Shown here piece after piece: positions 1-64,000 of a DNA stretch of 64,000 nucleotides. Positions within the stretch are counted from its first letter, which is position 1. Every line of letters begins with the position of its first letter. Source of the DNA: Linanthus parryae (taxonomy: Eukaryota; Streptophyta; Magnoliopsida; Ericales; Polemoniaceae); assembly GCA_023055425.1 (NCBI GenBank), contig JALGPY010000005.1:893501-957500 (forward strand). The letters run 5' to 3'. The position numbers and the translations under genes were made by a program. Under the pieces are notes generated by a model. The model searched no databases, was not told the origin of the DNA, and worked only from the letters and a program-made list of their open reading frames with translations.

Positions 1-838
1 GTTGTCAAACTATTTGGGTGCTGCTTAGAAACAGATGTTCCTCTCCTTGTTTATGAGTATGTTCCAAACGGGACACTGTTACATTCGTGACCCGAATGAG
101 GAGTTTCTGCTAACATGGGAAAGGCGGCTGCAGATTGCAACAGAAGTAGCTGGAGCTTTTTCATACTTGCACTATGCAGCCTCGGTACCAATCTATCATC
201 GAGACATCAAGTCAACAAACATACTCTTGGATGACCAATACAAGGCAAAAGTTTCAGATTTTGGAACATCAAGAACAATCGCCATTGATCAAACTCACAT
301 GACCACACGTGTACAAGGAACATTTGGATACATGGATCCAGAGTTTTACCGGTCTAGCCAATTTACAGAGAAGAGTGATGTTTACAGTTTTGGTGTTGTC
401 ATTGTTGAGCTTCTGACAGGGCGCAAACCAATATATACCGATGAATCCCAAGAGCCTAAAAGCTTAGCAGCCACTTTTGTGGAGGCAATGGAGGAGAACC
501 AGCTGATGGAGATACTTGATCCTGTGGTTCTGAAAGAAGGTTGTAAAGAAGAGATGATGGTTGTAGCTGACATTGCAAGGAGATGTTTGAAATTGAATGG
601 TAAAATGAGGCCTACAATGAAGGAAGTGGCGGTTGAACTCGAGGGTATTAGAATGTGTCGTGGTGGTCAGACTACTACTACGCGGCTGCAAACTTATGAT
701 GATCAGGTAGCTGAATATGATGAAATTGGTTATATGAATGGCTCTTGGGATACTTGTTCATCTTCAAGGGGAACTTGTTCTTATAAAAGAACTGCTTCAA
801 CATTAGACGCTGATCCATTGTTGTTGGATAAACTCTGA
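1..838 (+). pseudogene. WAK-like receptor kinase, 3' part, frameshifted
   Basis: This is the C-terminal part of a wall-associated-kinase-like Ser/Thr kinase; the upstream exons lie outside the window. The first 87 bases read the kinase hinge ([20 protein letters not shown]) in frame 1 and then hit TGA at 88-90. From about 83 the kinase resumes in frame 2 (IRDPNEEFLLTW) and runs to the stop at 836-838. It contains the catalytic HRDIKSTN, DFG (SDFGTS), the GTFGYMDPE activation-segment end and [15 protein letters not shown]. Against the intact paralogue at 2521-5065, five bases are missing after the codons for N-G-T-L, which accounts for the shift. The Ser/Thr-rich tail ends in DPLLLDKL, as in the paralogue (DAHPLLHL). 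Homology is certain. Loss of function is likely unless the lesion is an assembly error. Confidence 0.88.
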
Positions 839-1085
839 ATGTGTAAGTAAATTGTTAGTCCAGGGTAAATGTTTTATCGAGAGTGAGTCAATCTCTCCAG
901 CGTCTAGGTGTTATTTGCTTGCTGGGCTTTCTTTCAAATTTTAGTTCCGGTTCGGAAACTTGTATTCAGCTCAGATAGTTGGATCCAGTGTTTCTTTTTC
1001 TATCACTTTAGCTAATGAATTTGTTAAACTTCCATCTCCAAAACTTTCCATTACATTCTTTAACTGACTTGATGTCTGTGTGCTT

Positions 1086-1181
1086 TCTGCTATTGGTGCA
1101 TTGCTTTTAGTTGTTGCTGCTTGGTACTTGCACAAAACTATTGACAAACAGAGAAAACAAGAGGTACTAGGAGTTAGCTAA
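1086..1181 (+). pseudogene. Fossil WAKL transmembrane/juxtamembrane exon
   Basis: Thirty-one codons read SAIGALLLVVAAWYLHKTID followed by KQRKQEVLGVS and then TAA. This matches the start of the last exon of the intact WAKL gene ([30 protein letters not shown]), covering the membrane span and basic juxtamembrane stretch. The bases just upstream resemble that gene's intron 2 end, but the acceptor AG is degraded. No kinase sequence follows. This looks like a remnant of a third tandem copy between the two WAKL loci, probably deleted by unequal crossing-over (inference). Confidence 0.75.
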
Positions 1182-2520
1182 GCCTAAAAAATATCTTAAG
1201 AAGTTACTACATGATACCACAAGTTTACTGACTAATCACTTCTAGATCTCTTAATTTGCTGCATTCATCACATGAGTTTTGCGAGTTGCGGTGTTGAAAA
1301 TCTGTGTCAGTAAGACATGATGGATGTGTTGGGTATCGTGTGTGAGCGGATTGTCCCACATCGGAAAACAATTTATCAGATCTCCCTTATATAACTTGTG
1401 TGAAAGACATGCCCTGTACAATTACAATAATATCCACAGTCTCTTTTAATGGATTAACAATCTTTTAACGCTAATTAAGAATCATATATGGCTACTCTGT
1501 GACCTCCATGATGCAGCAAGGACCTTAAACTGTCACCATACATATGCAGTACGTTTCTTGGTAAAAGAAACAAAAATCTATTTAGGAGGCCGGTCATTTA
1601 TTTTCAGGATTTAATTTGATTTTTTTATTTAATGAATCACTCTGCGTTGGTAGTACAAGGTTTTACTAAAATATGAGAATCCAAAGGCAGCCATGAACAA
1701 CGAAGAAGGAAACTCGGGTTTATTGGAGTGAAAAACAATGAACGTAACAACACAATGAAAAATATATTTAGAGCCTTTACATAGGCTACAAGCATAAAAA
1801 GAAAGAACTACCCTTATTCCTGAAGTTCATATGCTAACCAGGAACTCCGTATATTCTTGTCAATAAAACAGGAGTATCACAATTTGAACCTTGTGCAAGG
1901 ATCAAGTAATTCCTCCGATAGTCACATCATCCCAATTTTCCTCCCCAATCCCAAGACATGGCCTTCGAGATCTTGAAAATATGTTATCAGTCAGTCAGTA
2001 AACAAATAGGTACCAATACTCCTGTAATCAGGCCTTTACAAGTCAACATCTTGAAGATATGATTACCAGACCAAAGACTTTATGTTCACTAATTCAAACA
2101 CACATTTACTACTTTTACTGGTACATTGACAGAGTTTGCAGTTAATGAGGAGCCAGTACAATATTGTTCTAATAATTCAGGGTCTTATCAAGTTTGCAAC
2201 CAATAAATTGAGTATAAATGTTTTCTTCAATAAAAATATCATCATTTCAACTCTTCATCTTTGAATAAGGACAAAGTCATTCCTTTCCTTCGGTAGTCAC
2301 ATCAATTTGTCAACTAGCAAACAACGGGAATAGAATTAGTAATAGTACTTAGCTAAGCCTCCTAAAACTCCATTATCTATGAAGTTGAAGTACATGACCA
2401 TTCACTTCTGTTCTTAAAATAATGCGATACCAAGACTTTTCTTGTTTTCTAATTGTATATGAATCTAATTTCTTTAGTTAGCTAGCTGCATATTCCTTTC
2501 CAAAACTTGAAAAACAAAAG
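1182..2520. other. Intergenic, AT-rich; weak LTR-like fragment; WAKL promoter region
   Basis: No coding sequence was recognised. TCCCACATCGG at 1354-1364 followed by a TATATAA-type sequence near 1388 is a combination common in plant retroelement LTR promoters; with no matching end or duplication I treat it as a possible LTR scrap. The last few hundred bases should hold the promoter of the WAKL gene that starts at 2521, and a TATA-like TGTATATGAA lies about 65 bp before the ATG. Confidence 0.35.
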
Positions 2521-5065
2521 ATGGTCTTTCTGTTCGAGCTCATGTTCGCTATCGTATTCGTTTTAGCTCAATTTCCATTATCCCATACCCAAATCATACT
2601 CAATGACACTTGTCCTGGAGATGAGTACTGCGGGGCTGTGTGGATTCAGTATCCATTTGGTTTGAGGAAAGGTTGTTACTATGATAGTTGGTTTGAGGTT
2701 GAATGCAGGAGGGCAAGCAACGTGAGCTCTCCACGGCCGTTTCTGAAAAGGATCAACAATCTAGAGTTACAAGCTATTTCCATCTCAGATAATTCTGCCA
2801 GAATCAGGGGTCCGGTGATACGAAGGAATTGCTCAGCTGCTGATGAAGTCAACCAAGAAGATAAGTTGAACTTTGAAGGAAGCCCATTCTTCTTCTCAGA
2901 CCATAACAGCTTCGTGGGAGTGGGCTGCAATGCCATCACCTTGTTGGCATACGACAACAAAACCATGAGGGGATGCTTGTCTACTTGTCCCACCAGCAGC
3001 AGTGATGGCGGTCGCTGCAAGACCTCTTTTCCTTCATATCTTCAAACACTCAGGCCAATTTTCAAGAGCTTTGAAAACTCAGGAGATGAGAAATCCTGCA
3101 GTACTGGTACCAGTAACACAGCCTTCATATCTACATCGCTTTTTCCATCAACCGATATTGGTAAACCTTATGTTCCTGTTGAGCTTGAATGGGTTTTATT
3201 CAATGCAACACGGCAACAATTTGAATACAATAAAACTACCACATGGTGTAGGCCAAGGGCGATAGACCTTAGGGTTAATGGAAGCTCTCAGACCACTGCG
3301 ACTCTTCAATGCCAGTGTACAACCGGCTACACTGGAAATCCTTACCTTCGGAATGGCTGTTACGGTAAGGGTATGTTATTTCATTAATATGATATAATTT
3401 AATGTCTCCTTTTTGTATTTCCTGTTTCTTTTATAGAAGAAGTTACTTGAAGGAGTATCTCGTAAATGGCACCCATGATCTCACAGAGTCATTGACTCCA
3501 ATACAGGATTTCAAGTCACCAAGTCGTAAATTGCTTCTCTTATAGATTTGGTCACTTTTAACAACATTTTCTTAATTACGAGCATTTTCCTAATGTGGAT
3601 CTTAGTAGTGGTGTTTTCTTGAGAGATTCTGTTAACCTATATATTTCAGATAATACCTGCTTGGAGAATCCTACAATGTGTAACAAACCAAAAGCAACCG
3701 AGCCCAAAAGTAGCGCAGCAAAAATTGGTACTATTTTCTTACGCTTTAGTAGTTTACTTTCAGCTTTGCGTTTACTGATGCTGAAATAGTTTTGTTAAGT
3801 ACATAATTTTAACATTCTATGTTGATGCAGGAATTTTATCTGCAATTGGTGCATTGTTTTTGGCTGTGGTCAATTGGTACTTGTACAAATTGTTGAAGAA
3901 AAGGATTGACCAAAAGCGCAAGGAAAGATTTTTTAAACGCAATGGTGGATTGTTGTTGCGACAGAAGTTGTATTCAAGAAATGGTACAGTTGAAGAAACC
4001 AAGTTGTTCAGTTCTAAGGAGCTGGAAAAGGCCACCGATCATTACAATACAGACCGAACACTAGGGCAAGGAGGACAAGGTACAGTTTACAAAGGAATGT
4101 TGTCTGATGGGAGGATTGTAGCAGTTAAGAAGTCCAAGGTAATCGACGAGGGAAGACTTAATCAGTTTATTAACGAGGTTGTCATCCTTTCAAAGATCAA
4201 CCATAGGAATGTAGTCAAGTTGTTGGGGTGTTGCCTGGAGACAGATGTCCCCATGCTTGTTTACGAGTTCATTCCAAATGGAACACTCTTTGAACTCATT
4301 CACACCCCAAATAAGGAGTTTTTGTTGACATGGGACATGCGCTTGCAGATAGCCACTGAAGTTGCAGGAGCTCTTTATTACCTGCACTATGCAGCCTCAA
4401 TGCCTATTTATCACAGGGACATCAAGTCCTCAAACATACTGTTGGATGAAAAATACAAAGCAAAAGTTTCTGACTTCGGAATATCAAGATCGGTTCCCAT
4501 TGATCAAACTCATATGACCACAATAGTTCAGGGTACTTTTGGGTACCTAGATCCTGAGTACTTCCGGTCTAACCAGTTCACTGAAAAGAGCGATGTTTAC
4601 AGTTTTGGAGTAGTCATTGTTGAGCTTTTAACAGGTAGAAAACCAGTCTCTAGCGACCCGGAAGAAACTAGAGGATTAGCTGCGTGTTTTGTGGATTCAA
4701 TGGAGGAGAATAAGTTGGTTGAGATTCTCGATCCTCTGATTATGATGGAAGGTTGGAGAGAAGACATTGTGGCATCTGTTGCAGGGATTGCACAAAGATG
4801 TCTGCACATGAATGGGAAGATGAGGCCTACGATGAAACAAGTGGCTGTCGAGTTGGAAGGAATCAGAATGTCGAGAGGGAAATCTACTACTGTAACTCAA
4901 CAAAGAAGTTGTCAAGTAGTGGGTGAACGCGAGAGTACCAGTACAAGCGCTGCTGATAACATCTGGTCTCGAGATGGTAATTCAACTTCTTCGACTGCAA
5001 CAGAGACTTGCTTTTACAGTGCCACTGCCTCAACATTCGATGCTCACCCACTATTGCATCTCTGA
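2521..5065 (+). CDS. Wall-associated-kinase-like receptor kinase (three exons)
   Basis: Proposed exons are 2521-3364, 3650-3727 and 3831-5065 (GT-AG introns, both phase 1), giving 718 residues with no internal stop. The ATG is the first in frame and opens a signal peptide (about residues 1-24). A cysteine-rich GUB_WAK galacturonan-binding ectodomain follows, ending in [19 protein letters not shown]. The small second exon ([11 protein letters not shown]) stands where a calcium-binding EGF repeat normally sits but is very short. A membrane span lies at about 309-330. The cytoplasmic kinase has an intact Gly loop (GQGGQGTV, about 386), VAVKK Lys407, HRDIKSSN Asp504, DFG Asp522 and [11 protein letters not shown]. 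This is an RD-type kinase expected at the plasma membrane, where family members sense pectin or pathogen-derived wall fragments. Family identity is firm; the ligand is unknown. Splice sites are inferred by eye. Confidence 0.9.
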
Positions 5066-5956
5066 ACAAACAATGACATTCAACTGTAATTTTGATACTC
5101 CTGTGTCAGTTGTTGTTTGCGAGAATTTACCACTTATCTGGCTTGATTGTAGCATTAGCCTTTTTTTAAGCACAAATGACACTAAGCCTCTATGCACTTT
5201 AAACTTTGTGACATTAAACCTCTGTCACTTCCAATTTACCCGTAGAAGCCCTTTCAGTTTAGTTTTTGGTACACAAATTGGCGCAATCGACTAACGGTGT
5301 TACTAGGCACGATGTCAAATAGTTCTTGGTTCTTCCAGTTAGTAATATTTGGTTGTAAGTATTTGATAAATTCCAGCTTCCATAGGTCAAGGTTTTGAAA
5401 ATTGCTTGTTGTCACCAACAAGATTCGAGTTGATCACAATGGTGTTTGGAATTTGGTTATTTGTTTGCAGCAACAGAGGGCAATGATCTGAGTTAAGCCG
5501 CCGTAAGTGAGTGATGGAACACTGAGGAAAGTTTTCAAAATCAACAAGTTGACAAAGAAATAACTGTATAAGGATCAAAATCCCCACATTTATCATGCTT
5601 ACCCAATAGTTACAATTCAAAATCGTAAAACTAAGAACCCTAATTTTCAAAGTTAAATTTACAAATTCATCCACAAATCAGTAGTTATAACACGTGTACC
5701 AGCAAGATAAATCAACGAACTCAACAGAACAATGACCAATTGACAGGTTGTAGAAAAATAAGAAGAGGAGTCTGAGAGAGTTTTGAAACCATACCTGTAA
5801 CTGGAAGCTTCATTCCAGGGTACAGCCGTACAGAAACTTCACTCCGGCGGTGTAGCGGTGACCGGCGACTTCACTCCGGGAGGCACATCAACGGCTCCGA
5901 TGCCCATCTCAGCGCTTCTTGCTGTCGAAGTCCGACTACTATCGTGGAGGTCCAGT
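5066..5956. other. Intergenic; possible first exon of a minus-strand gene
   Basis: This follows the WAKL stop and contains its 3' UTR. On the minus strand, GC-richer sequence around 5800-5950 ends with a short reading start (MKLPVT) directly before CAG|GTATGG-like donor sequence near 5794-5800. That could be a 5' UTR plus a tiny first exon, but no second exon was found, and the hAT MITE sits immediately upstream of it on that strand. Treat as a weak hint only. Confidence 0.25.
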
Positions 5957-6624
5957 TAGGGCTGCAACTCGGGCTTGTCCAAGCCCAAGCCCGAGTTCTG
6001 TCGGGCTGCCCAAGCCCAGCGCAGCCCGGACTAGGAGCATCGTCTGCCCGTCCAGGCCCAAATTCGAACAAACAAATTCGGGTTCGGTTGAATTCGGGCT
6101 AGCCCATTGAATTAAATAAACTAACATAATTATCAAATTCAATTCAATCAAAATTATCTCCTTAAAGTTAAGTCTTAACTTACAAATACAAATAGATACC
6201 GAATAGAGACACTTTAATATTTTAAGGCTAAAATATAATGACTATATATTGTTAGAGTGAATTAAAAAAATATCAATTCATACAAGAGAATACTAAGTAT
6301 TTTGTGAAAAAAATCTATTAGTTAAGTGAATAGACATATTTAAAAATATCACTAATAACTAATAGAAAAGTAAAAAGATTTTTGATAAATATGCTATATA
6401 ATACTCTCCGAATTTAACATTTTATAGGTAATGATTATACAAATCGGGCAATTCGGGCTAGCCCATAGTTTAATATTCGTACCCAAGCCCGACCCCAATT
6501 GCAGTTCGGGTTGAGAATTTTTGCCCGAGCCCGTCCAACATACTCAAAACATGTGCCCAAGCCCGACTTTAGTCCGGGCTGGGTTCGGGTTGGTCGGGTT
6601 CAGCCCGTCCAAGTTGCACCCCTA
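5957..6624. mobile_element. hAT-type MITE with 8-bp target duplication
   Basis: The termini are TAGGGCTGCAACTCGGGCTTG on the left and, reading inward from the right, TAGGGGTGCAACTTGGACGGG. They form imperfect inverted repeats of the kind seen in plant hAT MITEs. The element is flanked by a perfect 8-bp direct repeat GGTCCAGT (5949-5956 and 6625-6632), which is diagnostic of hAT transposition. At 668 bp it is AT-rich inside, with GC-rich subterminal CCCGAGCCCG/CGGGCT blocks in both orientations. It encodes no transposase, so it is non-autonomous. Confidence 0.9.
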
Positions 6625-6792
6625 GGTCCAGTAAAGTGAGAAAGGAAACCAAAAAAAATGAAAAATAGTTGGTTTAGTTTTTATATAAGGGGTCTGATTG
6701 AACGTATAAAAACTGTTAGGGAGTACAGACAAAAATTTTAAGGGGCGCAAATGCAAATTAGTGAAGAGCCCTGTTAAAAATATCAAGTAGTT

Positions 6793-6929
6793 GGGGGGGG
6801 GGGGGGGGGGGGGTGTGCTGTAGTTAGGTAAAATTTGAGGGGGCACACACCACCCCCGTGCCCCTCTTGTCTTGACTCTTGATACAACCTCCAAACCCAC
6901 CCCCCACCCCCCACCCCCCCCCCCCCCCC
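6793..6929. repeat. Poly-G run and C-rich run in inverted arrangement
   Basis: A run of 21 G (6793-6813) is followed about 80 bp later by a C-rich tract (6896-6929) ending in 16 consecutive C. The two can pair as a long G/C hairpin, and either strand could form a quadruplex. Apparent glycine- or proline-rich reading frames across it are low-complexity artefacts. Homopolymer length may be affected by sequencing error. Confidence 0.85.
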
Positions 6930-6984
6930 AATAGACCACAGAACCCAAACCCCAGAGCCAATCAACATTCCCAACCTAAGAAAT

Positions 6985-7459
6985 TGTCAGGAATTGAGAA
7001 GTTATGACCTAGATTGAGAAGAGAGAAGAACAATTCAAGAGGGTGATGAGAGAAATATCTGTAATTTTTTCATGAACCCATAAGGAAGCAATAGTCTTCC
7101 TTATATACAACAGGGAAGGGGTAGATTTGCTAATAATGAAAATAAAGGGAAAGTGAAGAATAAAAGGAAGTTTGTAACGGTCATAGACCAGCTGGCTAAC
7201 CGTGACGAGCTTCAACCAATAAGAGATGTCCAATTTGCCACGTTGTACTCCACGCAGACCACTAGAGCAATACGGCACCGTTACCCTAAACCTTTTGATC
7301 CACTTCAACGGCTCAGATGGAAATCTCCCCTTCATCCAACGGCAACTGCTTGCTCTCACTTCATGTCATTAGTTTAGGCTTCCTTTCACTTTAGTCTCAA
7401 AGATAGGTCATCACTTTAATAACCAGTTCAGTTTAGTCCCTCATTTCCATAACCTGACA
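6985..7459 (-). mobile_element. 3' LTR of truncated chromovirus
   Basis: It begins TGTCAGG and ends CCTGACA (7-bp inverted termini). It lies directly downstream, on the minus strand, of the integrase/chromodomain reading frame. Reading that strand, an AAAGGGGAGTG polypurine tract abuts the LTR, so this 475-bp block is the 3' LTR. No second copy is present because the element's 5' part is missing. Confidence 0.8.
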
Positions 7460-7502
7460 AAGCACTCCCCTTTAAGATTCATGACCTCATGAATCAATCC
7501 AG

Positions 7503-8735
7503 TTATGGAAACTGACTCTTAAGAGAGAGATAATCCTCCCAAGTAGCCTCTAAAGGAAGGGAATTAGCCCAGTGAACCAATGCCATAACCAATGGAGCAT
7601 TATTCTTCTTGACAAGTTTTTTGTCAGGAATAGCTAATGGTCCACACAGTAACTGGCCTTCAGGACCAACCTTGGGCAAATGAGGAGAGCTGCAAATGGA
7701 AGAACCCTTAGTCAGTTTCAGTTGAGACACATGAAACACAGAATGTATCAGGGCAGAAGGAGGCAATTCTAATTGGTAAGCCACCTTACCAATTCTTTGT
7801 AACACAGCAAAAGGCCCATAGAACTTGGCAGCCAACTTGTGATTACTCCCGTGCACTACTGAGCCTTGTCTATAAGGCTGCAGTTTGAGAAAGACCAGAT
7901 CCCTCACATTGAACTGCCTCTCAGTCCTTTGCTGGTTTGCATAATGACACATCCTCTCCTGAGCTTTGAGTAAATTAGCCTGGAGCAGCAACACCATCCT
8001 CTTCCTGTCTTCCATGAACTTATCCAACTCAGGTACTCCACTCTTATTGAGCTGGTGAAAAGTATGAATAGCAGGAGTGTATCCATAAAGGACCTCAAAA
8101 GGTGAAACTTTTAGACTGCTGTGGAAAGAAGTATTGTACCATAACTCAGCAAGGGGCGGCCACTTAGACCAATGGTGTGGCCTGTCTACAGTAACACATC
8201 TAAGGTAATTTTCCAAACATTGATTCAATCTCTCAGTCTGGCCATCAGTCTGAGGATGATATGCTTTCGAGTAGTGTAATTTAGTACCTACTCCCTTAAA
8301 CAACAAACTCCAGAATTGACTGAGAAAAATGCTATCCCTCTCACCCATAATTGTTTCAGGTAAGCCATGCAGCTTGTGAATGTGATCCAAGAAGACTTGA
8401 GCAATGTCAGCTGCAGTGTAGGGGTGAGTGAGAGCAATGAAGTGGCCATACTTAGAAAATCTATCCACCACTACTAATATAGCATTCTTGCCAGCTGACT
8501 TTGGTAATCCTTCCACAAAAGATGTGAATCCATGGCTTGGCAGGTACAGGCAGTGGCTGCAACAACCCTGGATATCGCACATTTTCCCCTTTCATTCTTT
8601 GACAGATATCACATTCTTTGACCCAGGTTTTTACATCTTTACTCATGTGTGGCCAAAAGAAAACTACAACCAGTCTCTTGTAAGTTCCCCTGATACCTGA
8701 ATGCCCTCCTACACCACTATTGTGCATCTAAGCAA
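7503..8735 (-). pseudogene. Chromovirus integrase with C-terminal chromodomain (Ty3)
   Basis: Two overlapping frames form the 3' part of a Ty3/gypsy pol. Upstream is an HHCC zinc-binding segment (GGHSGIRGTYKRL..FFWP..CDICQRMKG). It continues, after a frameshift near 8500-8580, into the integrase core (VVVDRFSKYGHFIAL; the usual D-x-G active-site region before it is degraded; QTDGQTERLNQ intact) and the GPFAVLQRIGKVAYQLELP region. It ends in a chromodomain (KLVKKNNAPLVMALVHW..EATWEDYLSLKSQFP), which targets integration to marked chromatin in this group. The domain order is typical of chromoviruses. The clade is not assigned. The frameshift and the missing 5' half show it is dead. Confidence 0.88.
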
Positions 8736-9045
8736 TCAATGTAGACCTCAAAGTGCCATGTGAACCCTCATAAATGAGCTGTCCTTTCTTTAGTAACCCA
8801 TCCTGAAGTATCCAGCCCATGACCTCTTCTGGAGCTACAGTGAGTTGAGTAATGTGTTGAGTGGCCAAAGCATCACTATCATAGGACTAACACACATCTT
8901 TTACCCAATGAGGCACAACTATAGACACAGCATTGGATTGCCCTTCAGTTAACACCCTGGACAAAGCATCTGCAACAACATTTTCCCTGCCTTTTTTTAA
9001 TAGAATTTCATAATCCAGCCCCATCAATTTACTGACCCATTTCTG

Positions 9046-9294
9046 TTACAATAGTGTACTGATCTTCTGTTCCACAAGAAACTTCAAACTATAATGGTCA
9101 GTTCTGATTTGAAATTTGGCAGTTTCCAAATAAGACATCCACCTTGTAACTGCCTGTACTACAGCTAGCAATTCCTTTTCATAAGTGGAATAGCCCAGAT
9201 GCTTGTCAGCCAGAGACTTACAAAAATAGGCCAAGGGTCTGCCTTCTTGCATCAGAACAGCACCAATACCACAATGGCTTGCATCTGTCTCCAA
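9046..9294 (-). pseudogene. RNase H fragment of the chromovirus
   Basis: The frame METDASHCGIGAVLMQEGRPLAYF..KELLAVVQAVTRWMSYL..FQIRTDHYSLKFL matches the Ty3 RNase H domain: TDAS holds the first catalytic Asp, KELLAV the Glu and RTDH a further Asp. It stops at an in-frame TAA at 9046 within the linker. A poly-A-like insertion (around 9298-9309) separates it from the RT segment. The interval to the integrase carries broken coding sequence in other frames. Confidence 0.82.
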
Positions 9295-9464
9295 GATAAA
9301 AAAAAAAATGTAAAGTCAGACAAAGCTAGTACAGGGGTGGAATTCATAGCTGATCTAAGAGTCTCAAATGCTAACTAAGCTTCTTCATTCCATTCAAAAG
9401 CTCCTTTCTTGAGTAGGGCAGCAAGAGGTCTAGCTATATTGCCATAGTTTCTCACAAACCTTCT

Positions 9465-9885
9465 CTAGTAGCCAGTAAGACCCAGAAATCCTCTTAAAAT
9501 TTTGATAGTTTTTGGAGTAGGCCAATTCAGCACTACTGAAATTTTTGCAGGATCAGCTTGTACCCCTTCACCATTGATCAAATGGCCTAAATATTCAGTG
9601 GTGGTCTGGAGGAAAGAACATTTTGACATTTTGGCATACAACTTATTTTGCAACATCACCTCCAATGTAGTACTAAGGTGTTGAAGGTGTTCCTCCTCTG
9701 ATTTTCTATATGCCAATATGTCATCAAAGAAAACCAATAGAAACTTTTTGAGGTAGGGTTTGAACACCTTGTTCATTAGGCTTTGAAAGGTGGTAGGTGC
9801 ATTGGTAAGCCCAAATGGCATCACCATGAACTCATACAACCCGTCATGAGTCCTAAAGGCAGTTTTAGGAATGTCCTCCTCGGTC
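9465..9885 (-). pseudogene. Reverse transcriptase fragment of the chromovirus
   Basis: Read on the minus strand, DIPKTAFRTHDGLYEFMVMP, then FGLTNAPTTFQ, LVFFDDILAY (the catalytic xDD box) and YLGHLINGEGV are consecutive Ty3 RT motifs. Similarity stops near 9885, so the N-terminal RT, protease, gag and 5' LTR are all gone. This border is the 5' truncation point of the element; the sequence beyond it looks unrelated. Confidence 0.85.
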
Positions 9886-10660
9886 AGTTCATTGCCATCG
9901 AACCGAATCTAACTAAAACCCAAAACCCACAAATTTTGGCACCGAGTTGATGATTAAAAGCGAACCTCAAAGTTGTAAAAATTACCTTCTTCGGAGAGAT
10001 CTCTGCTTGTTTGGTTCCGGCTTGTTGATACAACTGGTGAGCGATCTTCTCACATACCTGACACTTTATTTAACAGCAAAACGATCAATTCTCATAATCT
10101 GCCAATTGCTAGGGGAAAGAAGGGTTATGAACGAGCCTTAAATCCAGATGAAAAACCAATCCGAAACTGAGAGAGAGAGAGTGAGAGAGAGAGATTCATA
10201 ATCAGGACCGTCTCTAGCATTTTGGTGGCCTAAAGCGTGTATAAATGTGAGACCCTCGTATATTTTTCTAGACATGCTTTAAATTGCAAAGATCTTATGT
10301 GGAAACATTTTGTGCATTGTATGTGCAATGTACGTGCTACATTCGTGTTAAATCGCACGCTTCATGTTTTTATTTTATATATACGATTTATATTTGTTCA
10401 CGTTTAATAAAATCTTAAATTTTATTTCAAATTGTCAAAGTCAACGATTCATGACAGAAAGATATGTGATCTGCGTTTGAAGTATCTCAATAATAATTTA
10501 TAAAATGCTAAAATTATTTCCATTTTTAGGGAAAAATGCTAAAACTATTTCCAAAAATGTACATTAAATACTAAGCTACTTGTATTATTTTTAAAATTTA
10601 AGGTCCTCTATAACAGTTACCAAGAATCTCAACAGCAGTTGGTCCGAGCCTCAACACCAG
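9886..10660. other. Intergenic, no recognised gene
   Basis: AT-rich sequence with a GA microsatellite at about 10170-10192. A GGACCGTCTCTAGCATTTTG stretch at 10205 resembles degraded DNA-transposon ends, but no partner end or duplication was seen. A short minus-strand stretch near 9985-10060 looks exon-like, but nothing could be assigned. Confidence 0.3.
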
Positions 10661-10750
10661 GATTCAGCTTGTTGATAAAGTAGAGAGAGAGATTGTTGTG
10701 AGATTGTTGTGTTTGCTCTGTTGTTCTGCTCCATATGGGTTTCAATTTTT
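10661..10750. repeat. Segment duplicated at 34129-34248
   Basis: The block starting GATTCAGCTTGTTG, through a GA-rich tract and ending GGGTTTCAATTTTT, recurs in the same orientation at 34129-34248. The second copy has a longer GA microsatellite and a few substitutions. The first copy runs directly into the pectinesterase fragment, the second into unrelated sequence. The solo-LTR stack lies between them. The duplication therefore predates that insertion or belongs to an older local repeat. Confidence 0.8.
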
Positions 10751-10761
10751 CTCTCTCTCAA

Positions 10762-11133
10762 TGTCTTCTGGAAGCCGTCGCCGAGGAATACGACGTTGGT
10801 TTTGTCGTATTCCACGACGACGTTCTCTACGTATCTGCCTCCTTTGATATGGATGCAGAATCTTGTAGAGCTGAAGCTCGGGGCCGACCAGACTGCATCG
10901 GAAATCGACGCAAAATCTTCGTGTCCTCCCAGTGACACAGTGGCGTTGGGTTTACACCACAACGCCACGACGGGTTCCTCGGCGGGACTCGTCTGCCACA
11001 TGAGAAACATCCCCACGGTGGCCATACCAATCAAAATCGTCGCCGCCACTTTCTTGAAGCAGTCGAGATGCCCCTGAAGAGCAGGTTGTGCACCACCCTG
11101 CGCGGGTCCATTCTCAATCTCCATAGCGTTCAT
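10762..11133 (-). pseudogene. Pectinesterase fragment (N-terminal anchor plus start of catalytic domain)
   Basis: Read from the minus-strand ATG at 11133, the protein has a short acidic N-terminus, a hydrophobic signal-anchor (KKVAATILIGMATVGMFLMW) and then EDFASISDAVWSAPSFSSTR, CIHIKGGRYVENVVVEYDKT and NVVFLGDGFQKT. The last part matches the first strands of the right-handed beta-helix of plant pectin methylesterases (family 8). After GDGFQKT, where the family continues with a Thr-Gly-rich strand, the frame runs into the duplicated GA-rich block and family similarity ends. The catalytic Asp and Arg residues lie further downstream and are absent. It is a gene fragment or capture, not a working enzyme, unless an intron joins distant exons (none found). 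Confidence 0.72.
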
Positions 11134-11150
11134 GGCTGGCTATTCTGCAA

Positions 11151-11189
<39 letters not shown>

Positions 11190-11600
11190 GAGAGTATATT
11201 AGCAAAACATACAACCAGAAAATATTATATGTAGTGTTGTTGTTCAATCAGCTGCTGCTAAACACTCAGTTTATGATAAGCCTTTATAAATGCTTTTGTA
11301 CTTCATTTTTCCAGTGTAAGAAAAAGATGTAGTCGAGATCTACTTGTGTGGATCGGACCTGATTGTGTAATTTCAACAATCTGAAGTAAATGGTACCATC
11401 CCCAACTAGCTGAAACGAAGAAGAGCGGAAAAGCAAAAGCTGAAACGAAGAAGAAGAAGTAGCAGTAGTGGAAACAACATCTGCTTACCAGGTCCGAACG
11501 GTGAAGAGGTTGCAGAGTGCCCTAGGCACTGACGGCGGCGCAGAGAGGCGTCCTGTTGGACGAGCTGGACGACGGCGCAGAGGGACGGTGCGATCTGGAC
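11134..11600. other. Upstream flank of the pectinesterase fragment; A-tract
   Basis: Contains a run of 33 A (11156-11188) just upstream of the fragment's ATG and GAAGAAG-type low-complexity sequence at 11410-11460. No gene was recognised. The last five bases, TGGAC, are the left target duplication of the solo LTR. Confidence 0.6.
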
Positions 11601-11775
11601 TGTAACACCCCTTGGTTCCCAGACTTTCCGTTCCGGACCGGAGAGCCCGGGTGGGTGCTACTATAATGTGAAACGGTGGAAATCAAGAACAAACACTGCC
11701 ATAGAAATATATTACATATGATAAAAGTTTCACACATCGTCTTGAAACATTATTACACAAATTTAAAAGTCTAAG

Positions 11776-14700
11776 TGTAATACCCCGTATTTAAGTCAGG
11801 GGTTATTTGGTCATTTCAGAAAATATTTGGAAATTTTGAGAAATTTATATTTCAAACTTTTTCTAGACTTCTTCTTAGTTTTAAAGTATAATGGTGTCAT
11901 ATAGAAATTTATTTTGAGGTTATTTTGTAGTTTCTGTAAACTTGGATAATATGATATGAAACTCATTTTATATATTTGGGAGATACTTGTAAATTTTTTT
12001 AAAAATTTGATGTTGACATTTACTAACAGAGTGATTTTATTTGGAACAATTATTTTGCAGTTTTATAATTTATGAAAATTAACTTTTATGCGTTAGCTAT
12101 TTATTGAAAAATACATTTTTACCACTTAATTTTTGGTATCTTCTATTTCTACCCCTCTTGCATATGAAATTTTGTAGTTATCCTAAATTTTTAGTATTTG
12201 CATGTCAACCCTCATTCTCTTGGTAATCCAATCCCTACCCCAACTATCTTGTTATGAGACTTTTATTCCATTAAAGCTCCTCTTCCACTCACATGCAAGT
12301 CAACTCTCAAATAAAAAAACTACTACCATTACTTATTATGTATATTCTATTGTATGATTATTAACCCCCATCATGTTCACACCATCACTCTGTTCTCACC
12401 TACAATAACTCACACATCCTATGCATCACCACCATCTTCTTCACTACTCAATTCCTCTATTGAAGAACACTCATACATGCTCTATTCTCTCTCCCCAAAT
12501 TTCATCCCGTTTTTGGGAGTTGACCTCACAAAAACACCATGAAAACTTCATTTCCTAGCATCCAAAGCATGAAAAACTTGATTCCAAGCTTTATACAACT
12601 ATGGAGGGGAGTCATTTCACCATTCTACTCATAAATTGAAGGGCCAATTCACTCTTTTCCTCACCATCATCTTTATTCTTGGGGTAACAATTCTTCTAGT
12701 CTTCAATTCATTCATGCATGTCCATCTTTTGCTTTGATTGATGAAATTTAATCTTAGTTTTCTTCATCTCCATGCTTGGTTCTTCATTTACATTGTTAGA
12801 TCATGTGTTTGACTCCAAATTTTTGACTATTTCATGAAAACCACACTAGAACCCACATGCATGTTGTGAATGTCATCTTCCTTGCATTGTTACCCAAGAG
12901 GGTTTTGATCATTTGTGTCAAGAGCATGTAAAGGTCTTAATAAATGCTTAAAATGATGTTATTTGGGTGAAAATCAAGTCTTTATAAATTGCATGTATCA
13001 TTAGAGCCATTCTTGTTGATTTTTGATGAAATTGCATGTTCATACAATCTGACCAGTTTGTGAAAAACGTATATTATCTCTAAATTTTGTCTCTGTGGAA
13101 TTTTTAAATCTTTCATATTCTGAAACTAGACTCAAAGAGGGTCATTTTGAAAGAAAATTCAACTCCATAGCTTTTATGGTTAGGGAGATATGCTCATTTT
13201 AAGTTGCATGTTTTCTGAAACTCTGTTTTTGGACAAGTTTTACCATTTTTGTTAAAAATCTCATTTCCAGAAACCTATGGCACCAAATCTTTCTTGTGAT
13301 GAAACTAGACACATAAGGTATTCATTCTGGAGAATATGGACATTTTTCCTATTCTTCAAGTAGTAGTAATTGTTCTTCAAAGTTGAAACTTTCTTCCAAA
13401 CTTGTCTCTGCATAGCAGTCCCTTTTTATTTTTGTAACTTGAGTTTTATAATAGCTATGCATGATTTTCTTGATGTTTCTGAAAGTAGACACATATAGGT
13501 TCATCATAAATTAATTTCAAGATTTTAGGATATGATTTGATATGGTAAATATGGCTCCAAAGTCAGAGCTACAATTCTGTCCAGAATTGTAGTTTCACAC
13601 TTTTTAGAAAACGTGAATTTTTGAACTTCTAGGTGTTTTTTTGGACTTATTTTGATAATTAAACATCATTATATTTGCATTAGTGACATTTAGGACTATG
13701 TGACATGTATGTTTGCATTGGTATAATAAATGTGTAAATTGGTTATAACGAGTACGTCATACGTGTGATTGTAGACATCGACGTCGTAGGAGAGAGCGGT
13801 TGTCGTCGGAGTGCTAGGCTTAGTTTCTTGCTTTTGATTGTGCTTCATCTTAGTGGTAAGTACATATGTACGGCCTTTTCATATCAAAATATGCGTATGT
13901 GTTTGATGTTTCAAATGAATGGTTGTTATATGAAATAGTATGAGAATGCATGTTTTCCACTTGAAAGTTGTTAAACTATTTTATTCATCTCCTTTGAGAA
14001 CTCTCCGAAATTACTTGTGAATTGTTGACATCCTGATTCTAGTTATGTGAAAGAGAAGAAATAAAATACCTCTAATAGACTTAGGACGATGTACAGAGTA
14101 CTGTTATTAATGGGAGGCGTCAAGCGATCCTCCATTTTCGTATGGCTAAGACCATTGAAGCAATGCTTCTTATTATTGGATAGAACGTTAATGTTCAAAA
14201 ATCCGCCCCCGATGAGCCAAAATGTATCAAGATATTGAGGCCAAGGGGTTCATAGAGCTATAGAGTGCTACTTATACTTGTAAGGGTCACTACGGTATAG
14301 GGGTGTCGACACTTAAGGCCTTTTAGCTAATGTTGTGAGCGGGGTTGACGAATGGGCTCCCTTAACGCTCGGGTGAAATAGGGTTTGATAGACCCTAGAA
14401 GGAACCCTTAGTGGTTATTTCGTGATCCCTCTGTCTACATCGATCCTGCTGGTGGCTCTTGACACGCCTCAGCTAAATTAAACTGTTGATTGAAGTCGAA
14501 ATTCAAAATTGGCTACTTATTAATGTTGTTTGTGGCTCTTGATATGCCCTAATTGATTTGAAATGATTTGTAAATCTTGGCTACTCATGAAGTACTATCG
14601 TTATCAGTTCAAATAAACTTGTTTACTCTGGATATTTTACCAACTACTCGTGGTTTCTCAATGTTATTAAATTGAGAGGTTTTTGTTACTCGTTTACTTC

Positions 14701-15089
14701 CAGTTGTTCCAAATTCTCCAACATGATAGCTTTACTATTTAAATCTTCTAATTTGTTTCAACTCATGCTTCCGTGCCACTCATTGCTTTACATGTCGTAG
14801 TATGTATTTACTCAGTTTTTACTGATCATTTTCTTCAAAACTGCGTCGGCATTTGCCATTTTAAAACCGCAGGTCGTCAATCAAGTTTGGGGAATGGGAA
14901 CGCGGATCGAGATGAAGAAGTATAGCTTAACTTAGATCACTTAGTATATCACAAATGTTATGTTTTAAATTGTACTTATTATCGAAATTTTATTATGTAC
15001 ATTAAGCGAAATATAATCTTAATAGTATATTTCTACTTTTGGTTGTCGATTGTCTCTATAACCCTGAACCGAGATCCCGGGTTGTTTCA
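11776..15089 (+). repeat. LARD 5' LTR (3,314 bp)
   Basis: Bounded by TGTAATACCC and GTTGTTTCA, it is followed after two bases by the primer site. The partner LTR (16242-16765 joined to 29914-32702) is one base shorter overall, with scattered substitutions and small indels visible (very roughly 1 percent by eye). The LTR is AT-rich and has no recognised protein. A 62-codon frame at 12354 persists in the partner, but only because the copies are young. Confidence 0.88.
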
Positions 15090-16241
15090 GATGGTATCAG
15101 AGCATCGGTTCTCCGGTTAAAGTGACTTTTCGATTTCCATTAGTAGAGAATAAGAAAGATAAAACGTTTTCAAAATTTAAAATTGAATAGGATAACCCAA
15201 TTTGGCAATAAGAAGTTAACAAGCCGTCGGGGAGTTTGGGTACTTAAGTATTCCTGAACTCGATTCGTACCTTACTTTTAATTGACTTTTAACTGCTTAT
15301 TGATATGTGATCAATATGAAAACGACTTGCTTATTTATATCTTTGCTTTCCTATGAGCATGTTTGCTTACAATATGGAAATGATTTTTCATTGTCGTGTG
15401 CTGCGTATGCACGTTCCCTTAATTGGGTATGTTATTTTTTCAACATGAGAGTATCGACGTTTTGACTAGAAGACCATGAGACCATTCCTTTCATACCTTT
15501 GAGTGCGAATTTTAAGATAGTACCTTATTTTGTTTCATTTGGAGTTTTGACCCAAAAAAAAAGTATTCTTTTCAAAAAAAAAAAAAGTTTTGAAAAAAAA
15601 AGTGTTGGGTGTCGAGATACCAAATGCCAAGTGATGTGGACCACTTTGTTTAGCGGTCCGCTGGCGTGACTCTTAGTACGACGGTACTATGAGTTGTACC
15701 CGCTGTCTTGACTAAGTCGGAACATTTGAAACACATGCGAGTTGTGACGGAGAGACACGTTGTGTGACGACACATAATGTTCTTTTCCCCCTCGTATGCG
15801 TGAAACACTTGAGGTGATTGGTTTATCTAATCGTATAAAAGGTAAGACAATATTTTTAATGCGGATGAGTCAAGTAAAATTACAAGTTAGTTTCGATCAA
15901 AGTATTTTTTTCCTAAAAAGTTTCGAGATTTGTTTAAATGCTATAAATTTTTCGAATCGCTTTGTAAACGTGGCAACTTGTGTGTTCGAGACCTTTCAAA
16001 ATTTCGTGTCGACCTTCTACTGGAGCTAATTGTATTTGAACCCCTACTATGATACGAGCGAGTACAGACTTTACCGACTGAGAGCTCGTTCCCGTTAATA
16101 TAAGTGAAGCATGTGCATTAGCATTGCATACAACTCTCATGTGCATTAGCTGCATTATCGTGAAACATGTCGTAGTTTTACAAAAAAAAAAAAAAAAAAA
16201 AAAAGCTTCGGGGACGAAGCTTCATTTTAAGGGGGATATAA
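15090..16241 (+). other. LARD internal region with PBS and PPT, no gag-pol
   Basis: TGGTATCAGAGC at 15092-15103 is complementary to the 3' end of initiator tRNA-Met and serves as the minus-strand primer site. TTAAGGGGGATATAA just before 16242 is the polypurine tract. Between them lie A-rich tracts (about 15555-15600 and 16180-16204) and a 77-codon frame at 15796-16029 with no recognised motif. The AGCTTCGGGGACGAAGCT sequence at 16203-16221 can form a hairpin just before the polypurine tract. It resembles the 3' ends of Tekay-type chromoviruses. Confidence 0.82.
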
Positions 16242-17540
16242 TGTAATACCCCGTATTTAAGTCAGGGGTTATTTGGTCATTTCAGAAAATATTTGGAAAT
16301 TTTGAGAAATTTATATTTCAAACTTTTTCTAGACTTCTTCTTAGTTTTAAAGTATAATGGTGTCATATAGAAATTTATTTTGAGGTTATTTTGTAGTTTC
16401 TGTAAACTTGGATAATATGATATGAAACTCATTTTATATACTTGGGAGATACTTGTAAATTTTTTAAAAAATTTGATGTTGACATTTACTAACAGAGTGA
16501 TTTTATTTGGAACAATTATTTTGCAATTTTATAATTTATGAAAATTAACTTTTATGCGTTAGCTATTTATTGAAAAATACATTTTTACCACTTAATTTTT
16601 GGTATCTTCTATTTCTACCCCTCTTGCATATGAAATTTTGTAGTTATCCTAAATTTTTAGTATTTGCATGTCAACCCTCATTCTCTTGGTAATCCAATTC
16701 CTACCCCAACTATCTTGTTATGAGACTTTTATTCCATTAAAGCTCCTCTTCCACTCACATGCAAGTGACAGCGTAAACCTATCTGCTTTTTCGCAAGTGT
16801 ACGATCAAGTAATATAGAGTATGTAATTGTGACTCTGGTTGTCGAACCCACGAGAACAGTTTCAGTTTTTGCTAATCAGAATTAGAATAAGACACAAAGG
16901 TTGTAAAAAGGAGGAAGATTTGGGATTTGACTCTACTAAACTGTAATAAACAAAAACAGTAAAAAGCTTATTTTATTTTTCTGTTGATTATTTTGCAAAA
17001 ATTCTTGTGGTTGTAAAAGTCGATAATTCTAAAAAATCTAGATTCCAGGATCCCCTAGGGTTACTTTCCAGCTTTCTTAGTATATTTGATTGCAGAAACA
17101 CACGGTGGTCTTGTTTATGCCAGCATACCAATAGCACAATCTCCTCTCGGTCTCATGCACCTATCACTCTCCTGCAGATTTTCGGGTCCTCTCGGTCCAC
17201 CTAAACCTGCAGGTTCGTTCTAAGTCTGCTAGGGTTACAGGTTCTCCTCTCGGTCTCCCCCCTAAACGTCTAGCAGTTGGTCTAATGCTTCTGGGCTAGT
17301 CCCCTGATTCTTTTCACCTCTCGGTCCATCAAGGCAGAGTACTAAATCCTGTCTTTTCTTCCTAACATTCACTGGTCACTCTCGCGCACCAGATCCTGTC
17401 TGTAACACTCCTGGGTGATCAAGCCATTCATGTATGTAAATAAAATCAAAGACAGAATGATAAACAAACCATCCTGTATTAAGACTTAGCTAGCCATGCA
17501 TCTGAAAATCAAAACAACCAGGTCTGCTGAATTCATAAAC

Positions 17541-17563
17541 CCTAGGTTCACCGAGAACCTAGG
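17541..17563 (-). promoter_or_regulatory. Conserved hairpin in Athila-1 LTR
   Basis: CCTAGGTTC, a 5-base loop and GAACCTAGG form a perfect 9-bp stem. The same stem and loop occur in the Athila-2 LTRs (40853-40875 and 61302-61324) and in the other Athila-1 LTR (28939-28961), although most surrounding sequence has diverged. It lies about 200 nt downstream of the TATA box, in the predicted leader of the genomic RNA. Function is unknown; packaging, dimerisation or polyadenylation control are possibilities. Confidence 0.7.
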
Positions 17564-17766
17564 CAAAAGGTCTAGCTAACTTGCATTATTCAAAAACAAT
17601 GTTTCATAAAAAGAGAAAAGATCAAACTAGTTATTTTTCTGAAGATACTGGAAAACTGCTCCAATCCTGCTCTGCTCCAACTCCTGGCTGCTGTGAAACT
17701 GGCTGCTGATGATGATGATAGCTGTGATATGCCTTCGTAACCCTAAAACAGTGCTGGGACACCTCC

Positions 17767-17773
17767 TTTTATA
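17767..17773 (-). promoter_or_regulatory. TATA box of Athila-1 LTR (3' copy)
   Basis: Minus-strand TATAAAA in the context GCAGTATAAAAGGAGG. The nearest palindrome of the array ends 84 bp upstream on the same strand. The equivalent in the 5' LTR, which would drive the element, is at 29165-29171 with the same spacing. Confidence 0.7.
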
Positions 17774-17857
17774 CTGCCACAGTCTCCAAAACTGATGCAC
17801 GAAATTCCTGTTTTACCCTCGAAAAGACCCGTCCTGGAAGCTTCTGGAACCCGTCTG

Positions 17858-18218
17858 TGCGTTCGAACGCACACTTCCTGCGTTCAAACGCAGTGCGTAT
17901 GAACGCACACCCTTCTGCGTTTGAACGCAGGCCTTAGCCGTTTTTCCTCTTCTGGCTCCTGAACCCATGCGTTTGAACGCAGCTCCTCTGCGTTTGAACG
18001 CACCCCTTGGCCGTTTCTTCTCTTGAGTGTTGAGCCCTGCGTTTGAACGCACATTGCCTGCGTTTGAACGCAGGACTTAGCTTTCTGCACTTTGGTCTCT
18101 GACTCCTGCGTTTGAACGCAGGTTGCCTGCGTTTGAACGCAGGACTTAGCCAAATCCTGCCATTTTTCCTGCTGCTCCTGTCTTGTGCGTTTGAACGCAG
18201 CTCCTGCGTTTGAACGCA
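17858..18218 (-). repeat. Array of 12 palindromic 14-mers in Athila-1 3' LTR
   Basis: Twelve copies of TGCGT-N4-ACGCA start at 17858, 17879, 17894, 17916, 17968, 17989, 18038, 18059, 18107, 18128, 18186 and 18205. Most are TGCGTTTGAACGCA; variants have cores TCGA (a perfect palindrome), TCAA and ATGA. Most copies are paired, with starts 19-22 bp apart, i.e. about two helical turns. All lie upstream of the LTR TATA box on the coding strand. Each copy has two CpG sites. This arrangement suggests a cooperative binding site array. Short peptides rich in AFKRR or CVQTQ read from it are artefacts. Confidence 0.9.
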
Positions 18219-18510
18219 CCACTTAGCATTTTTCCTCTTCTTCTGCTCAGCCTTCCTGACACGCTGCCTCCCATCCAAGTCAATCTCATGCATTTTTCGG
18301 CACCTGTTACCTGCACATCATAACACGCACCCGCGATCATATCCAACAAACAAAAGTATGCATAAAATTACTCAAATTTTGCAATCATGATCTATAAATC
18401 TCTGCCTCGTATCAGGTGGAAAATAAGCTGAAAATGGCCAAACTCAACTCTCACAGGGTTAAAACCAATGGTAAAAAGATGTCCCAGACTAATACATTTT
18501 CAAGCTGTCA

Positions 18511-18546
18511 AAATACCCCCACACTTATCTCTGCTCGTCCCGAGCA
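18511..18546 (-). promoter_or_regulatory. Polypurine tract and adjacent hairpin of Athila-1
   Basis: On the minus strand GTGTGGGGGTATTT directly precedes the 3' LTR and is the plus-strand primer. About 21 bp from the LTR border, TGCTCG-TCC-CGAGCA (18532-18546) forms a 6-bp stem with a 3-base loop. The same hairpin occurs at the same distance in Athila-2 (41671-41685). Confidence 0.78.
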
Positions 18547-19803
18547 GACCCTTGCATACTGCCTTGCAGACCCATTCTTGCATACTTTAATTGCATACTT
18601 CCCCTCTTTCACAGATTCAAGACACAGACCAAGACACTCAATAGACGACTGACTCAGATACAGAATATACACAACTGACTCAAGACACAGCTAAATTTTT
18701 TTTCTGAAATTGAGCAACCTCTCTATCATAAACTGAAATCATCAAATCCTCACAAGCTCATTTCGAAATTTCACAACACGCAGCAAGAAATGATATAAAC
18801 TGATCCTATGCACAAATTCACTAAGGTATCCCCAAACATCCACCAAACCAACCAAGATAAGGCACGTCTTTTGACTTAGAGGGTCCATGCATCTATAGTC
18901 AACAGATAATTTTTCTTCGCCAAATCATTTGAGGTTTTCAGACCCTCTTAGCCGTTATTGCGTTTGATTTGCAAATTGTCCCATTGCTGGGAGACACAAC
19001 TCCTGTGTAATACGGCTTGACTTTAATTTCCCTCTTAAGCTCTAAATTGGATTGAATCCAAATTTTCCATGTGAATGGAAGCACATTATGTTGTTTCTCC
19101 TTTAAGCACAAAATATTATTATTATTTTTTTTTCTCTTTTATTTTTTTTTATTTTTTTTTTTTTAATCCCCTCTGTTTTTTACAACGGTGCAGTAGAGCG
19201 TTAAGAGTGCGGGCTTTTTATGATTTTCTCTTGGAACCACCTTAAGGGATGGTGGTGTACATTCTCCAACTTCGCTTAGGCTACAGATTTGTACCACATA
19301 AAACCGACTCTACACGAAGGTCCACCCCAGATTCCAAGAGTCCACCAGTTTCCACGGGAAACAGAATATTCCATTATCTAAAGACCAAATCTGCCTAGCA
19401 CACTAGAGAAGTCAAAAGTATGCCTGTATCTACTTTCCACATTCCTGAATACCCGGGATAGCCTGTCGTGAAAATTGTGCACAAAATACTAAAATTTGAA
19501 GTATCCCTGCTACGGTGCTTCCTACTCTAATAAGCTCTTTCATTGGATCCTCTTCAGTTTCTAGGTCCTAAGTTGCCCTTTCTCAAAAAATTTTTTTTTT
19601 TAAACTTATTTATTTATATTTTTTTTTTATATATATTTATCATGCAAGGTCAGAAAGGTTGGTGGGTCGACTCAACATAAAAAACGTGCTGACTCAAAAA
19701 TAAGAATAAAATGAAAATAAAATTGACAAAAATATGCTGACATGGCTATGCAGGAGGACACGATTCCCCACCCCCACACCAGAGGTGGCGCGTCCTCGCG
19801 ACT
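18547..19803 (-). other. Athila-1 3' untranslated region
   Basis: Between the ORF3 stop and the polypurine tract. No gene was recognised. It contains A/T-rich tracts (about 19120-19170 and 19590-19640) and one degenerate half-palindrome TGCGTTTGATTTGCA near 18959. Athila-2 has a corresponding 1.9-kb region that does hold a palindrome pair. Confidence 0.6.
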
Positions 19804-21515
19804 CTACTGATCTGGCCTGTAACTCGAATCTGTGTTCTCCGGAGTAGACTGGTCAGTCGGCTCGGGAGATGGTGAAGGGGTTCGCCCTCTGGCGCGTTTC
19901 CTCGCAGCATGGCGCGCTGCGGCAGCGGTACCAGCGTGGCTGGCACCGGGATGGGCACTGCTGGCCCCTGGGTCTGCATGCTCTCTCCTAGGTGGGTACT
20001 GGGTACCGGGTCTGCCGGGGTCACCGACACTGTCTGCATGTTCAGAGCTCGGTGTGGGGTCATGGCCAGAGAAGCTATCATATGGCCGGCTATCCTCCAT
20101 TGTCCAACTGGGACAATTATCACTCGAATAGCGGTCTGGAAAATTAAACCGCTTACCACGCATGTTGCTCTGAATTTCGGCGAGTGCCGCCTCATGAGCT
20201 CTCATGGCGGACGTGTGAGCGTGGTAGATATGCTTCTGGGTCTTGAACAATTTGCCAAGACCCCTGGCCATTTTCTTGACCGTCCTTACCAGGTAGTTCT
20301 GTACTTTTTCTTGGGCCTTAATTTTCTTTCTGACCCACTCCTCATGCTCAGTCCTCTCCAGGCGCCCAAAAGAGCTACGCCTGGCCCCTCTGCTGGACTG
20401 CCCCAAGTCAGGGTCTGCCTGCCTGTGTTCACTGGAACTGGCAGAACGGGGCAGTGGGAAGGGTCCTGGTAAGGCTGGTAAACCCCCATCACCGGGAGGA
20501 GGCGGTGGTGGCATGCCACCACCCCCACCCTGAGGTGGAACAACATCATCATCATCGTCCACTTGGACATATTCAGGAGGCCCGTGAACGGCCTCATGCA
20601 GCGCACATCTCATGTTCTTGTACTTGCGTACTTGAACTGGTCGAATATCTCTCAGCTCGCCAGGAATTACCACCAGATAGTCCTGCGCCATTTTTGTCAA
20701 CATCCCCAGAAGACCCAAACCCTTCTTGCTATGAGTCTCTCTCCTTTCCCGGAAAAACTCACAAATAATCTCCGGGAGGCTCACAGGCTCACGAGCCATC
20801 AGACAGTACACAAGCAGGGCAATATTATAATCAATGTGGGTAAAGTGTTTTATACCCACAATTCTGTTGTTCACCCACTCTGTCCACCATTTCGCCTCTC
20901 GAATCAGGTAGGTCGATGGCAGTTTCCGGTAGGAAGGACTCCTCTCAGGGTGGTACCAGACAGCGCCGGGGACACCAGCACACAGGGTGGTCAGGATCTG
21001 CTCACTCAACTGCTCAGATGGATGACGTCTCAGTTCCTGAAACTGACAGTCATCCAGCACTAACTCCAGACCCAGACTCTCTCGGATACTCTCTGGGGTG
21101 ATTCTAATCCATCTCTTTCTGCAGTAAATCCAGTCAATTGACTGGGCTTCACTGTTCATGCACTGCTGGAGATTGCTGTAAATCTCCTTAGCCAGCACAG
21201 AATGACCTGCAGATTGGTAAACCCAGTAAACAAATCCCCAAAATGATCCTGCCCAGTAAATTCGAACAGCTCATCCCCCATGGCTACCCTATCACGGGGA
21301 AAGGTCCTCTCAGCGGGTATGTCATACCGAATCTTTTTGTCTTGCAAAAAGAAACGGTGAGCCTCCATGTTAACAAACCTATGGTCGCAGAAATGGTTAG
21401 GCCTAAGCAAACGGCAGTCTATGATATTCAATGGTGCAATAGCCCTATCCGGCCTCATGTAAGGTTGATCCACCTCCATTTCAAGACACAAACAGTAAAA
21501 ATTGAAAATATTCAA
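19804..21515 (-). pseudogene. Athila-1 third ORF (ORF3), frameshifted
   Basis: Two minus-strand frames, 21515-21156 and 21198-19804, together match the intact ORF3 of Athila-2. Shared blocks include HRFVN, FGDLF/FGTSL, a W-Y-R segment (DWIYCRKRW), WWTEWVNNRIVGIKHFTHIDY (WWAEWVVNRVVGIKHFTYLD in Athila-2) and KGLGLLGMLTKMA. A shift near 21180-21240 separates the halves. After the conserved part comes DDDDD, a Gly/Pro-rich linker, a charged helix-prone stretch (EEWVRKKIKAQEKVQNYLV) and a basic, Ser/Pro-rich tail. It occupies the envelope position of Athila elements. I see no signal peptide or clear membrane span, so calling it an envelope protein is not supported. It resembles the plant transposon-protein family of Athila ORFs. 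Function unknown. Confidence 0.8.
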
Positions 21516-21785
21516 AGAGAATGAAAAGATAGAACCTGGGTACCCGGAGTGAATCTTACGGGTACAGATCTGGAAATATCTCTCTGAGATGAATCTGTTG
21601 GTGTTTGGATCGGCTGAGTTGGATCACCCCCACACTGTTCTTGACCTTCTGGTGGTTCTGCGGTGGTCGTCGGAGGCTGCTGGCGGCAGACTGCTCTGGC
21701 GGCTGCTAGGGCAGAGAGAATTTTCTAGAGAGAGAGTTGAAAACTGGAAGACTTGTGTGAAAATGAGTCACTGTCATCCGTACAG

Positions 21786-21793
21786 TATATATA
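21786..21793 (-). promoter_or_regulatory. Candidate internal TATA box upstream of Athila-1 ORF3
   Basis: TATATATA in the context CCCTATATATACTG on the minus strand, about 270 bp before the ORF3 start. The nearest palindrome of the internal array lies 83 bp upstream, nearly the same spacing as in the LTR (84). I infer an internal promoter that transcribes ORF3 separately from gag-pol. Confidence 0.6.
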
Positions 21794-21876
21794 GGGAAAC
21801 TTTCAGAAATTGCATAATGGCCCCAAAATTTCAAAATTTTTCAAAATTTTCCGAAATTTTTGATCCCGCTCAAATG

Positions 21877-22438
21877 TGCGTTTGAACGCAGGTCCTGCGT
21901 TTGAACGCACTGCTTAGTTTTTCTGGAAAATCTGAAATTCTGATGATCTGCGTTTGAACGCACGATCTGCGTTTAAACGCAGTGCTTGAACGTTCTCTGA
22001 ATTTTCTGGGTCTGATGAGCTGCGTTTGAACGCACATGAGTTGCGTTTGAACGCAGTGCTTATCTTCTGCATCTCGGATGAGCTGCGTTTGAACGCACAT
22101 GAGTTGCGTTTGAACGCATGCCTTTGTCTCTCTAGAAATTCTCTGCTGATTGGGTCTGCGTTTGAACGCAGAATCTGCGTTTGAACGCACGCCTTAAGAT
22201 TTTTCCACCTCTTCTTTAACGTCTTGCGTTTGAACGCACATGAGTTGCGTTTAAACGCACCACTTGGTGGCTGGAAAATTTTTCTGTCTGCGTTTGAACG
22301 CAGGTCTTCTGCGTTTGAACGCAAAAGTGTTAACCGTTTCCAGTGCTTTTCTCTCCTTTGGTGGGGCTGCGTTTGAACGCAAGATCTCTGCGTTTGAACG
22401 CACTGCGTTTGAACGCATGTCTTCTGCGTTTAAACGCA
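21877..22438 (-). repeat. Internal array of 18 palindromic 14-mers between integrase and ORF3 (Athila-1)
   Basis: Copies of TGCGT-N4-ACGCA start at 21877, 21896, 21949, 21968, 22021, 22042, 22084, 22105, 22157, 22176, 22225, 22246, 22289, 22310, 22368, 22389, 22404 and 22425. Fifteen have the TTGA core; those at 21968, 22246 and 22425 have TTAA, making them perfect palindromes. They come mainly as pairs with starts 19 or 21 bp apart. The spacers between pairs are unrelated to those of the LTR array, so only the motif and its spacing are conserved. Confidence 0.92.
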
Positions 22439-22543
22439 CGCCTCTGCTTCCTGAAACACTGAGTTCAACATTAAATCCCTCTTTCTCACTTTTCTCTCAA
22501 ATTATGAACATTGTAAAAATTATATAAAAACAACTAATCTATG

Positions 22544-22600
22544 TTGGGTTGCCTCCCAACCAGCGCTTGTGATTTACAGTCGACAGCCCGACTTTGTTAC
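22544..22600 (-). promoter_or_regulatory. Conserved block after Athila integrase
   Basis: Begins with the hairpin-prone TTGGGTTGCCTCCCAA, followed by AGCGC, CTTGTGATTTAC and GTCGAC blocks. It matches 46472-46527 of Athila-2 nearly base for base, although both flanks are diverged and non-coding. It lies just after the pol stop on the coding strand. A splice signal for ORF3 mRNA, a second polypurine-like site or an RNA structure are possible. Confidence 0.6.
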
Positions 22601-22611
22601 CTCTGCTGTAA

Positions 22612-24579
22612 TCACGGAATGTCGAGGTAGAGTGCCTCTACCTCCATGATTTCCTGAGGATCCCTGTATGGCTTGACTCTGTTCCCATTCACCTTGAAAA
22701 CTGTATTATCCCTCGGGTTATCCAGCTCCACCACTCCCCATGATGTAATGTCCTTCACAATAAATGGTCCAGACCATCTTGAGCGCAGCTTCCCTGGATA
22801 GAATTTCATCCTTGAATTATAGAGGAGAACCTTCTGCCCGATTTCTATCTTCTTTGGTAGAATGCGGTTGTCATGCCACTTTTTTGTTTTCTCTTTATAA
22901 ATTTTGGCACTCTCATATGCAGTTTTACGGAATTCTTCCAGTTCGAGGAGTGCCATCTTCCGTTTATTTCCCGATAAACTGTGATCCATATTCAGCTGTT
23001 TGATTGCCCAGTATGCTTTGTGCTCCAATTCTACTGGTAAGTGACATGCTTTCCCAAACACCAGCTGGTACGGGGACATTCCCAGTGGGGTTTTGTAAGC
23101 AGTTCTGTATGCCCAAAGCGCATCATCCAGCTTTAACGACCAGTCCTTGCGTCCAGGATTCACAGTTTTTTCCAGTATGCTCTTTATCTCTCTGTTGGAC
23201 ACCTCTGATTGCCCGTTTGCCTGAGGGTGATAAGGCAGTGATACCTTATGGATAGACACCCCGTACTGCTTTAGAACCTTGGCAAAGACTTTATTGATAA
23301 AATGAGAACCTTCATCACTGACCATGGCCCTCGGTGTTCCAAATCTGGTAAAGATGTTACGTTTGAGGAACCTTTCTACGACGGACGCATCATTCTTCTG
23401 ACAGGCTATTGCTTCCACCCATTTTGACACGTAATCCACCGCCAATAAGATGTAGAGATTTCCCAGAGACGAAGGAAAAGGACCCATAAAATCGATACCC
23501 CATACGTCGAAAGGCTCGACTTCCTGCCAAAGTGTCATGGGCATTTCATTCCGCTGGGAGATATTTCCTGTCCTTTGGCAGCGATCACAACTCTGCGCAT
23601 AATCATGGCAGTCCTTGAAAACTGTTGGCCAGAAAAATCCTGACTGCAGCACCTTGTGAGCCGTTCTCGGTCCGCTGAAGTGTCCCCCACACTGTGCTGA
23701 GTGGCAGTGCTGAATTACCTCCAAAATTTCGTGACATGGAATGCATCGTCGGAGAATGTTATCTGCCCCTTGCTTGAACAGATAAGGGTCATCCCAGAAA
23801 TATTGCTTGCAATCTGAAATAAATTTCTTTTTCTGCCAAGGGGTGATATCTTCAGGGAGTGCTCCATTGACCAAATAATTGGCTATGGCATAGTACCAGG
23901 GCCGTCTATTGGTCTTGATCTTCATAATATGTTCATCTGGAAAATTTTCTTGAATGGGCACCACTTCTTCTGTAGGTTTTTCCAGACGAGATAGGTGATC
24001 AGCTACTACATTTTCAACTCCCTTTTTATCCCTGATTTCGACGTCAAATTCCTGCATCAGCAGGATCCAACGCAACAGCCTTGGCTTTGCATCCTTCTTT
24101 TCCAGCAAGTATTTCAGTGCACTGTGATCTGTAAAAATAATGACTTTAGAGCCTACCAGGTACGATCTGAATTTATCCAGGGCAAAAACGACTGCCAGCA
24201 GCTCCTTCTCTGTAGTCCCATAATTAATCTGCGCCTCATTCAGGACCCTGCTGGCATAGTAGATGACGCTGCACACCTTGTCTTTCCGCTGTCCCAATAC
24301 TGCACCCACAGCGTAATCACTGGCATCGCACATCAGCTCGAACGGGAGGGTCCAGTCCGGTGTTGTGATAATGGGTGCAGTCGTCAGCCTCTCTTTAAGC
24401 ACGTCAAAAGCTTCTTTGCAGGCTTCATCAAACACGAAGGGCACATCTTTTCCCAACAAATTACATAGTGGCTTTGTAATTTTTGAGAAATCTTTAATAA
24501 ACCTCCTGTAAAATCCTGCGTGGCCCAAAAAGCTCTTGATTGCCTTCACTGTGGTTGGATACGGCAGCTGCTTGATCAC
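22612..24579 (-). CDS. Athila-1 RNase H-integrase part of pol (open 655-codon segment)
   Basis: This segment continues from RT after a frameshift and is itself open to the natural pol end. It has the RT connection ([20 protein letters not shown]), RNase H ([43 protein letters not shown]), the integrase HHCC finger ([19 protein letters not shown]) and the core with [16 protein letters not shown] and [17 protein letters not shown] as the D,D,E residues. The C-terminal end ([27 protein letters not shown]) has no chromodomain, as expected for Athila. It would normally be translated as part of a gag-pol polyprotein. Confidence 0.9.
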
Positions 24580-24622
24580 CTCTATTTTTGCCCTGTCTAC
24601 TTCCAGTCCTTTACTGGAAATC

Positions 24623-26110
24623 CTAATGTCCCAGCACTATTCCTTCAGTAACCATGAAGTGGCATTTTTCCCAGTTGAGTACCAGGTTTGTTTTTCTGCA
24701 GCGAATCAGAACTCTGGCCAGGTGGTATAAGCAATCTTCAAAGCTGTCTCCGAATAACGAAAAATCGTTCATGAAAACTTCTAAATTTTTCTCTATCATA
24801 TCAGAGAAAATAGCCATCATACACCTCTGGAATGTTGCTGGAGCATTGCATAATCCAAATGGCATTCGTCTAAAGGCGAACGTTCCATACGGGCAAGTGA
24901 ACGTCGTCTTTTCTTGGTCTTCTGGATTTATATAGATCTGATTGTAGCCAGAGTACCCGTCAAGAAAGCAGTAGTAAGCATGGTGTGCTAGTCTGTCCAA
25001 CATCTGGTCCATGAATGGCAGCGGAAAGTGATCTTTCAGTGTGGCATCGTTCAGCTTTCGATAGTCCATACAGATTCGCCAGCCAGTGACAGTTCGCTGG
25101 GCGATCTGTTCCTGATCAGCATTCTGCACTACTGTAATACCCCCTTTCTTCGGTACACACTGGACAGGACTCACCCAGGTGCTGTCTGATATGGGGTATA
25201 TAATTCCTGCTTCTAACCACTTCATGACCTCCTTACGTACCACATCTTTCATAATTGGGTTTAATCTTCTTTGAGGCTGGATAACTGGCTTCTTTCCGTC
25301 TTCGATTCTTATCTTGTGCATGCAATAATCAGGACTGATTCCATTCAGGTCTGCAATTGTCCATCCTATGGCTTCTTTATGCTCTCGGAGTACCTCCAGT
25401 AGCTTTTGTTCCTGTTCCTGAGATAAAAGAGAAGAAACAATTACCGGCAGGGTATTATTTTCACCAATAAAAGCGTACCTGAGGTGTTCTGGCAACTGTT
25501 TTAATTCCAGGGCTGGTGGTTCCTGGAGTGACGGGACCAGTGTCATTTTCTGCTCGCCTCCTTCATCCCTGTATAGCCTGATCCAGCTTTCTGTTCCCAT
25601 GATCTGCTCATCCTGTTGCTCTTCTGTTTCCTCTGGGTACATGTCTTCAAATTCCTCCCATAAATCTTCTATCTCATCGCTTTCCAGATCACCAATTACC
25701 TCTACTGCAAAACAGTTTTCATGCCCATAATGATCGGGAAGCTGGAGAGATTTGAAAACATTAAATTTCACTTTTTCTTCATTGATTTGCATGGACAGCT
25801 CTCCACTTTTGCAGTTAATAATGGCTTCACCAGTCGCCAGGAAAGGTCTGCCCAGGATCAGCGGAACCTCTCCTGCCTCCATATCCAGTATCACAAAATC
25901 TGCTGGAAAAATAAGCTCTCCCACTTTTACCGGGATATCCTCAATTACTCCATAGGCAGGTTTCACGGATCTGTCAGCCATTTGAAGCATAATTCTTGTT
26001 GGGCGTGGCTCTCCGACTCCCAGACTTTTGAAGATGGTCAGTGGCATCAAGTTGATGCTGGCACCCAAGTCGCATAAGGCTTTTCCTGTGTATGCACTGC
26101 CCAGGGTCAC
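24623..26110 (-). pseudogene. Athila-1 protease and reverse transcriptase, inactivated
   Basis: Starts with the retropepsin-like core (ALCDLGASINLMPL, then ADFVILDM and PLILGRPFLATG). RT follows ([60 protein letters not shown]). The catalytic box reads VFMNDFSLF, where Athila-2 has VFMDDFSLF: the first Asp of the metal-binding pair is Asn, which should abolish polymerase activity. The frame ends at a TAG just after EGIVLGH. Compared with Athila-2, one extra base there shifts the reading frame. Upstream, one extra T in a T-run near 26155-26161 cuts it off from gag. Confidence 0.88.
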
Positions 26111-28021
26111 TGGAATAACAAAGCTGCCAGGGTCTTTCTTTTTCAGTGGTAGACCATTTTTTTACACAACTGCTCGCTTCTGCCGTCAGATTCACTGTTT
26201 CGAAGTCACTCATTCGCCTTCTACCATACAAGATATCTTTGAGAAATTTCGCGTAAGTAGGCATTTTGGCAAGTGCTTCAGCAAAAGGTATATTTATCTG
26301 TAATTGCTTGAATACCTCCAGAAATCTGGCGTAGTCTTTGCTGTCATCTCTCTTGCGTGTCTTCAGAGGGTAAGGAACTTCCTTAGAAGTTGGCACTGTC
26401 TCTGGATTAGCCTCATTCGTCTGCGCTGCTTCCTGCTCGACCGAACCCCTTTTCTGAGGGTTAGCGGTTGAACTGTTTTCCCGGTCAATCACCTCCTGTT
26501 CAATAATCTTTGACTTTTCTGCGCGTGCATGAATGGGATACGGTGGATCCTGCAGTGCAATTCCACTTCGAGTTGTGATAGCATTGATTTGAGCGCGTGG
26601 ATTGTTCACTGTGTTAGATGGTAAATTCCCTGGGGCTCGTTCTGCCTGGTTCTGTGCAAGCTGTCCATTCTGTACTTCCAAGTTGCGGATAGCAATCTTC
26701 ATCTGGCTTACATCAGCAGTTAGTGAGTCCATCTGTGCGAATCTAGTTTCCAACTGCTTATTGAATTTCTCCATATAGGACTCAAAATGTTGCTGAGACA
26801 GGTTTAGTTGTGGTGCTGCTTGTGCAGGCTGAGCTGGAGCTGTCTGTTGTGCCTGTGGCCTGTGCTGGAATCCTGGTGCATATACTGCTGCATTGGGATT
26901 GCCGTAGCGAAATCCTGGATGGTCACGTGTGCCTGGTCTGTAGCGACTAGGATCCCACTGCTGCTGAACATAGTTGGCATCTTCGGTCTGAAGCTCCAGA
27001 ATTGCTGCGTCAAAGTCAGGTTCGTCCACTGATGCCACCGGCTTCTTTTCTGTATACACCTTCTTGACTAGGTCCTGTACCACTTTCGTGAGATTGTCAA
27101 TCCTGTCATCAACCACTGGTTCTGCTGCTGCTGTGAGCCTGCGGTCATCAAACAGGCGAGTATCCTGTTTGGCTAATTGCTTCATCAGTTCGTATGCTCC
27201 ATATTTATCCACATGGTATAGAAAGTTACCCCCAGCTTCCCTGTCAATCCTGTCTGCATTCTCCCTGTCAAGTGCATGGTAGAATACCTGCAGAATCTTT
27301 GCGTCCCCGAAGCCGTGATTGGGGCATTTTTCACGAGTCTCATCAGCCTGTCCCATGCGTCTACCACTGTCTCCCCCATCTGCTGTTTGAAAGATAGAAT
27401 CTCACTCTGCAGCTTGATAACGCGGGATGCAGGGTAGAATTTTGCCAAGAAATCAGCAACACACCCCTCCCAGGTAGTGATAGACCTCGGTGGTCTTGCC
27501 TCCAGCCAATCCTTTGCTGTCCCGAACAAACAGTATGGGAATAAAATCAACTTTAGCGTGTCCGCTTCGACTCCTCTATACTTAATCTTGTTGCAGTAAT
27601 CCTCAAATTTTCCAAGGAAGTCGTTTGGATCTTCATCTGCTTTCCCATTAAAAGGACAATGGGTCTGGGCGGTCTGAATGGTGGATGATTTCAGGTCGAA
27701 GTGCTCTGCTGTAATGGGAGGCACTACAATAGCTGGTTGATGTCCTCCGGTTGGGACTTCAAAGTTTTCGACCAGTGCCCTTCCAGACCTGTTATAAGTC
27801 CTCTGATTGTTCCTGGCAGCAAAACCTGCTGCTATCAGCTCTTCAATATAAAGAGCCATCTGTGCTGGAGTACGTTGCGGCTGTCCTGTGGGTGTTCCTG
27901 TTTCGGTTGTGGTGTCTTCTCCGTGCTCAGACATCGCGGCTCGGTGTCTGCGACTTTGCTCTCTGAAAAGTTTTTCGGGATCTTCGAGTGGTGATACCAG
28001 CTTGCGGGGCAATCTGGGCAT
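25974..28021 (-). pseudogene. Athila-1 gag, frameshifted
   Basis: Two frames (28021-27185 and 27356-25974) correspond to one gag of the Athila-2 type starting MPRLPRKLVSPLEDPEKLF. The capsid-like retrotransposon gag region reads CPFNGKADEDPNDFLGKFED, LFGTAKDWLEARPPRSITTW, DFLAKFYP and MGETVVDAWDRL. A one-base deletion near 27330 moves the frame at LMRLVK. The second part continues CPNHGFGDAKILQVFYHALD and a Gln/Pro-rich stretch. No CCHC zinc knuckle is visible. It ends at the gag/protease frameshift described for the next segment. Confidence 0.87.
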
Positions 28022-28141
28022 AAACTAGAATAGCCTGAAAATCAGATTTCAAGAGCAGTAAGTCGAAAGAAAGTAACTGTAAAAATAAAAGAAAAACTCT
28101 GAGACTTATTCTAATGTCTCTCTAACAAAAACTGTAACCGT

Positions 28142-28160
28142 TCCCCGGCAACGGCGCCGA
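28142..28160 (-). promoter_or_regulatory. Primer binding site of Athila-1 (tRNA-Asp)
   Basis: Minus strand GGCGCCGTTGCCGGGGA is complementary to the 3' end of plant tRNA-Asp. The first base that would pair with the terminal A of CCA is C instead of T. It lies six bases inside the 5' LTR. Confidence 0.8.
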
Positions 28161-28165
28161 AAACT

Positions 28166-29908
28166 TGACAGCGTAAACCTATCTGCTTTTTCGCAAGTGT
28201 ACGATCAAGTAATATAGAGTATGTAATTGTGACTCTGGTTGTCGAACCCACGAGAACAGTTTCAGTTTTTGCTAATCAGAATTAGAATAAGACACAAAGG
28301 TTGTAAAAAGGAGGAAGATTTGGGATTTGACTCTACTAAACTGTAATAAACAAAAACAGTAAAAAGCTTATTTTATTTTTCTGTTGATTATTTTGCAAAA
28401 ATTCTTGTGGTTGTAAAAGTCGATAATTCTAAAAATCTAGATTCCAGGATCCCCTAGGGTTACTTTCCAGCTTTCTTAGTATATTTGATTGCAGAAACAC
28501 ACGGTGGTCTTGTTTATGCCAGCATACCAATAACACAATCTCCTCTCGGTCTCATGCACCTATCACTCTCCTGCAGATTTTCGGGTCCTCTCGGTCCACC
28601 TAAACCTGCAGGTTCGTTCTAAGTCTGCTAGGGTTACAGGTTCTCCTCTCGGTCTCCCCCTAAACGTCTAGCAGTTGGTCTAATGCTTCTGGGCTAGTCC
28701 CCTGATTCGTTTCACCTCTCGGTCCATCAAGGCAGAGTACTAAATCCTGTCTTTTCTTCCTAACATTCACTGGTCACTCTCGCGCACCAGATCCTGTCTG
28801 TAACACTCCTGGGTGATCAAGCCATTCATGTATGTAAATAAAATCAAAGACAGAATGATAAACAAACCATCCTGTATTAAGACTTAGCTAGCCATGCATC
28901 TGAAAATCAAAACAACCAAGTCTGCTGAATTCATAAACCCTAGGTTCACCGAGAACCTAGGCAAAAGGTCTAGCTAACTTGCATTATTCAAAAACAATGT
29001 TTCATAAAAAGAGAAAAGATCAAACTAGTTATTTTTCTGAAGATACTGGAAAACTGCTCCAATCCTGCTCTGCTCCAACTCCTGGCTGCTGTGAAACTGG
29101 CTGCTGATGATGATGATAGCTGTGATATGCCTTCGTAACCCTAAAACAGTGCTGGGACACCTCCTTTTATACTGCCACAGTCTCCAAAACTGATGCACGA
29201 AATTCCTGTTTTACCCTCGAAAAGACCCGTCCTGGAAGCTTCTGGAACCCGTCTGTGCGTTCGAACGCACACTTCCTGCGTTCAAACGCAGTGCGTATGA
29301 ACGCACACCCTTCTGCGTTTGAACGCAGGCCTTAGCCGTTTTTCCTCTTCTGGCTCCTGAACCCATGCGTTTGAACGCAGCTCCTCTGCGTTTGAACGCA
29401 CCCCTTGGCCGTTTCTTCTCTTGAGTGTTGAGCCCTGCGTTTGAACGCACATTGCCTGCGTTTGAACGCAGGACTTAGCTTTCTGCACTTTGGTCTCTGA
29501 CTCCTGCGTTTGAACGCAGGTTGCCTGCGTTTGAACGCAGGACTTAGCCAAATCCTGCCATTTTTCCTGCTGCTCCTGTCTTGTGCGTTTGAACGCAGCT
29601 CCTGCGTTTGAACGCACCACTTAGCATTTTTCCTCTTCTTCTGCTCAGCCTTCCTGACACGCTGCCTCCCATCCAAGTCAATCTCATGCATTTTTCGGCA
29701 CCTGTTACCTGCACATCATAACACGCACCCGCGATCATATCCAACAAACAAAAGTATGCATAAAATTACTCAAATTTTGCAATCATGATCTATAAATCTC
29801 TGCCTCGTATCAGGTGGAAAATAAGCTGAAAATGGCAAAACTCAACTCTCACAGGGTTAAAACCAATGGTAAAAAGATGTCCCAGACTAATACATTTTCA
29901 AGCTGTCC
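28166..29908 (-). repeat. Athila-1 5' LTR (1,743 bp) with promoter
   Basis: The upstream LTR in element orientation, so the one whose promoter would be used. It has the same array of twelve dyads (29256-29616), TATAAAA at 29165-29171 and the 9-bp-stem hairpin at 28939-28961. It differs from the 3' LTR at about eight visible sites, including a single-base difference in a C-run and a T/G change near 28709. Confidence 0.92.
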
Positions 29909-32900
29909 GCAAGTCAACTCTCAAATAAAAAAACTACTACCATTACTTATTATGTATATTCCATTGTATGATTATTAACCCCCATCATGTTCACACCATC
30001 ACTCTTTTCTCACCTACAATAACTCTCACATCCTATGCATCACCACCATCTTCTTCACTACTCAATTCCTCTATTGAAGAACACTCATACATGCTCTATT
30101 CTCTCTCCCCAAATTTCATCCCGTTTTTGGGAGTTGACCTCACAAAAACACCATGAAAACTTCATTTCCTAGCATCCAAAGCATGAAAAACTTGATTCCA
30201 AGCTTTATACAACTATGGAGGGGAGTCATTTCACCATTCTACTCATAAATTGAAGGGCCAATTCACTCTTTTCCTCACCATCATCTTTATTCTTGGGGTA
30301 ACAATTCTTCAAGTCTTCAATTCATTCATGCATGTCCATCTTTTGCTTTGATTGATGAAATTTAATCTTAGTTTTCTTCATATCCATGCTTGGTTCTTCA
30401 TTTACATTGTTAGATCATGTGTTTTACTCCAAATTTTTGACTATTTCATTAAACCCACACTAGAACCCACATGCATGTTGTGAATGTCATCTTCCTTGCA
30501 TTGTTACCCAAGAGGGTTTTGATCATTTGTGTCAAGAGCATGTAAAGGTCTTAATAAATGCTTAAAATGATGTTATTTGGGTGAAAATCAAGTCTTTATA
30601 AATTGCATGTATCATTAGAGCCATTCTTGTTGATTTTTGATGAAATTGCATGTTCATACAATCTGACCAGTTTGTGAAAAACGTATATTATCTCTAAATT
30701 TTGTCTCTGTGGAATTTTTAAATCTTTCATATTCTGAAACTAGACTCAAAGAGGGTCATTTTGAAAGAAAATTCAACTCCATATCTTTTATGGTTAGGGA
30801 GATATGCTCATTTTAAGTTGCATGTTTTCTGAAACTCTATTTTTGGACAAGTTTTACCATTTTTGTTAAAAATCTCATTTCCAGAAACCTATGGCACCAA
30901 ATCTTTCTTGTGATGAAACTAGACACATAAGGGATTCATTCTGGATAATATGGACATTTTTCCTATTCTTCAAGTAGTAGTAATTGTTCTTCAAAGTTGA
31001 AACTTTCTTCCAAACTTGTCTCTGCATAGCAGTCCTTGTTATTTTTGTAACTTGAGTTTTATAATATCTATGCATGATTTTCTTGATTTTTCTGAAAGTA
31101 GACACATATAGGTTCCTCATAAATTAATTTCAAGATTTTAGGATATGATTTGATATGGTAAATATGGCTCCAAAGTCAGAGCTACAATTCTGTCCAGAAT
31201 TGTAGTTTCACACTTTTTAGAAAACGTGAATTTTTGAACTTCTAGGTGTTTTGTTGGACTTATTTTGATAATTAAACATCATTATATGTGCGTTAGTGAC
31301 ATTTAGGACTATGTGACATGTAGGTTTGCATTGGTATTATAAATGTGTAAATTGGTTATAACGAGTACGTCATACGTGTGATTGTAGACATCGACGTCGT
31401 AGGAGAGAGCGGTTGTCGTCGGAGTGCTAGGCTTAGTTTCTTGCTTTTGATTGTGCTTCATCTTAGTGGTAAGTACATATGTACGGCCTTTTCATATCAA
31501 AATATGCGTATGTGTTTGATGTTTCAAATGAATGGTTGTTATATGAAATAGTATGAGAATGCATGTTTTCCACTTGAAAGTTGTTAAACTATTTTTTTCA
31601 TCTCCTTTGAGAACTCTCCGAAATTACTTGTGAATTGTTGACATCCTGATTCTAGTTATGTGAAAGAGAAGAAATAAAATACCTCTAATAGACTTAGGAC
31701 GATGTACAGAGTACTGTTATTAATGGGAGGCGTCAAGCGATCCTCCATTTTCGTATGGCTAAGACCATTGAAGCAATGCTTCTTATTATTGGATAGAACG
31801 TTAATGTTTAAAAATCCGCCCCCGATGAGCCAAAATGTATCAAGATATTGAGGCCAAGGGGTTTATAGAGCTATAGAGTGCTACTTATACTTGTAAGGGT
31901 CACTACGGTATAGGGGTGTCGACACTTAAGGCCTTTTAGCTAATGTTGTGAGCGAGGTTGACGAATGGGCTCCCTTAACGCTCGGGTGAAATAGGGTTTG
32001 ATAGACCCTAGAAGGAACCCTTAGTGGTTATTTCGTGATCCCTCTGTCTACATCGATCCTGCTGGTGGCTCTTGACACGCCTCAGCTAAATTAAACTGTT
32101 GATTGAAGTCGAAATTCAAAATTGGCTACTTATTAATGTTGTTTGTGGCTCTTGATATGCCCTAATTGATTTGAAATGATTTGTAAATATTGGCTACTCA
32201 TGAAGTACTATCGTTATCAGTTCAAATAAACTTGTTTACTCTGGATATTTTACCAACTACTCGTGGTTTCTCAATGTTATTAAATTGAGAGGTTTTTGTT
32301 ACTCGTTTACTTCCAGTTGTTCCAAATTCTCCAACATGATAGCTTTACTATTTAAATCTTCTAATTTGTTTCAACTCATGCTTCCGTGCCACTCATTGCT
32401 TTACATGTCGTAGTATGTATTTACTCAGTTTTTACTGATCATTTTCTTCAAAACTGCGTCGGCATTTGCCATTTTAAAACCGCAGGTCGTCAATCAAGTT
32501 TGGGGAATGGGAACGCGGATCGAGATGAAGAAGTATAGCTTAACTTAGATCACTTAGTAGATCACAAATGTTATGTTTTAAATTGTACTTATTATCGAAA
32601 TTTTGTTATGTACATTAAGCGAAATGTAATCTTAATAGTATATTTCTAATTTTGGTTGTCGATTGTCTCTATAACCCTGAACCGAGATCCCGGGTTGTTT
32701 CACTAAGAGTTCGATTACTAGGCGTGCTGGTACAACTAGATGAGTCCGCGTTTCCCCGTCCTAAGCCAAGCCTTCTCCATCTAGACCTGCGGTGGGAATT
32801 AAAACAGGAACCGCAGTTTCTAAAGTCAGCAATGAAATACTGAATGAGTAACACCCAAGCACGTAAACCGAGAACGAGGTATTTTAACAAAAATAAATGG

Positions 32901-33126
32901 ACGAAGAGTAAATATTTCACGAGTGTTCAACTTTAAATGGAAATACAGCGGAAGTAAAAGACAGTGAAATAGTAAGACATTTCCGAGTTCTCGTAAATCT
33001 TCAGAAAAGCTCCAATAATTATAATTAAATCCATATCCAATATCCAAACCATTTAATCTCAATATTTCCCATTTCCATTAATATCCAACATCCAAACCAT
33101 AAAAATCCATTAGTTGTGCGGGGAAA

Positions 33127-33235
33127 ACTTATTATTATTGTCGTGTTGGCTTTAGCCACTCGGCCTGTGATTATTATTGTCGTGTTGGCTTTAGCCACTC
33201 GGCTTGTGATTATTATTTTCGTGTTGGCTTCGTCC
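33127..33235. repeat. Minisatellite, about 39-bp unit, in the outer solo LTR
   Basis: Nearly three copies of a unit reading TTATTATTGTCGTGTTGGCT plus TTAGCCACTCGGCCTGTGA stand head to tail; the last copy is diverged and partial. It lies inside the 32708-34075 half of the solo LTR. The matching Ile/Thr-rich frames on either strand are artefacts. Confidence 0.8.
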
Positions 33236-34080
33236 GGAAGGGTCTGGATCGTCTCGGTTGAACTCCGGCGAGTTCTTCGTCGGAAACAATGGTGGTCGCC
33301 GGCGGTGTAGGGGCTGCTGTTGCTGTTTCTGCGGCTTTGTCTCCTTCTGGTGGGTTTGTCGAGCAAGGTAGAGAGGGGAGAGAACGCGAGAACAGTGGGA
33401 AGTGGGAGAGATGGGTGGCCGTGAAGGTGGCTGCCATTTTTGCCGGCGGGTTCTCGTCGGAAAGGCAGCGGCGTTGGGAGTGATGGTGGTGGCAGAGGGG
33501 GTGGTGGTTGTGTCGGGTGAGGAGGAAGGAGGAGGAGTGAAGGAGTTTAAATAGAAGAAGAATAAGAATAAAAAAAATGAAGGAGAAGAGGTTGTGTGTA
33601 GAGAGGAGAAAACAATTGCAGGAGAGAGAGAGAGAAAGAGGGTGACGGGGAGAGAGAGAGAGAATGAGGGAGTTGGGAGAAAAAGTTGGGGAATTGAGAA
33701 ATTCAAGTGTTGGGGAAGGGAATGAATAAAAAAAATCAGGAGGAAGGGTTTGTTTTTATTTTATTATTATTTATTATTATTATTAATATTATAAGTATTA
33801 TAATAGAAAGTAAAGTATAAAATACTATATAAAATACTTAGTATGTATACGGTACAAATACTATGGTAGAAAGTATAAAAATACGTATAGTATAAATACA
33901 AATACTAGTATACATACCAATAGTTTCGTAAAAGACAAAATATGCCCCCAACAACAACTATATAATATTATCCGAAATTACAATTACCTCCCCTGCTCGT
34001 CATATAATTCAAAAATAGCTGTTTAAATTTTACGAAAAATACGTCAAAATATTCAGAAAAATACGGGGTGTTACATGGAC

Positions 34081-35823
34081 GACTCAAGGCAAGCGGTCAA
34101 AGCAAGGGAGATCAGAGAGATCACCGGCGATTCAGCTTGTTGTTGATAAAGTAGAGAGAGAGAGATTGAGAGAGAGAGAGAGATTGTTGTGAGATTGTTG
34201 TGTTTGCTCTGTTGTTGGTTTGCTCCACAGATGGGTTTCAATTTTTTCTTTCCCGCATTCAGTCTGTTGAGAAGGACTTGCACCCCCACTCTGCTCTTCG
34301 CGCTTGTTTCCGTTTTTAGTAATCAAGTCAATAATACTCTTTTCCCATCTTTTCACTTTTCCCACCCCCATACTATTCATATTATTACAATTTAGCCCCA
34401 CCATGCTTGAAGTAACAAATTGCAATTCAACCAAACCGGCCCGCATCAAACCGGTCAGGATTTAATACCCGTTCATGCTACTTAATTGATTGGGTACAAT
34501 TATAAAATTGCAAATCCGAACTAATTTTGATTGATCATGGTTTTAGACTTAGCAGAACCGTTTAAGACCGATCCGGTCCGATTAAATTTTTACATAAAAA
34601 AATTACATATTGTACTTAGACAACACTGTCAGATAACTAAATTTATATGTCCGAATAATATTTTTAGTTGATTTTCCTCAAATAACTTATCTTTTTTAAG
34701 AAACAATGTTAAAATTTTCAATTCCAAACACGAAGCTTATGCATCTTTATTTTTTTTTAACTAAATTTATACATTTTCCAAGTAAGTTATCTAGATTTAA
34801 CAACCCGTTCAACCCGGTCTAAATCGGGCCGAGTCGATAAGTTAAGTTTGGTTTGGGTATCCAGAACAATTGATTGGGTTTGGTTGAACGTTCTCCAACC
34901 CATACCTATTAGGTCGGGGCAAAATTTTCGACAATACCAGCCCAAACCGGTCCGTGCTCACCCCTATCAACCACACACTCCATCACGATTCTTCAACCCA
35001 ATAAATTATGGACAAAAAGACACCTTCACCCCCTCTAGTTTGGAAAAGGATATTTTTACACCTTTGGTGCGTCGATATGTACACCCCGTATTACGAAATT
35101 GTTAGTCTAGAAAAGCACCTTTTTATTTCATAAGAGGAACAAGGCTACAATGATTGCATATGAAATTAGGAGCCCAAGGAGTCCTTACGAAATATTAGGA
35201 AAAAGAACTCCAAAGGAGATGACGAAAGAGGCCAAAGAAAAGCCCTGAAAACCCACTCTTTCAACTTGATTTCTTAATATTCTTTAACTGTATTTGACTT
35301 TTCTAAAGCACATTCGACAGTGTCAACACTTGGGTCAGGCCCGGGCATTAGTTTGGCTAGACTTTGAGCAAGCCAACTTGGTCGACCTAGCCACAAATTC
35401 TATAAAAAATTACTAAATTCTTTTGAATTTCCCGTATCTCTATTTTTGCTAGAGTGGACATTAAACAAGCAAAATCCTAGAATGAGGAGCAAGCTCTTTT
35501 GAAACCAAGAATTGCGAGATTTTGCCCGTGGGAGCAACTACCGTGCTTGAGACTTGGAGGCTAGAGATCGAAACTCAGCTTGCTTTTTTACTAATCAATT
35601 GATTTTCAAATACTATGATAGGTAATTTGGTATATGTACATCTCGTGATATGTCTTGTATGTATTTATCAATTCTTGCAAATAATTGGTAATTGTTTTGT
35701 TTTCTATATTCTTTACAGTCAACACTTTTTTAGTTTTCTTCTTTAATTGTGTGATTATTTTAAGCAAATAGGGCACATGAAATAGGACGAGAGAGTATTT
35801 TTTTTAGGAAAGAAAAAAAAAAT
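34081..35823. other. Intergenic with a possible degraded hAT MITE
   Basis: Holds the second copy of the duplicated segment (34129-34248). At 34435-34966, GC-rich ACCGG/CCGGT end blocks flank an AT-rich core. The right end GTGCTCACCCCTA and the flanks TCAACCAA / TCAACCAC (7 of 8 match) suggest a worn hAT MITE whose left terminus has decayed. The remainder shows no gene. Confidence 0.35.
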
Positions 35824-36195
35824 CCACATCTGAGTTTAGGACTAATTCCACTCAGCTACCATGTGTTATGGGAAAAGACACTTTGCACCCATTTAACGGA
35901 ATATTCCGTGGACACTTAGCACCCTTCTATTATGTTCCGTTAGAAAAGTATTGACTGAATTTTTTCGGACCATGTTGCCCCTTTGTAATTGTTTTGAATT
36001 TTTTTGTCAATTTTGTCATCAAGAACACCAAGAACAAACCCATAAAATTCTCAAAAAAATCAGCTCCAACAAGTTGTCAATTACAAATAACAAGAACAAG
36101 GGTAAAAGACGCTAACCACCCCTGAGTTTAGGGAAAATTTCACCCCGCTACCCTGGGTTTTGGATAAAGACACTCCGCACCTTTTTTTGGATGGA
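35824..36195. repeat. Left arm(s) of a DNA-transposon-like inverted repeat
   Basis: Two related, same-orientation blocks (35824-36036 and 36100-36195) both contain the string CTGAGTTTAGG and an AAGACACT-type CACC block. Their reverse complement is found at 39903-40082 continued at 62105-62154. The first block shares the longer inner part with the right arm (AACGGAATATTCCGTGG, GTTCCGTTAGA, TTTTTTCGGACCAT and AGAACACCAAGAA). The second shares the outer 95 bp more closely. CAAGAACAA at 36091-36099 and CAAGAACCA at 62155-62163 could be an imperfect 9-bp duplication, which would fit a Mutator-like element. Confidence 0.55.
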
Positions 36196-36826
36196 GGCTG
36201 ACAATTGACTAATAGCACGGGGGAAAAGACCATTTTACCCCTGTATTTTTATAGAATTACCGCGTATATATCACCCTAACCCCTCACCCCCTTCATTTGT
36301 GTAACCCTCGTCTCTCTCTCTTCCCCCTCTTTCTCTCTTCCACTCACATGTGAAACACGCCGCCCAAGCAAACGAGGACAACCTCAAAAGTAGACGAAAT
36401 CGTAGATAGCGCCCACCGTGAAGGAGACCTACCCCTCACCGGACTCTACACCCCTCGCGATTTCATCCTCTCGATCCAACGACCGCAGGTGGTGGAGGTG
36501 GCTGATGGTGGAATTGGCTGGAAAGAAAACCCACCAAGAACTGGTGGCGGCCGTTGCAGGCGATAGATCGGCGATGGGTGGAGGCCGGAGAGAGGCCGAA
36601 TGGGGCAGGGGGTTTGTTCGGCGATCGATAGTTGGTGTTGCAGCGGGGATTGGAGCTTCTAGGTTGGTGGTCCTACAAGATTTTGGAGCGGTGACTATGA
36701 TTCCGCCGGCGAGGCGGGTGAAGCTCGAAGTCGCCGGTGATTTCGAAGGGCCTGAAGCTGGGGCGGGTGAAGCTCAAAGTCGCCGGAGAGATCTGTAATA
36801 CCAGGCGGCTTTTGGAGAAACGGAGA
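36196..36826 (+). other. GC-rich gene-like filling inside the inverted repeat
   Basis: A CT-rich stretch (about 36310-36345) precedes an open stretch at 36418-36798 that lacks an ATG at its beginning and shows no recognised domain. After removal of the solo LTR it continues at 39098, where CT-rich sequence and another open stretch (39330-39560) ending near a GTGTGTG donor-like site follow. Base composition differs from the AT-rich surroundings, as expected for captured host exons, but no homologue was recognised. Confidence 0.35.
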
Positions 36827-39092
36827 TGAAACGTCCCGGGATCTCGGTTCAGGGTTAATGTGACAATCGATAACCAAAAGTAGAAATAAGTTACGAATAT
36901 TACAATTTAGTTAACGAATAAAAACAATCTTGAGAATATAAGTTTACATTTGTAGTGGGATTGAAATAAGCTATGTGATCTACTAAGTGATCTAAGTTGA
37001 GCTACACTTCTTCGTATCGATCCGCGTTCCCATTCCCCAAACTTGATTGCCAACCTGCGGTTTTAAAATGGCAAATGCCGACGCAGTTTTGAAGAAATAA
37101 TCAGTAAAAACTGAGTAAATACATACTACGACATGTAAAGCAACGAGTGGCACGGAAGCATGAGTTGAAACAAATTAGAAGATTTAAACAGTAAAGCTAT
37201 CATGTTGGATAATTTGGAACAACTGGAAGTAAACGAGTAACAAAAACCTCTCAATTTAATAACATTGAGAAACCACGAGTAGTTCGTAACATACCCAGAG
37301 TAAACAAGTCCATTTAAGAGGATAACTTAGTTCATGAGTAGCCAAAGCATAACAAATCATTTCAATTGATTAGGGCAATCCAGAGCCACAAACAACATTA
37401 ATAAAGTAGTCAATTTTTAATTTCGACCTCAATCAACAGTTTAATTTAGCTGAGGCGTGTCAAGAGCCACCAGCAGGATCGATGTAAACAGAGGGATCAC
37501 GAAACAACTACTAAGGGTTCCTTCTAGGGTCTATCAAACCCTATTTCACCCGAGCGTTAAGGGAGCCCATTCGTCAACCCCGCTCACAACATTAGCTAAA
37601 AGGCCTTAAGTGTCGACACCCCTATACCGTAGTGACCCTTACAAGTATAAGTAGCACTCTATAGCTCTATAAAACCCTTGGCCTCAATAACTTGGTACAT
37701 TTTGGCTCATCGGGGGCGGATTTTTGAACATTGACGTTCTATCCAATAATAAGAAGCATTGCTTCAATGGTATTAGCCATACGAAAATGGAGGATCGCTT
37801 GATGCCTCCCATTAATAACAGTACTCTGTACATCGTCCTAAGTCTATTAGAGGTATTTTATTTCTTCTCTTTCACATAACTAGAATCAGGATGTCAACAA
37901 TTCACAAGTAATTTCAGAGAGTTCTCAAAGGAGATGCATAAAATAGTTTAACAACTTTTAGTGGAAAACATGCATTCTCATACTATTTCATATAACAAAC
38001 ATTCATTTGAAACATCAAGCACTTACGCATACTTTGATATGAAAAGGTCGTACATATGTACTTACCTATGAGCCACGAAAGGCGCAAAGCAAAGCTAGCA
38101 CTCATATAACGCTCATCTCATGTGAATCCGGTCTAACAGTGAATGCAGCGATACGAACACGTTCGTCTATTGCGGAACGGTCCTCAACAACGGCTGGATA
38201 TAAACAAGTCAAGTATACAGTCTATTAGCATTTACCCTCTATATGAGGTTGTATGCAATAATGCGATGGAATGCGGGTCATGCAATCTAACTTAACCAAA
38301 ATGCCCCTGATACTCCAAAACCGTTTAGTACAGTGTCTGAAACTTCCTAGATCCCAAATTATACTCATATTGGCCCGAAAACATGTGAGAATTAACTCCA
38401 AACTCTTCCATATGAACTTATCATTGAAATCTACAACTTTCAATAAATTGCACTTAGGCCCCTACAGTTTGCTAAAATTACAAAAAGACCCCAACTATTG
38501 ATTTGATAACTCCCGAGTCAAATAATTCCTTCTTAAGGCTCCAAGTATCCTTCTAAGTCAGGTTGTTGGTCTCAAAACATTAACTTTGAATTGATTTGTG
38601 CGTTTTGCTCCCCCCATCACCCTCTATCTCCAGCTATAACAGTTTTCGAAATGGAAGAGTGGTGGTGGTGATAGGGTGGTAGTTGTGGTGGTTGTTCTTG
38701 AGGGAAGAAGAAGAAGATGATGAGGATGAAGGATGAGAGAGAGAGAGAAAGACTTTTTTCCTCAGATTGTGCTGTGAAGGAGGGAGTTGGAGGTGTTGAC
38801 TTCTCACCTAGTGAGGTGTCTAATTGGGTTGAACAAGTGGCATTCATGCAAGGGGGGTGAAAGTGTAGTTTTTCAAACTTTAGTGTACAACTAGAATTAT
38901 AGGTTCTACTTAATTTCAGAGAATTGCACAACCACCCCGAACATCTCTAGTGACTCAAAATCATTCTAACAACTTCCGAGTATCGCCAACACTCCGAAAT
39001 TCTAACTTTAAAGCCGTGCAATACTATTTACAAATTTGCCCCCAAAGTCTTGATATTGCACTTAGAGCTCGCTTGAGAAATAGGGGTGTTAC
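36827..39092 (-). mobile_element. Solo LTR related to the LARD LTR (2,266 bp)
   Basis: On the minus strand it starts TGTAACACCCC and ends GTTTCA. The target duplication is GGAGA (36822-36826 and 39093-39097). Roughly 36830-38060 matches the last 1.2 kb of the LARD LTR in reverse orientation. This includes the CCGAGATCCCGGG end, TTAACGCTCGGGTGAAATAG and the GCCCCCGATGAGCCAAAATG region. The 38100-39092 portion is unrelated to the LARD LTR. It is thus a diverged family member with a different U3-side sequence. No internal region or second LTR is present. Confidence 0.85.
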
Positions 39093-39902
39093 AGGAGAGA
39101 TCTTCGCTCCATAATCATCTGGATCTCTCTTGAGCTCACAGGCCTCTCCCTCCTCTCCAACGACCCACAGATCCAGGTTAGGCTATCTCTCTCTCATACT
39201 CTCTTCGGAGACTCTGAAGGCATCCCCCAAATCCCAGGTCTCGCCTTACAAAGATGGAGACTTGGCTCAGAGGCGGCGTAGAGGAGGGAAATTGAACTGA
39301 TTTGGTTGGGTGTTTGATTAAAATTGTAATTGGTGCAAACATGGGGTCGATTTATGCCTAGCGATGGGTTTAATCAAAGGAGATTTCTGATTCAGTTGGA
39401 GTTTTCAAATCCTTCTTCTTTGAAAGAGATGTCTGATTCAGTGGGGTTTCTGGTTTTGTCCTCTGCTCCAGAAATCACCGCCTCCACCATATCCTCGATG
39501 AAGACAACAAACTCAGGTGTGTGTTTTATTAAATTCTCCTACTTTGTGTTGAATTTATGAGTTTAGTTTGGTTGTGGTTGTGGTTGTGTTTTCCCTTCAT
39601 TGTGGATTATCACCTCAAAAATTGAGATTGATCTGGTCATTGGTGAGCAAAATTCATAGTTCATAAGCTTTTTAAGAAGACTTCATGGCCCAAGCTTGTC
39701 TATGAAACATCAATGGGTGAATTATATTGTATTCTTGGTGTTCTTGATGTTTAAAAGTATGTATTTATTATTATTCTGGATCTGTTTTTTCATACCTGTA
39801 TGTGAGAGAGGGCGACTCTGTGGATCTTTAATTGGTGTTCTTGAATCTAATAATCTAATTTATTGAAATGTTTTTACTGTTCTTTATGTTCTTGACATGA
39901 TA

Positions 39903-40082
39903 TTCTTGGTGTTCTCGTTGATAAACTTGGACAAAAAAATCCAGAAAATGCATAGGGATAATATGGTCCGAAAAAATTCAATATACCACATATCTAACGG
40001 AACATAACAGAATGGTGCAAAATGCCCACGGAATATTCCGTTATTTGGGTGCGGAGTGTCTTCATCCAAAACCCAGGATAGC
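39903..40082. repeat. Right arm of the inverted repeat, split by Athila-2
   Basis: Reverse complement of the 35824-36195 arms. The arm resumes at 62105 after the Athila-2 insertion (duplication ATAGC at 40078-40082 and 62100-62104). Rejoined, it reads without loss from CCAAAACCCAGGATAGC into GGGGTGGAATTTTCCCTAAA. Removing both insertions leaves a unit of about 2 kb between the arms. Confidence 0.6.
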
Positions 40083-41064
40083 TGATGCGCAAACTAACGT
40101 GCTATCGCAAGTGTACAAATCTTGTAATACCGGGTGCAATTAGACTCGGATTATCGTTCCCACGAGGACTGTTTCGGGTTTACTTACGTTGTCAGTTTCG
40201 GTTTTCCAAGAGTAGTAACCAGGAGGAGTAGGATGTGATTATAATGACTAAACTAAAAAAAGAAATTAAAAACGTAAACGTGAACGTAAATATTTTTTGT
40301 GACGTTTTCTAAAATAAGCTGATTTTGTTGTAACGATAATAGATGAAGACAAGGCTCCAAGATCCCCTAGGGTTTCTACAGATTTCAGTTTTACATTCGA
40401 TTATGAAAACACTCAGCAGTTTCGATATCTGTGCAACGTACCAGTTGTGCAGTGACTTTTCAGATTCCACACGTAGTCCCGATCCTGCAGACTTTCGGAT
40501 TCTTGTTAAGCTGCCTAAGTCCGCAGTCTCGGTATAATCCTGTTAGGGTTTCTAACCTGTCCGAATGGCCCGGGTCAAATTCTCTAACAGTTGGTCTCAC
40601 GTTTTTCGATGCTAGCCCTATCTCCCTTTCTCTGGTCGGTCTATCAGGGTAAGGTACTAAATCCCGGTTTTTCTTCCTAACCCTAACTTGACGTTTTCAC
40701 CTACAAGCTCGGGTCTATAGCAATCCTGGGTGATCAATCCTATCATGCATATACGATAATAATCAAAACCAGAATAACAGATACAACTTGCTGAATTAAG
40801 ATAATCATCATGAATCCATAAACGTAGTAATCATAAAATCTGAGTACGAAACCCTAGGTTCACCGAGAACCTAGGTGAAAAGTTTAGCGACGACTAGACA
40901 TAGTACAAAACGCAGTTTCTGAATATAAAGAGAGAAAACGAAATCAAACTAAGTCTTCGAATCTCGAATGCTTTCGTGCTCTCCGTGAATGCTCTGACTT
41001 GCCCTTCGGTTGTGCTGAGAATTGTGTTGTGTCTCCGTGTCCTCAAAACGAGTCTGGACGAGTC

Positions 41065-41072
41065 TTTAAATA
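41065..41072 (-). promoter_or_regulatory. TATA-like box of Athila-2 LTR (3' copy)
   Basis: TATTTAAA on the minus strand, with the proximal palindrome 83 bp upstream. The 5' LTR equivalent is 61514-61521 with the same gap. The sequence is a variant TATA element, so the call rests partly on the matching distance in Athila-1. Confidence 0.6.
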
Positions 41073-41155
41073 GTGTTGTTTCCCGAAAACGCTTGTGCCC
41101 GAAATTACGGAATCTGCCATCGGTCCACCGTCTTTGACCAAAAGTCAAAACTGGC

Positions 41156-41240
41156 TGCGTATATACGCAGGGTTGCGTATATACGCAACCAGAACCTTCC
41201 AACCAACCCCCATCTCCCTCCTTGCCTGCGTATATACGCA
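41156..41240 (-). repeat. Three palindromic 14-mers in Athila-2 3' LTR
   Basis: TGCGTATATACGCA at 41156, 41174 and 41227. The second is extended to a 20-bp perfect palindrome (GGTTGCGTATATACGCAACC) and the third to GCCTGCGTATATACGCAGGC. The first two form a dyad-of-dyads with 4 bp between them. In the 5' LTR (61605-61689) one copy has core ATGT, and the third dyad extends to a perfect 28-bp palindrome (61669-61696). Confidence 0.92.
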
Positions 41241-41650
41241 GGCAGGGGGTGGAGATGTGGGCCCCACTTGGTCCTTTGGTGGGCCAGGTTTGGTCCCCTG
41301 GGTCCCACTCTTCTGCCTGACGCTCCCGGTTTGCCTCTTCGGTGTTCTCCCGCTTTTCCGTGCTTCCGTCGTGTCCCGGTTTTTTGCACGTTTCCCGAGA
41401 CGGTCCCGGCTTGGTCCCGGCACGCTTCCCGATGCACCTCCCGAACATGTTCCTGAAAAGGCAACACGAACGAAAACCCGCGATCATATCCAAATATAGC
41501 AAGAAATAAGCAGAAATCCAGCAAGTACAAATAAACGTCTCGTTCTAGATTCCCGGGGCATTCTAAGGCATTTTCCGGCAAAAACCGCTAATTCCGACAC
41601 AAATACTCGTGAAATCAGGCTAAAAGATAACCCCTAATTGGGCGTTATCA

Positions 41651-41685
41651 AATACCCCCGCACTAAACGTTGCTCGTCCCGAGCA
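41651..41685 (-). promoter_or_regulatory. Polypurine tract and adjacent hairpin of Athila-2
   Basis: CGGGGGTATT on the minus strand abuts the LTR. TGCTCG-TCC-CGAGCA at 41671-41685 is identical to the Athila-1 hairpin and sits 20 bp from the border. Confidence 0.78.
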
Positions 41686-43335
41686 ATCCTGCCAACTCTA
41701 GCCTGCATTTCTGTCCTCGTGACTGACTCTGTACATACCCTACCGTTGCATACGCTTTCGACCCGAACCTTTCAACCGGACGATTCGATAGAAAAACTGA
41801 CTCAGATAGAATATACACAGACTCAAACGACTCAAAACATACTAGTGACAAAAATATTTTTGGCGAGATCGGGCAACCTCAAAAACATAAACAGTGTGTC
41901 CTCGTGATCTCATCCTTTTCAGAATTTACTTCCCTGCAAGCGATCGGTAAGTCTGAACAGATTTATATGGTGGATTTAAGCACTGGACCAAAGTACTATT
42001 ACTTTGGTTATCAAACTGAGAAAATCTCTAGCTAACTTACCATCCGAGCTGTTTCCAAAAGGATCTATGGCTAATCAGGTAGGATAAATATATGTATCAA
42101 GGTACGGCATAATTCTACATGTTATGACATTCTCACAATTTACCAAACTCACACCCCTCACCGAGATCCCGAAAAACTGCCCGAAACACCTAAGTTCCTT
42201 CCTTCCCAATTCTCCTGTCCCCTGGTGTGTCTTCGCCGTGCTCGCGGCCACAAATGTGAAGTGGTGCAAAACGTCTCGAAAATTGTGCCACTCACTCAGC
42301 TCTTTATTTAAATAACAAAAACACAAAACAAACTACAAACTAGATCATAATTTTTTTCTTTTTCTTTTTTTTCTTTTTCTTCTTTTTTCTTTTCTTTTCT
42401 TTTTTTTGTTTTTAATTTCTTTTATAACACAACTATATATACACACGTACACGAATATCAACAATACTAAACTGACTAAAGCTGAGTGAGTGAAAATAAA
42501 TCTCTGTTGTGGGGTACGTAAAATGTCCTCATGTGAAGAACCCCCGCACTAATCCTGAAGCGCTGATCCTGTAGTCGAGATAAAACTGTACAGTCCCACC
42601 GAACCTCCTCATCACCAAAGATGTAGAAAAACGGCACAACCACCAATTGACCCTACAACCCCCCGGAACCCCGTTTTGCGCGAAAAGATGCTCGCACGCG
42701 ACTAACTCCTCCTGTGGTCACTATGTAGTGAAGTGATCCACCTCCGCAAATTAATGCACTGTCGCCTCTCACTCACCCTGTCCTCCCCTCGAAAAACGTG
42801 TCAAAATCGAAACTGTCCAAAACTGATAACTCATGAAGCTCCCCCATCTAAAACCTGCCCCTACTCACTCCCTCCGTCATAACACGTAGAATAACCAACT
42901 ATCGACTGATGAGGTCTCAAAGAAGGCTGCCTAGACTAAAGTGGCTATGAAGAAAGAGGGTAAATGGCTTCAAACGGGTTGACTAATTGGACCTAGGGGT
43001 AAGAAACAGGACGTGAGGTCCCTTGATAGCCAGTCACTCCACCGAAAAATGCGATGACCGTGACGGCGCCCGTGGGCGGTTTGTCGACTACCTATGTGAC
43101 GGCGGTGTAGCAACTAGTCGGATTTTTCGCTCAGTTGATAATTACTTGCGGATTCCAAAGTTCACTGGCTCTCACCTATATACTTTACCTCGGTGCAAGT
43201 TTTCTTCTCTTTCAAAGGATTCAAACTCAATTTCTTCACTGTTTTTGTTATCTCGATTGCCCTTTCTCAAAATTTTCTGATTTTAAACCCTTTTTTTTAA
43301 TTTTTTTTTTGAAAAAATAATTTATACTTGCTGTT
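41686..43335 (-). other. Athila-2 3' untranslated region, distal part
   Basis: No gene was recognised. It contains a T/C-rich tract at about 42347-42420 and moderately GC-rich sequence from 42500 to 43150 with no sustained coding frame. A TATATA at 43177-43182 lies 153 bp from the 43336 palindrome pair, too far to match the other promoters. Confidence 0.5.
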
Positions 43336-43367
43336 TGCGTATATACGCAGGTCTGCGTATATACCCA
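43336..43367 (-). repeat. Palindrome pair downstream of Athila-2 ORF3
   Basis: One perfect TGCGTATATACGCA (43336) and one with a single change (TGCGTATATACCCA, 43354), 4 bp apart. The flanks CTGTT..AACCAG are nearly those of the pair at 46162. It lies about 230 bp after the ORF3 stop on the coding strand, so ORF3 is bracketed by the motif. Athila-1 lacks a clear equivalent. Confidence 0.8.
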
Positions 43368-43597
43368 ACCAGCAGCATAAAAAAATTTTATTTTTTCATT
43401 TTTTTTTCATTTTTTAATTATATACAATGCATGGCCAGGATGATTATGGTGGGTTGACTCAAATAAAGAAAATATGCTGACTCAAAAATAAAAATAACAA
43501 TAAAAATAAATACAAAAAAACGTGCAGACCGGGTAAATGCAGACACGACTACCACCCCCCCCCCCCCCCACTAAGAGGTGGCATGCCCTCATGGCAC

Positions 43598-45508
43598 TCA
43601 CTCGTCCGGAAAAAATGTCGGGTCTGACCCGGTCTCGGACGTATCGGATATGCTACCCGGCGAGCTGCTCTCTGAATCAGTCCTAAATACCGGCTGACGT
43701 GCCCGTGTACGGGGCCGGTAATCCGAGGACTGTGACTCGGACCCAGTCCAACTGCTAGGTGGCTGGGATCGCAAAGTCGTCCTGCCACTCGAAGGCTGCT
43801 GAGTACGGGCCCCAGTCTGCTGGGTACAGGTCCCAGCCTGCTGGGTACGGGTCCTAGTCTGACGACCTGCAGGCTGCCGGGATCGTGTCCCTGGCTGCCG
43901 TCTCTCCTGTCGGGCAGGTGGCTGTGATGGCTGAGTCGGTGGTGGTGGCTGGGTCGGGGGTGGTGGAGCAGACGTGCACTCGCTAGAGTCCCCGTCATCC
44001 GACCATCCCTCGGTAAAGCTGCTGGAGTAGGTGGGTGGAAAATACAGCGGAAGTGGCGGTTCTCGGCCTGCGTGCCGAGCCGCATCCCGCTGCTCCTCTC
44101 GAATACTAGCTAGGGCAGCCTGGGTGTCCTTCGTGACCTTCCGCTGAGTCTGGCGGTTATGCGTCAACGCTCTCCAAAGCTTGCCCACGCTCTCATACAC
44201 CTTCTCTCCTATGGACTTGCGTCCGCCCTGACACCCCTCAAATCTCTCGTCCACTCGGGGCAGTCTACGTGGCGGGGCCGGTCTAGCTCGTGGGGTCGGG
44301 TTGGCCCGTGGGGCCGGCTCACCTCTCTGACGGGCAGGCTGAGGCTGGGCATTCCTCTCAGTCCCCTGTCTACTCGACTCGGGGCGCTCACTCTCTCTAC
44401 TAGTACGGCATCGCCGAAGTCCGGCCGATGCCTGGCGACTGACTGGTCGCTCCTGAGTCGAACGCCTCCTAGGGGCAGGGGCAGGGGCAGGTGCAGGTGC
44501 AGGAGCCGGGTCCTCCTCCATAAAATCATCCTCATCGAGGTCAACGACTGGCTGTGGTGGGCCCGGGTGACGAGCGATAAGCTTCCTATAAGGCCGTGGC
44601 CTAGGAGGCTGTAGGTCACCCTCTAAATCATGCATCGGAACCTTAAACTCCCGTGCCAGTTTGGCAATGAGGTTGGCGTACCCCAATCCCTTATGGCTAC
44701 CGAAGCAGTTCCGCTCCTGCATGTACACCCAAATCCGACGAGGAATGTCAACCTCTCGTCTCAGAACAAGGCAATAGACTAAGAGTACGTACTCAAAGTC
44801 AAGGTAGGTAAAGTGTTTAATACCCACGACCCTGTTCACTACCCACTCGGCCCACCACCGTGGCGGGCCGGTAATAAAACGAGAATGCAATTTCTTGCCT
44901 ATCTCGCCTGTCCCCTCTCTCTCGAAATGGGCACCCGGGTACCCCCCAGTCACAACCCGCAAAAGCTCAGCATCGCTAGGCGGGTAATCTGCACACTCAG
45001 CATATGCGCACGAGAAATGGCGCATCGGAATCTGGTACGCTTGGCGGATGGTATCCGCCGTGAGCAACAGAAACGTACGCCGCAAATAGACCCATCGAAC
45101 ATCCCCGTTGGCCTCACCCTCCCCCTTGTGCATGAGGTTCGCGTAGAACTCACGCACCAAATCAGAACTGGACAAGTCCGGAAACCCCGCTAGGGACGTT
45201 CCGAAAATGTCCGGCCGACTCGCATAATCGGCCATCTCTGGCGGCATGTTCGTATGGTCGACCTCAAACTGGAAGTCTATGGGAAGGCTATGACTCATTT
45301 TGGTTCCGGTCATAAAGTAAAACTGGGCATGATGGTTGACGAACCTAAAACTGTCAAACAACGTAGGGGTAAGCTCATCCTCCTCGTATTTAGTCGGGAT
45401 GTTATCTCGCTCGGGGTCTACGACGGGCACGTGAAACTCCATAACAGACCAAAACCTCGTAAAACGTGCCGACTCGGGGAAATAAGCTAGAACGTGAAAC
45501 GTGCACAA
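43598..45508 (-). CDS. Athila-2 third ORF (ORF3), intact
   Basis: An open frame of 636 codons. The ATG at codon 23 (45442-45440, MEFHVPVVDPERD) aligns better with Athila-1 and gives 614 residues. The conserved first half contains FRFVNHHAQFYF, VRWVYLRRTFLLL, WWAEWVVNRVVGIKHFTYLD and KGLGYANLIAKLA. The second half has an acidic patch (DLDEDDFMEEDP), a (PA)n run, long Arg/Pro/Gln-rich segments with TQQ repeats, and an acidic Ser-rich end; it looks disordered. No signal peptide or membrane span is apparent. It belongs with the Athila extra ORFs of unknown function. It may have its own promoter (46077-46083). Its integrity, while pol is broken, is notable. Confidence 0.85.
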   Translation of the reverse strand: MCTFHVLAYFPESARFTRFWSVMEFHVPVVDPERDNIPTKYEEDELTPTLFDSFRFVNHHAQFYFMTGTKMSHSLPIDFQFEVDHTNMPPEMADYASRPDIFGTSLAGFPDLSSSDLVREFYANLMHKGEGEANGDVRWVYLRRTFLLLTADTIRQAYQIPMRHFSCAYAECADYPPSDAELLRVVTGGYPGAHFEREGTGEIGKKLHSRFITGPPRWWAEWVVNRVVGIKHFTYLDFEYVLLVYCLVLRREVDIPRRIWVYMQERNCFGSHKGLGYANLIAKLAREFKVPMHDLEGDLQPPRPRPYRKLIARHPGPPQPVVDLDEDDFMEEDPAPAPAPAPAPAPRRRSTQERPVSRQASAGLRRCRTSRESERPESSRQGTERNAQPQPARQRGEPAPRANPTPRARPAPPRRLPRVDERFEGCQGGRKSIGEKVYESVGKLWRALTHNRQTQRKVTKDTQAALASIREEQRDAARHAGREPPLPLYFPPTYSSSFTEGWSDDGDSSECTSAPPPPTQPPPPTQPSQPPARQERRQPGTRSRQPAGRQTRTRTQQAGTCTQQTGARTQQPSSGRTTLRSQPPSSWTGSESQSSDYRPRTRARQPVFRTDSESSSPGSISDTSETGSDPTFFPDE

Positions 45509-46076
45509 AAATAGTGTGTCTCAATAGATAGTCCACCTAAGAGCTACCAGAGGTCCACACGGCAAGTGCCGCTCCAAAACGCAAAATAACCGATAATAAC
45601 GGACCCGGCTACGGGCCGTGCCAAAACGGAAAATAAAGCGAGGGATGAGATTTTCGACCTTCCCTAAACAGGGGTGAAGACCGGAGATTCTGCCCGGAAA
45701 GTCGCCGGAAAGCCGCCGGCGGTCGCCAGAAAAGTCAACTGCCCGGAATTGAAATCCGAGCCCACCAAATCGAAGCCCTCGATCTCCTCGTTCACGTTCC
45801 CTTGTACGGTTTTTGCTAGTTCTTGCTCTAACACCTTCGAATCTGCACTTTTCCTCAAGAACGCCTCACTTTTTGATGGAAATTGCCCGCTCGATTTTCG
45901 CTTGTTTCTGGATTTTGATGGATGAATCTTGCTCCTTGCGACGAGGGGATTCCAGAAATGTGCCCGGATTTTGATTTGGAGGTCCGATGCACAATTTGTG
46001 TTCTTCAAGTGAGAGGAAATGGAGGTAGAGAGAGAAAGAGAGGTGCCAACAATGGCAAACCCGCCCCCCTCTCTCA
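45509..46076 (-). other. Putative leader of Athila-2 ORF3 mRNA
   Basis: About 570 bp between the candidate TATA and ORF3. A 219-codon frame overlaps it on the same strand but is composition-driven: its start runs through the palindromes and a poly-T/A tract, and it has no counterpart in Athila-1. I regard it as untranslated leader, possibly with an intron or upstream reading frames. Confidence 0.4.
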
Positions 46077-46083
46077 CTATAAA
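46077..46083 (-). promoter_or_regulatory. Candidate internal TATA box for Athila-2 ORF3
   Basis: TTTATAG on the minus strand in the context GGGTTTATAGTGAG. The nearest palindrome is 78 bp upstream, close to the 83-84 bp of the other three promoters. It is weak as a TATA by sequence alone; the call depends on position. Confidence 0.5.
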
Positions 46084-46161
46084 CCCTAAATGGTCAAAAT
46101 GACCAAAATACCCCCGGGGTTTTGAAAAAAATTCGATTTTTTTTTTCTTTTCTTTTCTGTT

Positions 46162-46275
46162 TGCGTATATACGCAGTACTGCGTATATACCCAACCAGAA
46201 AACAACCAAAAAAAGAAAAAAATTATTTTCCTGCCCACGGGTTGCGTATATACGCAGGGGCTGCGTATATACGCA
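46162..46275 (-). repeat. Palindrome array between integrase and ORF3 (Athila-2)
   Basis: Four dyads at 46162, 46180 (one base changed), 46243 and 46262, in two pairs. The pair 46243/46262 with its flanks makes a 43-bp inverted repeat with 19-bp perfect arms and a 5-bp centre (46239-46281). It occupies the same place as the 18-copy array in Athila-1 but has the TATATA core of its own LTR. Confidence 0.92.
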
Positions 46276-46471
46276 ACCCGAGGCAAAAAATAATTTTTTT
46301 TTTAATCCTCTCTCTTCCTCCATTTTCCCGGTTCTGGCTGTTTTGGATGTTTTTGTATCTGGACATTCTCAAATTCAAAGTCAAAAACCTGCTCATCTCG
46401 CCTCTCTCGAAAATTCAGAACTGACATAATAACGTAATAACTAATAAAACTAAATAAATAAACGATAAATT

Positions 46472-46527
46472 TTGGGTTGCCTCCCAAACAGCGCCTTGTG
46501 ATTTACGGTCGACGGCCCGACCTTGTT
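46472..46527 (-). promoter_or_regulatory. Conserved block after Athila-2 integrase
   Basis: TTGGGTTGCCTCCCAA followed by AGCGCCTTGTGATTTACG and GTCGAC. It is the counterpart of 22544-22600 and is conserved despite being non-coding in both. Confidence 0.6.
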
Positions 46528-46609
46528 ACCTCTTACGGGTCATCAAAATAGACCGGGTCTATTTTGACGACTTCAGCGGTCTCGAGATACGGCTTGATCC
46601 GGTTCCCGT

Positions 46610-49039
46610 TCACCCTGATTTGTCTTTTGGATTTTCCAGCTCGAATGCCCCCCAGGCAAAAATCTGCTTGATGATGAACGGTCCCGACCAACGAGACCTC
46701 AACTTCCCCGGAAAGAACCGCATCCAGGTATTGTAGAGAAGCACTTTGTCGCCTTCGTTAAACTGCTTTGGCGTGATACGGTTATCATGCCACTTCTTTG
46801 TCTTCTCTTTGTAAATTTTGGCGCTCTCGAAAGCCGTTTTGCAGAATTCCTCTAATTCCAGCAGTGCCATCTTCCTCTTATCCCCTGCTAGATTCTGGTC
46901 CAAGTTCAGCAGTTTGATGGCCCAGTACGCCTTGTGCTCCAGTTCCACCGGTAAGTGGCACGCTTTCCCAAACACGAGCTGGTATGGTGACATTCCCAGC
47001 GGTGTTTTGAAAGCTGTCCTGTAGGCCCAGAGCGCATCGTCCAGTCTGACGGACCAATCCTTTCGGCCGAGATTCACTGTTTTCTCGAGTATGCTCTTGA
47101 TCTCTCGATTCGACACCTCGGCTTGCCCGTTCGTCTGTGGATGGTAGGGTAACGAGACTTTATGAACTGACACGCCGTATTGTTTCAGAACTTTCGCAAA
47201 AACCCGATTGATGAAGTGAGAGCCCTCGTCGCTGATCATTGTCCTGGGAGTCCCGAAACGAGTGAAAACGTTGCGTTTCAGAAAACGCTCAACGGTAGCT
47301 GCATCGTTTTTCTGACACGCGATCGCTTCGATCCACTTTGTCACATAATCTACTGCCAGCAGAATGTAAAGATTCCCCATCGAAGACGTGAACGGACCCA
47401 TGAAGTCAATCCCCCATACATCAAATGGCTCTACCTCCTGCCACACGGTCATCGGCATCTCGTCCCGGTGTGACGTGTTTCCTGTCCTCTGGCACCTATC
47501 ACATCCCTGCACATAGTCGTGACAGTCTTTGAAGATTGTCGGCCAGAAAAACCCGGACTGCAGTATTTTATGAGCTGTTCGCGTTCCCCCAAAATGACCC
47601 CCACACTGTGATAAGTGGCAGTGTCGGATCACGTTCCAGGCCTCGTGGGTCGGGATACACCTTCTCAGGATGTTGTCGGCCCCCTGTTTGAACAAGTACG
47701 GGTCGTCCCAGAAATACTGTCGACTTTCGGCAATGAACTTTTTCCGCTGCGACGGGGTGAGATCCTCGGGAAGCGTGCCAGTTACCAAGTAATTGGCTAT
47801 GGCATAGTACCACGGTCTCCCGATTTTTACTGCCATGATGTGCTCGTCCGGGAAGTTTTCCTTGATCAGCACCGGTTCCACCTTTACGTTCTCAAGTCTG
47901 GACAGGTGATCCGCTACCACGTTCTCAACTCCCTTCTTATCCCAGATTTCCACATCGAATTCCTGCATCAGTAGTACCCACCTCAACAGTCTCGGTTTTG
48001 CGTCCTTCTTGTCCAGCAGGTATTTCAGAGCACTATGGTCGGTAAAAACGATAAATTTTGACCCGACCAAATAGGGCCTGAATTTGTCCAGGGCATACAC
48101 CACGGCCAGCAGTTCCTTTTCTGTCGTGCCATAGTTGAGCTGGGCATCGTTGAGTACCCGGCTCGCATAATAAATGACGTGGCATACCTTATCCTTTCGC
48201 TGGCCCAAAACTGCCCCGACTGCGTAGTCGCTGGCGTCACACATCAGCTCAAACGGGAGTGACCAGTCTGTCGTGGTTATAACCGGGGCTGTGGTCAGCT
48301 TCTCTTTCAAATGGTCAAAAGCTTGCCAACATGATGCATCGAAATCAAAGGGTACGTGTTTTCCGAGTAAAGCGCAAAGTGGCTTTGTGATCTTGGAAAA
48401 GTCTTTGATGAACCTTCGGTAAAATCCTGCATGACCCAGAAAACTTTTGATCGCCCTTACATTCGTCGGGTATGGAAGCTGCTTTATCACCTCGATCTTA
48501 GCCCTATCCACCTCGAGTCCTTTGCTGGAAATTCTGTGACCCAGCACGATCCCCTCGGTGACCATAAAGTGACACTTTTCCCAATTGAGCACCAAATTCG
48601 CCTTCTTGCATCGGATCAGAACCTGGCCCAAATGGAACAGGCAGTCGTCGAAACTGTCCCCGAAGAGTGAAAAGTCGTCCATGAAGACCTCCAGATTTTT
48701 CTCGATCATGTCGGAAAAAATCGCCATCATACATCTCTGAAACGTGGCCGGAGCGTTACACAACCCGAACGGCATGCGCCGAAACGCGAACGTACCGTAC
48801 GGGCAGGTAAACGTCGTCTTTTCCTGATCCTCCGGGGCTATGCAAATCTGGTTGTACCCGGAATACCCGTCCAGAAAACAGTAGTAGGCGTGGTGGGCGA
48901 GCCGGTCCAGCATCTGGTCCATGAATGGCAGCGGGAAGTGGTCCTTTAGTGTTGCATCGTTTAGCCTCCGATAGTCCATGCAGATCCGCCAGCCCGTAAC
49001 GGTGCGCTGCGCAATCTGCTCCTGATCTTTATTCTGCAC
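46610..49039 (-). pseudogene. Athila-2 RT-RNase H-integrase (809 open codons, both ends shifted)
   Basis: The frame is open through RT ([31 protein letters not shown] with both catalytic Asp intact), RNase H ([39 protein letters not shown]), the HHCC finger ([19 protein letters not shown]) and the integrase core ([29 protein letters not shown]). At its start, one extra C in a C-run (near 49050) breaks continuity with protease/RT. At its end, seven bases missing relative to Athila-1 after NPKD truncate the C-terminal tail. The central enzymes are otherwise full. Confidence 0.9.
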
Positions 49040-50177
49040 TACCGTAATACCCCCCTTTTTTGGGCACGCACTGGACCGGGCTGATCCACGTGCTGTCCGA
49101 TATGGGGTAGATGATTCCCGCTTCCAGCCACTTCATGACCTCTTTTCGCACAACGTCCTTCATGTTCGGATTCAGTCTCCGCTGGGGCTGAATCACCGGT
49201 TTCTTGCCTTCTTCAATTCGGATCTTGTGCATGCAGTAGGAGGGGCTGATTCCCTTGATATCTGCAATCGTCCATGCTATTGCTTCCTTATGCTCTCGCA
49301 ATACTTCCAGCTGTTTCTGCTCCTGTTCCTGAGATAACCGAGACGAAACAATTATGGGCAGAGTACTATTTTCACCAATATAAGCATACCTGAGATGGCT
49401 CGGGAGCGGTTTCAGCTCCAGTGCGGGTGGCTCCTTGAGTGACGGGACCAGAATCATCTTTTGCCCGCCGTCTTCGTCCCGGTGCAAAGTGGTCCAGTCC
49501 TCGGCTCTCATGGCGTGCTCGCACCGAGTCTTCTCCTTTTCTTCCCCGTACATGCTGTCGTTCTCTTCCCATAATTGGTCCATCTCCTCGTTTTCCCAGC
49601 CTTCGTCCACCACATCGATAGCAAAGATGTCCTCGTGGTCGTAGTAATTTGGCAGTTGCAGATTTTTGAAAATGTTGAATTTCACTTTTTCCTCGTTAAT
49701 CTGCATGGTCAGCTCCCCGCTCTTGCAGTTTATCATTGCTTCGCCCGTGGCCAAAAACGGCCTGCCAAGTATGAGCGGTACCTCCCCTGCCTCCATGTCC
49801 AGGATGACGAAATCTGCCGGAAAAATGAGCTCGCCAACCTTGACCAGAATATCCTCGATAACCCCGTAGGCCTGTTTTACGGACCTGTCTGCCATCTGCA
49901 GCATGATTCTGGTGGGTCGGGGTTCACCGACTTTCAAACTCTTGAAAATCGTCAATGGCATTTGGTTGATGTTGGCCCCTAGGTCACACAGAGCCTTTCC
50001 TGTGTAAGCATTCCCTAGGGTAACCGGTATAACGAAACTGCCAGGATCCTTTCTCTTCCTCGGTAGCCCATTCTTCACACAATTGCTCACTTCTGCCGTC
50101 AGGTTTATGGTCTCGAAATCGCTCATTCGCCTCCTCCCATACAAGATGTCCTTGAGGAATTTGGCGTAAGTGGGCAT
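49029..50177 (-). pseudogene. Athila-2 protease and N-terminal RT
   Basis: Contains the protease core (ALCDLGANINQMPL; ADFVILDMEAGEVPLILGRP), the acidic linker, and RT up to [15 protein letters not shown], where the homopolymer frameshift ends the frame. Relative to Athila-1 (DLGAS), the residue after DLGA is Asn. The start MPTYAKFLKDILYGRRRMSD is internal to the polyprotein; the link to gag is lost by a one-base deletion near 50190. Confidence 0.87.
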
Positions 50178-50659
50178 CTTAGCAAAGCCTCAGCAAAAGG
50201 TATGTTAATCTGCAGCTGCTTGAACATCTCGAGAAACCTGGCGTAGTCCTTGCTGTCATCCCTCTTTCGTGTTCGCAAGGGGTACGGGACCTCCTTGGAG
50301 ACGGGTACAGTTTCTGCACCTGTCTCGTTCTGCACTGCATCCTGCTCAACCGAGCCCTTCGGCTGGGGGCGATCGACTGTGCTGTTATCCTGGCCCGACA
50401 AGTTGCGTTCTACTTCTTTTGAATTTTCTGCACGTGCGTGGCTGGGATACGGTGGATCCTGCAGTGCCAATCCACTCCGAGTGGAGATAGCATTGATCTG
50501 AGCCCGTGGATTATTTACTGTGTTAGAGAGTAGGTTTCCTAGCTGTCTCTCCGTTAGCTGCTGTGCTAACTGCCCCACTTGTACTTCCAAAGCGCGCAGT
50601 GACATTTTGGTTGTCTGCATATCTGCCGTCAAGGTGTCCATGTGCTTGAACCGGGACTC
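50123..50659 (-). pseudogene. Athila-2 gag, 3' part, cut by copia
   Basis: Downstream half of gag: ESRFKHMDTLTADMQTTKMS, LEVQVGQLAQ, NPRAQINAISTRSGLALQDP, EVPYPLRTRKRDDSKDYARF and LQINIPFAEA, then the one-base deletion. It begins at the copia target duplication CATAG. The first residues of the open frame lie in the copia LTR and are not gag. Confidence 0.88.
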
Positions 50660-50664
50660 CATAG

Positions 50665-52104
50665 TGTTGGGTTTTGACGTAGGTAACGCAGCGGAATAAC
50701 AAAATTTAATCCTACTCAAAGCCCACCAAGGATCACAGGAAGAGACATCATAACATGATTAAGGACATAGAAGATGTGTACCTTTTGATTTGTGAGATCA
50801 CACGAAGAATGATGTCCTCGTCTCTACGGTTGATCCACGTCTAGAGGTGAGATCTAGATTCTTCCTTCAATCAAGTGCTAGCTTGAACCTTGGAGGAAGA
50901 GGGATGAAGATCAAAGGCACAAAGCAACAAAGCAACAAAGGAGGGGCGGCCTCCCTTTTTGCCGTCGGGTAAGGGGGGCGGACGGGGCTAGGGTTTCGGC
51001 CCTAGCTCTTGTCTTGCTCTCTCTTTTGCTCTCTCCCACTCTTTATGTGTTATGACTAATAACTCATGTTGTGGGAAGGAAGCTAGAGCCTCCTTTATAT
51101 ACTCCAACAACTCCTTGTTGTTTCCATAAAAGAGTTTTCTTGTTCTAGTAGGACTAGAACTATTCCCTTCCTTGCAAATTAGTCCTACTAAGTTTGCAAG
51201 GTGTTGCACAATGATCCTTCTATTAATTAATCCATATTAATTAATCCCAAATCTAGCTCTACTCTATTTGACGTGTGACCCCATAGGTTTCTATATAGTT
51301 GGTAGTAACTTATTACTAACATGGAGCGGTGTCTAGCAACACATCCATGCAACCCAACCAATAGAAAAAGTCAGTGATCCCGACAAACCTTTGTGCCCAA
51401 TATGTCATATTGCATTATCCCTTTGTCTCCATATCCGGATTGGACACGAGACATAAATAGTCACACTCGTATATCCAATCCATAGTTCCTCGATCCTGGG
51501 AATACGCTTATGCTTGCAGATAACATTAATATCTCCATATTAATTTATCTGAGTCTGGCCAGACATTCAATAAGCCTCATCCCTCGAGTGGCCGTGGATA
51601 TTTACTCCCATTATGTGGGAGGGACAAATCCTATCTACATCACTACGATCTCTAAGCTTGCTTCCTATCACGCCCGATAGCCACCTTTATGATTACCCAG
51701 TTACGGTGTAACGTTTGATAACATCAAAGCGCAATATTTCACAACTAGAGTATCTAGTGACTTCAAGTCTAAGGATTGCAATAATATTAGCACTACGAAA
51801 AGCGATTGTGACTTCACATAATCTAATGTATCCTTTTCGTCGTGGGTCAATCCAGTATGCCATTACTCCTAATGCATACCCATGTGTTAGACTTGATATC
51901 TCCATATCAATCTACCCACATACTAGTCTATATTTGATTGTCCTATTAATCAATATAATTGACTAGGGATATTTAAGATAAATAACACAATTTTATCTAA
52001 GGACTTCATTATATTAAATATCGCCATAAATAATAAATGAATATTCTAGCCAAAACATTGTTCATACTAAATCTACGATTGCCTCTAGGGCATCTATTCC
52101 AACA
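50665..52104 (-). repeat. Copia 3' LTR (1,440 bp)
   Basis: Starts TGTTGGGTTTTGACG and ends TATTCCAACA. An 18-bp inverted repeat CTAGGGTTTCGGCCCTAG lies at 50988-51005. No protein is encoded. The partner is 57669-59108. Confidence 0.93.
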
Positions 52105-52118
52105 GTCTCCCACTTGCA
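52105..52118 (-). promoter_or_regulatory. Copia polypurine tract
   Basis: CAAGTGGGAGAC on the minus strand lies directly before the 3' LTR and directly after the polyprotein stop. Confidence 0.8.
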
Positions 52119-55100
52119 CTACAGCCAATCTGGCGCATCTCGTATGCCTATAGATCTGGCGTGCCCTTCATGCTTTCGCTGCGCAAGAGGTTTCGTAAGC
52201 GGATCTGACACGTTGTCATCTGTCGGAATCTTGCATATCTTCACATCTCCTCGATCGATCATATCACGAATAAGATGGAATCTCCTAAGTACATGCTTTG
52301 ACTTTTGGTGCGATCTTGGTTCCTTTGCCTTTGCGATTGCCCCAGAGTTGTCACAGTACAACTCTACGGGATCCACTATGCTAGGGACCACACCGAGCTC
52401 AGTGATAAACTTCTTTATCCATACTGCCTCTTTCGCCGCTTCCGCAGCAGCAATGTACTCAGCTTCTGTTGTAGAATCAGCAACTGTGCCTTGCTTGGAA
52501 CTCTTCCAGCTCACAGCTCCTCCATTCAGGCAAAACACGTATCCAGACTGCGATCTGTAATCATCCTTGTCGGTTTGGAAGCTTGCGTCAGTATAACCCT
52601 TTACACTTAGCTCTTCCATTCCTCCAAATATCAAGAATACATCCTTAGTTCTTCTCAAGTACTTTAGGATGTTCTTGACAGCAATCCAGTGACTCTCACC
52701 CGGATTGGACTGATATCTGCTCACCATACTCAACGCGTATGATACGTCTGGTCTAGTACATAGCATGGCGTACATGATGGATCCTATGGCCGAAGCATAG
52801 GGTATCCTGCTCATGCGGTCCTTCTCCATCTCGTTGGAGGGACAGTCATTCTTGGAAAGAGTGACTCCATGTGACATGGGCAAGAATCCCTTCTTGGAAT
52901 CTTGCATGTTGAACCTCTTCAACACCTTGTCAATATATGTACTTTGACTTATGCCAAGCAACCTTTTAGATCTATCTCTATAGATCTTTATACCCAGTAT
53001 ATAGGCTGCGTCTCCTAAGTCTTTCATCGCAAAGCACTTTCCTAGCCAATCTTTAACAGATTGCAGAGTAGGAATATCATTGCCAATGATTAGTATGTCA
53101 TCCACATACAAGACCAGAAACACTATAGAGCTCCCACTAACCTTCTTGTAAACACAAGGCTCATCTTCGTTCTTGATGAAACCAAACTCTTTGACCGCGT
53201 CATCAAAACGTCGATTCCAACTCCTAGAAGCTTGCTTTAATCCATAAATGGATCTTTGCAGTTTACAGACTTTATTGGCATTCTCTGGATCCTCAAAACC
53301 CTCTGGTTGTGTCATGTACACATCCTCAAGGAGGTTCCCATAAAGGAACGCTGTTTTGACATCCATTTTCCAAATCTCATAGTCGTAGTATGCTGCAATA
53401 GCAAGTAAGATTCGAATGGATTTGGTCATGGCGACTGGTGAAAAGGTCTCATCATAGTCAATACCATGAATCTGTCTATAACCTTTGGCCACCAATCGCC
53501 CTTTGTAGGCAACTACTTTGCCATCCATGTCAGTCTTCTTCTTGAAGACCCACTTGCACCCTATGGGTCGAGCCCCTTCGGGTGGTTCCACCAAAGTCCA
53601 TACTTTGTTGGTGTACATGGAATCCATTTCGGATCTCATGGCTTCTAGCCACTTCTTAGAGTCTGGGCCATTCATGGCTTCTCCATAGTTTGCAGGCTCA
53701 TCATCCATGAGTGGTACGTCATCGGGCTCAGTCACGAGAAGTCCATACCTCTCTGGCTCATGACGCACTCTTCCTGATCTACGGAGTTCCTGTGTTACCT
53801 GAACAGGTTCTTCCACAACTTCTTGTGGTTCCTGTTCATGTTTCATTATTGGTTCAGTGGTTTGTGGTTCATGAATTTCTTCAAGTTCTACAACCCTCCC
53901 ACTTGCTTCTTTAGAGACTAGTTCTCTTTCTAGAAACACGCCGGTCCGAGCAACAAACACTTTGTTCTCGGTAGGGTTATAGAAATAATATCCTTTAGTC
54001 TCCTTAGGATATCCCACAAATTTACACTTATCCGCTTTAGGCCCGAGCTTGTCTGTTTGTAAACGCTTTACATAGACGTCGCAGCCCCAAATATTCATAA
54101 ACGACACTATGGGACGCCTCCCAGTCCATATCTCATATGGCGTCTTCATGACTGATTTGGATGGAACACGGTTAATGGTAAAAGCTGCAGTCATTAGAGC
54201 ATGTCTCCAAAAGGATATCGGAAGATCTGTTTGAGACATCATAGATCGCACCATATCTAATAGAGTGCGATTCCTCCTCTCAGACACACCATTCCATTGT
54301 GGTGTTCCGGGTGGAGTGAGCTGGGATACTATCCCACACTCTCTAAGATACTCATCAAAATCTTGGCTTAAGTATTCTCCTCCACGATCCGATCGTAGGG
54401 CTTTAATACTCTTGCCAAGTTGCTTCTCTACTTCACTCTTGAATTCCTTGAACAATTCAAAGGATTCGGATTTGGCCTTCATAAGGTATACAAATCCATA
54501 TCTACTGAAATCATCAGTAAATGTGATGAAGTAGGTATAACCACCTCTGGCAGGCGTGGGGAATGGTCCGCATACATCAGTATGTATGAGTGCCAATAAC
54601 TCACTAGTCCGCTCGCCTTTCTTATTGAAAGGGGACTTTGTCATTTTTCCTAATAAACAAGATTCACATGTCTCATATGATTCCAAATCAAATGGGTCTA
54701 GAAGTCCATCCTTATGGAGTCTAGATATGCGTTTCTCATTTATATGGCCTAAACGACAGTGCCATAGATATGTAGGATTTAAATCATTAGTTTTAATCCT
54801 TTTAGTATTTATGTTATAGATTGGATTATTTAGATCAAGGATATACAATCCATTAGACAAATGCGCACTACAATAGTGCATACTATCAAAATAAATGGAG
54901 CAACACTTGTCCTTTATTGAAATAGAAAAACCTTTCTCGTCCAAACAAGAAACGGAAATAATGTTTCTGCTCATAGCAGGCACATAAAAGCAATTGTCTA
55001 ATTCTAAAATAAGTCCAGAAGGCAAAGATAGCTCATAAACGCCTACAGCTAATGCAGCAACCCTTGCTCCATTCCCGACGCGCAAGTCTATCTCCCCTTT

Positions 55101-56102
55101 TCGCAATCTTCTACTTCTTTTCAAATCCTGCACATTACGACAAATGTGAGAACCACATCCGGTATCTAATACCCAGGATGATGAAATAGAAAGATTGACG
55201 TCTATAACATAAATACCTGGTGGTGGTGGAATCACTATTCCAAGCTTCTTATCCTCCAGATATTTAGGGCAATTCCTCCTCCAGTGACCCGGCTGGCTGC
55301 AGTAGTGACACTCACCTTTAGCCACGCCTCCACTAGCCTTTAGGGCTTCCTTGGATTTCGCAACTTTCTTGCGTTTTCCTTTTGAAGTAGATGCAACTGA
55401 CTTGCCCTTCTTCTTGTGGACCATCATTATGGCCTTGCCCTTGCCTTTATTGATACTTTGCTCAGCTGTCTTTAGCATGTTCAATAAGTCTGGCAAAGAC
55501 TTGTTGATCTCGTTCATATTATAGTTCATGATGAACTGATTATAACTGTCAGGCAACGATTGCAGGACGAGATCAGTCGCCAAGTCCTGGCCGAGTGGGA
55601 ACCCCAGTCTCTCAAGGTTCTCTATGTACCCGATCATTCGGAGTACATGAGGGCCTACTGGATTCCCCTCTGCAAGACTGCTTTTGAACAATGCTTTAGA
55701 CACCTCATAGCGCTCATGCCTTGCCTGTTCCTGAAACAATTGTTTCAAGTGTATGATCATATCATAGGCTTCCATGTTCTCGTGTTGCTTCTGAAGCTCA
55801 CCAGTCATGGTACAAAGCATGAGGCAAGTCACGTCATTAGAATCATCAATATGTTTCTGACGTGCCCTTACTTCCGCTAATAGAGACTCATCTTGTGGTG
55901 GGTCTGGAATTGGAGTGTCCAAGACGTACAGCTTCTTTTCTTGCTTGAGGACAATCCTCAAGTTTCTGTACCAGTCAAGGAAATTAGTTCCAGACAATTT
56001 ATCCTTCTCAAGGACAGATCGTAGGGATGAACTCGATGCGTTGTTGTTTGCCATTTGGAATTCTACAAAAACGAGAAATATGCATTTTAGTATTTTGAAC
56101 AA
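52119..56102 (-). CDS. Ty1/copia gag-pol polyprotein, intact
   Basis: There are 1,327 open codons. The ATG at codon 17 (56054-56052, MANNNASS) is the more usual start, giving 1,311 residues. Numbering from the first ATG: copia gag (about 30-215), CCHC knuckle CHYCSQPGHWRRNC (265-278), protease WVLDTGCGSH (Asp312), integrase zinc finger HCRLGH..CESCLLGK, and core with HTDVCGPF, LRSDRGGEYL and GVSERRNRTLL as D,D,E. RT follows with MDVKTAFLYGNL and the YVDD box (VLYVDDILIIGN), then RNase H with YTDASF, STTEAEYIA and YCDNSGAIA, ending SIGIRDAPDWL. The integrase-before-RT order defines Ty1/copia. No stop or frameshift is seen and all catalytic motifs are present. Clade not assigned. Confidence 0.95.
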   Translation of the reverse strand: MFKILKCIFLVFVEFQMANNNASSSSLRSVLEKDKLSGTNFLDWYRNLRIVLKQEKKLYVLDTPIPDPPQDESLLAEVRARQKHIDDSNDVTCLMLCTMTGELQKQHENMEAYDMIIHLKQLFQEQARHERYEVSKALFKSSLAEGNPVGPHVLRMIGYIENLERLGFPLGQDLATDLVLQSLPDSYNQFIMNYNMNEINKSLPDLLNMLKTAEQSINKGKGKAIMMVHKKKGKSVASTSKGKRKKVAKSKEALKASGGVAKGECHYCSQPGHWRRNCPKYLEDKKLGIVIPPPPGIYVIDVNLSISSSWVLDTGCGSHICRNVQDLKRSRRLRKGEIDLRVGNGARVAALAVGVYELSLPSGLILELDNCFYVPAMSRNIISVSCLDEKGFSISIKDKCCSIYFDSMHYCSAHLSNGLYILDLNNPIYNINTKRIKTNDLNPTYLWHCRLGHINEKRISRLHKDGLLDPFDLESYETCESCLLGKMTKSPFNKKGERTSELLALIHTDVCGPFPTPARGGYTYFITFTDDFSRYGFVYLMKAKSESFELFKEFKSEVEKQLGKSIKALRSDRGGEYLSQDFDEYLRECGIVSQLTPPGTPQWNGVSERRNRTLLDMVRSMMSQTDLPISFWRHALMTAAFTINRVPSKSVMKTPYEIWTGRRPIVSFMNIWGCDVYVKRLQTDKLGPKADKCKFVGYPKETKGYYFYNPTENKVFVARTGVFLERELVSKEASGRVVELEEIHEPQTTEPIMKHEQEPQEVVEEPVQVTQELRRSGRVRHEPERYGLLVTEPDDVPLMDDEPANYGEAMNGPDSKKWLEAMRSEMDSMYTNKVWTLVEPPEGARPIGCKWVFKKKTDMDGKVVAYKGRLVAKGYRQIHGIDYDETFSPVAMTKSIRILLAIAAYYDYEIWKMDVKTAFLYGNLLEDVYMTQPEGFEDPENANKVCKLQRSIYGLKQASRSWNRRFDDAVKEFGFIKNEDEPCVYKKVSGSSIVFLVLYVDDILIIGNDIPTLQSVKDWLGKCFAMKDLGDAAYILGIKIYRDRSKRLLGISQSTYIDKVLKRFNMQDSKKGFLPMSHGVTLSKNDCPSNEMEKDRMSRIPYASAIGSIMYAMLCTRPDVSYALSMVSRYQSNPGESHWIAVKNILKYLRRTKDVFLIFGGMEELSVKGYTDASFQTDKDDYRSQSGYVFCLNGGAVSWKSSKQGTVADSTTEAEYIAAAEAAKEAVWIKKFITELGVVPSIVDPVELYCDNSGAIAKAKEPRSHQKSKHVLRRFHLIRDMIDRGDVKICKIPTDDNVSDPLTKPLAQRKHEGHARSIGIRDAPDWL

Positions 56103-57654
56103 TTTAACTATATTTAATAATGGCTAGATCATTAAACATAGCTCCCACTATTTTTCTCGGTTTAATAGCCCTCACTATTAAAGCGGAAAATATCTTTATA
56201 TTTTCTAGTGGGTCCAAGATCCTTATTTCACTTCTCCTTGAGCTTGCTTTGGCAAGTCACCCAAGAATTGGTTATTTAGGTAGGAACCATTCCAATTGCA
56301 TCCCATGCAACTCTTGGTCCAATTAGGTGAATAAATTCCTTTTATTCTTTATCCAATTGGATAACTCCTAATTGTCATGCCTCTAAGCTCATCAATCCAA
56401 TTGATTCTTGCCTAGTTGCGTCCAACCTCTTGTTTTCAACATACACGCATTACTAGCTTGCGTCGTCCGCAACACATCATGAAAAATTAAAATCGCCTTG
56501 CTTTGGCAAGCCCGAATTTTAATAGTCCATGATCATGAAGGGTGTTTTGGCAAGAGAAGGCAAAACGCAATATTTAATTGAGGGATTTCTTTTAATTCGT
56601 TTGGTTGATCTTTATCAACATGGTCTACTTATTTGGATTGGGCTATCCACAATAAAAGACCAACCTTGTTTATTATTATCTTGTTATCGTTTTGCTTGTA
56701 GCGCCATACACACAAAATAAATAACAAGGCATGAATAATAAACATCCACAAAAATAAAAAAAAAAACGTGGCATGGATATGGCCTCTAGACTAATGATAT
56801 TATCAAGCCAATGATAATATCTAATTGCCCTAAAGTGCCGAGCTCATCTCCATGTGCTCCACCATAGCTGCGCGCCTAGGGATGTCTTTTTGGCTCCTTT
56901 GGTTCTCCTGTCTTCTTCTCCATGCTCTTGGCTATCATCTAAATATTTCTAATTCTAGCCTAACATCTAGAATAAATAAATAACAAAAGCCTCACATGTC
57001 GAGGAGAAAAAGAACGACTCGCAGGCCGTAAAACTTAATTAATTATTACATTAATTTGATCAGCTCGCAGGCCGTAAACCAAACCACAAAACAATAAACA
57101 TCCACAATCCTAGGCCATATCCATCCACCATGCAATAAAGCACATAATACAGTTAAAACCAATTTTAACGCGCTTGTTTAATTTTTAATAAAATTGGGTA
57201 ACTAGGGTTTCACAACGGTCCAAAGGGTCCAAGCCAACAAGTGGCCCGAACCCTAGGACCGCCGCACGCCTAAGGGGGCCGCGGCCTTGCTTGGCGCCCA
57301 AGGGAGGGGCGGGCGGCTAGGGTTTCGGCCCTAGTCCCCTTCCTCCTTCCTTGTTGCCCAAGCAAGGTTGTTTCCTTATGGATTTAATTCCATAATTTTG
57401 TTTCCATAATTGAAAACCCCTTTTCAATCATGTGCCCATGAACCCTAATTTTTTCAAGAACCCAATTATTCACATCCTATGTGATTAAACTCACCAATTC
57501 TAACATCCAATGTTAAATTGGGTCTTGTTTGATTGAATCAAATTCAATATTGCATCTACTATGCCAATTTTTCAGTTTTCGCGTAATAAACAATAATACG
57601 GTGAATGAACTGAAATCGTAAACACATAATATCATGTTATGCTCTACGACCTGT
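56103..57654 (-). other. Copia untranslated leader (about 1.55 kb)
   Basis: Between the primer site and the polyprotein. No coding frame was recognised. It has a GC-rich patch at 57230-57345 that repeats the LTR's CTAGGGTTTCGGCCCTAG (57317-57334) and nearby GAGGGGCGG-type sequence. The length is unusual for a copia leader. Confidence 0.6.
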
Positions 57655-57667
57655 GGCTCTGATACCA
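57655..57667 (-). promoter_or_regulatory. Copia primer binding site (tRNA-iMet)
   Basis: TGGTATCAGAGCC on the minus strand, one base inside the 5' LTR, is complementary to initiator tRNA-Met. Confidence 0.9.
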
Positions 57668-57668
57668 C

Positions 57669-59108
57669 TGTTGGGTTTTGACGTAGGTAACGCAGCGGAA
57701 TAACAAAATTTAATCCTACTCAAAGCCCACCAAGGATCACAGGAAGAGACATCATAACATGATTAAGGACATAGAAGATGTGTACCTTTTGATTTGTGAG
57801 ATCACACGAAGAATGATGTCCTCGTCTCTACGGTTGATCCACGTCTAGAGGTGAGATCTAGATTCTTCCTTCAATCAAGTGCTAGCTTGAACCTTGGAGG
57901 AAGAGGGATGAAGATCAAAGGCACAAAGCAACAAAGCAACAAAGGAGGGGCGGCCTCCCTTTTTGCCGTCGGGTAAGGGGGGCGGACGGGGCTAGGGTTT
58001 CGGCCCTAGCTCTTGTCTTGCTCTCTCTTTTGCTCTCTCCCACTCTTTATGTGTTATGACTAATAACTCATGTTGTGGGAAGGAAGCTAGAGCCTCCTTT
58101 ATATACTCCAACAACTCCTTGTTGTTTCCATAAAAGAGTTTTCTTGTTCTAGTAGGACTAGAACTATTCCCTTCCTTGCAAATTAGTCCTACTAAGTTTG
58201 CAAGGTGTTGCACAATGATCCTTCTATTAATTAATCCATATTAATTAATCCCAAATCTAGCTCTACTCTATTTGACGTGTGACCCCATAGGTTTCTATAT
58301 AGTTGGTAGTAACTTATTACTAACATGGAGCGGTGTCTAGCAACACATCCATGCAACCCAACCAATAGAAAAAGTCAGTGATCCCGACAAACCTTTGTGC
58401 CCAATATGTCATATTGCATTATCCCTTTGTCTCCATATCCGGATTGGACACGAGACATAAATAGTCACACTCGTATATCCAATCCATAGTTCCTCGATCC
58501 TGGGAATACGCTTATGCTTGCAGATAACATTAATATCTCCATATTAATTTATCTGAGTCTGGCCAGACATTCAATAAGCCTCATCCCTCGAGTGGCCGTG
58601 GATATTTACTCCCATTATGTGGGAGGGACAAATCCTATCTACATCACTACGATCTCTAAGCTTGCTTCCTATCACGCCCGATAGCCACCTTTATGATTAC
58701 CCAGTTACGGTGTAACGTTTGATAACATCAAAGCGCAATATTTCACAACTAGAGTATCTAGTGACTTCAAGTCTAAGGATTGCAATAATATTAGCACTAC
58801 GAAAAGCGATTGTGACTTCACATAATCTAATGTATCCTTTTCGTCGTGGGTCAATCCAGTATGCCATTACTCCTAATGCATACCCATGTGTTAGACTTGA
58901 TATCTCCATATCAATCTACCCACATACTAGTCTATATTTGATTGTCCTATTAATCAATATAATTGACTAGGGATATTTAAGATAAATAACACAATTTTAT
59001 CTAAGGACTTCATTATATTAAATATCGCCATAAATAATAAATGAATATTCTAGCCAAAACATTGTTCATACTAAATCTACGATTGCCTCTAGGGCATCTA
59101 TTCCAACA
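57669..59108 (-). repeat. Copia 5' LTR (1,440 bp)
   Basis: Same termini and length as the left LTR; no differences were noticed by eye. It contains the second LTR copy of the CTAGGGTTTCGGCCCTAG inverted repeat (57992-58009). Confidence 0.93.
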
Positions 59109-59113
59109 CATAG

Positions 59114-60386
59114 TCTGGAACATGGACTTGATCTCTTTCATCTGAGCGTCGTACTGCTGTGCTGACGGGACTGACTGAGCCTGCTGGGCCGGGGCAGCCT
59201 GCTGGGCTGGTGGCCTGTGCTGGAATCCCGGTGCATAAACTGCTGCGTTCGGGTTTCCGTACCGAAACCCGGGATGGTCTCTCGTACCCGGTCGGTACCG
59301 GCTCGGGTCCCACTGCTGCTGTACGTAATTGGTATCTTCAGTCCTTATCTCCTCAATGGCCGTGTCCAGATCCGGTTCCTCGACTGCTGCGACAGTCTTC
59401 TTATCCGAGTAGACTTTCGTGACCAAGTCATGAACGATCCTGGCCAGATTGTCTATCCGGTCATCCTCTGCAGGTTCGGCTCTGGCCGCCATCCTGCGAT
59501 CGTCAAACAGTCGGGTGTCCTGCTTGGCCAACTGCTTCATCAGGTCATACGCACCTTCTTTGTCCACGTGATACAAGAAGTTTCCCCCGGCCTCTCTGTC
59601 AATCCTGTCGGCGTTCTCCCTGTCTAGGGCATGGTAGAAAACCTGCAGGATTTTTGCGTCTCCAAAACCGTGGTTCGGGCACCGTTTGACCAATCTCATG
59701 AGCCTGTCCCATGCGTCCACCACCGTCTCCCCCATCTTCTGTCTGAATGACAGGATCTCGCTCTGTAACTGTATGACTCGGGATGCGGGATAGAACTTTG
59801 CCAGAAAATCCGTGACACACTCCTCCCATGTGGTGATGGATCGGGGTGGTCGGGATTCAAGCCAGTCTTTGGCTACTCCATAAAGACAGTACGAAAATAA
59901 GATCAACATGAGTGCCTCTGCTTCTACCCCCTTGTATCTGACCTTGTTGCAGTAATCTTCGAATTTCCCGATAAAATCGTTCGGTTCTTTGTCGGCCCAG
60001 CCATGAAACGGGCAGAGAGTTTGTACCGTCTGGATGGTGGATGGTTTGATGTCAAAGTGCTCGGCGGTGATCTCGGGCACCACAATAGCTCGCTCATGCC
60101 CCCCGGTGGGGACTTCGAAATTTTCCACCAACGCCTTCCCAGATCGGTTATATGTTCTCTGGTTGCTCCGGGCAGCAAGTCCCGCTGTGATAAGCTCCTC
60201 AATGTACCGCGCCATCTGGGCTGGGGTACGTGTCTCTCGTTCCTGTCCACCAGCTTCGGTGTTCGCGGGTGGATCTCTCTCGTTGGTTGCCATCCTGCTT
60301 TCTCGGTTTCTGCGGTTCTGTTCGGTATACAGTTTTTCCGGGTTGTCGAGTGGTGTCACCAAATAGCGAGGCAATCTGGGCATCAA
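59114..60386 (-). pseudogene. Athila-2 gag, 5' part, cut by copia
   Basis: Starts MMPRLPRYLVTPLDNPEKLY. The capsid-like region reads CPFHGWADKEPNDFIGKFED, LYGVAKDWLESRPPRSITTW, DFLAKFYPASRV and MGETVVDAWDRLMRLVKRCP, then continues NHGFGDAKILQVFYHALDRE. This is open where Athila-1 is shifted. After the Gln/Pro-rich stretch it is interrupted at MKEIKSMFQTM by the copia LTR; the last residues of the open frame come from the LTR. No CCHC knuckle is visible. Confidence 0.9.
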
Positions 60387-60507
60387 CTAAACAGTCCTGA
60401 AAACGCAGATTCAAAAACGCAGTGAGATAAAAAGAAAAATAACAAAACTGAAAATAAATAAAAACTCAGAAAACTAATTCTGACTACCAAATAGACCCCA
60501 AAAAAGG

Positions 60508-60525
60508 TCCCCGACAACGGCGCCA
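60508..60525 (-). promoter_or_regulatory. Primer binding site of Athila-2 (tRNA-Asp)
   Basis: Minus strand TGGCGCCGTTGTCGGGGA is complementary to the tRNA-Asp 3' end, including CCA, six bases inside the 5' LTR. Compared with Athila-1 it keeps the first T but has T for C in the middle. Confidence 0.85.
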
Positions 60526-60531
60526 AAAACT

Positions 60532-62099
60532 TGATGCGCAAACTAACGTGCTATCGCAAGTGTACGAATCTTGTAGTACCGGGTGAAATTAGACTCGGAT
60601 TATCGTTCCCACGAGGACTGTTTCGGGTTTACTTACGTTGTCAGTTTCGGTTTTCCAAGAGTAGTAACCAGGAGGAGTAGGATGTGATTATAATGACTAA
60701 ACTAAAAACAGAAATTAAAAACGTAAACGTGAACGTAAATATTTTTTGTGACGTTTTCTAAAATAAGCTGATTTGGTTGTAGCGATAATAGATGAAGACA
60801 AGGCTCCAGGATCCCCTAGGGTTTCTACAGATTTCAAATTTACATTCGATTATGAAAACACTCAGCAGTTTCGATATCTGTGCAACGTACCAGTTGTGCA
60901 GTGACTTTTCAGATTCCACACGTAGTCCCGATCCTGCAGACTTTCGGATTCTTGTTAAGCTGCCTAAGTCCGCAGTCTCGGTATAATCCTGTTAGGGTTT
61001 CTAACCTGTCCGAATGGCCCGGGTCAAATTCTCTAACAGTTGGTCTCACGTTTTTCGATGCTAGCCCTATCTCCCTTTCTCTGGTCGGTCTATCAGGGTA
61101 AGGTACTAAATCCCGGTTTTTCTTCCTAACCCTAACTTGACGTTTTCACCTACAAGCTCGGGTCTATAGCAATCCTGGGTGATCAATCCTATCATGCATA
61201 TACGATAATAATCAAAACCAGAATAACAGATACAACTTGCTGAATTAAGATAATCATCATGAATCCATAAACGTAGTAATCATAAAATCTGAGTACGAAA
61301 CCCTAGGTTCACCGAGAACCTAGGTGAAAAGTTTAGCTACGACTAGACATAGTACAAAACGCAGTTTCTGAATATAAAGAGAGAAAACGAAATCAAACTA
61401 AGTCTTCGAATCTCGAATGCTTTCGTGCTCTCCGTGAATGCTCTGACTTGCCCTTCGGTTGTGCTGAGAATTGTGTTGTGTCTCCGTGTCCTCAAAACGA
61501 GTCTGGACGAGTCTTTAAATAGTGCAGTTTCCCGAAAACGCTTGTGCCCGAAATTACGGAATCTGCCATCGGTCCACCGTCTTTGACCAAAAGTCAAAAC
61601 TGGCTGCGTATATACGCAGAGTTGCGTATGTACGCAACCAGAACCTTCCAACCAACCCCCATCTCCCTCCCTGCCTGCGTATATACGCAGGCAGGGGGTG
61701 GAGATGTGGGCCCCACTTGGTCCTTTGGTGGGCCAGGTTTGGTCCCCTGGGTCCCACTCTTCTGCCTGAAGCTCCCGGTTTGCCTCTTCGGTGTTCTCCC
61801 GCTTTTCCGTGCTTCCGTCGTGTCCCGGTTTTGTGCATGTTTCCCGAGACGGTCCCGGCTTGGTCCCGGCACGCTTCCCGATGCACCTCCCGAACCTGTT
61901 CCTGAAAAGGCAACACGAACGAAAACCCGCGATCATATCCAAATATAGCAAGAAATAAGCAGAAATCCAGCAAGTACAAATAAACGTCTCGTTCTAGATT
62001 CCCGGGGCATTCTAAGGCATTTTCCGGCAAAAACCGCTAATTCCGACACAAATACTCGTGAAATCAGGCTAAAAGATAACCCCTAATTGGGCGTTATCA
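60532..62099 (-). repeat. Athila-2 5' LTR (1,568 bp) with promoter
   Basis: Three dyads (61605, 61623, 61676), TATTTAAA at 61514-61521 and the hairpin at 61302-61324. Differences from the 3' LTR include core changes in one dyad (ATGT) and an extended 28-bp palindrome. Confidence 0.92.
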
Positions 62100-62104
62100 A
62101 TAGC

Positions 62105-62675
62105 GGGGTGGAATTTTCCCTAAACTCAGGGGTGGTCAGTGTCTTTTACATTGTCAAGAACCAGAATCAGAATATCCAAAACCTTTGTTTCACACAAATT
62201 TTTATACAAAAATTCTAACAAAAATTTCTTAGCCTAGATCAACTGCAACTAAAGATCATCAAAAATTACAATCATCTTCAATTCCATGAACCCATTTCCA
62301 TCTTCAAATGATCTTGGACACAAATTACAACATTTCTCGGAAAGTTTATATTCATCACAATCTGAAATAGATCAAGTCACAACAATATGTTAAAAATTGA
62401 CAGTTCAAAAACAAATTTGAAGTGAACTAGTACGTTGCAAACTTCCCATTACCAGCTCTCTCTCTCTCTCTCACCCACGGTGCATATATAGTTAATTGTT
62501 ATAGGAGTATAAAATTTACTGATCTCTTAAAAAATCGCACAACCAGTAGATTCAGGAACAAAAACAAAGGAAAAGTCTCACCATTTCGCATCAGTTTCAC
62601 AAAACCCAACTCCAATCACATCCCCAAATTCAACTCATACGAAACAAATTCATCAACAAATGGGGAAATCACATA
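62105..62675. other. End of the inverted-repeat arm, then AT-rich sequence
   Basis: Up to about 62154 this is the outer part of the right arm described above. The rest is AT-rich with a CT microsatellite at 62455-62475. No gene was recognised. Confidence 0.45.
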
Positions 62676-62974
62676 CTCCCTCCGTCCCGGCAGGTTGTTC
62701 AAAATTTCCTTTTTGGGACGTCCCACGCGATTGTTCAATCTTTCCTAAAATAGAAAGTTTGTCACGTGTAATTGACCATTTTAACGCTACTAGAAAACCC
62801 CAACGAAAATCTGATTTGGGCCAAATTAACAATTACATTCAGATTTGGGCCTAATTAAATTAGATTAACAACTAACCTAATTTAATCAGGCCCAAATTGT
62901 AATGCTGGTTGTCATTATAGTCGTAACTGCTAAAATTTTGTTAAGTTTAGTTAAATATCTGTCAAACGGGGAGG
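62676..62974. mobile_element. Stowaway-like MITE (Tc1/mariner), degraded
   Basis: The left end CTCCCTCCGTCCC preceded by TA is the classic Stowaway terminus. About 300 bp on, AAACGGGGAGG followed by TA is a worn inverted counterpart. It has no coding capacity. The right terminus match is partial, so the right border is tentative. Confidence 0.55.
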
Positions 62975-63424
62975 TATTTGTAGTTTCGGTAAGATATAAA
63001 CTAGCTAATATGGGGGGTTGTGGTTGGATTTTTAAGAAGTTCTAAAACCTAATGGATAAATTAGTAAAAGATAATTAAATATTACAAAAAAATAATAATA
63101 AAAAATAAAAAAAATGGGATAAGTTTCTCCCAACCTCACGGCAAGCTGCTGAGTTTTTTTCCCAAAATACAAGACATCTTGTCTTCTTTTTCTCCTTTTG
63201 TTCTTTTAATTCTTCTCATTCTTCTCCTTCCCCCTCACTCCCCGACACCACCATCTCCACAGCCTCCATCACAACCCATCTCCCTGCCTCTCTTTCTCTC
63301 TGTCTCCCTCCTCTGTATTGCCGGCAAGAACGCAGCGGCAATAGTCGCTGCCACCACCGGAGGACCGCCGGAAAAGACGACCACCACCACCTCCAGCTAG
63401 CCCCCTCATCTCTCCCTATCCCTC
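62975..63424. other. Intergenic, no recognised gene
   Basis: AT-rich, then a CT- and CCA-rich stretch (63170-63400). The Pro/Ser/Leu-rich frame there has no ATG of its own and no family resemblance. Confidence 0.5.
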
Positions 63425-64000
63425 TGACGCGATTTCTTAACGCGTATGCACAAGTGCACGGACAAGAAATATAGGGGTGATATTTCGACCCCGAGTTATC
63501 GATCCCACGAGGACATGCTTGAGATTATTTAATTAGTTATTTAATTTAGAGTACGGTGCAGGAGGAAATAGTTAATTGATTTAAGAATTGAAATAACAAC
63601 TAATCTAATATTTTTGTATTTTTTTTATTTTTAATAAATAGATATGGAGAAACTAGGCGATATCTAGATCACCTAGGGCTGTAGACGAATTCCGGTTCAG
63701 CTATGTAACACGTCAATCCTATTTTAGTTCAGCCGGGTAATACGCCATGACAATATCATGTCGGTCTCATGTCATTTTACGTCTCGGTTAACTACAATCT
63801 CATCTCGGTCTCTTGTTGTCTACCGGTCCGTTCTAGCAGGTCATCTACTGGTACGATAACGGGTCATGTCGGCCCACCGTTTCACGGAACAACTAAATAA
63901 TCCTACCGAATCTACCCACTCTAAGGCCAATCCTAACACGTCTCCATTTTGGTCTCGGTGATTCGAGATTGTGTTGAAGTTCTCATCACAATTAGGCTAA
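63425..64000 (-). mobile_element. Third Athila-type LTR, cut by the window end
   Basis: Begins TGACGCG. 74 bp in, it carries TCGATCCCACGAGGAC, matching TCG-N2-CCCACGAG-R-AC at 76 bp (Athila-1, 16842) and 71 bp (Athila-2, 40154) from their LTR starts. AGATCACCTAGGGCTG at about 63665 aligns with the GATCCCCTAGGGTT of both others. It is probably the left LTR of another minus-strand element or a solo LTR; its other end is outside the window. Confidence 0.72.

Follow-up and report, generated by a model that had tools for sequence, protein, structure and literature searches.

Palindromes that occupy two positions within one retroelement are known from the Sireviruses, a Copia group. Their RMs place many palindromes in the LTR before the TATA and more before ENV, are CpG-rich or CpG-island-like, and keep constant core half-sites with variable bases between them, a CGG-CCG core being found in 12 of the 13 RMs listed (PMC2829016). 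Three routes have been proposed for the expression of envelope-like ORFs in plant elements (splicing, suppression of a stop codon, or a promoter inside the element), and splice acceptors have been predicted in Athila (PMC2829016). One review derives env-like transcripts from the LTR (PMC7264820), a promoter has been named for the ENV ORF of Athila6A in Arabidopsis (PMC4977677), and the available parts of PMC11410651 contain nothing on an internal promoter. Among plant DNA-binding proteins, VOZ and NAC factors bind as dimers to bipartite CGT-N7/8-ACG sites with GCGT/ACGC half-sites; in the same group of papers, a review holds one half-site to be enough for AtNAP and ATAF1 in vivo, and another paper calls the half-site spans varying (PMC6321167, PMC4844398, PMC4106437).

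Here we analyse a window of 64,000 nt from Linanthus parryae (GCA_023055425.1, JALGPY010000005.1, 893,501-957,500, forward strand), in which clustered TGCGT-N4-ACGCA palindromes occupy both the LTRs and the interval between pol and ORF3 of two retroelements read on the minus strand. We take both to be Athila, a name that comes from the initial annotation and from general knowledge rather than from a tree. By Pfam, the carrier order is gag, protease-RT-RNase H-integrase and an extra ORF before the 3' LTR, the order of Athila (Ty3/gypsy). Among the titles and abstracts searched, none dealt with TGCGT-N4-ACGCA or with Athila arrays of this kind, and the literal motif string gave a single match, an unrelated DNA-conductance paper.

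Results

Palindrome arrays in two Athila elements

The features are as follows (window positions, all on the minus strand).

Athila-1
16766..18510: 3' LTR (self-comparison, LTR ends)
17767..17773: TATAAAA, 84 bp downstream of the array's final copy (word-list search)
17858..18218: LTR array of 12 copies in the 3' LTR (exact motif scan)
19804..21198: ORF3, envelope-like open frame with PF20167 (Pfam, E 3.1e-16)
21787..21793: TATATAT, 83 bp downstream of the internal array's final copy, with a CT-rich tract after it; putative promoter of ORF3
21877..22438: internal array of 18 copies in the pol-ORF3 interval (exact motif scan)
22612..26110: pol frames with protease, RT, RNase H and integrase (Pfam)
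27185..28021: gag frame, PF03732 (Pfam)
28166..29908: 5' LTR (self-comparison, LTR ends)
29256..29616: LTR array of 12 copies in the 5' LTR (exact motif scan)

Second Athila
40083..41651: 3' LTR (self-comparison)
41156-41240: array of three exact copies in the 3' LTR (exact motif scan)
43336..43367: two copies after ORF3, one exact and one with one mismatch
43598..45508: ORF3, PF20167 (Pfam)
46162..46275: internal array in the pol-ORF3 interval, three exact copies and one with one mismatch
60532..62100: 5' LTR (self-comparison)
61605-61689: array of three exact copies in the 5' LTR (exact motif scan)

The LTRs of the two elements are about 1.7 and 1.6 kb long (self-comparison, LTR ends). Athila-1 has GCAAG on both flanks, and its LTR pair differs by 5 substitutions in 1743 aligned positions. 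Of the 7998 protein-database candidates that share most words with ORF3, all of which were scored, none reached E 0.001.

Exact TGCGT-N4-ACGCA sites number 52 in the window, against 0.01 expected from dinucleotide shuffles, a comparison with shuffled sequence that the initial annotation had proposed. Its count for Athila-1, 12 copies per LTR and 18 internal, 42 in all, was reproduced; it had missed the ten exact copies of the second Athila (41156-61689), whose centre, read on the plus strand, is ATAT in nine and ATGT in one. When bases 1-63,500 were screened for repeated spaced palindromes (5-bp arms with at least three different letters, spacers of 0-10, at least four per 1.5 kb), no other motif emerged save words nested in or between TGCGT-N4-ACGCA copies; the sites of the second Athila, too few per 1.5 kb, fall below the threshold of the screen. 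Genome-wide (1.51 Gb) there are 52,724 sites with the N4 spacing, against 15,285 for the ten spacings N5-N14 together. We distinguish four variants of the motif, with constant half-sites and either a different centre (TCAA, TCAG, ATAT) or a different spacer (N4, N5).

Half-sites are constant while their surroundings change

All 24 TGCGT/ACGCA words of the Athila-1 LTR array and all 36 of the internal array lie inside N4 palindromes. Even with two mismatches allowed, the 30 copies contain no half-site change in 300 positions. The internal array of L044 has one change in 12 copies, and seven arrays with 66 copies (at most two mismatches allowed) hold five substitutions in total. CpGs are largely confined to the half-sites (24/27 in the Athila-1 LTR array and 36/42 in the internal array), and the CpG observed/expected ratio is 0.76-1.63 in seven arrays versus 0.55-0.56 elsewhere in the interior of Athila-1.

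Close neighbours in Athila-1 start 15, 19, 21 or 22 bp apart, where the initial annotation had given 19-21 bp for most pairs; of 50 neighbour distances measured in 18 arrays or loci, 48 fall within 18-22 bp and the other two at 15 bp. The idea that this spacing reflects strict phasing at two helical turns is not supported: over all in-array distances the 10.5-bp phase vector is 0.08 in the LTR and 0.06 internally. At other periods it rises, to 0.34 at 10 bp in the LTR and to 0.29 at 10.25 bp internally, values given without a significance test. The statement that no larger block had been duplicated applies to one side of the groups only. The 24 bp following each group show no likeness between LTR and internal array (z -0.2), whereas the 24 bp preceding each group are alike (identity 0.41 against 0.29, z 8.8). 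In a BLAST comparison the LTR and internal arrays align with roughly 70% identity.

TATA-like words downstream of the arrays

In 13 of the 15 LTR arrays a TATA-like word follows the last copy at a near-constant distance of 76-88 bp, against 0.2 expected by shuffling; the range was fixed after the first cases were seen. We note that these cases are not independent, since LTR core promoters are mutually homologous. In the 3' LTR of Athila-1, TATAAAA is the sole match to the word list, and in the second Athila TATTTAAA lies 83 bp downstream of the 3' LTR array. Internal arrays are less regular, with a word at 76-88 bp in two of seven, at 61, 66 and 118 bp in three and none in the remaining two. 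Consequently, an exact 83-bp distance was dropped as a general rule, five of the seven internal arrays having no such word in the 76-88 bp range. In Athila-1, TATATAT at 21787..21793 is a candidate for a separate ORF3 promoter. Another TATA word, TATATAAAA, lies 82 bp beyond the opposite end of the same array.

Paired arrays and array-free loci in the genome

Seven elements, all located via the motif itself, allow both positions to be seen and carry arrays at each, in the LTR and downstream of pol:

Window: Athila-1 and the second Athila
C1 1.008-1.020 Mb: L004/L005
C1 1.201-1.206 Mb: L006
C1 2.516-2.539 Mb: L010-L012, probably a single element with an insertion
4.012-4.024 Mb and 2.726-2.733 Mb: two elements with the N5 spacing

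ORF3 follows the internal array in five of the seven; it was not seen in L006, and the ORF3 region of L046 lies outside the retrieved sequence.

Related Athilas lacking arrays, which the initial annotation had named as evidence against its reading, were found in part. In ten windows upstream of PF20167 ORFs, no copy of the motif was detected with up to two mismatches (letters or frames were read in six, and L034, L035, L037 and L040 were covered by the motif scan only). The motif therefore marks some Athila families, not all, and PF20167 was dropped as a guide to motif-bearing elements. L036 and L038 combine a PF20167 ORF and an Athila-like pol end with other repeats and lack TGCGT-N4-ACGCA; CTGGCC...GGCCAG repeats were found in L038 by the palindrome scan and in L036, together with TACGC words, by a tandem-repeat search. 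In L041 an Athila LTR adjoins the PF20167 ORF. By eye, L033 and L039 resemble Copia elements; one frame of L042 agrees with the Copia pol of the window in 74 of 198 columns, and Pfam found no domains in L039 or L042. No copy occurs in L024-L032, nine pieces of 10 kb each from contig 1, but the genome mean predicts only about 3 there, so this says little.

Discussion

The Sirevirus palindromes are the closest precedent for the two-position layout (PMC2829016). As in those elements, clusters lie in the LTR upstream of a TATA-like word and further copies stand before ORF3, where ORF3 was seen; the arrays are similarly rich in CpG, and the half-sites stay constant around variable bases. The carrier differs, being Ty3/gypsy (RT and RNase H before integrase; gag PF03732) rather than Ty1/copia, as does the half-site, TGCGT/ACGCA instead of CGG-CCG, and the Athila copies are often closely paired. 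Sirevirus RMs number at least eight per element; Athila-1 has 12 copies per LTR and 18 internal ones, the second Athila three exact copies per LTR and four internal ones. Athila6A offers a parallel for a promoter of the envelope-like ORF inside an Athila element, which in L. parryae is a prediction only, and the available excerpts mention no palindrome array at the Athila6A promoter (PMC4977677).

We hold, with moderate confidence, that the arrays are clustered upstream activating sites common to two RNA polymerase II promoters within a single retroelement. The U3 cluster in the LTR would drive genomic gag-pol RNA, and the pol-ORF3 cluster a separate mRNA for the envelope-like ORF3. The reader of the half-sites, which stand 4 or 5 bp apart, would be a dimeric nuclear factor, more likely encoded by the host than by the element, and the neighbour spacing of 18-22 bp would allow several dimers to sit side by side. 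A dimeric site had been suggested before, and a clustered, dyad-symmetric motif kept at two positions despite spacer divergence is what such sites would be expected to look like. Against the two-promoter reading stand the irregular TATA distances at internal arrays, the TATA word at the opposite end of the Athila-1 internal array, the splice acceptors predicted for Athila and the motif-free PF20167 loci L036 and L038. As to the proposed NAC binder, TGCGT fits the NAC consensus T[G/A]CGT, but the spacing is N4 throughout the Athila-1 arrays and N5 in a sister family against the published N7/8 (PMC6321167, PMC4844398, PMC4106437). NAC dimer geometry is thus not supported for the arrays, and NAC/VOZ was set aside as the binder, although a NAC factor may still bind, given the published accounts of single half-sites sufficing and of varying spans. 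A more elaborate circuit seems to us rather unlikely, in which one dimeric factor, possibly the ORF3 product, switches both genomic RNA and envelope-like mRNA, the half-sites stay fixed while their surroundings turn over, and Athila and the Sireviruses arrived at this arrangement independently.

The binder might instead be the element's own ORF3 or Gag-Pol product, activating or de-silencing its two promoters. In all five elements with a visible ORF3 the array does stand before it, and the different palindrome at the same place in L036 and L038 would suit a changing self-recognition pair. However, the N5 element's ORF3 shares only 27% identity with that of Athila-1 and 48% with that of the second Athila (BLAST-aligned parts), yet the half-site is the same, a better fit to a conserved host factor. 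Pfam found PF20167 alone in ORF3, and the structure model (mean pLDDT 37) is too poor for use. We regard such self-recognition as unlikely. Equally improbable, in our view, is a functionless palindrome left when a unit of roughly 70 bp was amplified in tandem, for instance through template switching during reverse transcription. Repeating units, the common descent of the flanks upstream of the groups and the BLAST link between LTR and internal array all speak for it, but passive repeats should decay evenly; here the spacers diverged while the half-sites did not change, and the half-sites persist among families that differ in centre or spacing.

Action in the transcript, with the inverted repeat serving packaging, splicing or as a small-RNA source, is very unlikely. 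Stems of 5 closed by loops of 4-5 bases that vary are the form expected of a hairpin, and regulatory palindromes in maize Copia LTRs are small-RNA hotspots (PMC5311732), but it is the letters, beyond mere pairing, that are kept across families, and the five substitutions are uncompensated because each affected copy has just one. We give similarly little credence to the arrays as silencing targets, read at their CpG-bearing sites by a host repressor or a methylation-recruiting factor: the CpGs do fall mostly within the half-sites, but an element should lose such sites rather than multiply them, and they still number in the tens of thousands.

To us, the paired arrays look like one switch common to two promoters. 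With the motif standing in the LTR and again ahead of ORF3, a direct test of envelope-like ORF expression is possible. The motif also puts about 52,700 potential binding sites into one plant genome. If the shared-activator reading is true, one cis-regulatory layout would exist in two retrotransposon superfamilies.

Motif copies and their carriers in the window

The palindrome TGCGTN4ACGCA occurs at 52 exact sites in the window, against 0.01 expected from shuffled sequence. The 42 copies that the initial annotation had assigned to Athila-1, 12 per LTR plus 18 in the stretch separating pol from ORF3 (the env-like frame ahead of the 3' LTR), were reproduced. The remaining 10 belong to a second Athila element, with three in each LTR, another three in its pol-ORF3 interval and one past ORF3. 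An any-sequence scan of bases 1-63,500 for spaced palindromes repeated at least 4 times per 1.5 kb returned no further motif. The elements concerned and further features are:

16766-18510 and 28166-29908, minus strand: LTRs of Athila-1 (5 differences over 1743 aligned positions), which encodes gag, pol and ORF3 with domain PF20167
40083-41651 and 60532-62100, minus strand: LTRs of the second Athila
50665-59108: Copia element with identical 1440-bp LTRs, nested within the second Athila
35-5065 (left end): frames that we take, by eye, to resemble plant receptor-like kinases

Three elements with ATAT centres carry an extra copy past ORF3, ahead of the 3' LTR (window 43336-43367; 5751 in L005 and 2890 in L012, two other motif-bearing loci).

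Array architecture and half-site constancy

In the LTR and internal arrays of Athila-1, all half-site words (60/60) sit in N4 palindromes. On the element strand, the centre is TCAA in 9 of 12 LTR copies (TCAT, TTGA and TCGA once each) and in 15 of 18 internal copies (TTAA in three). Counting copies with at most two mismatches, half-site changes number 0 in 300 positions in Athila-1 and 5 in 660 in seven arrays together; a wider tally, covering twelve loci as well as the two window elements, comes to 109 exact copies plus 21 that deviate by one or two mismatches, some of these last being chance matches.

Close pairing of copies was borne out: of 50 distances between neighbouring centres (at most 24 bp, from 18 arrays or loci), 48 fall at 18-22 bp and the other two at 15 bp. 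The suggested phasing by two helical turns fared less well, with a phase vector at 10.5 bp of only 0.08 (LTR) and 0.06 (internal); among the periods tried, the vector peaks at 0.34 (10 bp) and 0.29 (10.25 bp), respectively, values given without a significance test. The claim that no larger block was duplicated holds in part: LTR and internal array resemble each other in the 24 bp before motif groups (z 8.8), not in the 24 bp after them (z -0.2); versus L008, a further locus, neither flank is notable (z -0.9 to 1.9). Both Athila-1 arrays thus probably descend from a shared ancestral unit whose spacers diverged and whose half-sites did not.

Genome-wide spread

Across the genome (1.514 Gb, 121 contigs), we find 52,724 exact matches, versus 5,358 for the reversed pattern, a count probably inflated by neighbouring copies 18 bp apart. 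Spacings N5 to N14 pooled give 15,285 matches and their reversed control a higher 32,333, which we read as neighbouring copies at least 19 bp apart. TGCGTN4ACGCA is a genuine cis-element that is strongly maintained and has been amplified widely.

Comparison loci were taken on contig 1, from the first places among the matches listed. They include a TCAG/TCAA-centre type (L008 and L009, where the LTR alone is visible) and an N5-spacing type (e.g., TGCGTATTATACGCA). One N5 element carries 6 copies per LTR and 12, as six pairs, between pol and ORF3 (10 spaced by N5 and 2 by N4, a mismatch occurring in one); compared with the second Athila, its identity is 92% in pol (186 residues) and 48% in ORF3. 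In the minus-strand internal array of L044, an N5-type locus, CTGTC and GACAG-like flanks frame several of six N5 pairs and so extend them into a larger, imperfect inverted repeat. A second N5 element carries arrays both in its LTR and downstream of pol. Both array positions are occupied in 7/7 elements where both are visible (ORF3 seen in five), every one of them found via the motif itself.

The motif is absent from all 10 windows upstream of PF20167 matches, picked among the matches listed (at least 150). L036 (347-520) and L038, from this set, represent a further Athila-like family with a different pol-ORF3 palindrome, CTGGCC...GGCCAG, and TACGC words. In L042, a Copia-type RNase H frame (3-587; 37% to the window's Copia pol) is followed by a PF20167 match, so the ORF3 domain seems common to Athila and Copia elements.

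Relation to promoters and candidate binders

In 13 of 15 LTR arrays, a TATA-like word lies 76-88 bp past the final copy (98 bp and none in the other two), versus 0.2 expected from shuffling the same stretches. Since this range was fixed after the first cases were seen and the core promoters of the LTRs share a common origin, the near-constant distance speaks for conservation more than independent recurrence. For internal arrays the distances are 83, 78, 66, 61 and 118 bp, with none in two; of six internal stretches examined, motif-free L036 among them, five show a CT-rich tract (at least 9) past the 70-bp mark. In Athila-1, a TATA word is present 82 bp past the opposite end of the internal array as well. 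A separate promoter for ORF3 is therefore no more than plausible. For Arabidopsis Athila6A, published work characterises transcript starts and names an ENV ORF promoter (PMC4977677); to the contrary, in a review's account the 5' LTR drives transcription of env-like genes, and Bagy2 employs splicing (PMC7264820).

The initial annotation had likened the half-sites to those of NAC factors. They do fit the consensus given in excerpts, T[G/A]CGT, but CGT and ACG are 4 or 5 bp apart here versus 7-8 bp in the VOZ, JUB1, ORS1 and ATAF1 bipartite sites and a footprinted NAC site, as excerpted (PMC6321167, PMC4844398, PMC4106437). Since single NAC half-sites can reportedly suffice in vivo, a NAC-family binder is unsupported rather than excluded.

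No report of TGCGTN4ACGCA appeared among the titles and abstracts listed by literature searches. Sirevirus palindromic repeats lie in the LTR, upstream of the TATA box, and nine ENV-bearing elements hold more within the linker, where 77 of the 79 precede ENV (PMC2829016); in the excerpt, the authors see support for an internal ENV promoter without conclusive identification. The layout is alike (LTR and before an env-like ORF), but the Athila arrays have a Ty3/gypsy carrier and other half-sites; by analogy, they would work like Sirevirus repeats without being Sirevirus repeats. The arrays are most likely clustered sites of a dimeric factor and, in some Athila families, would act on two promoters.
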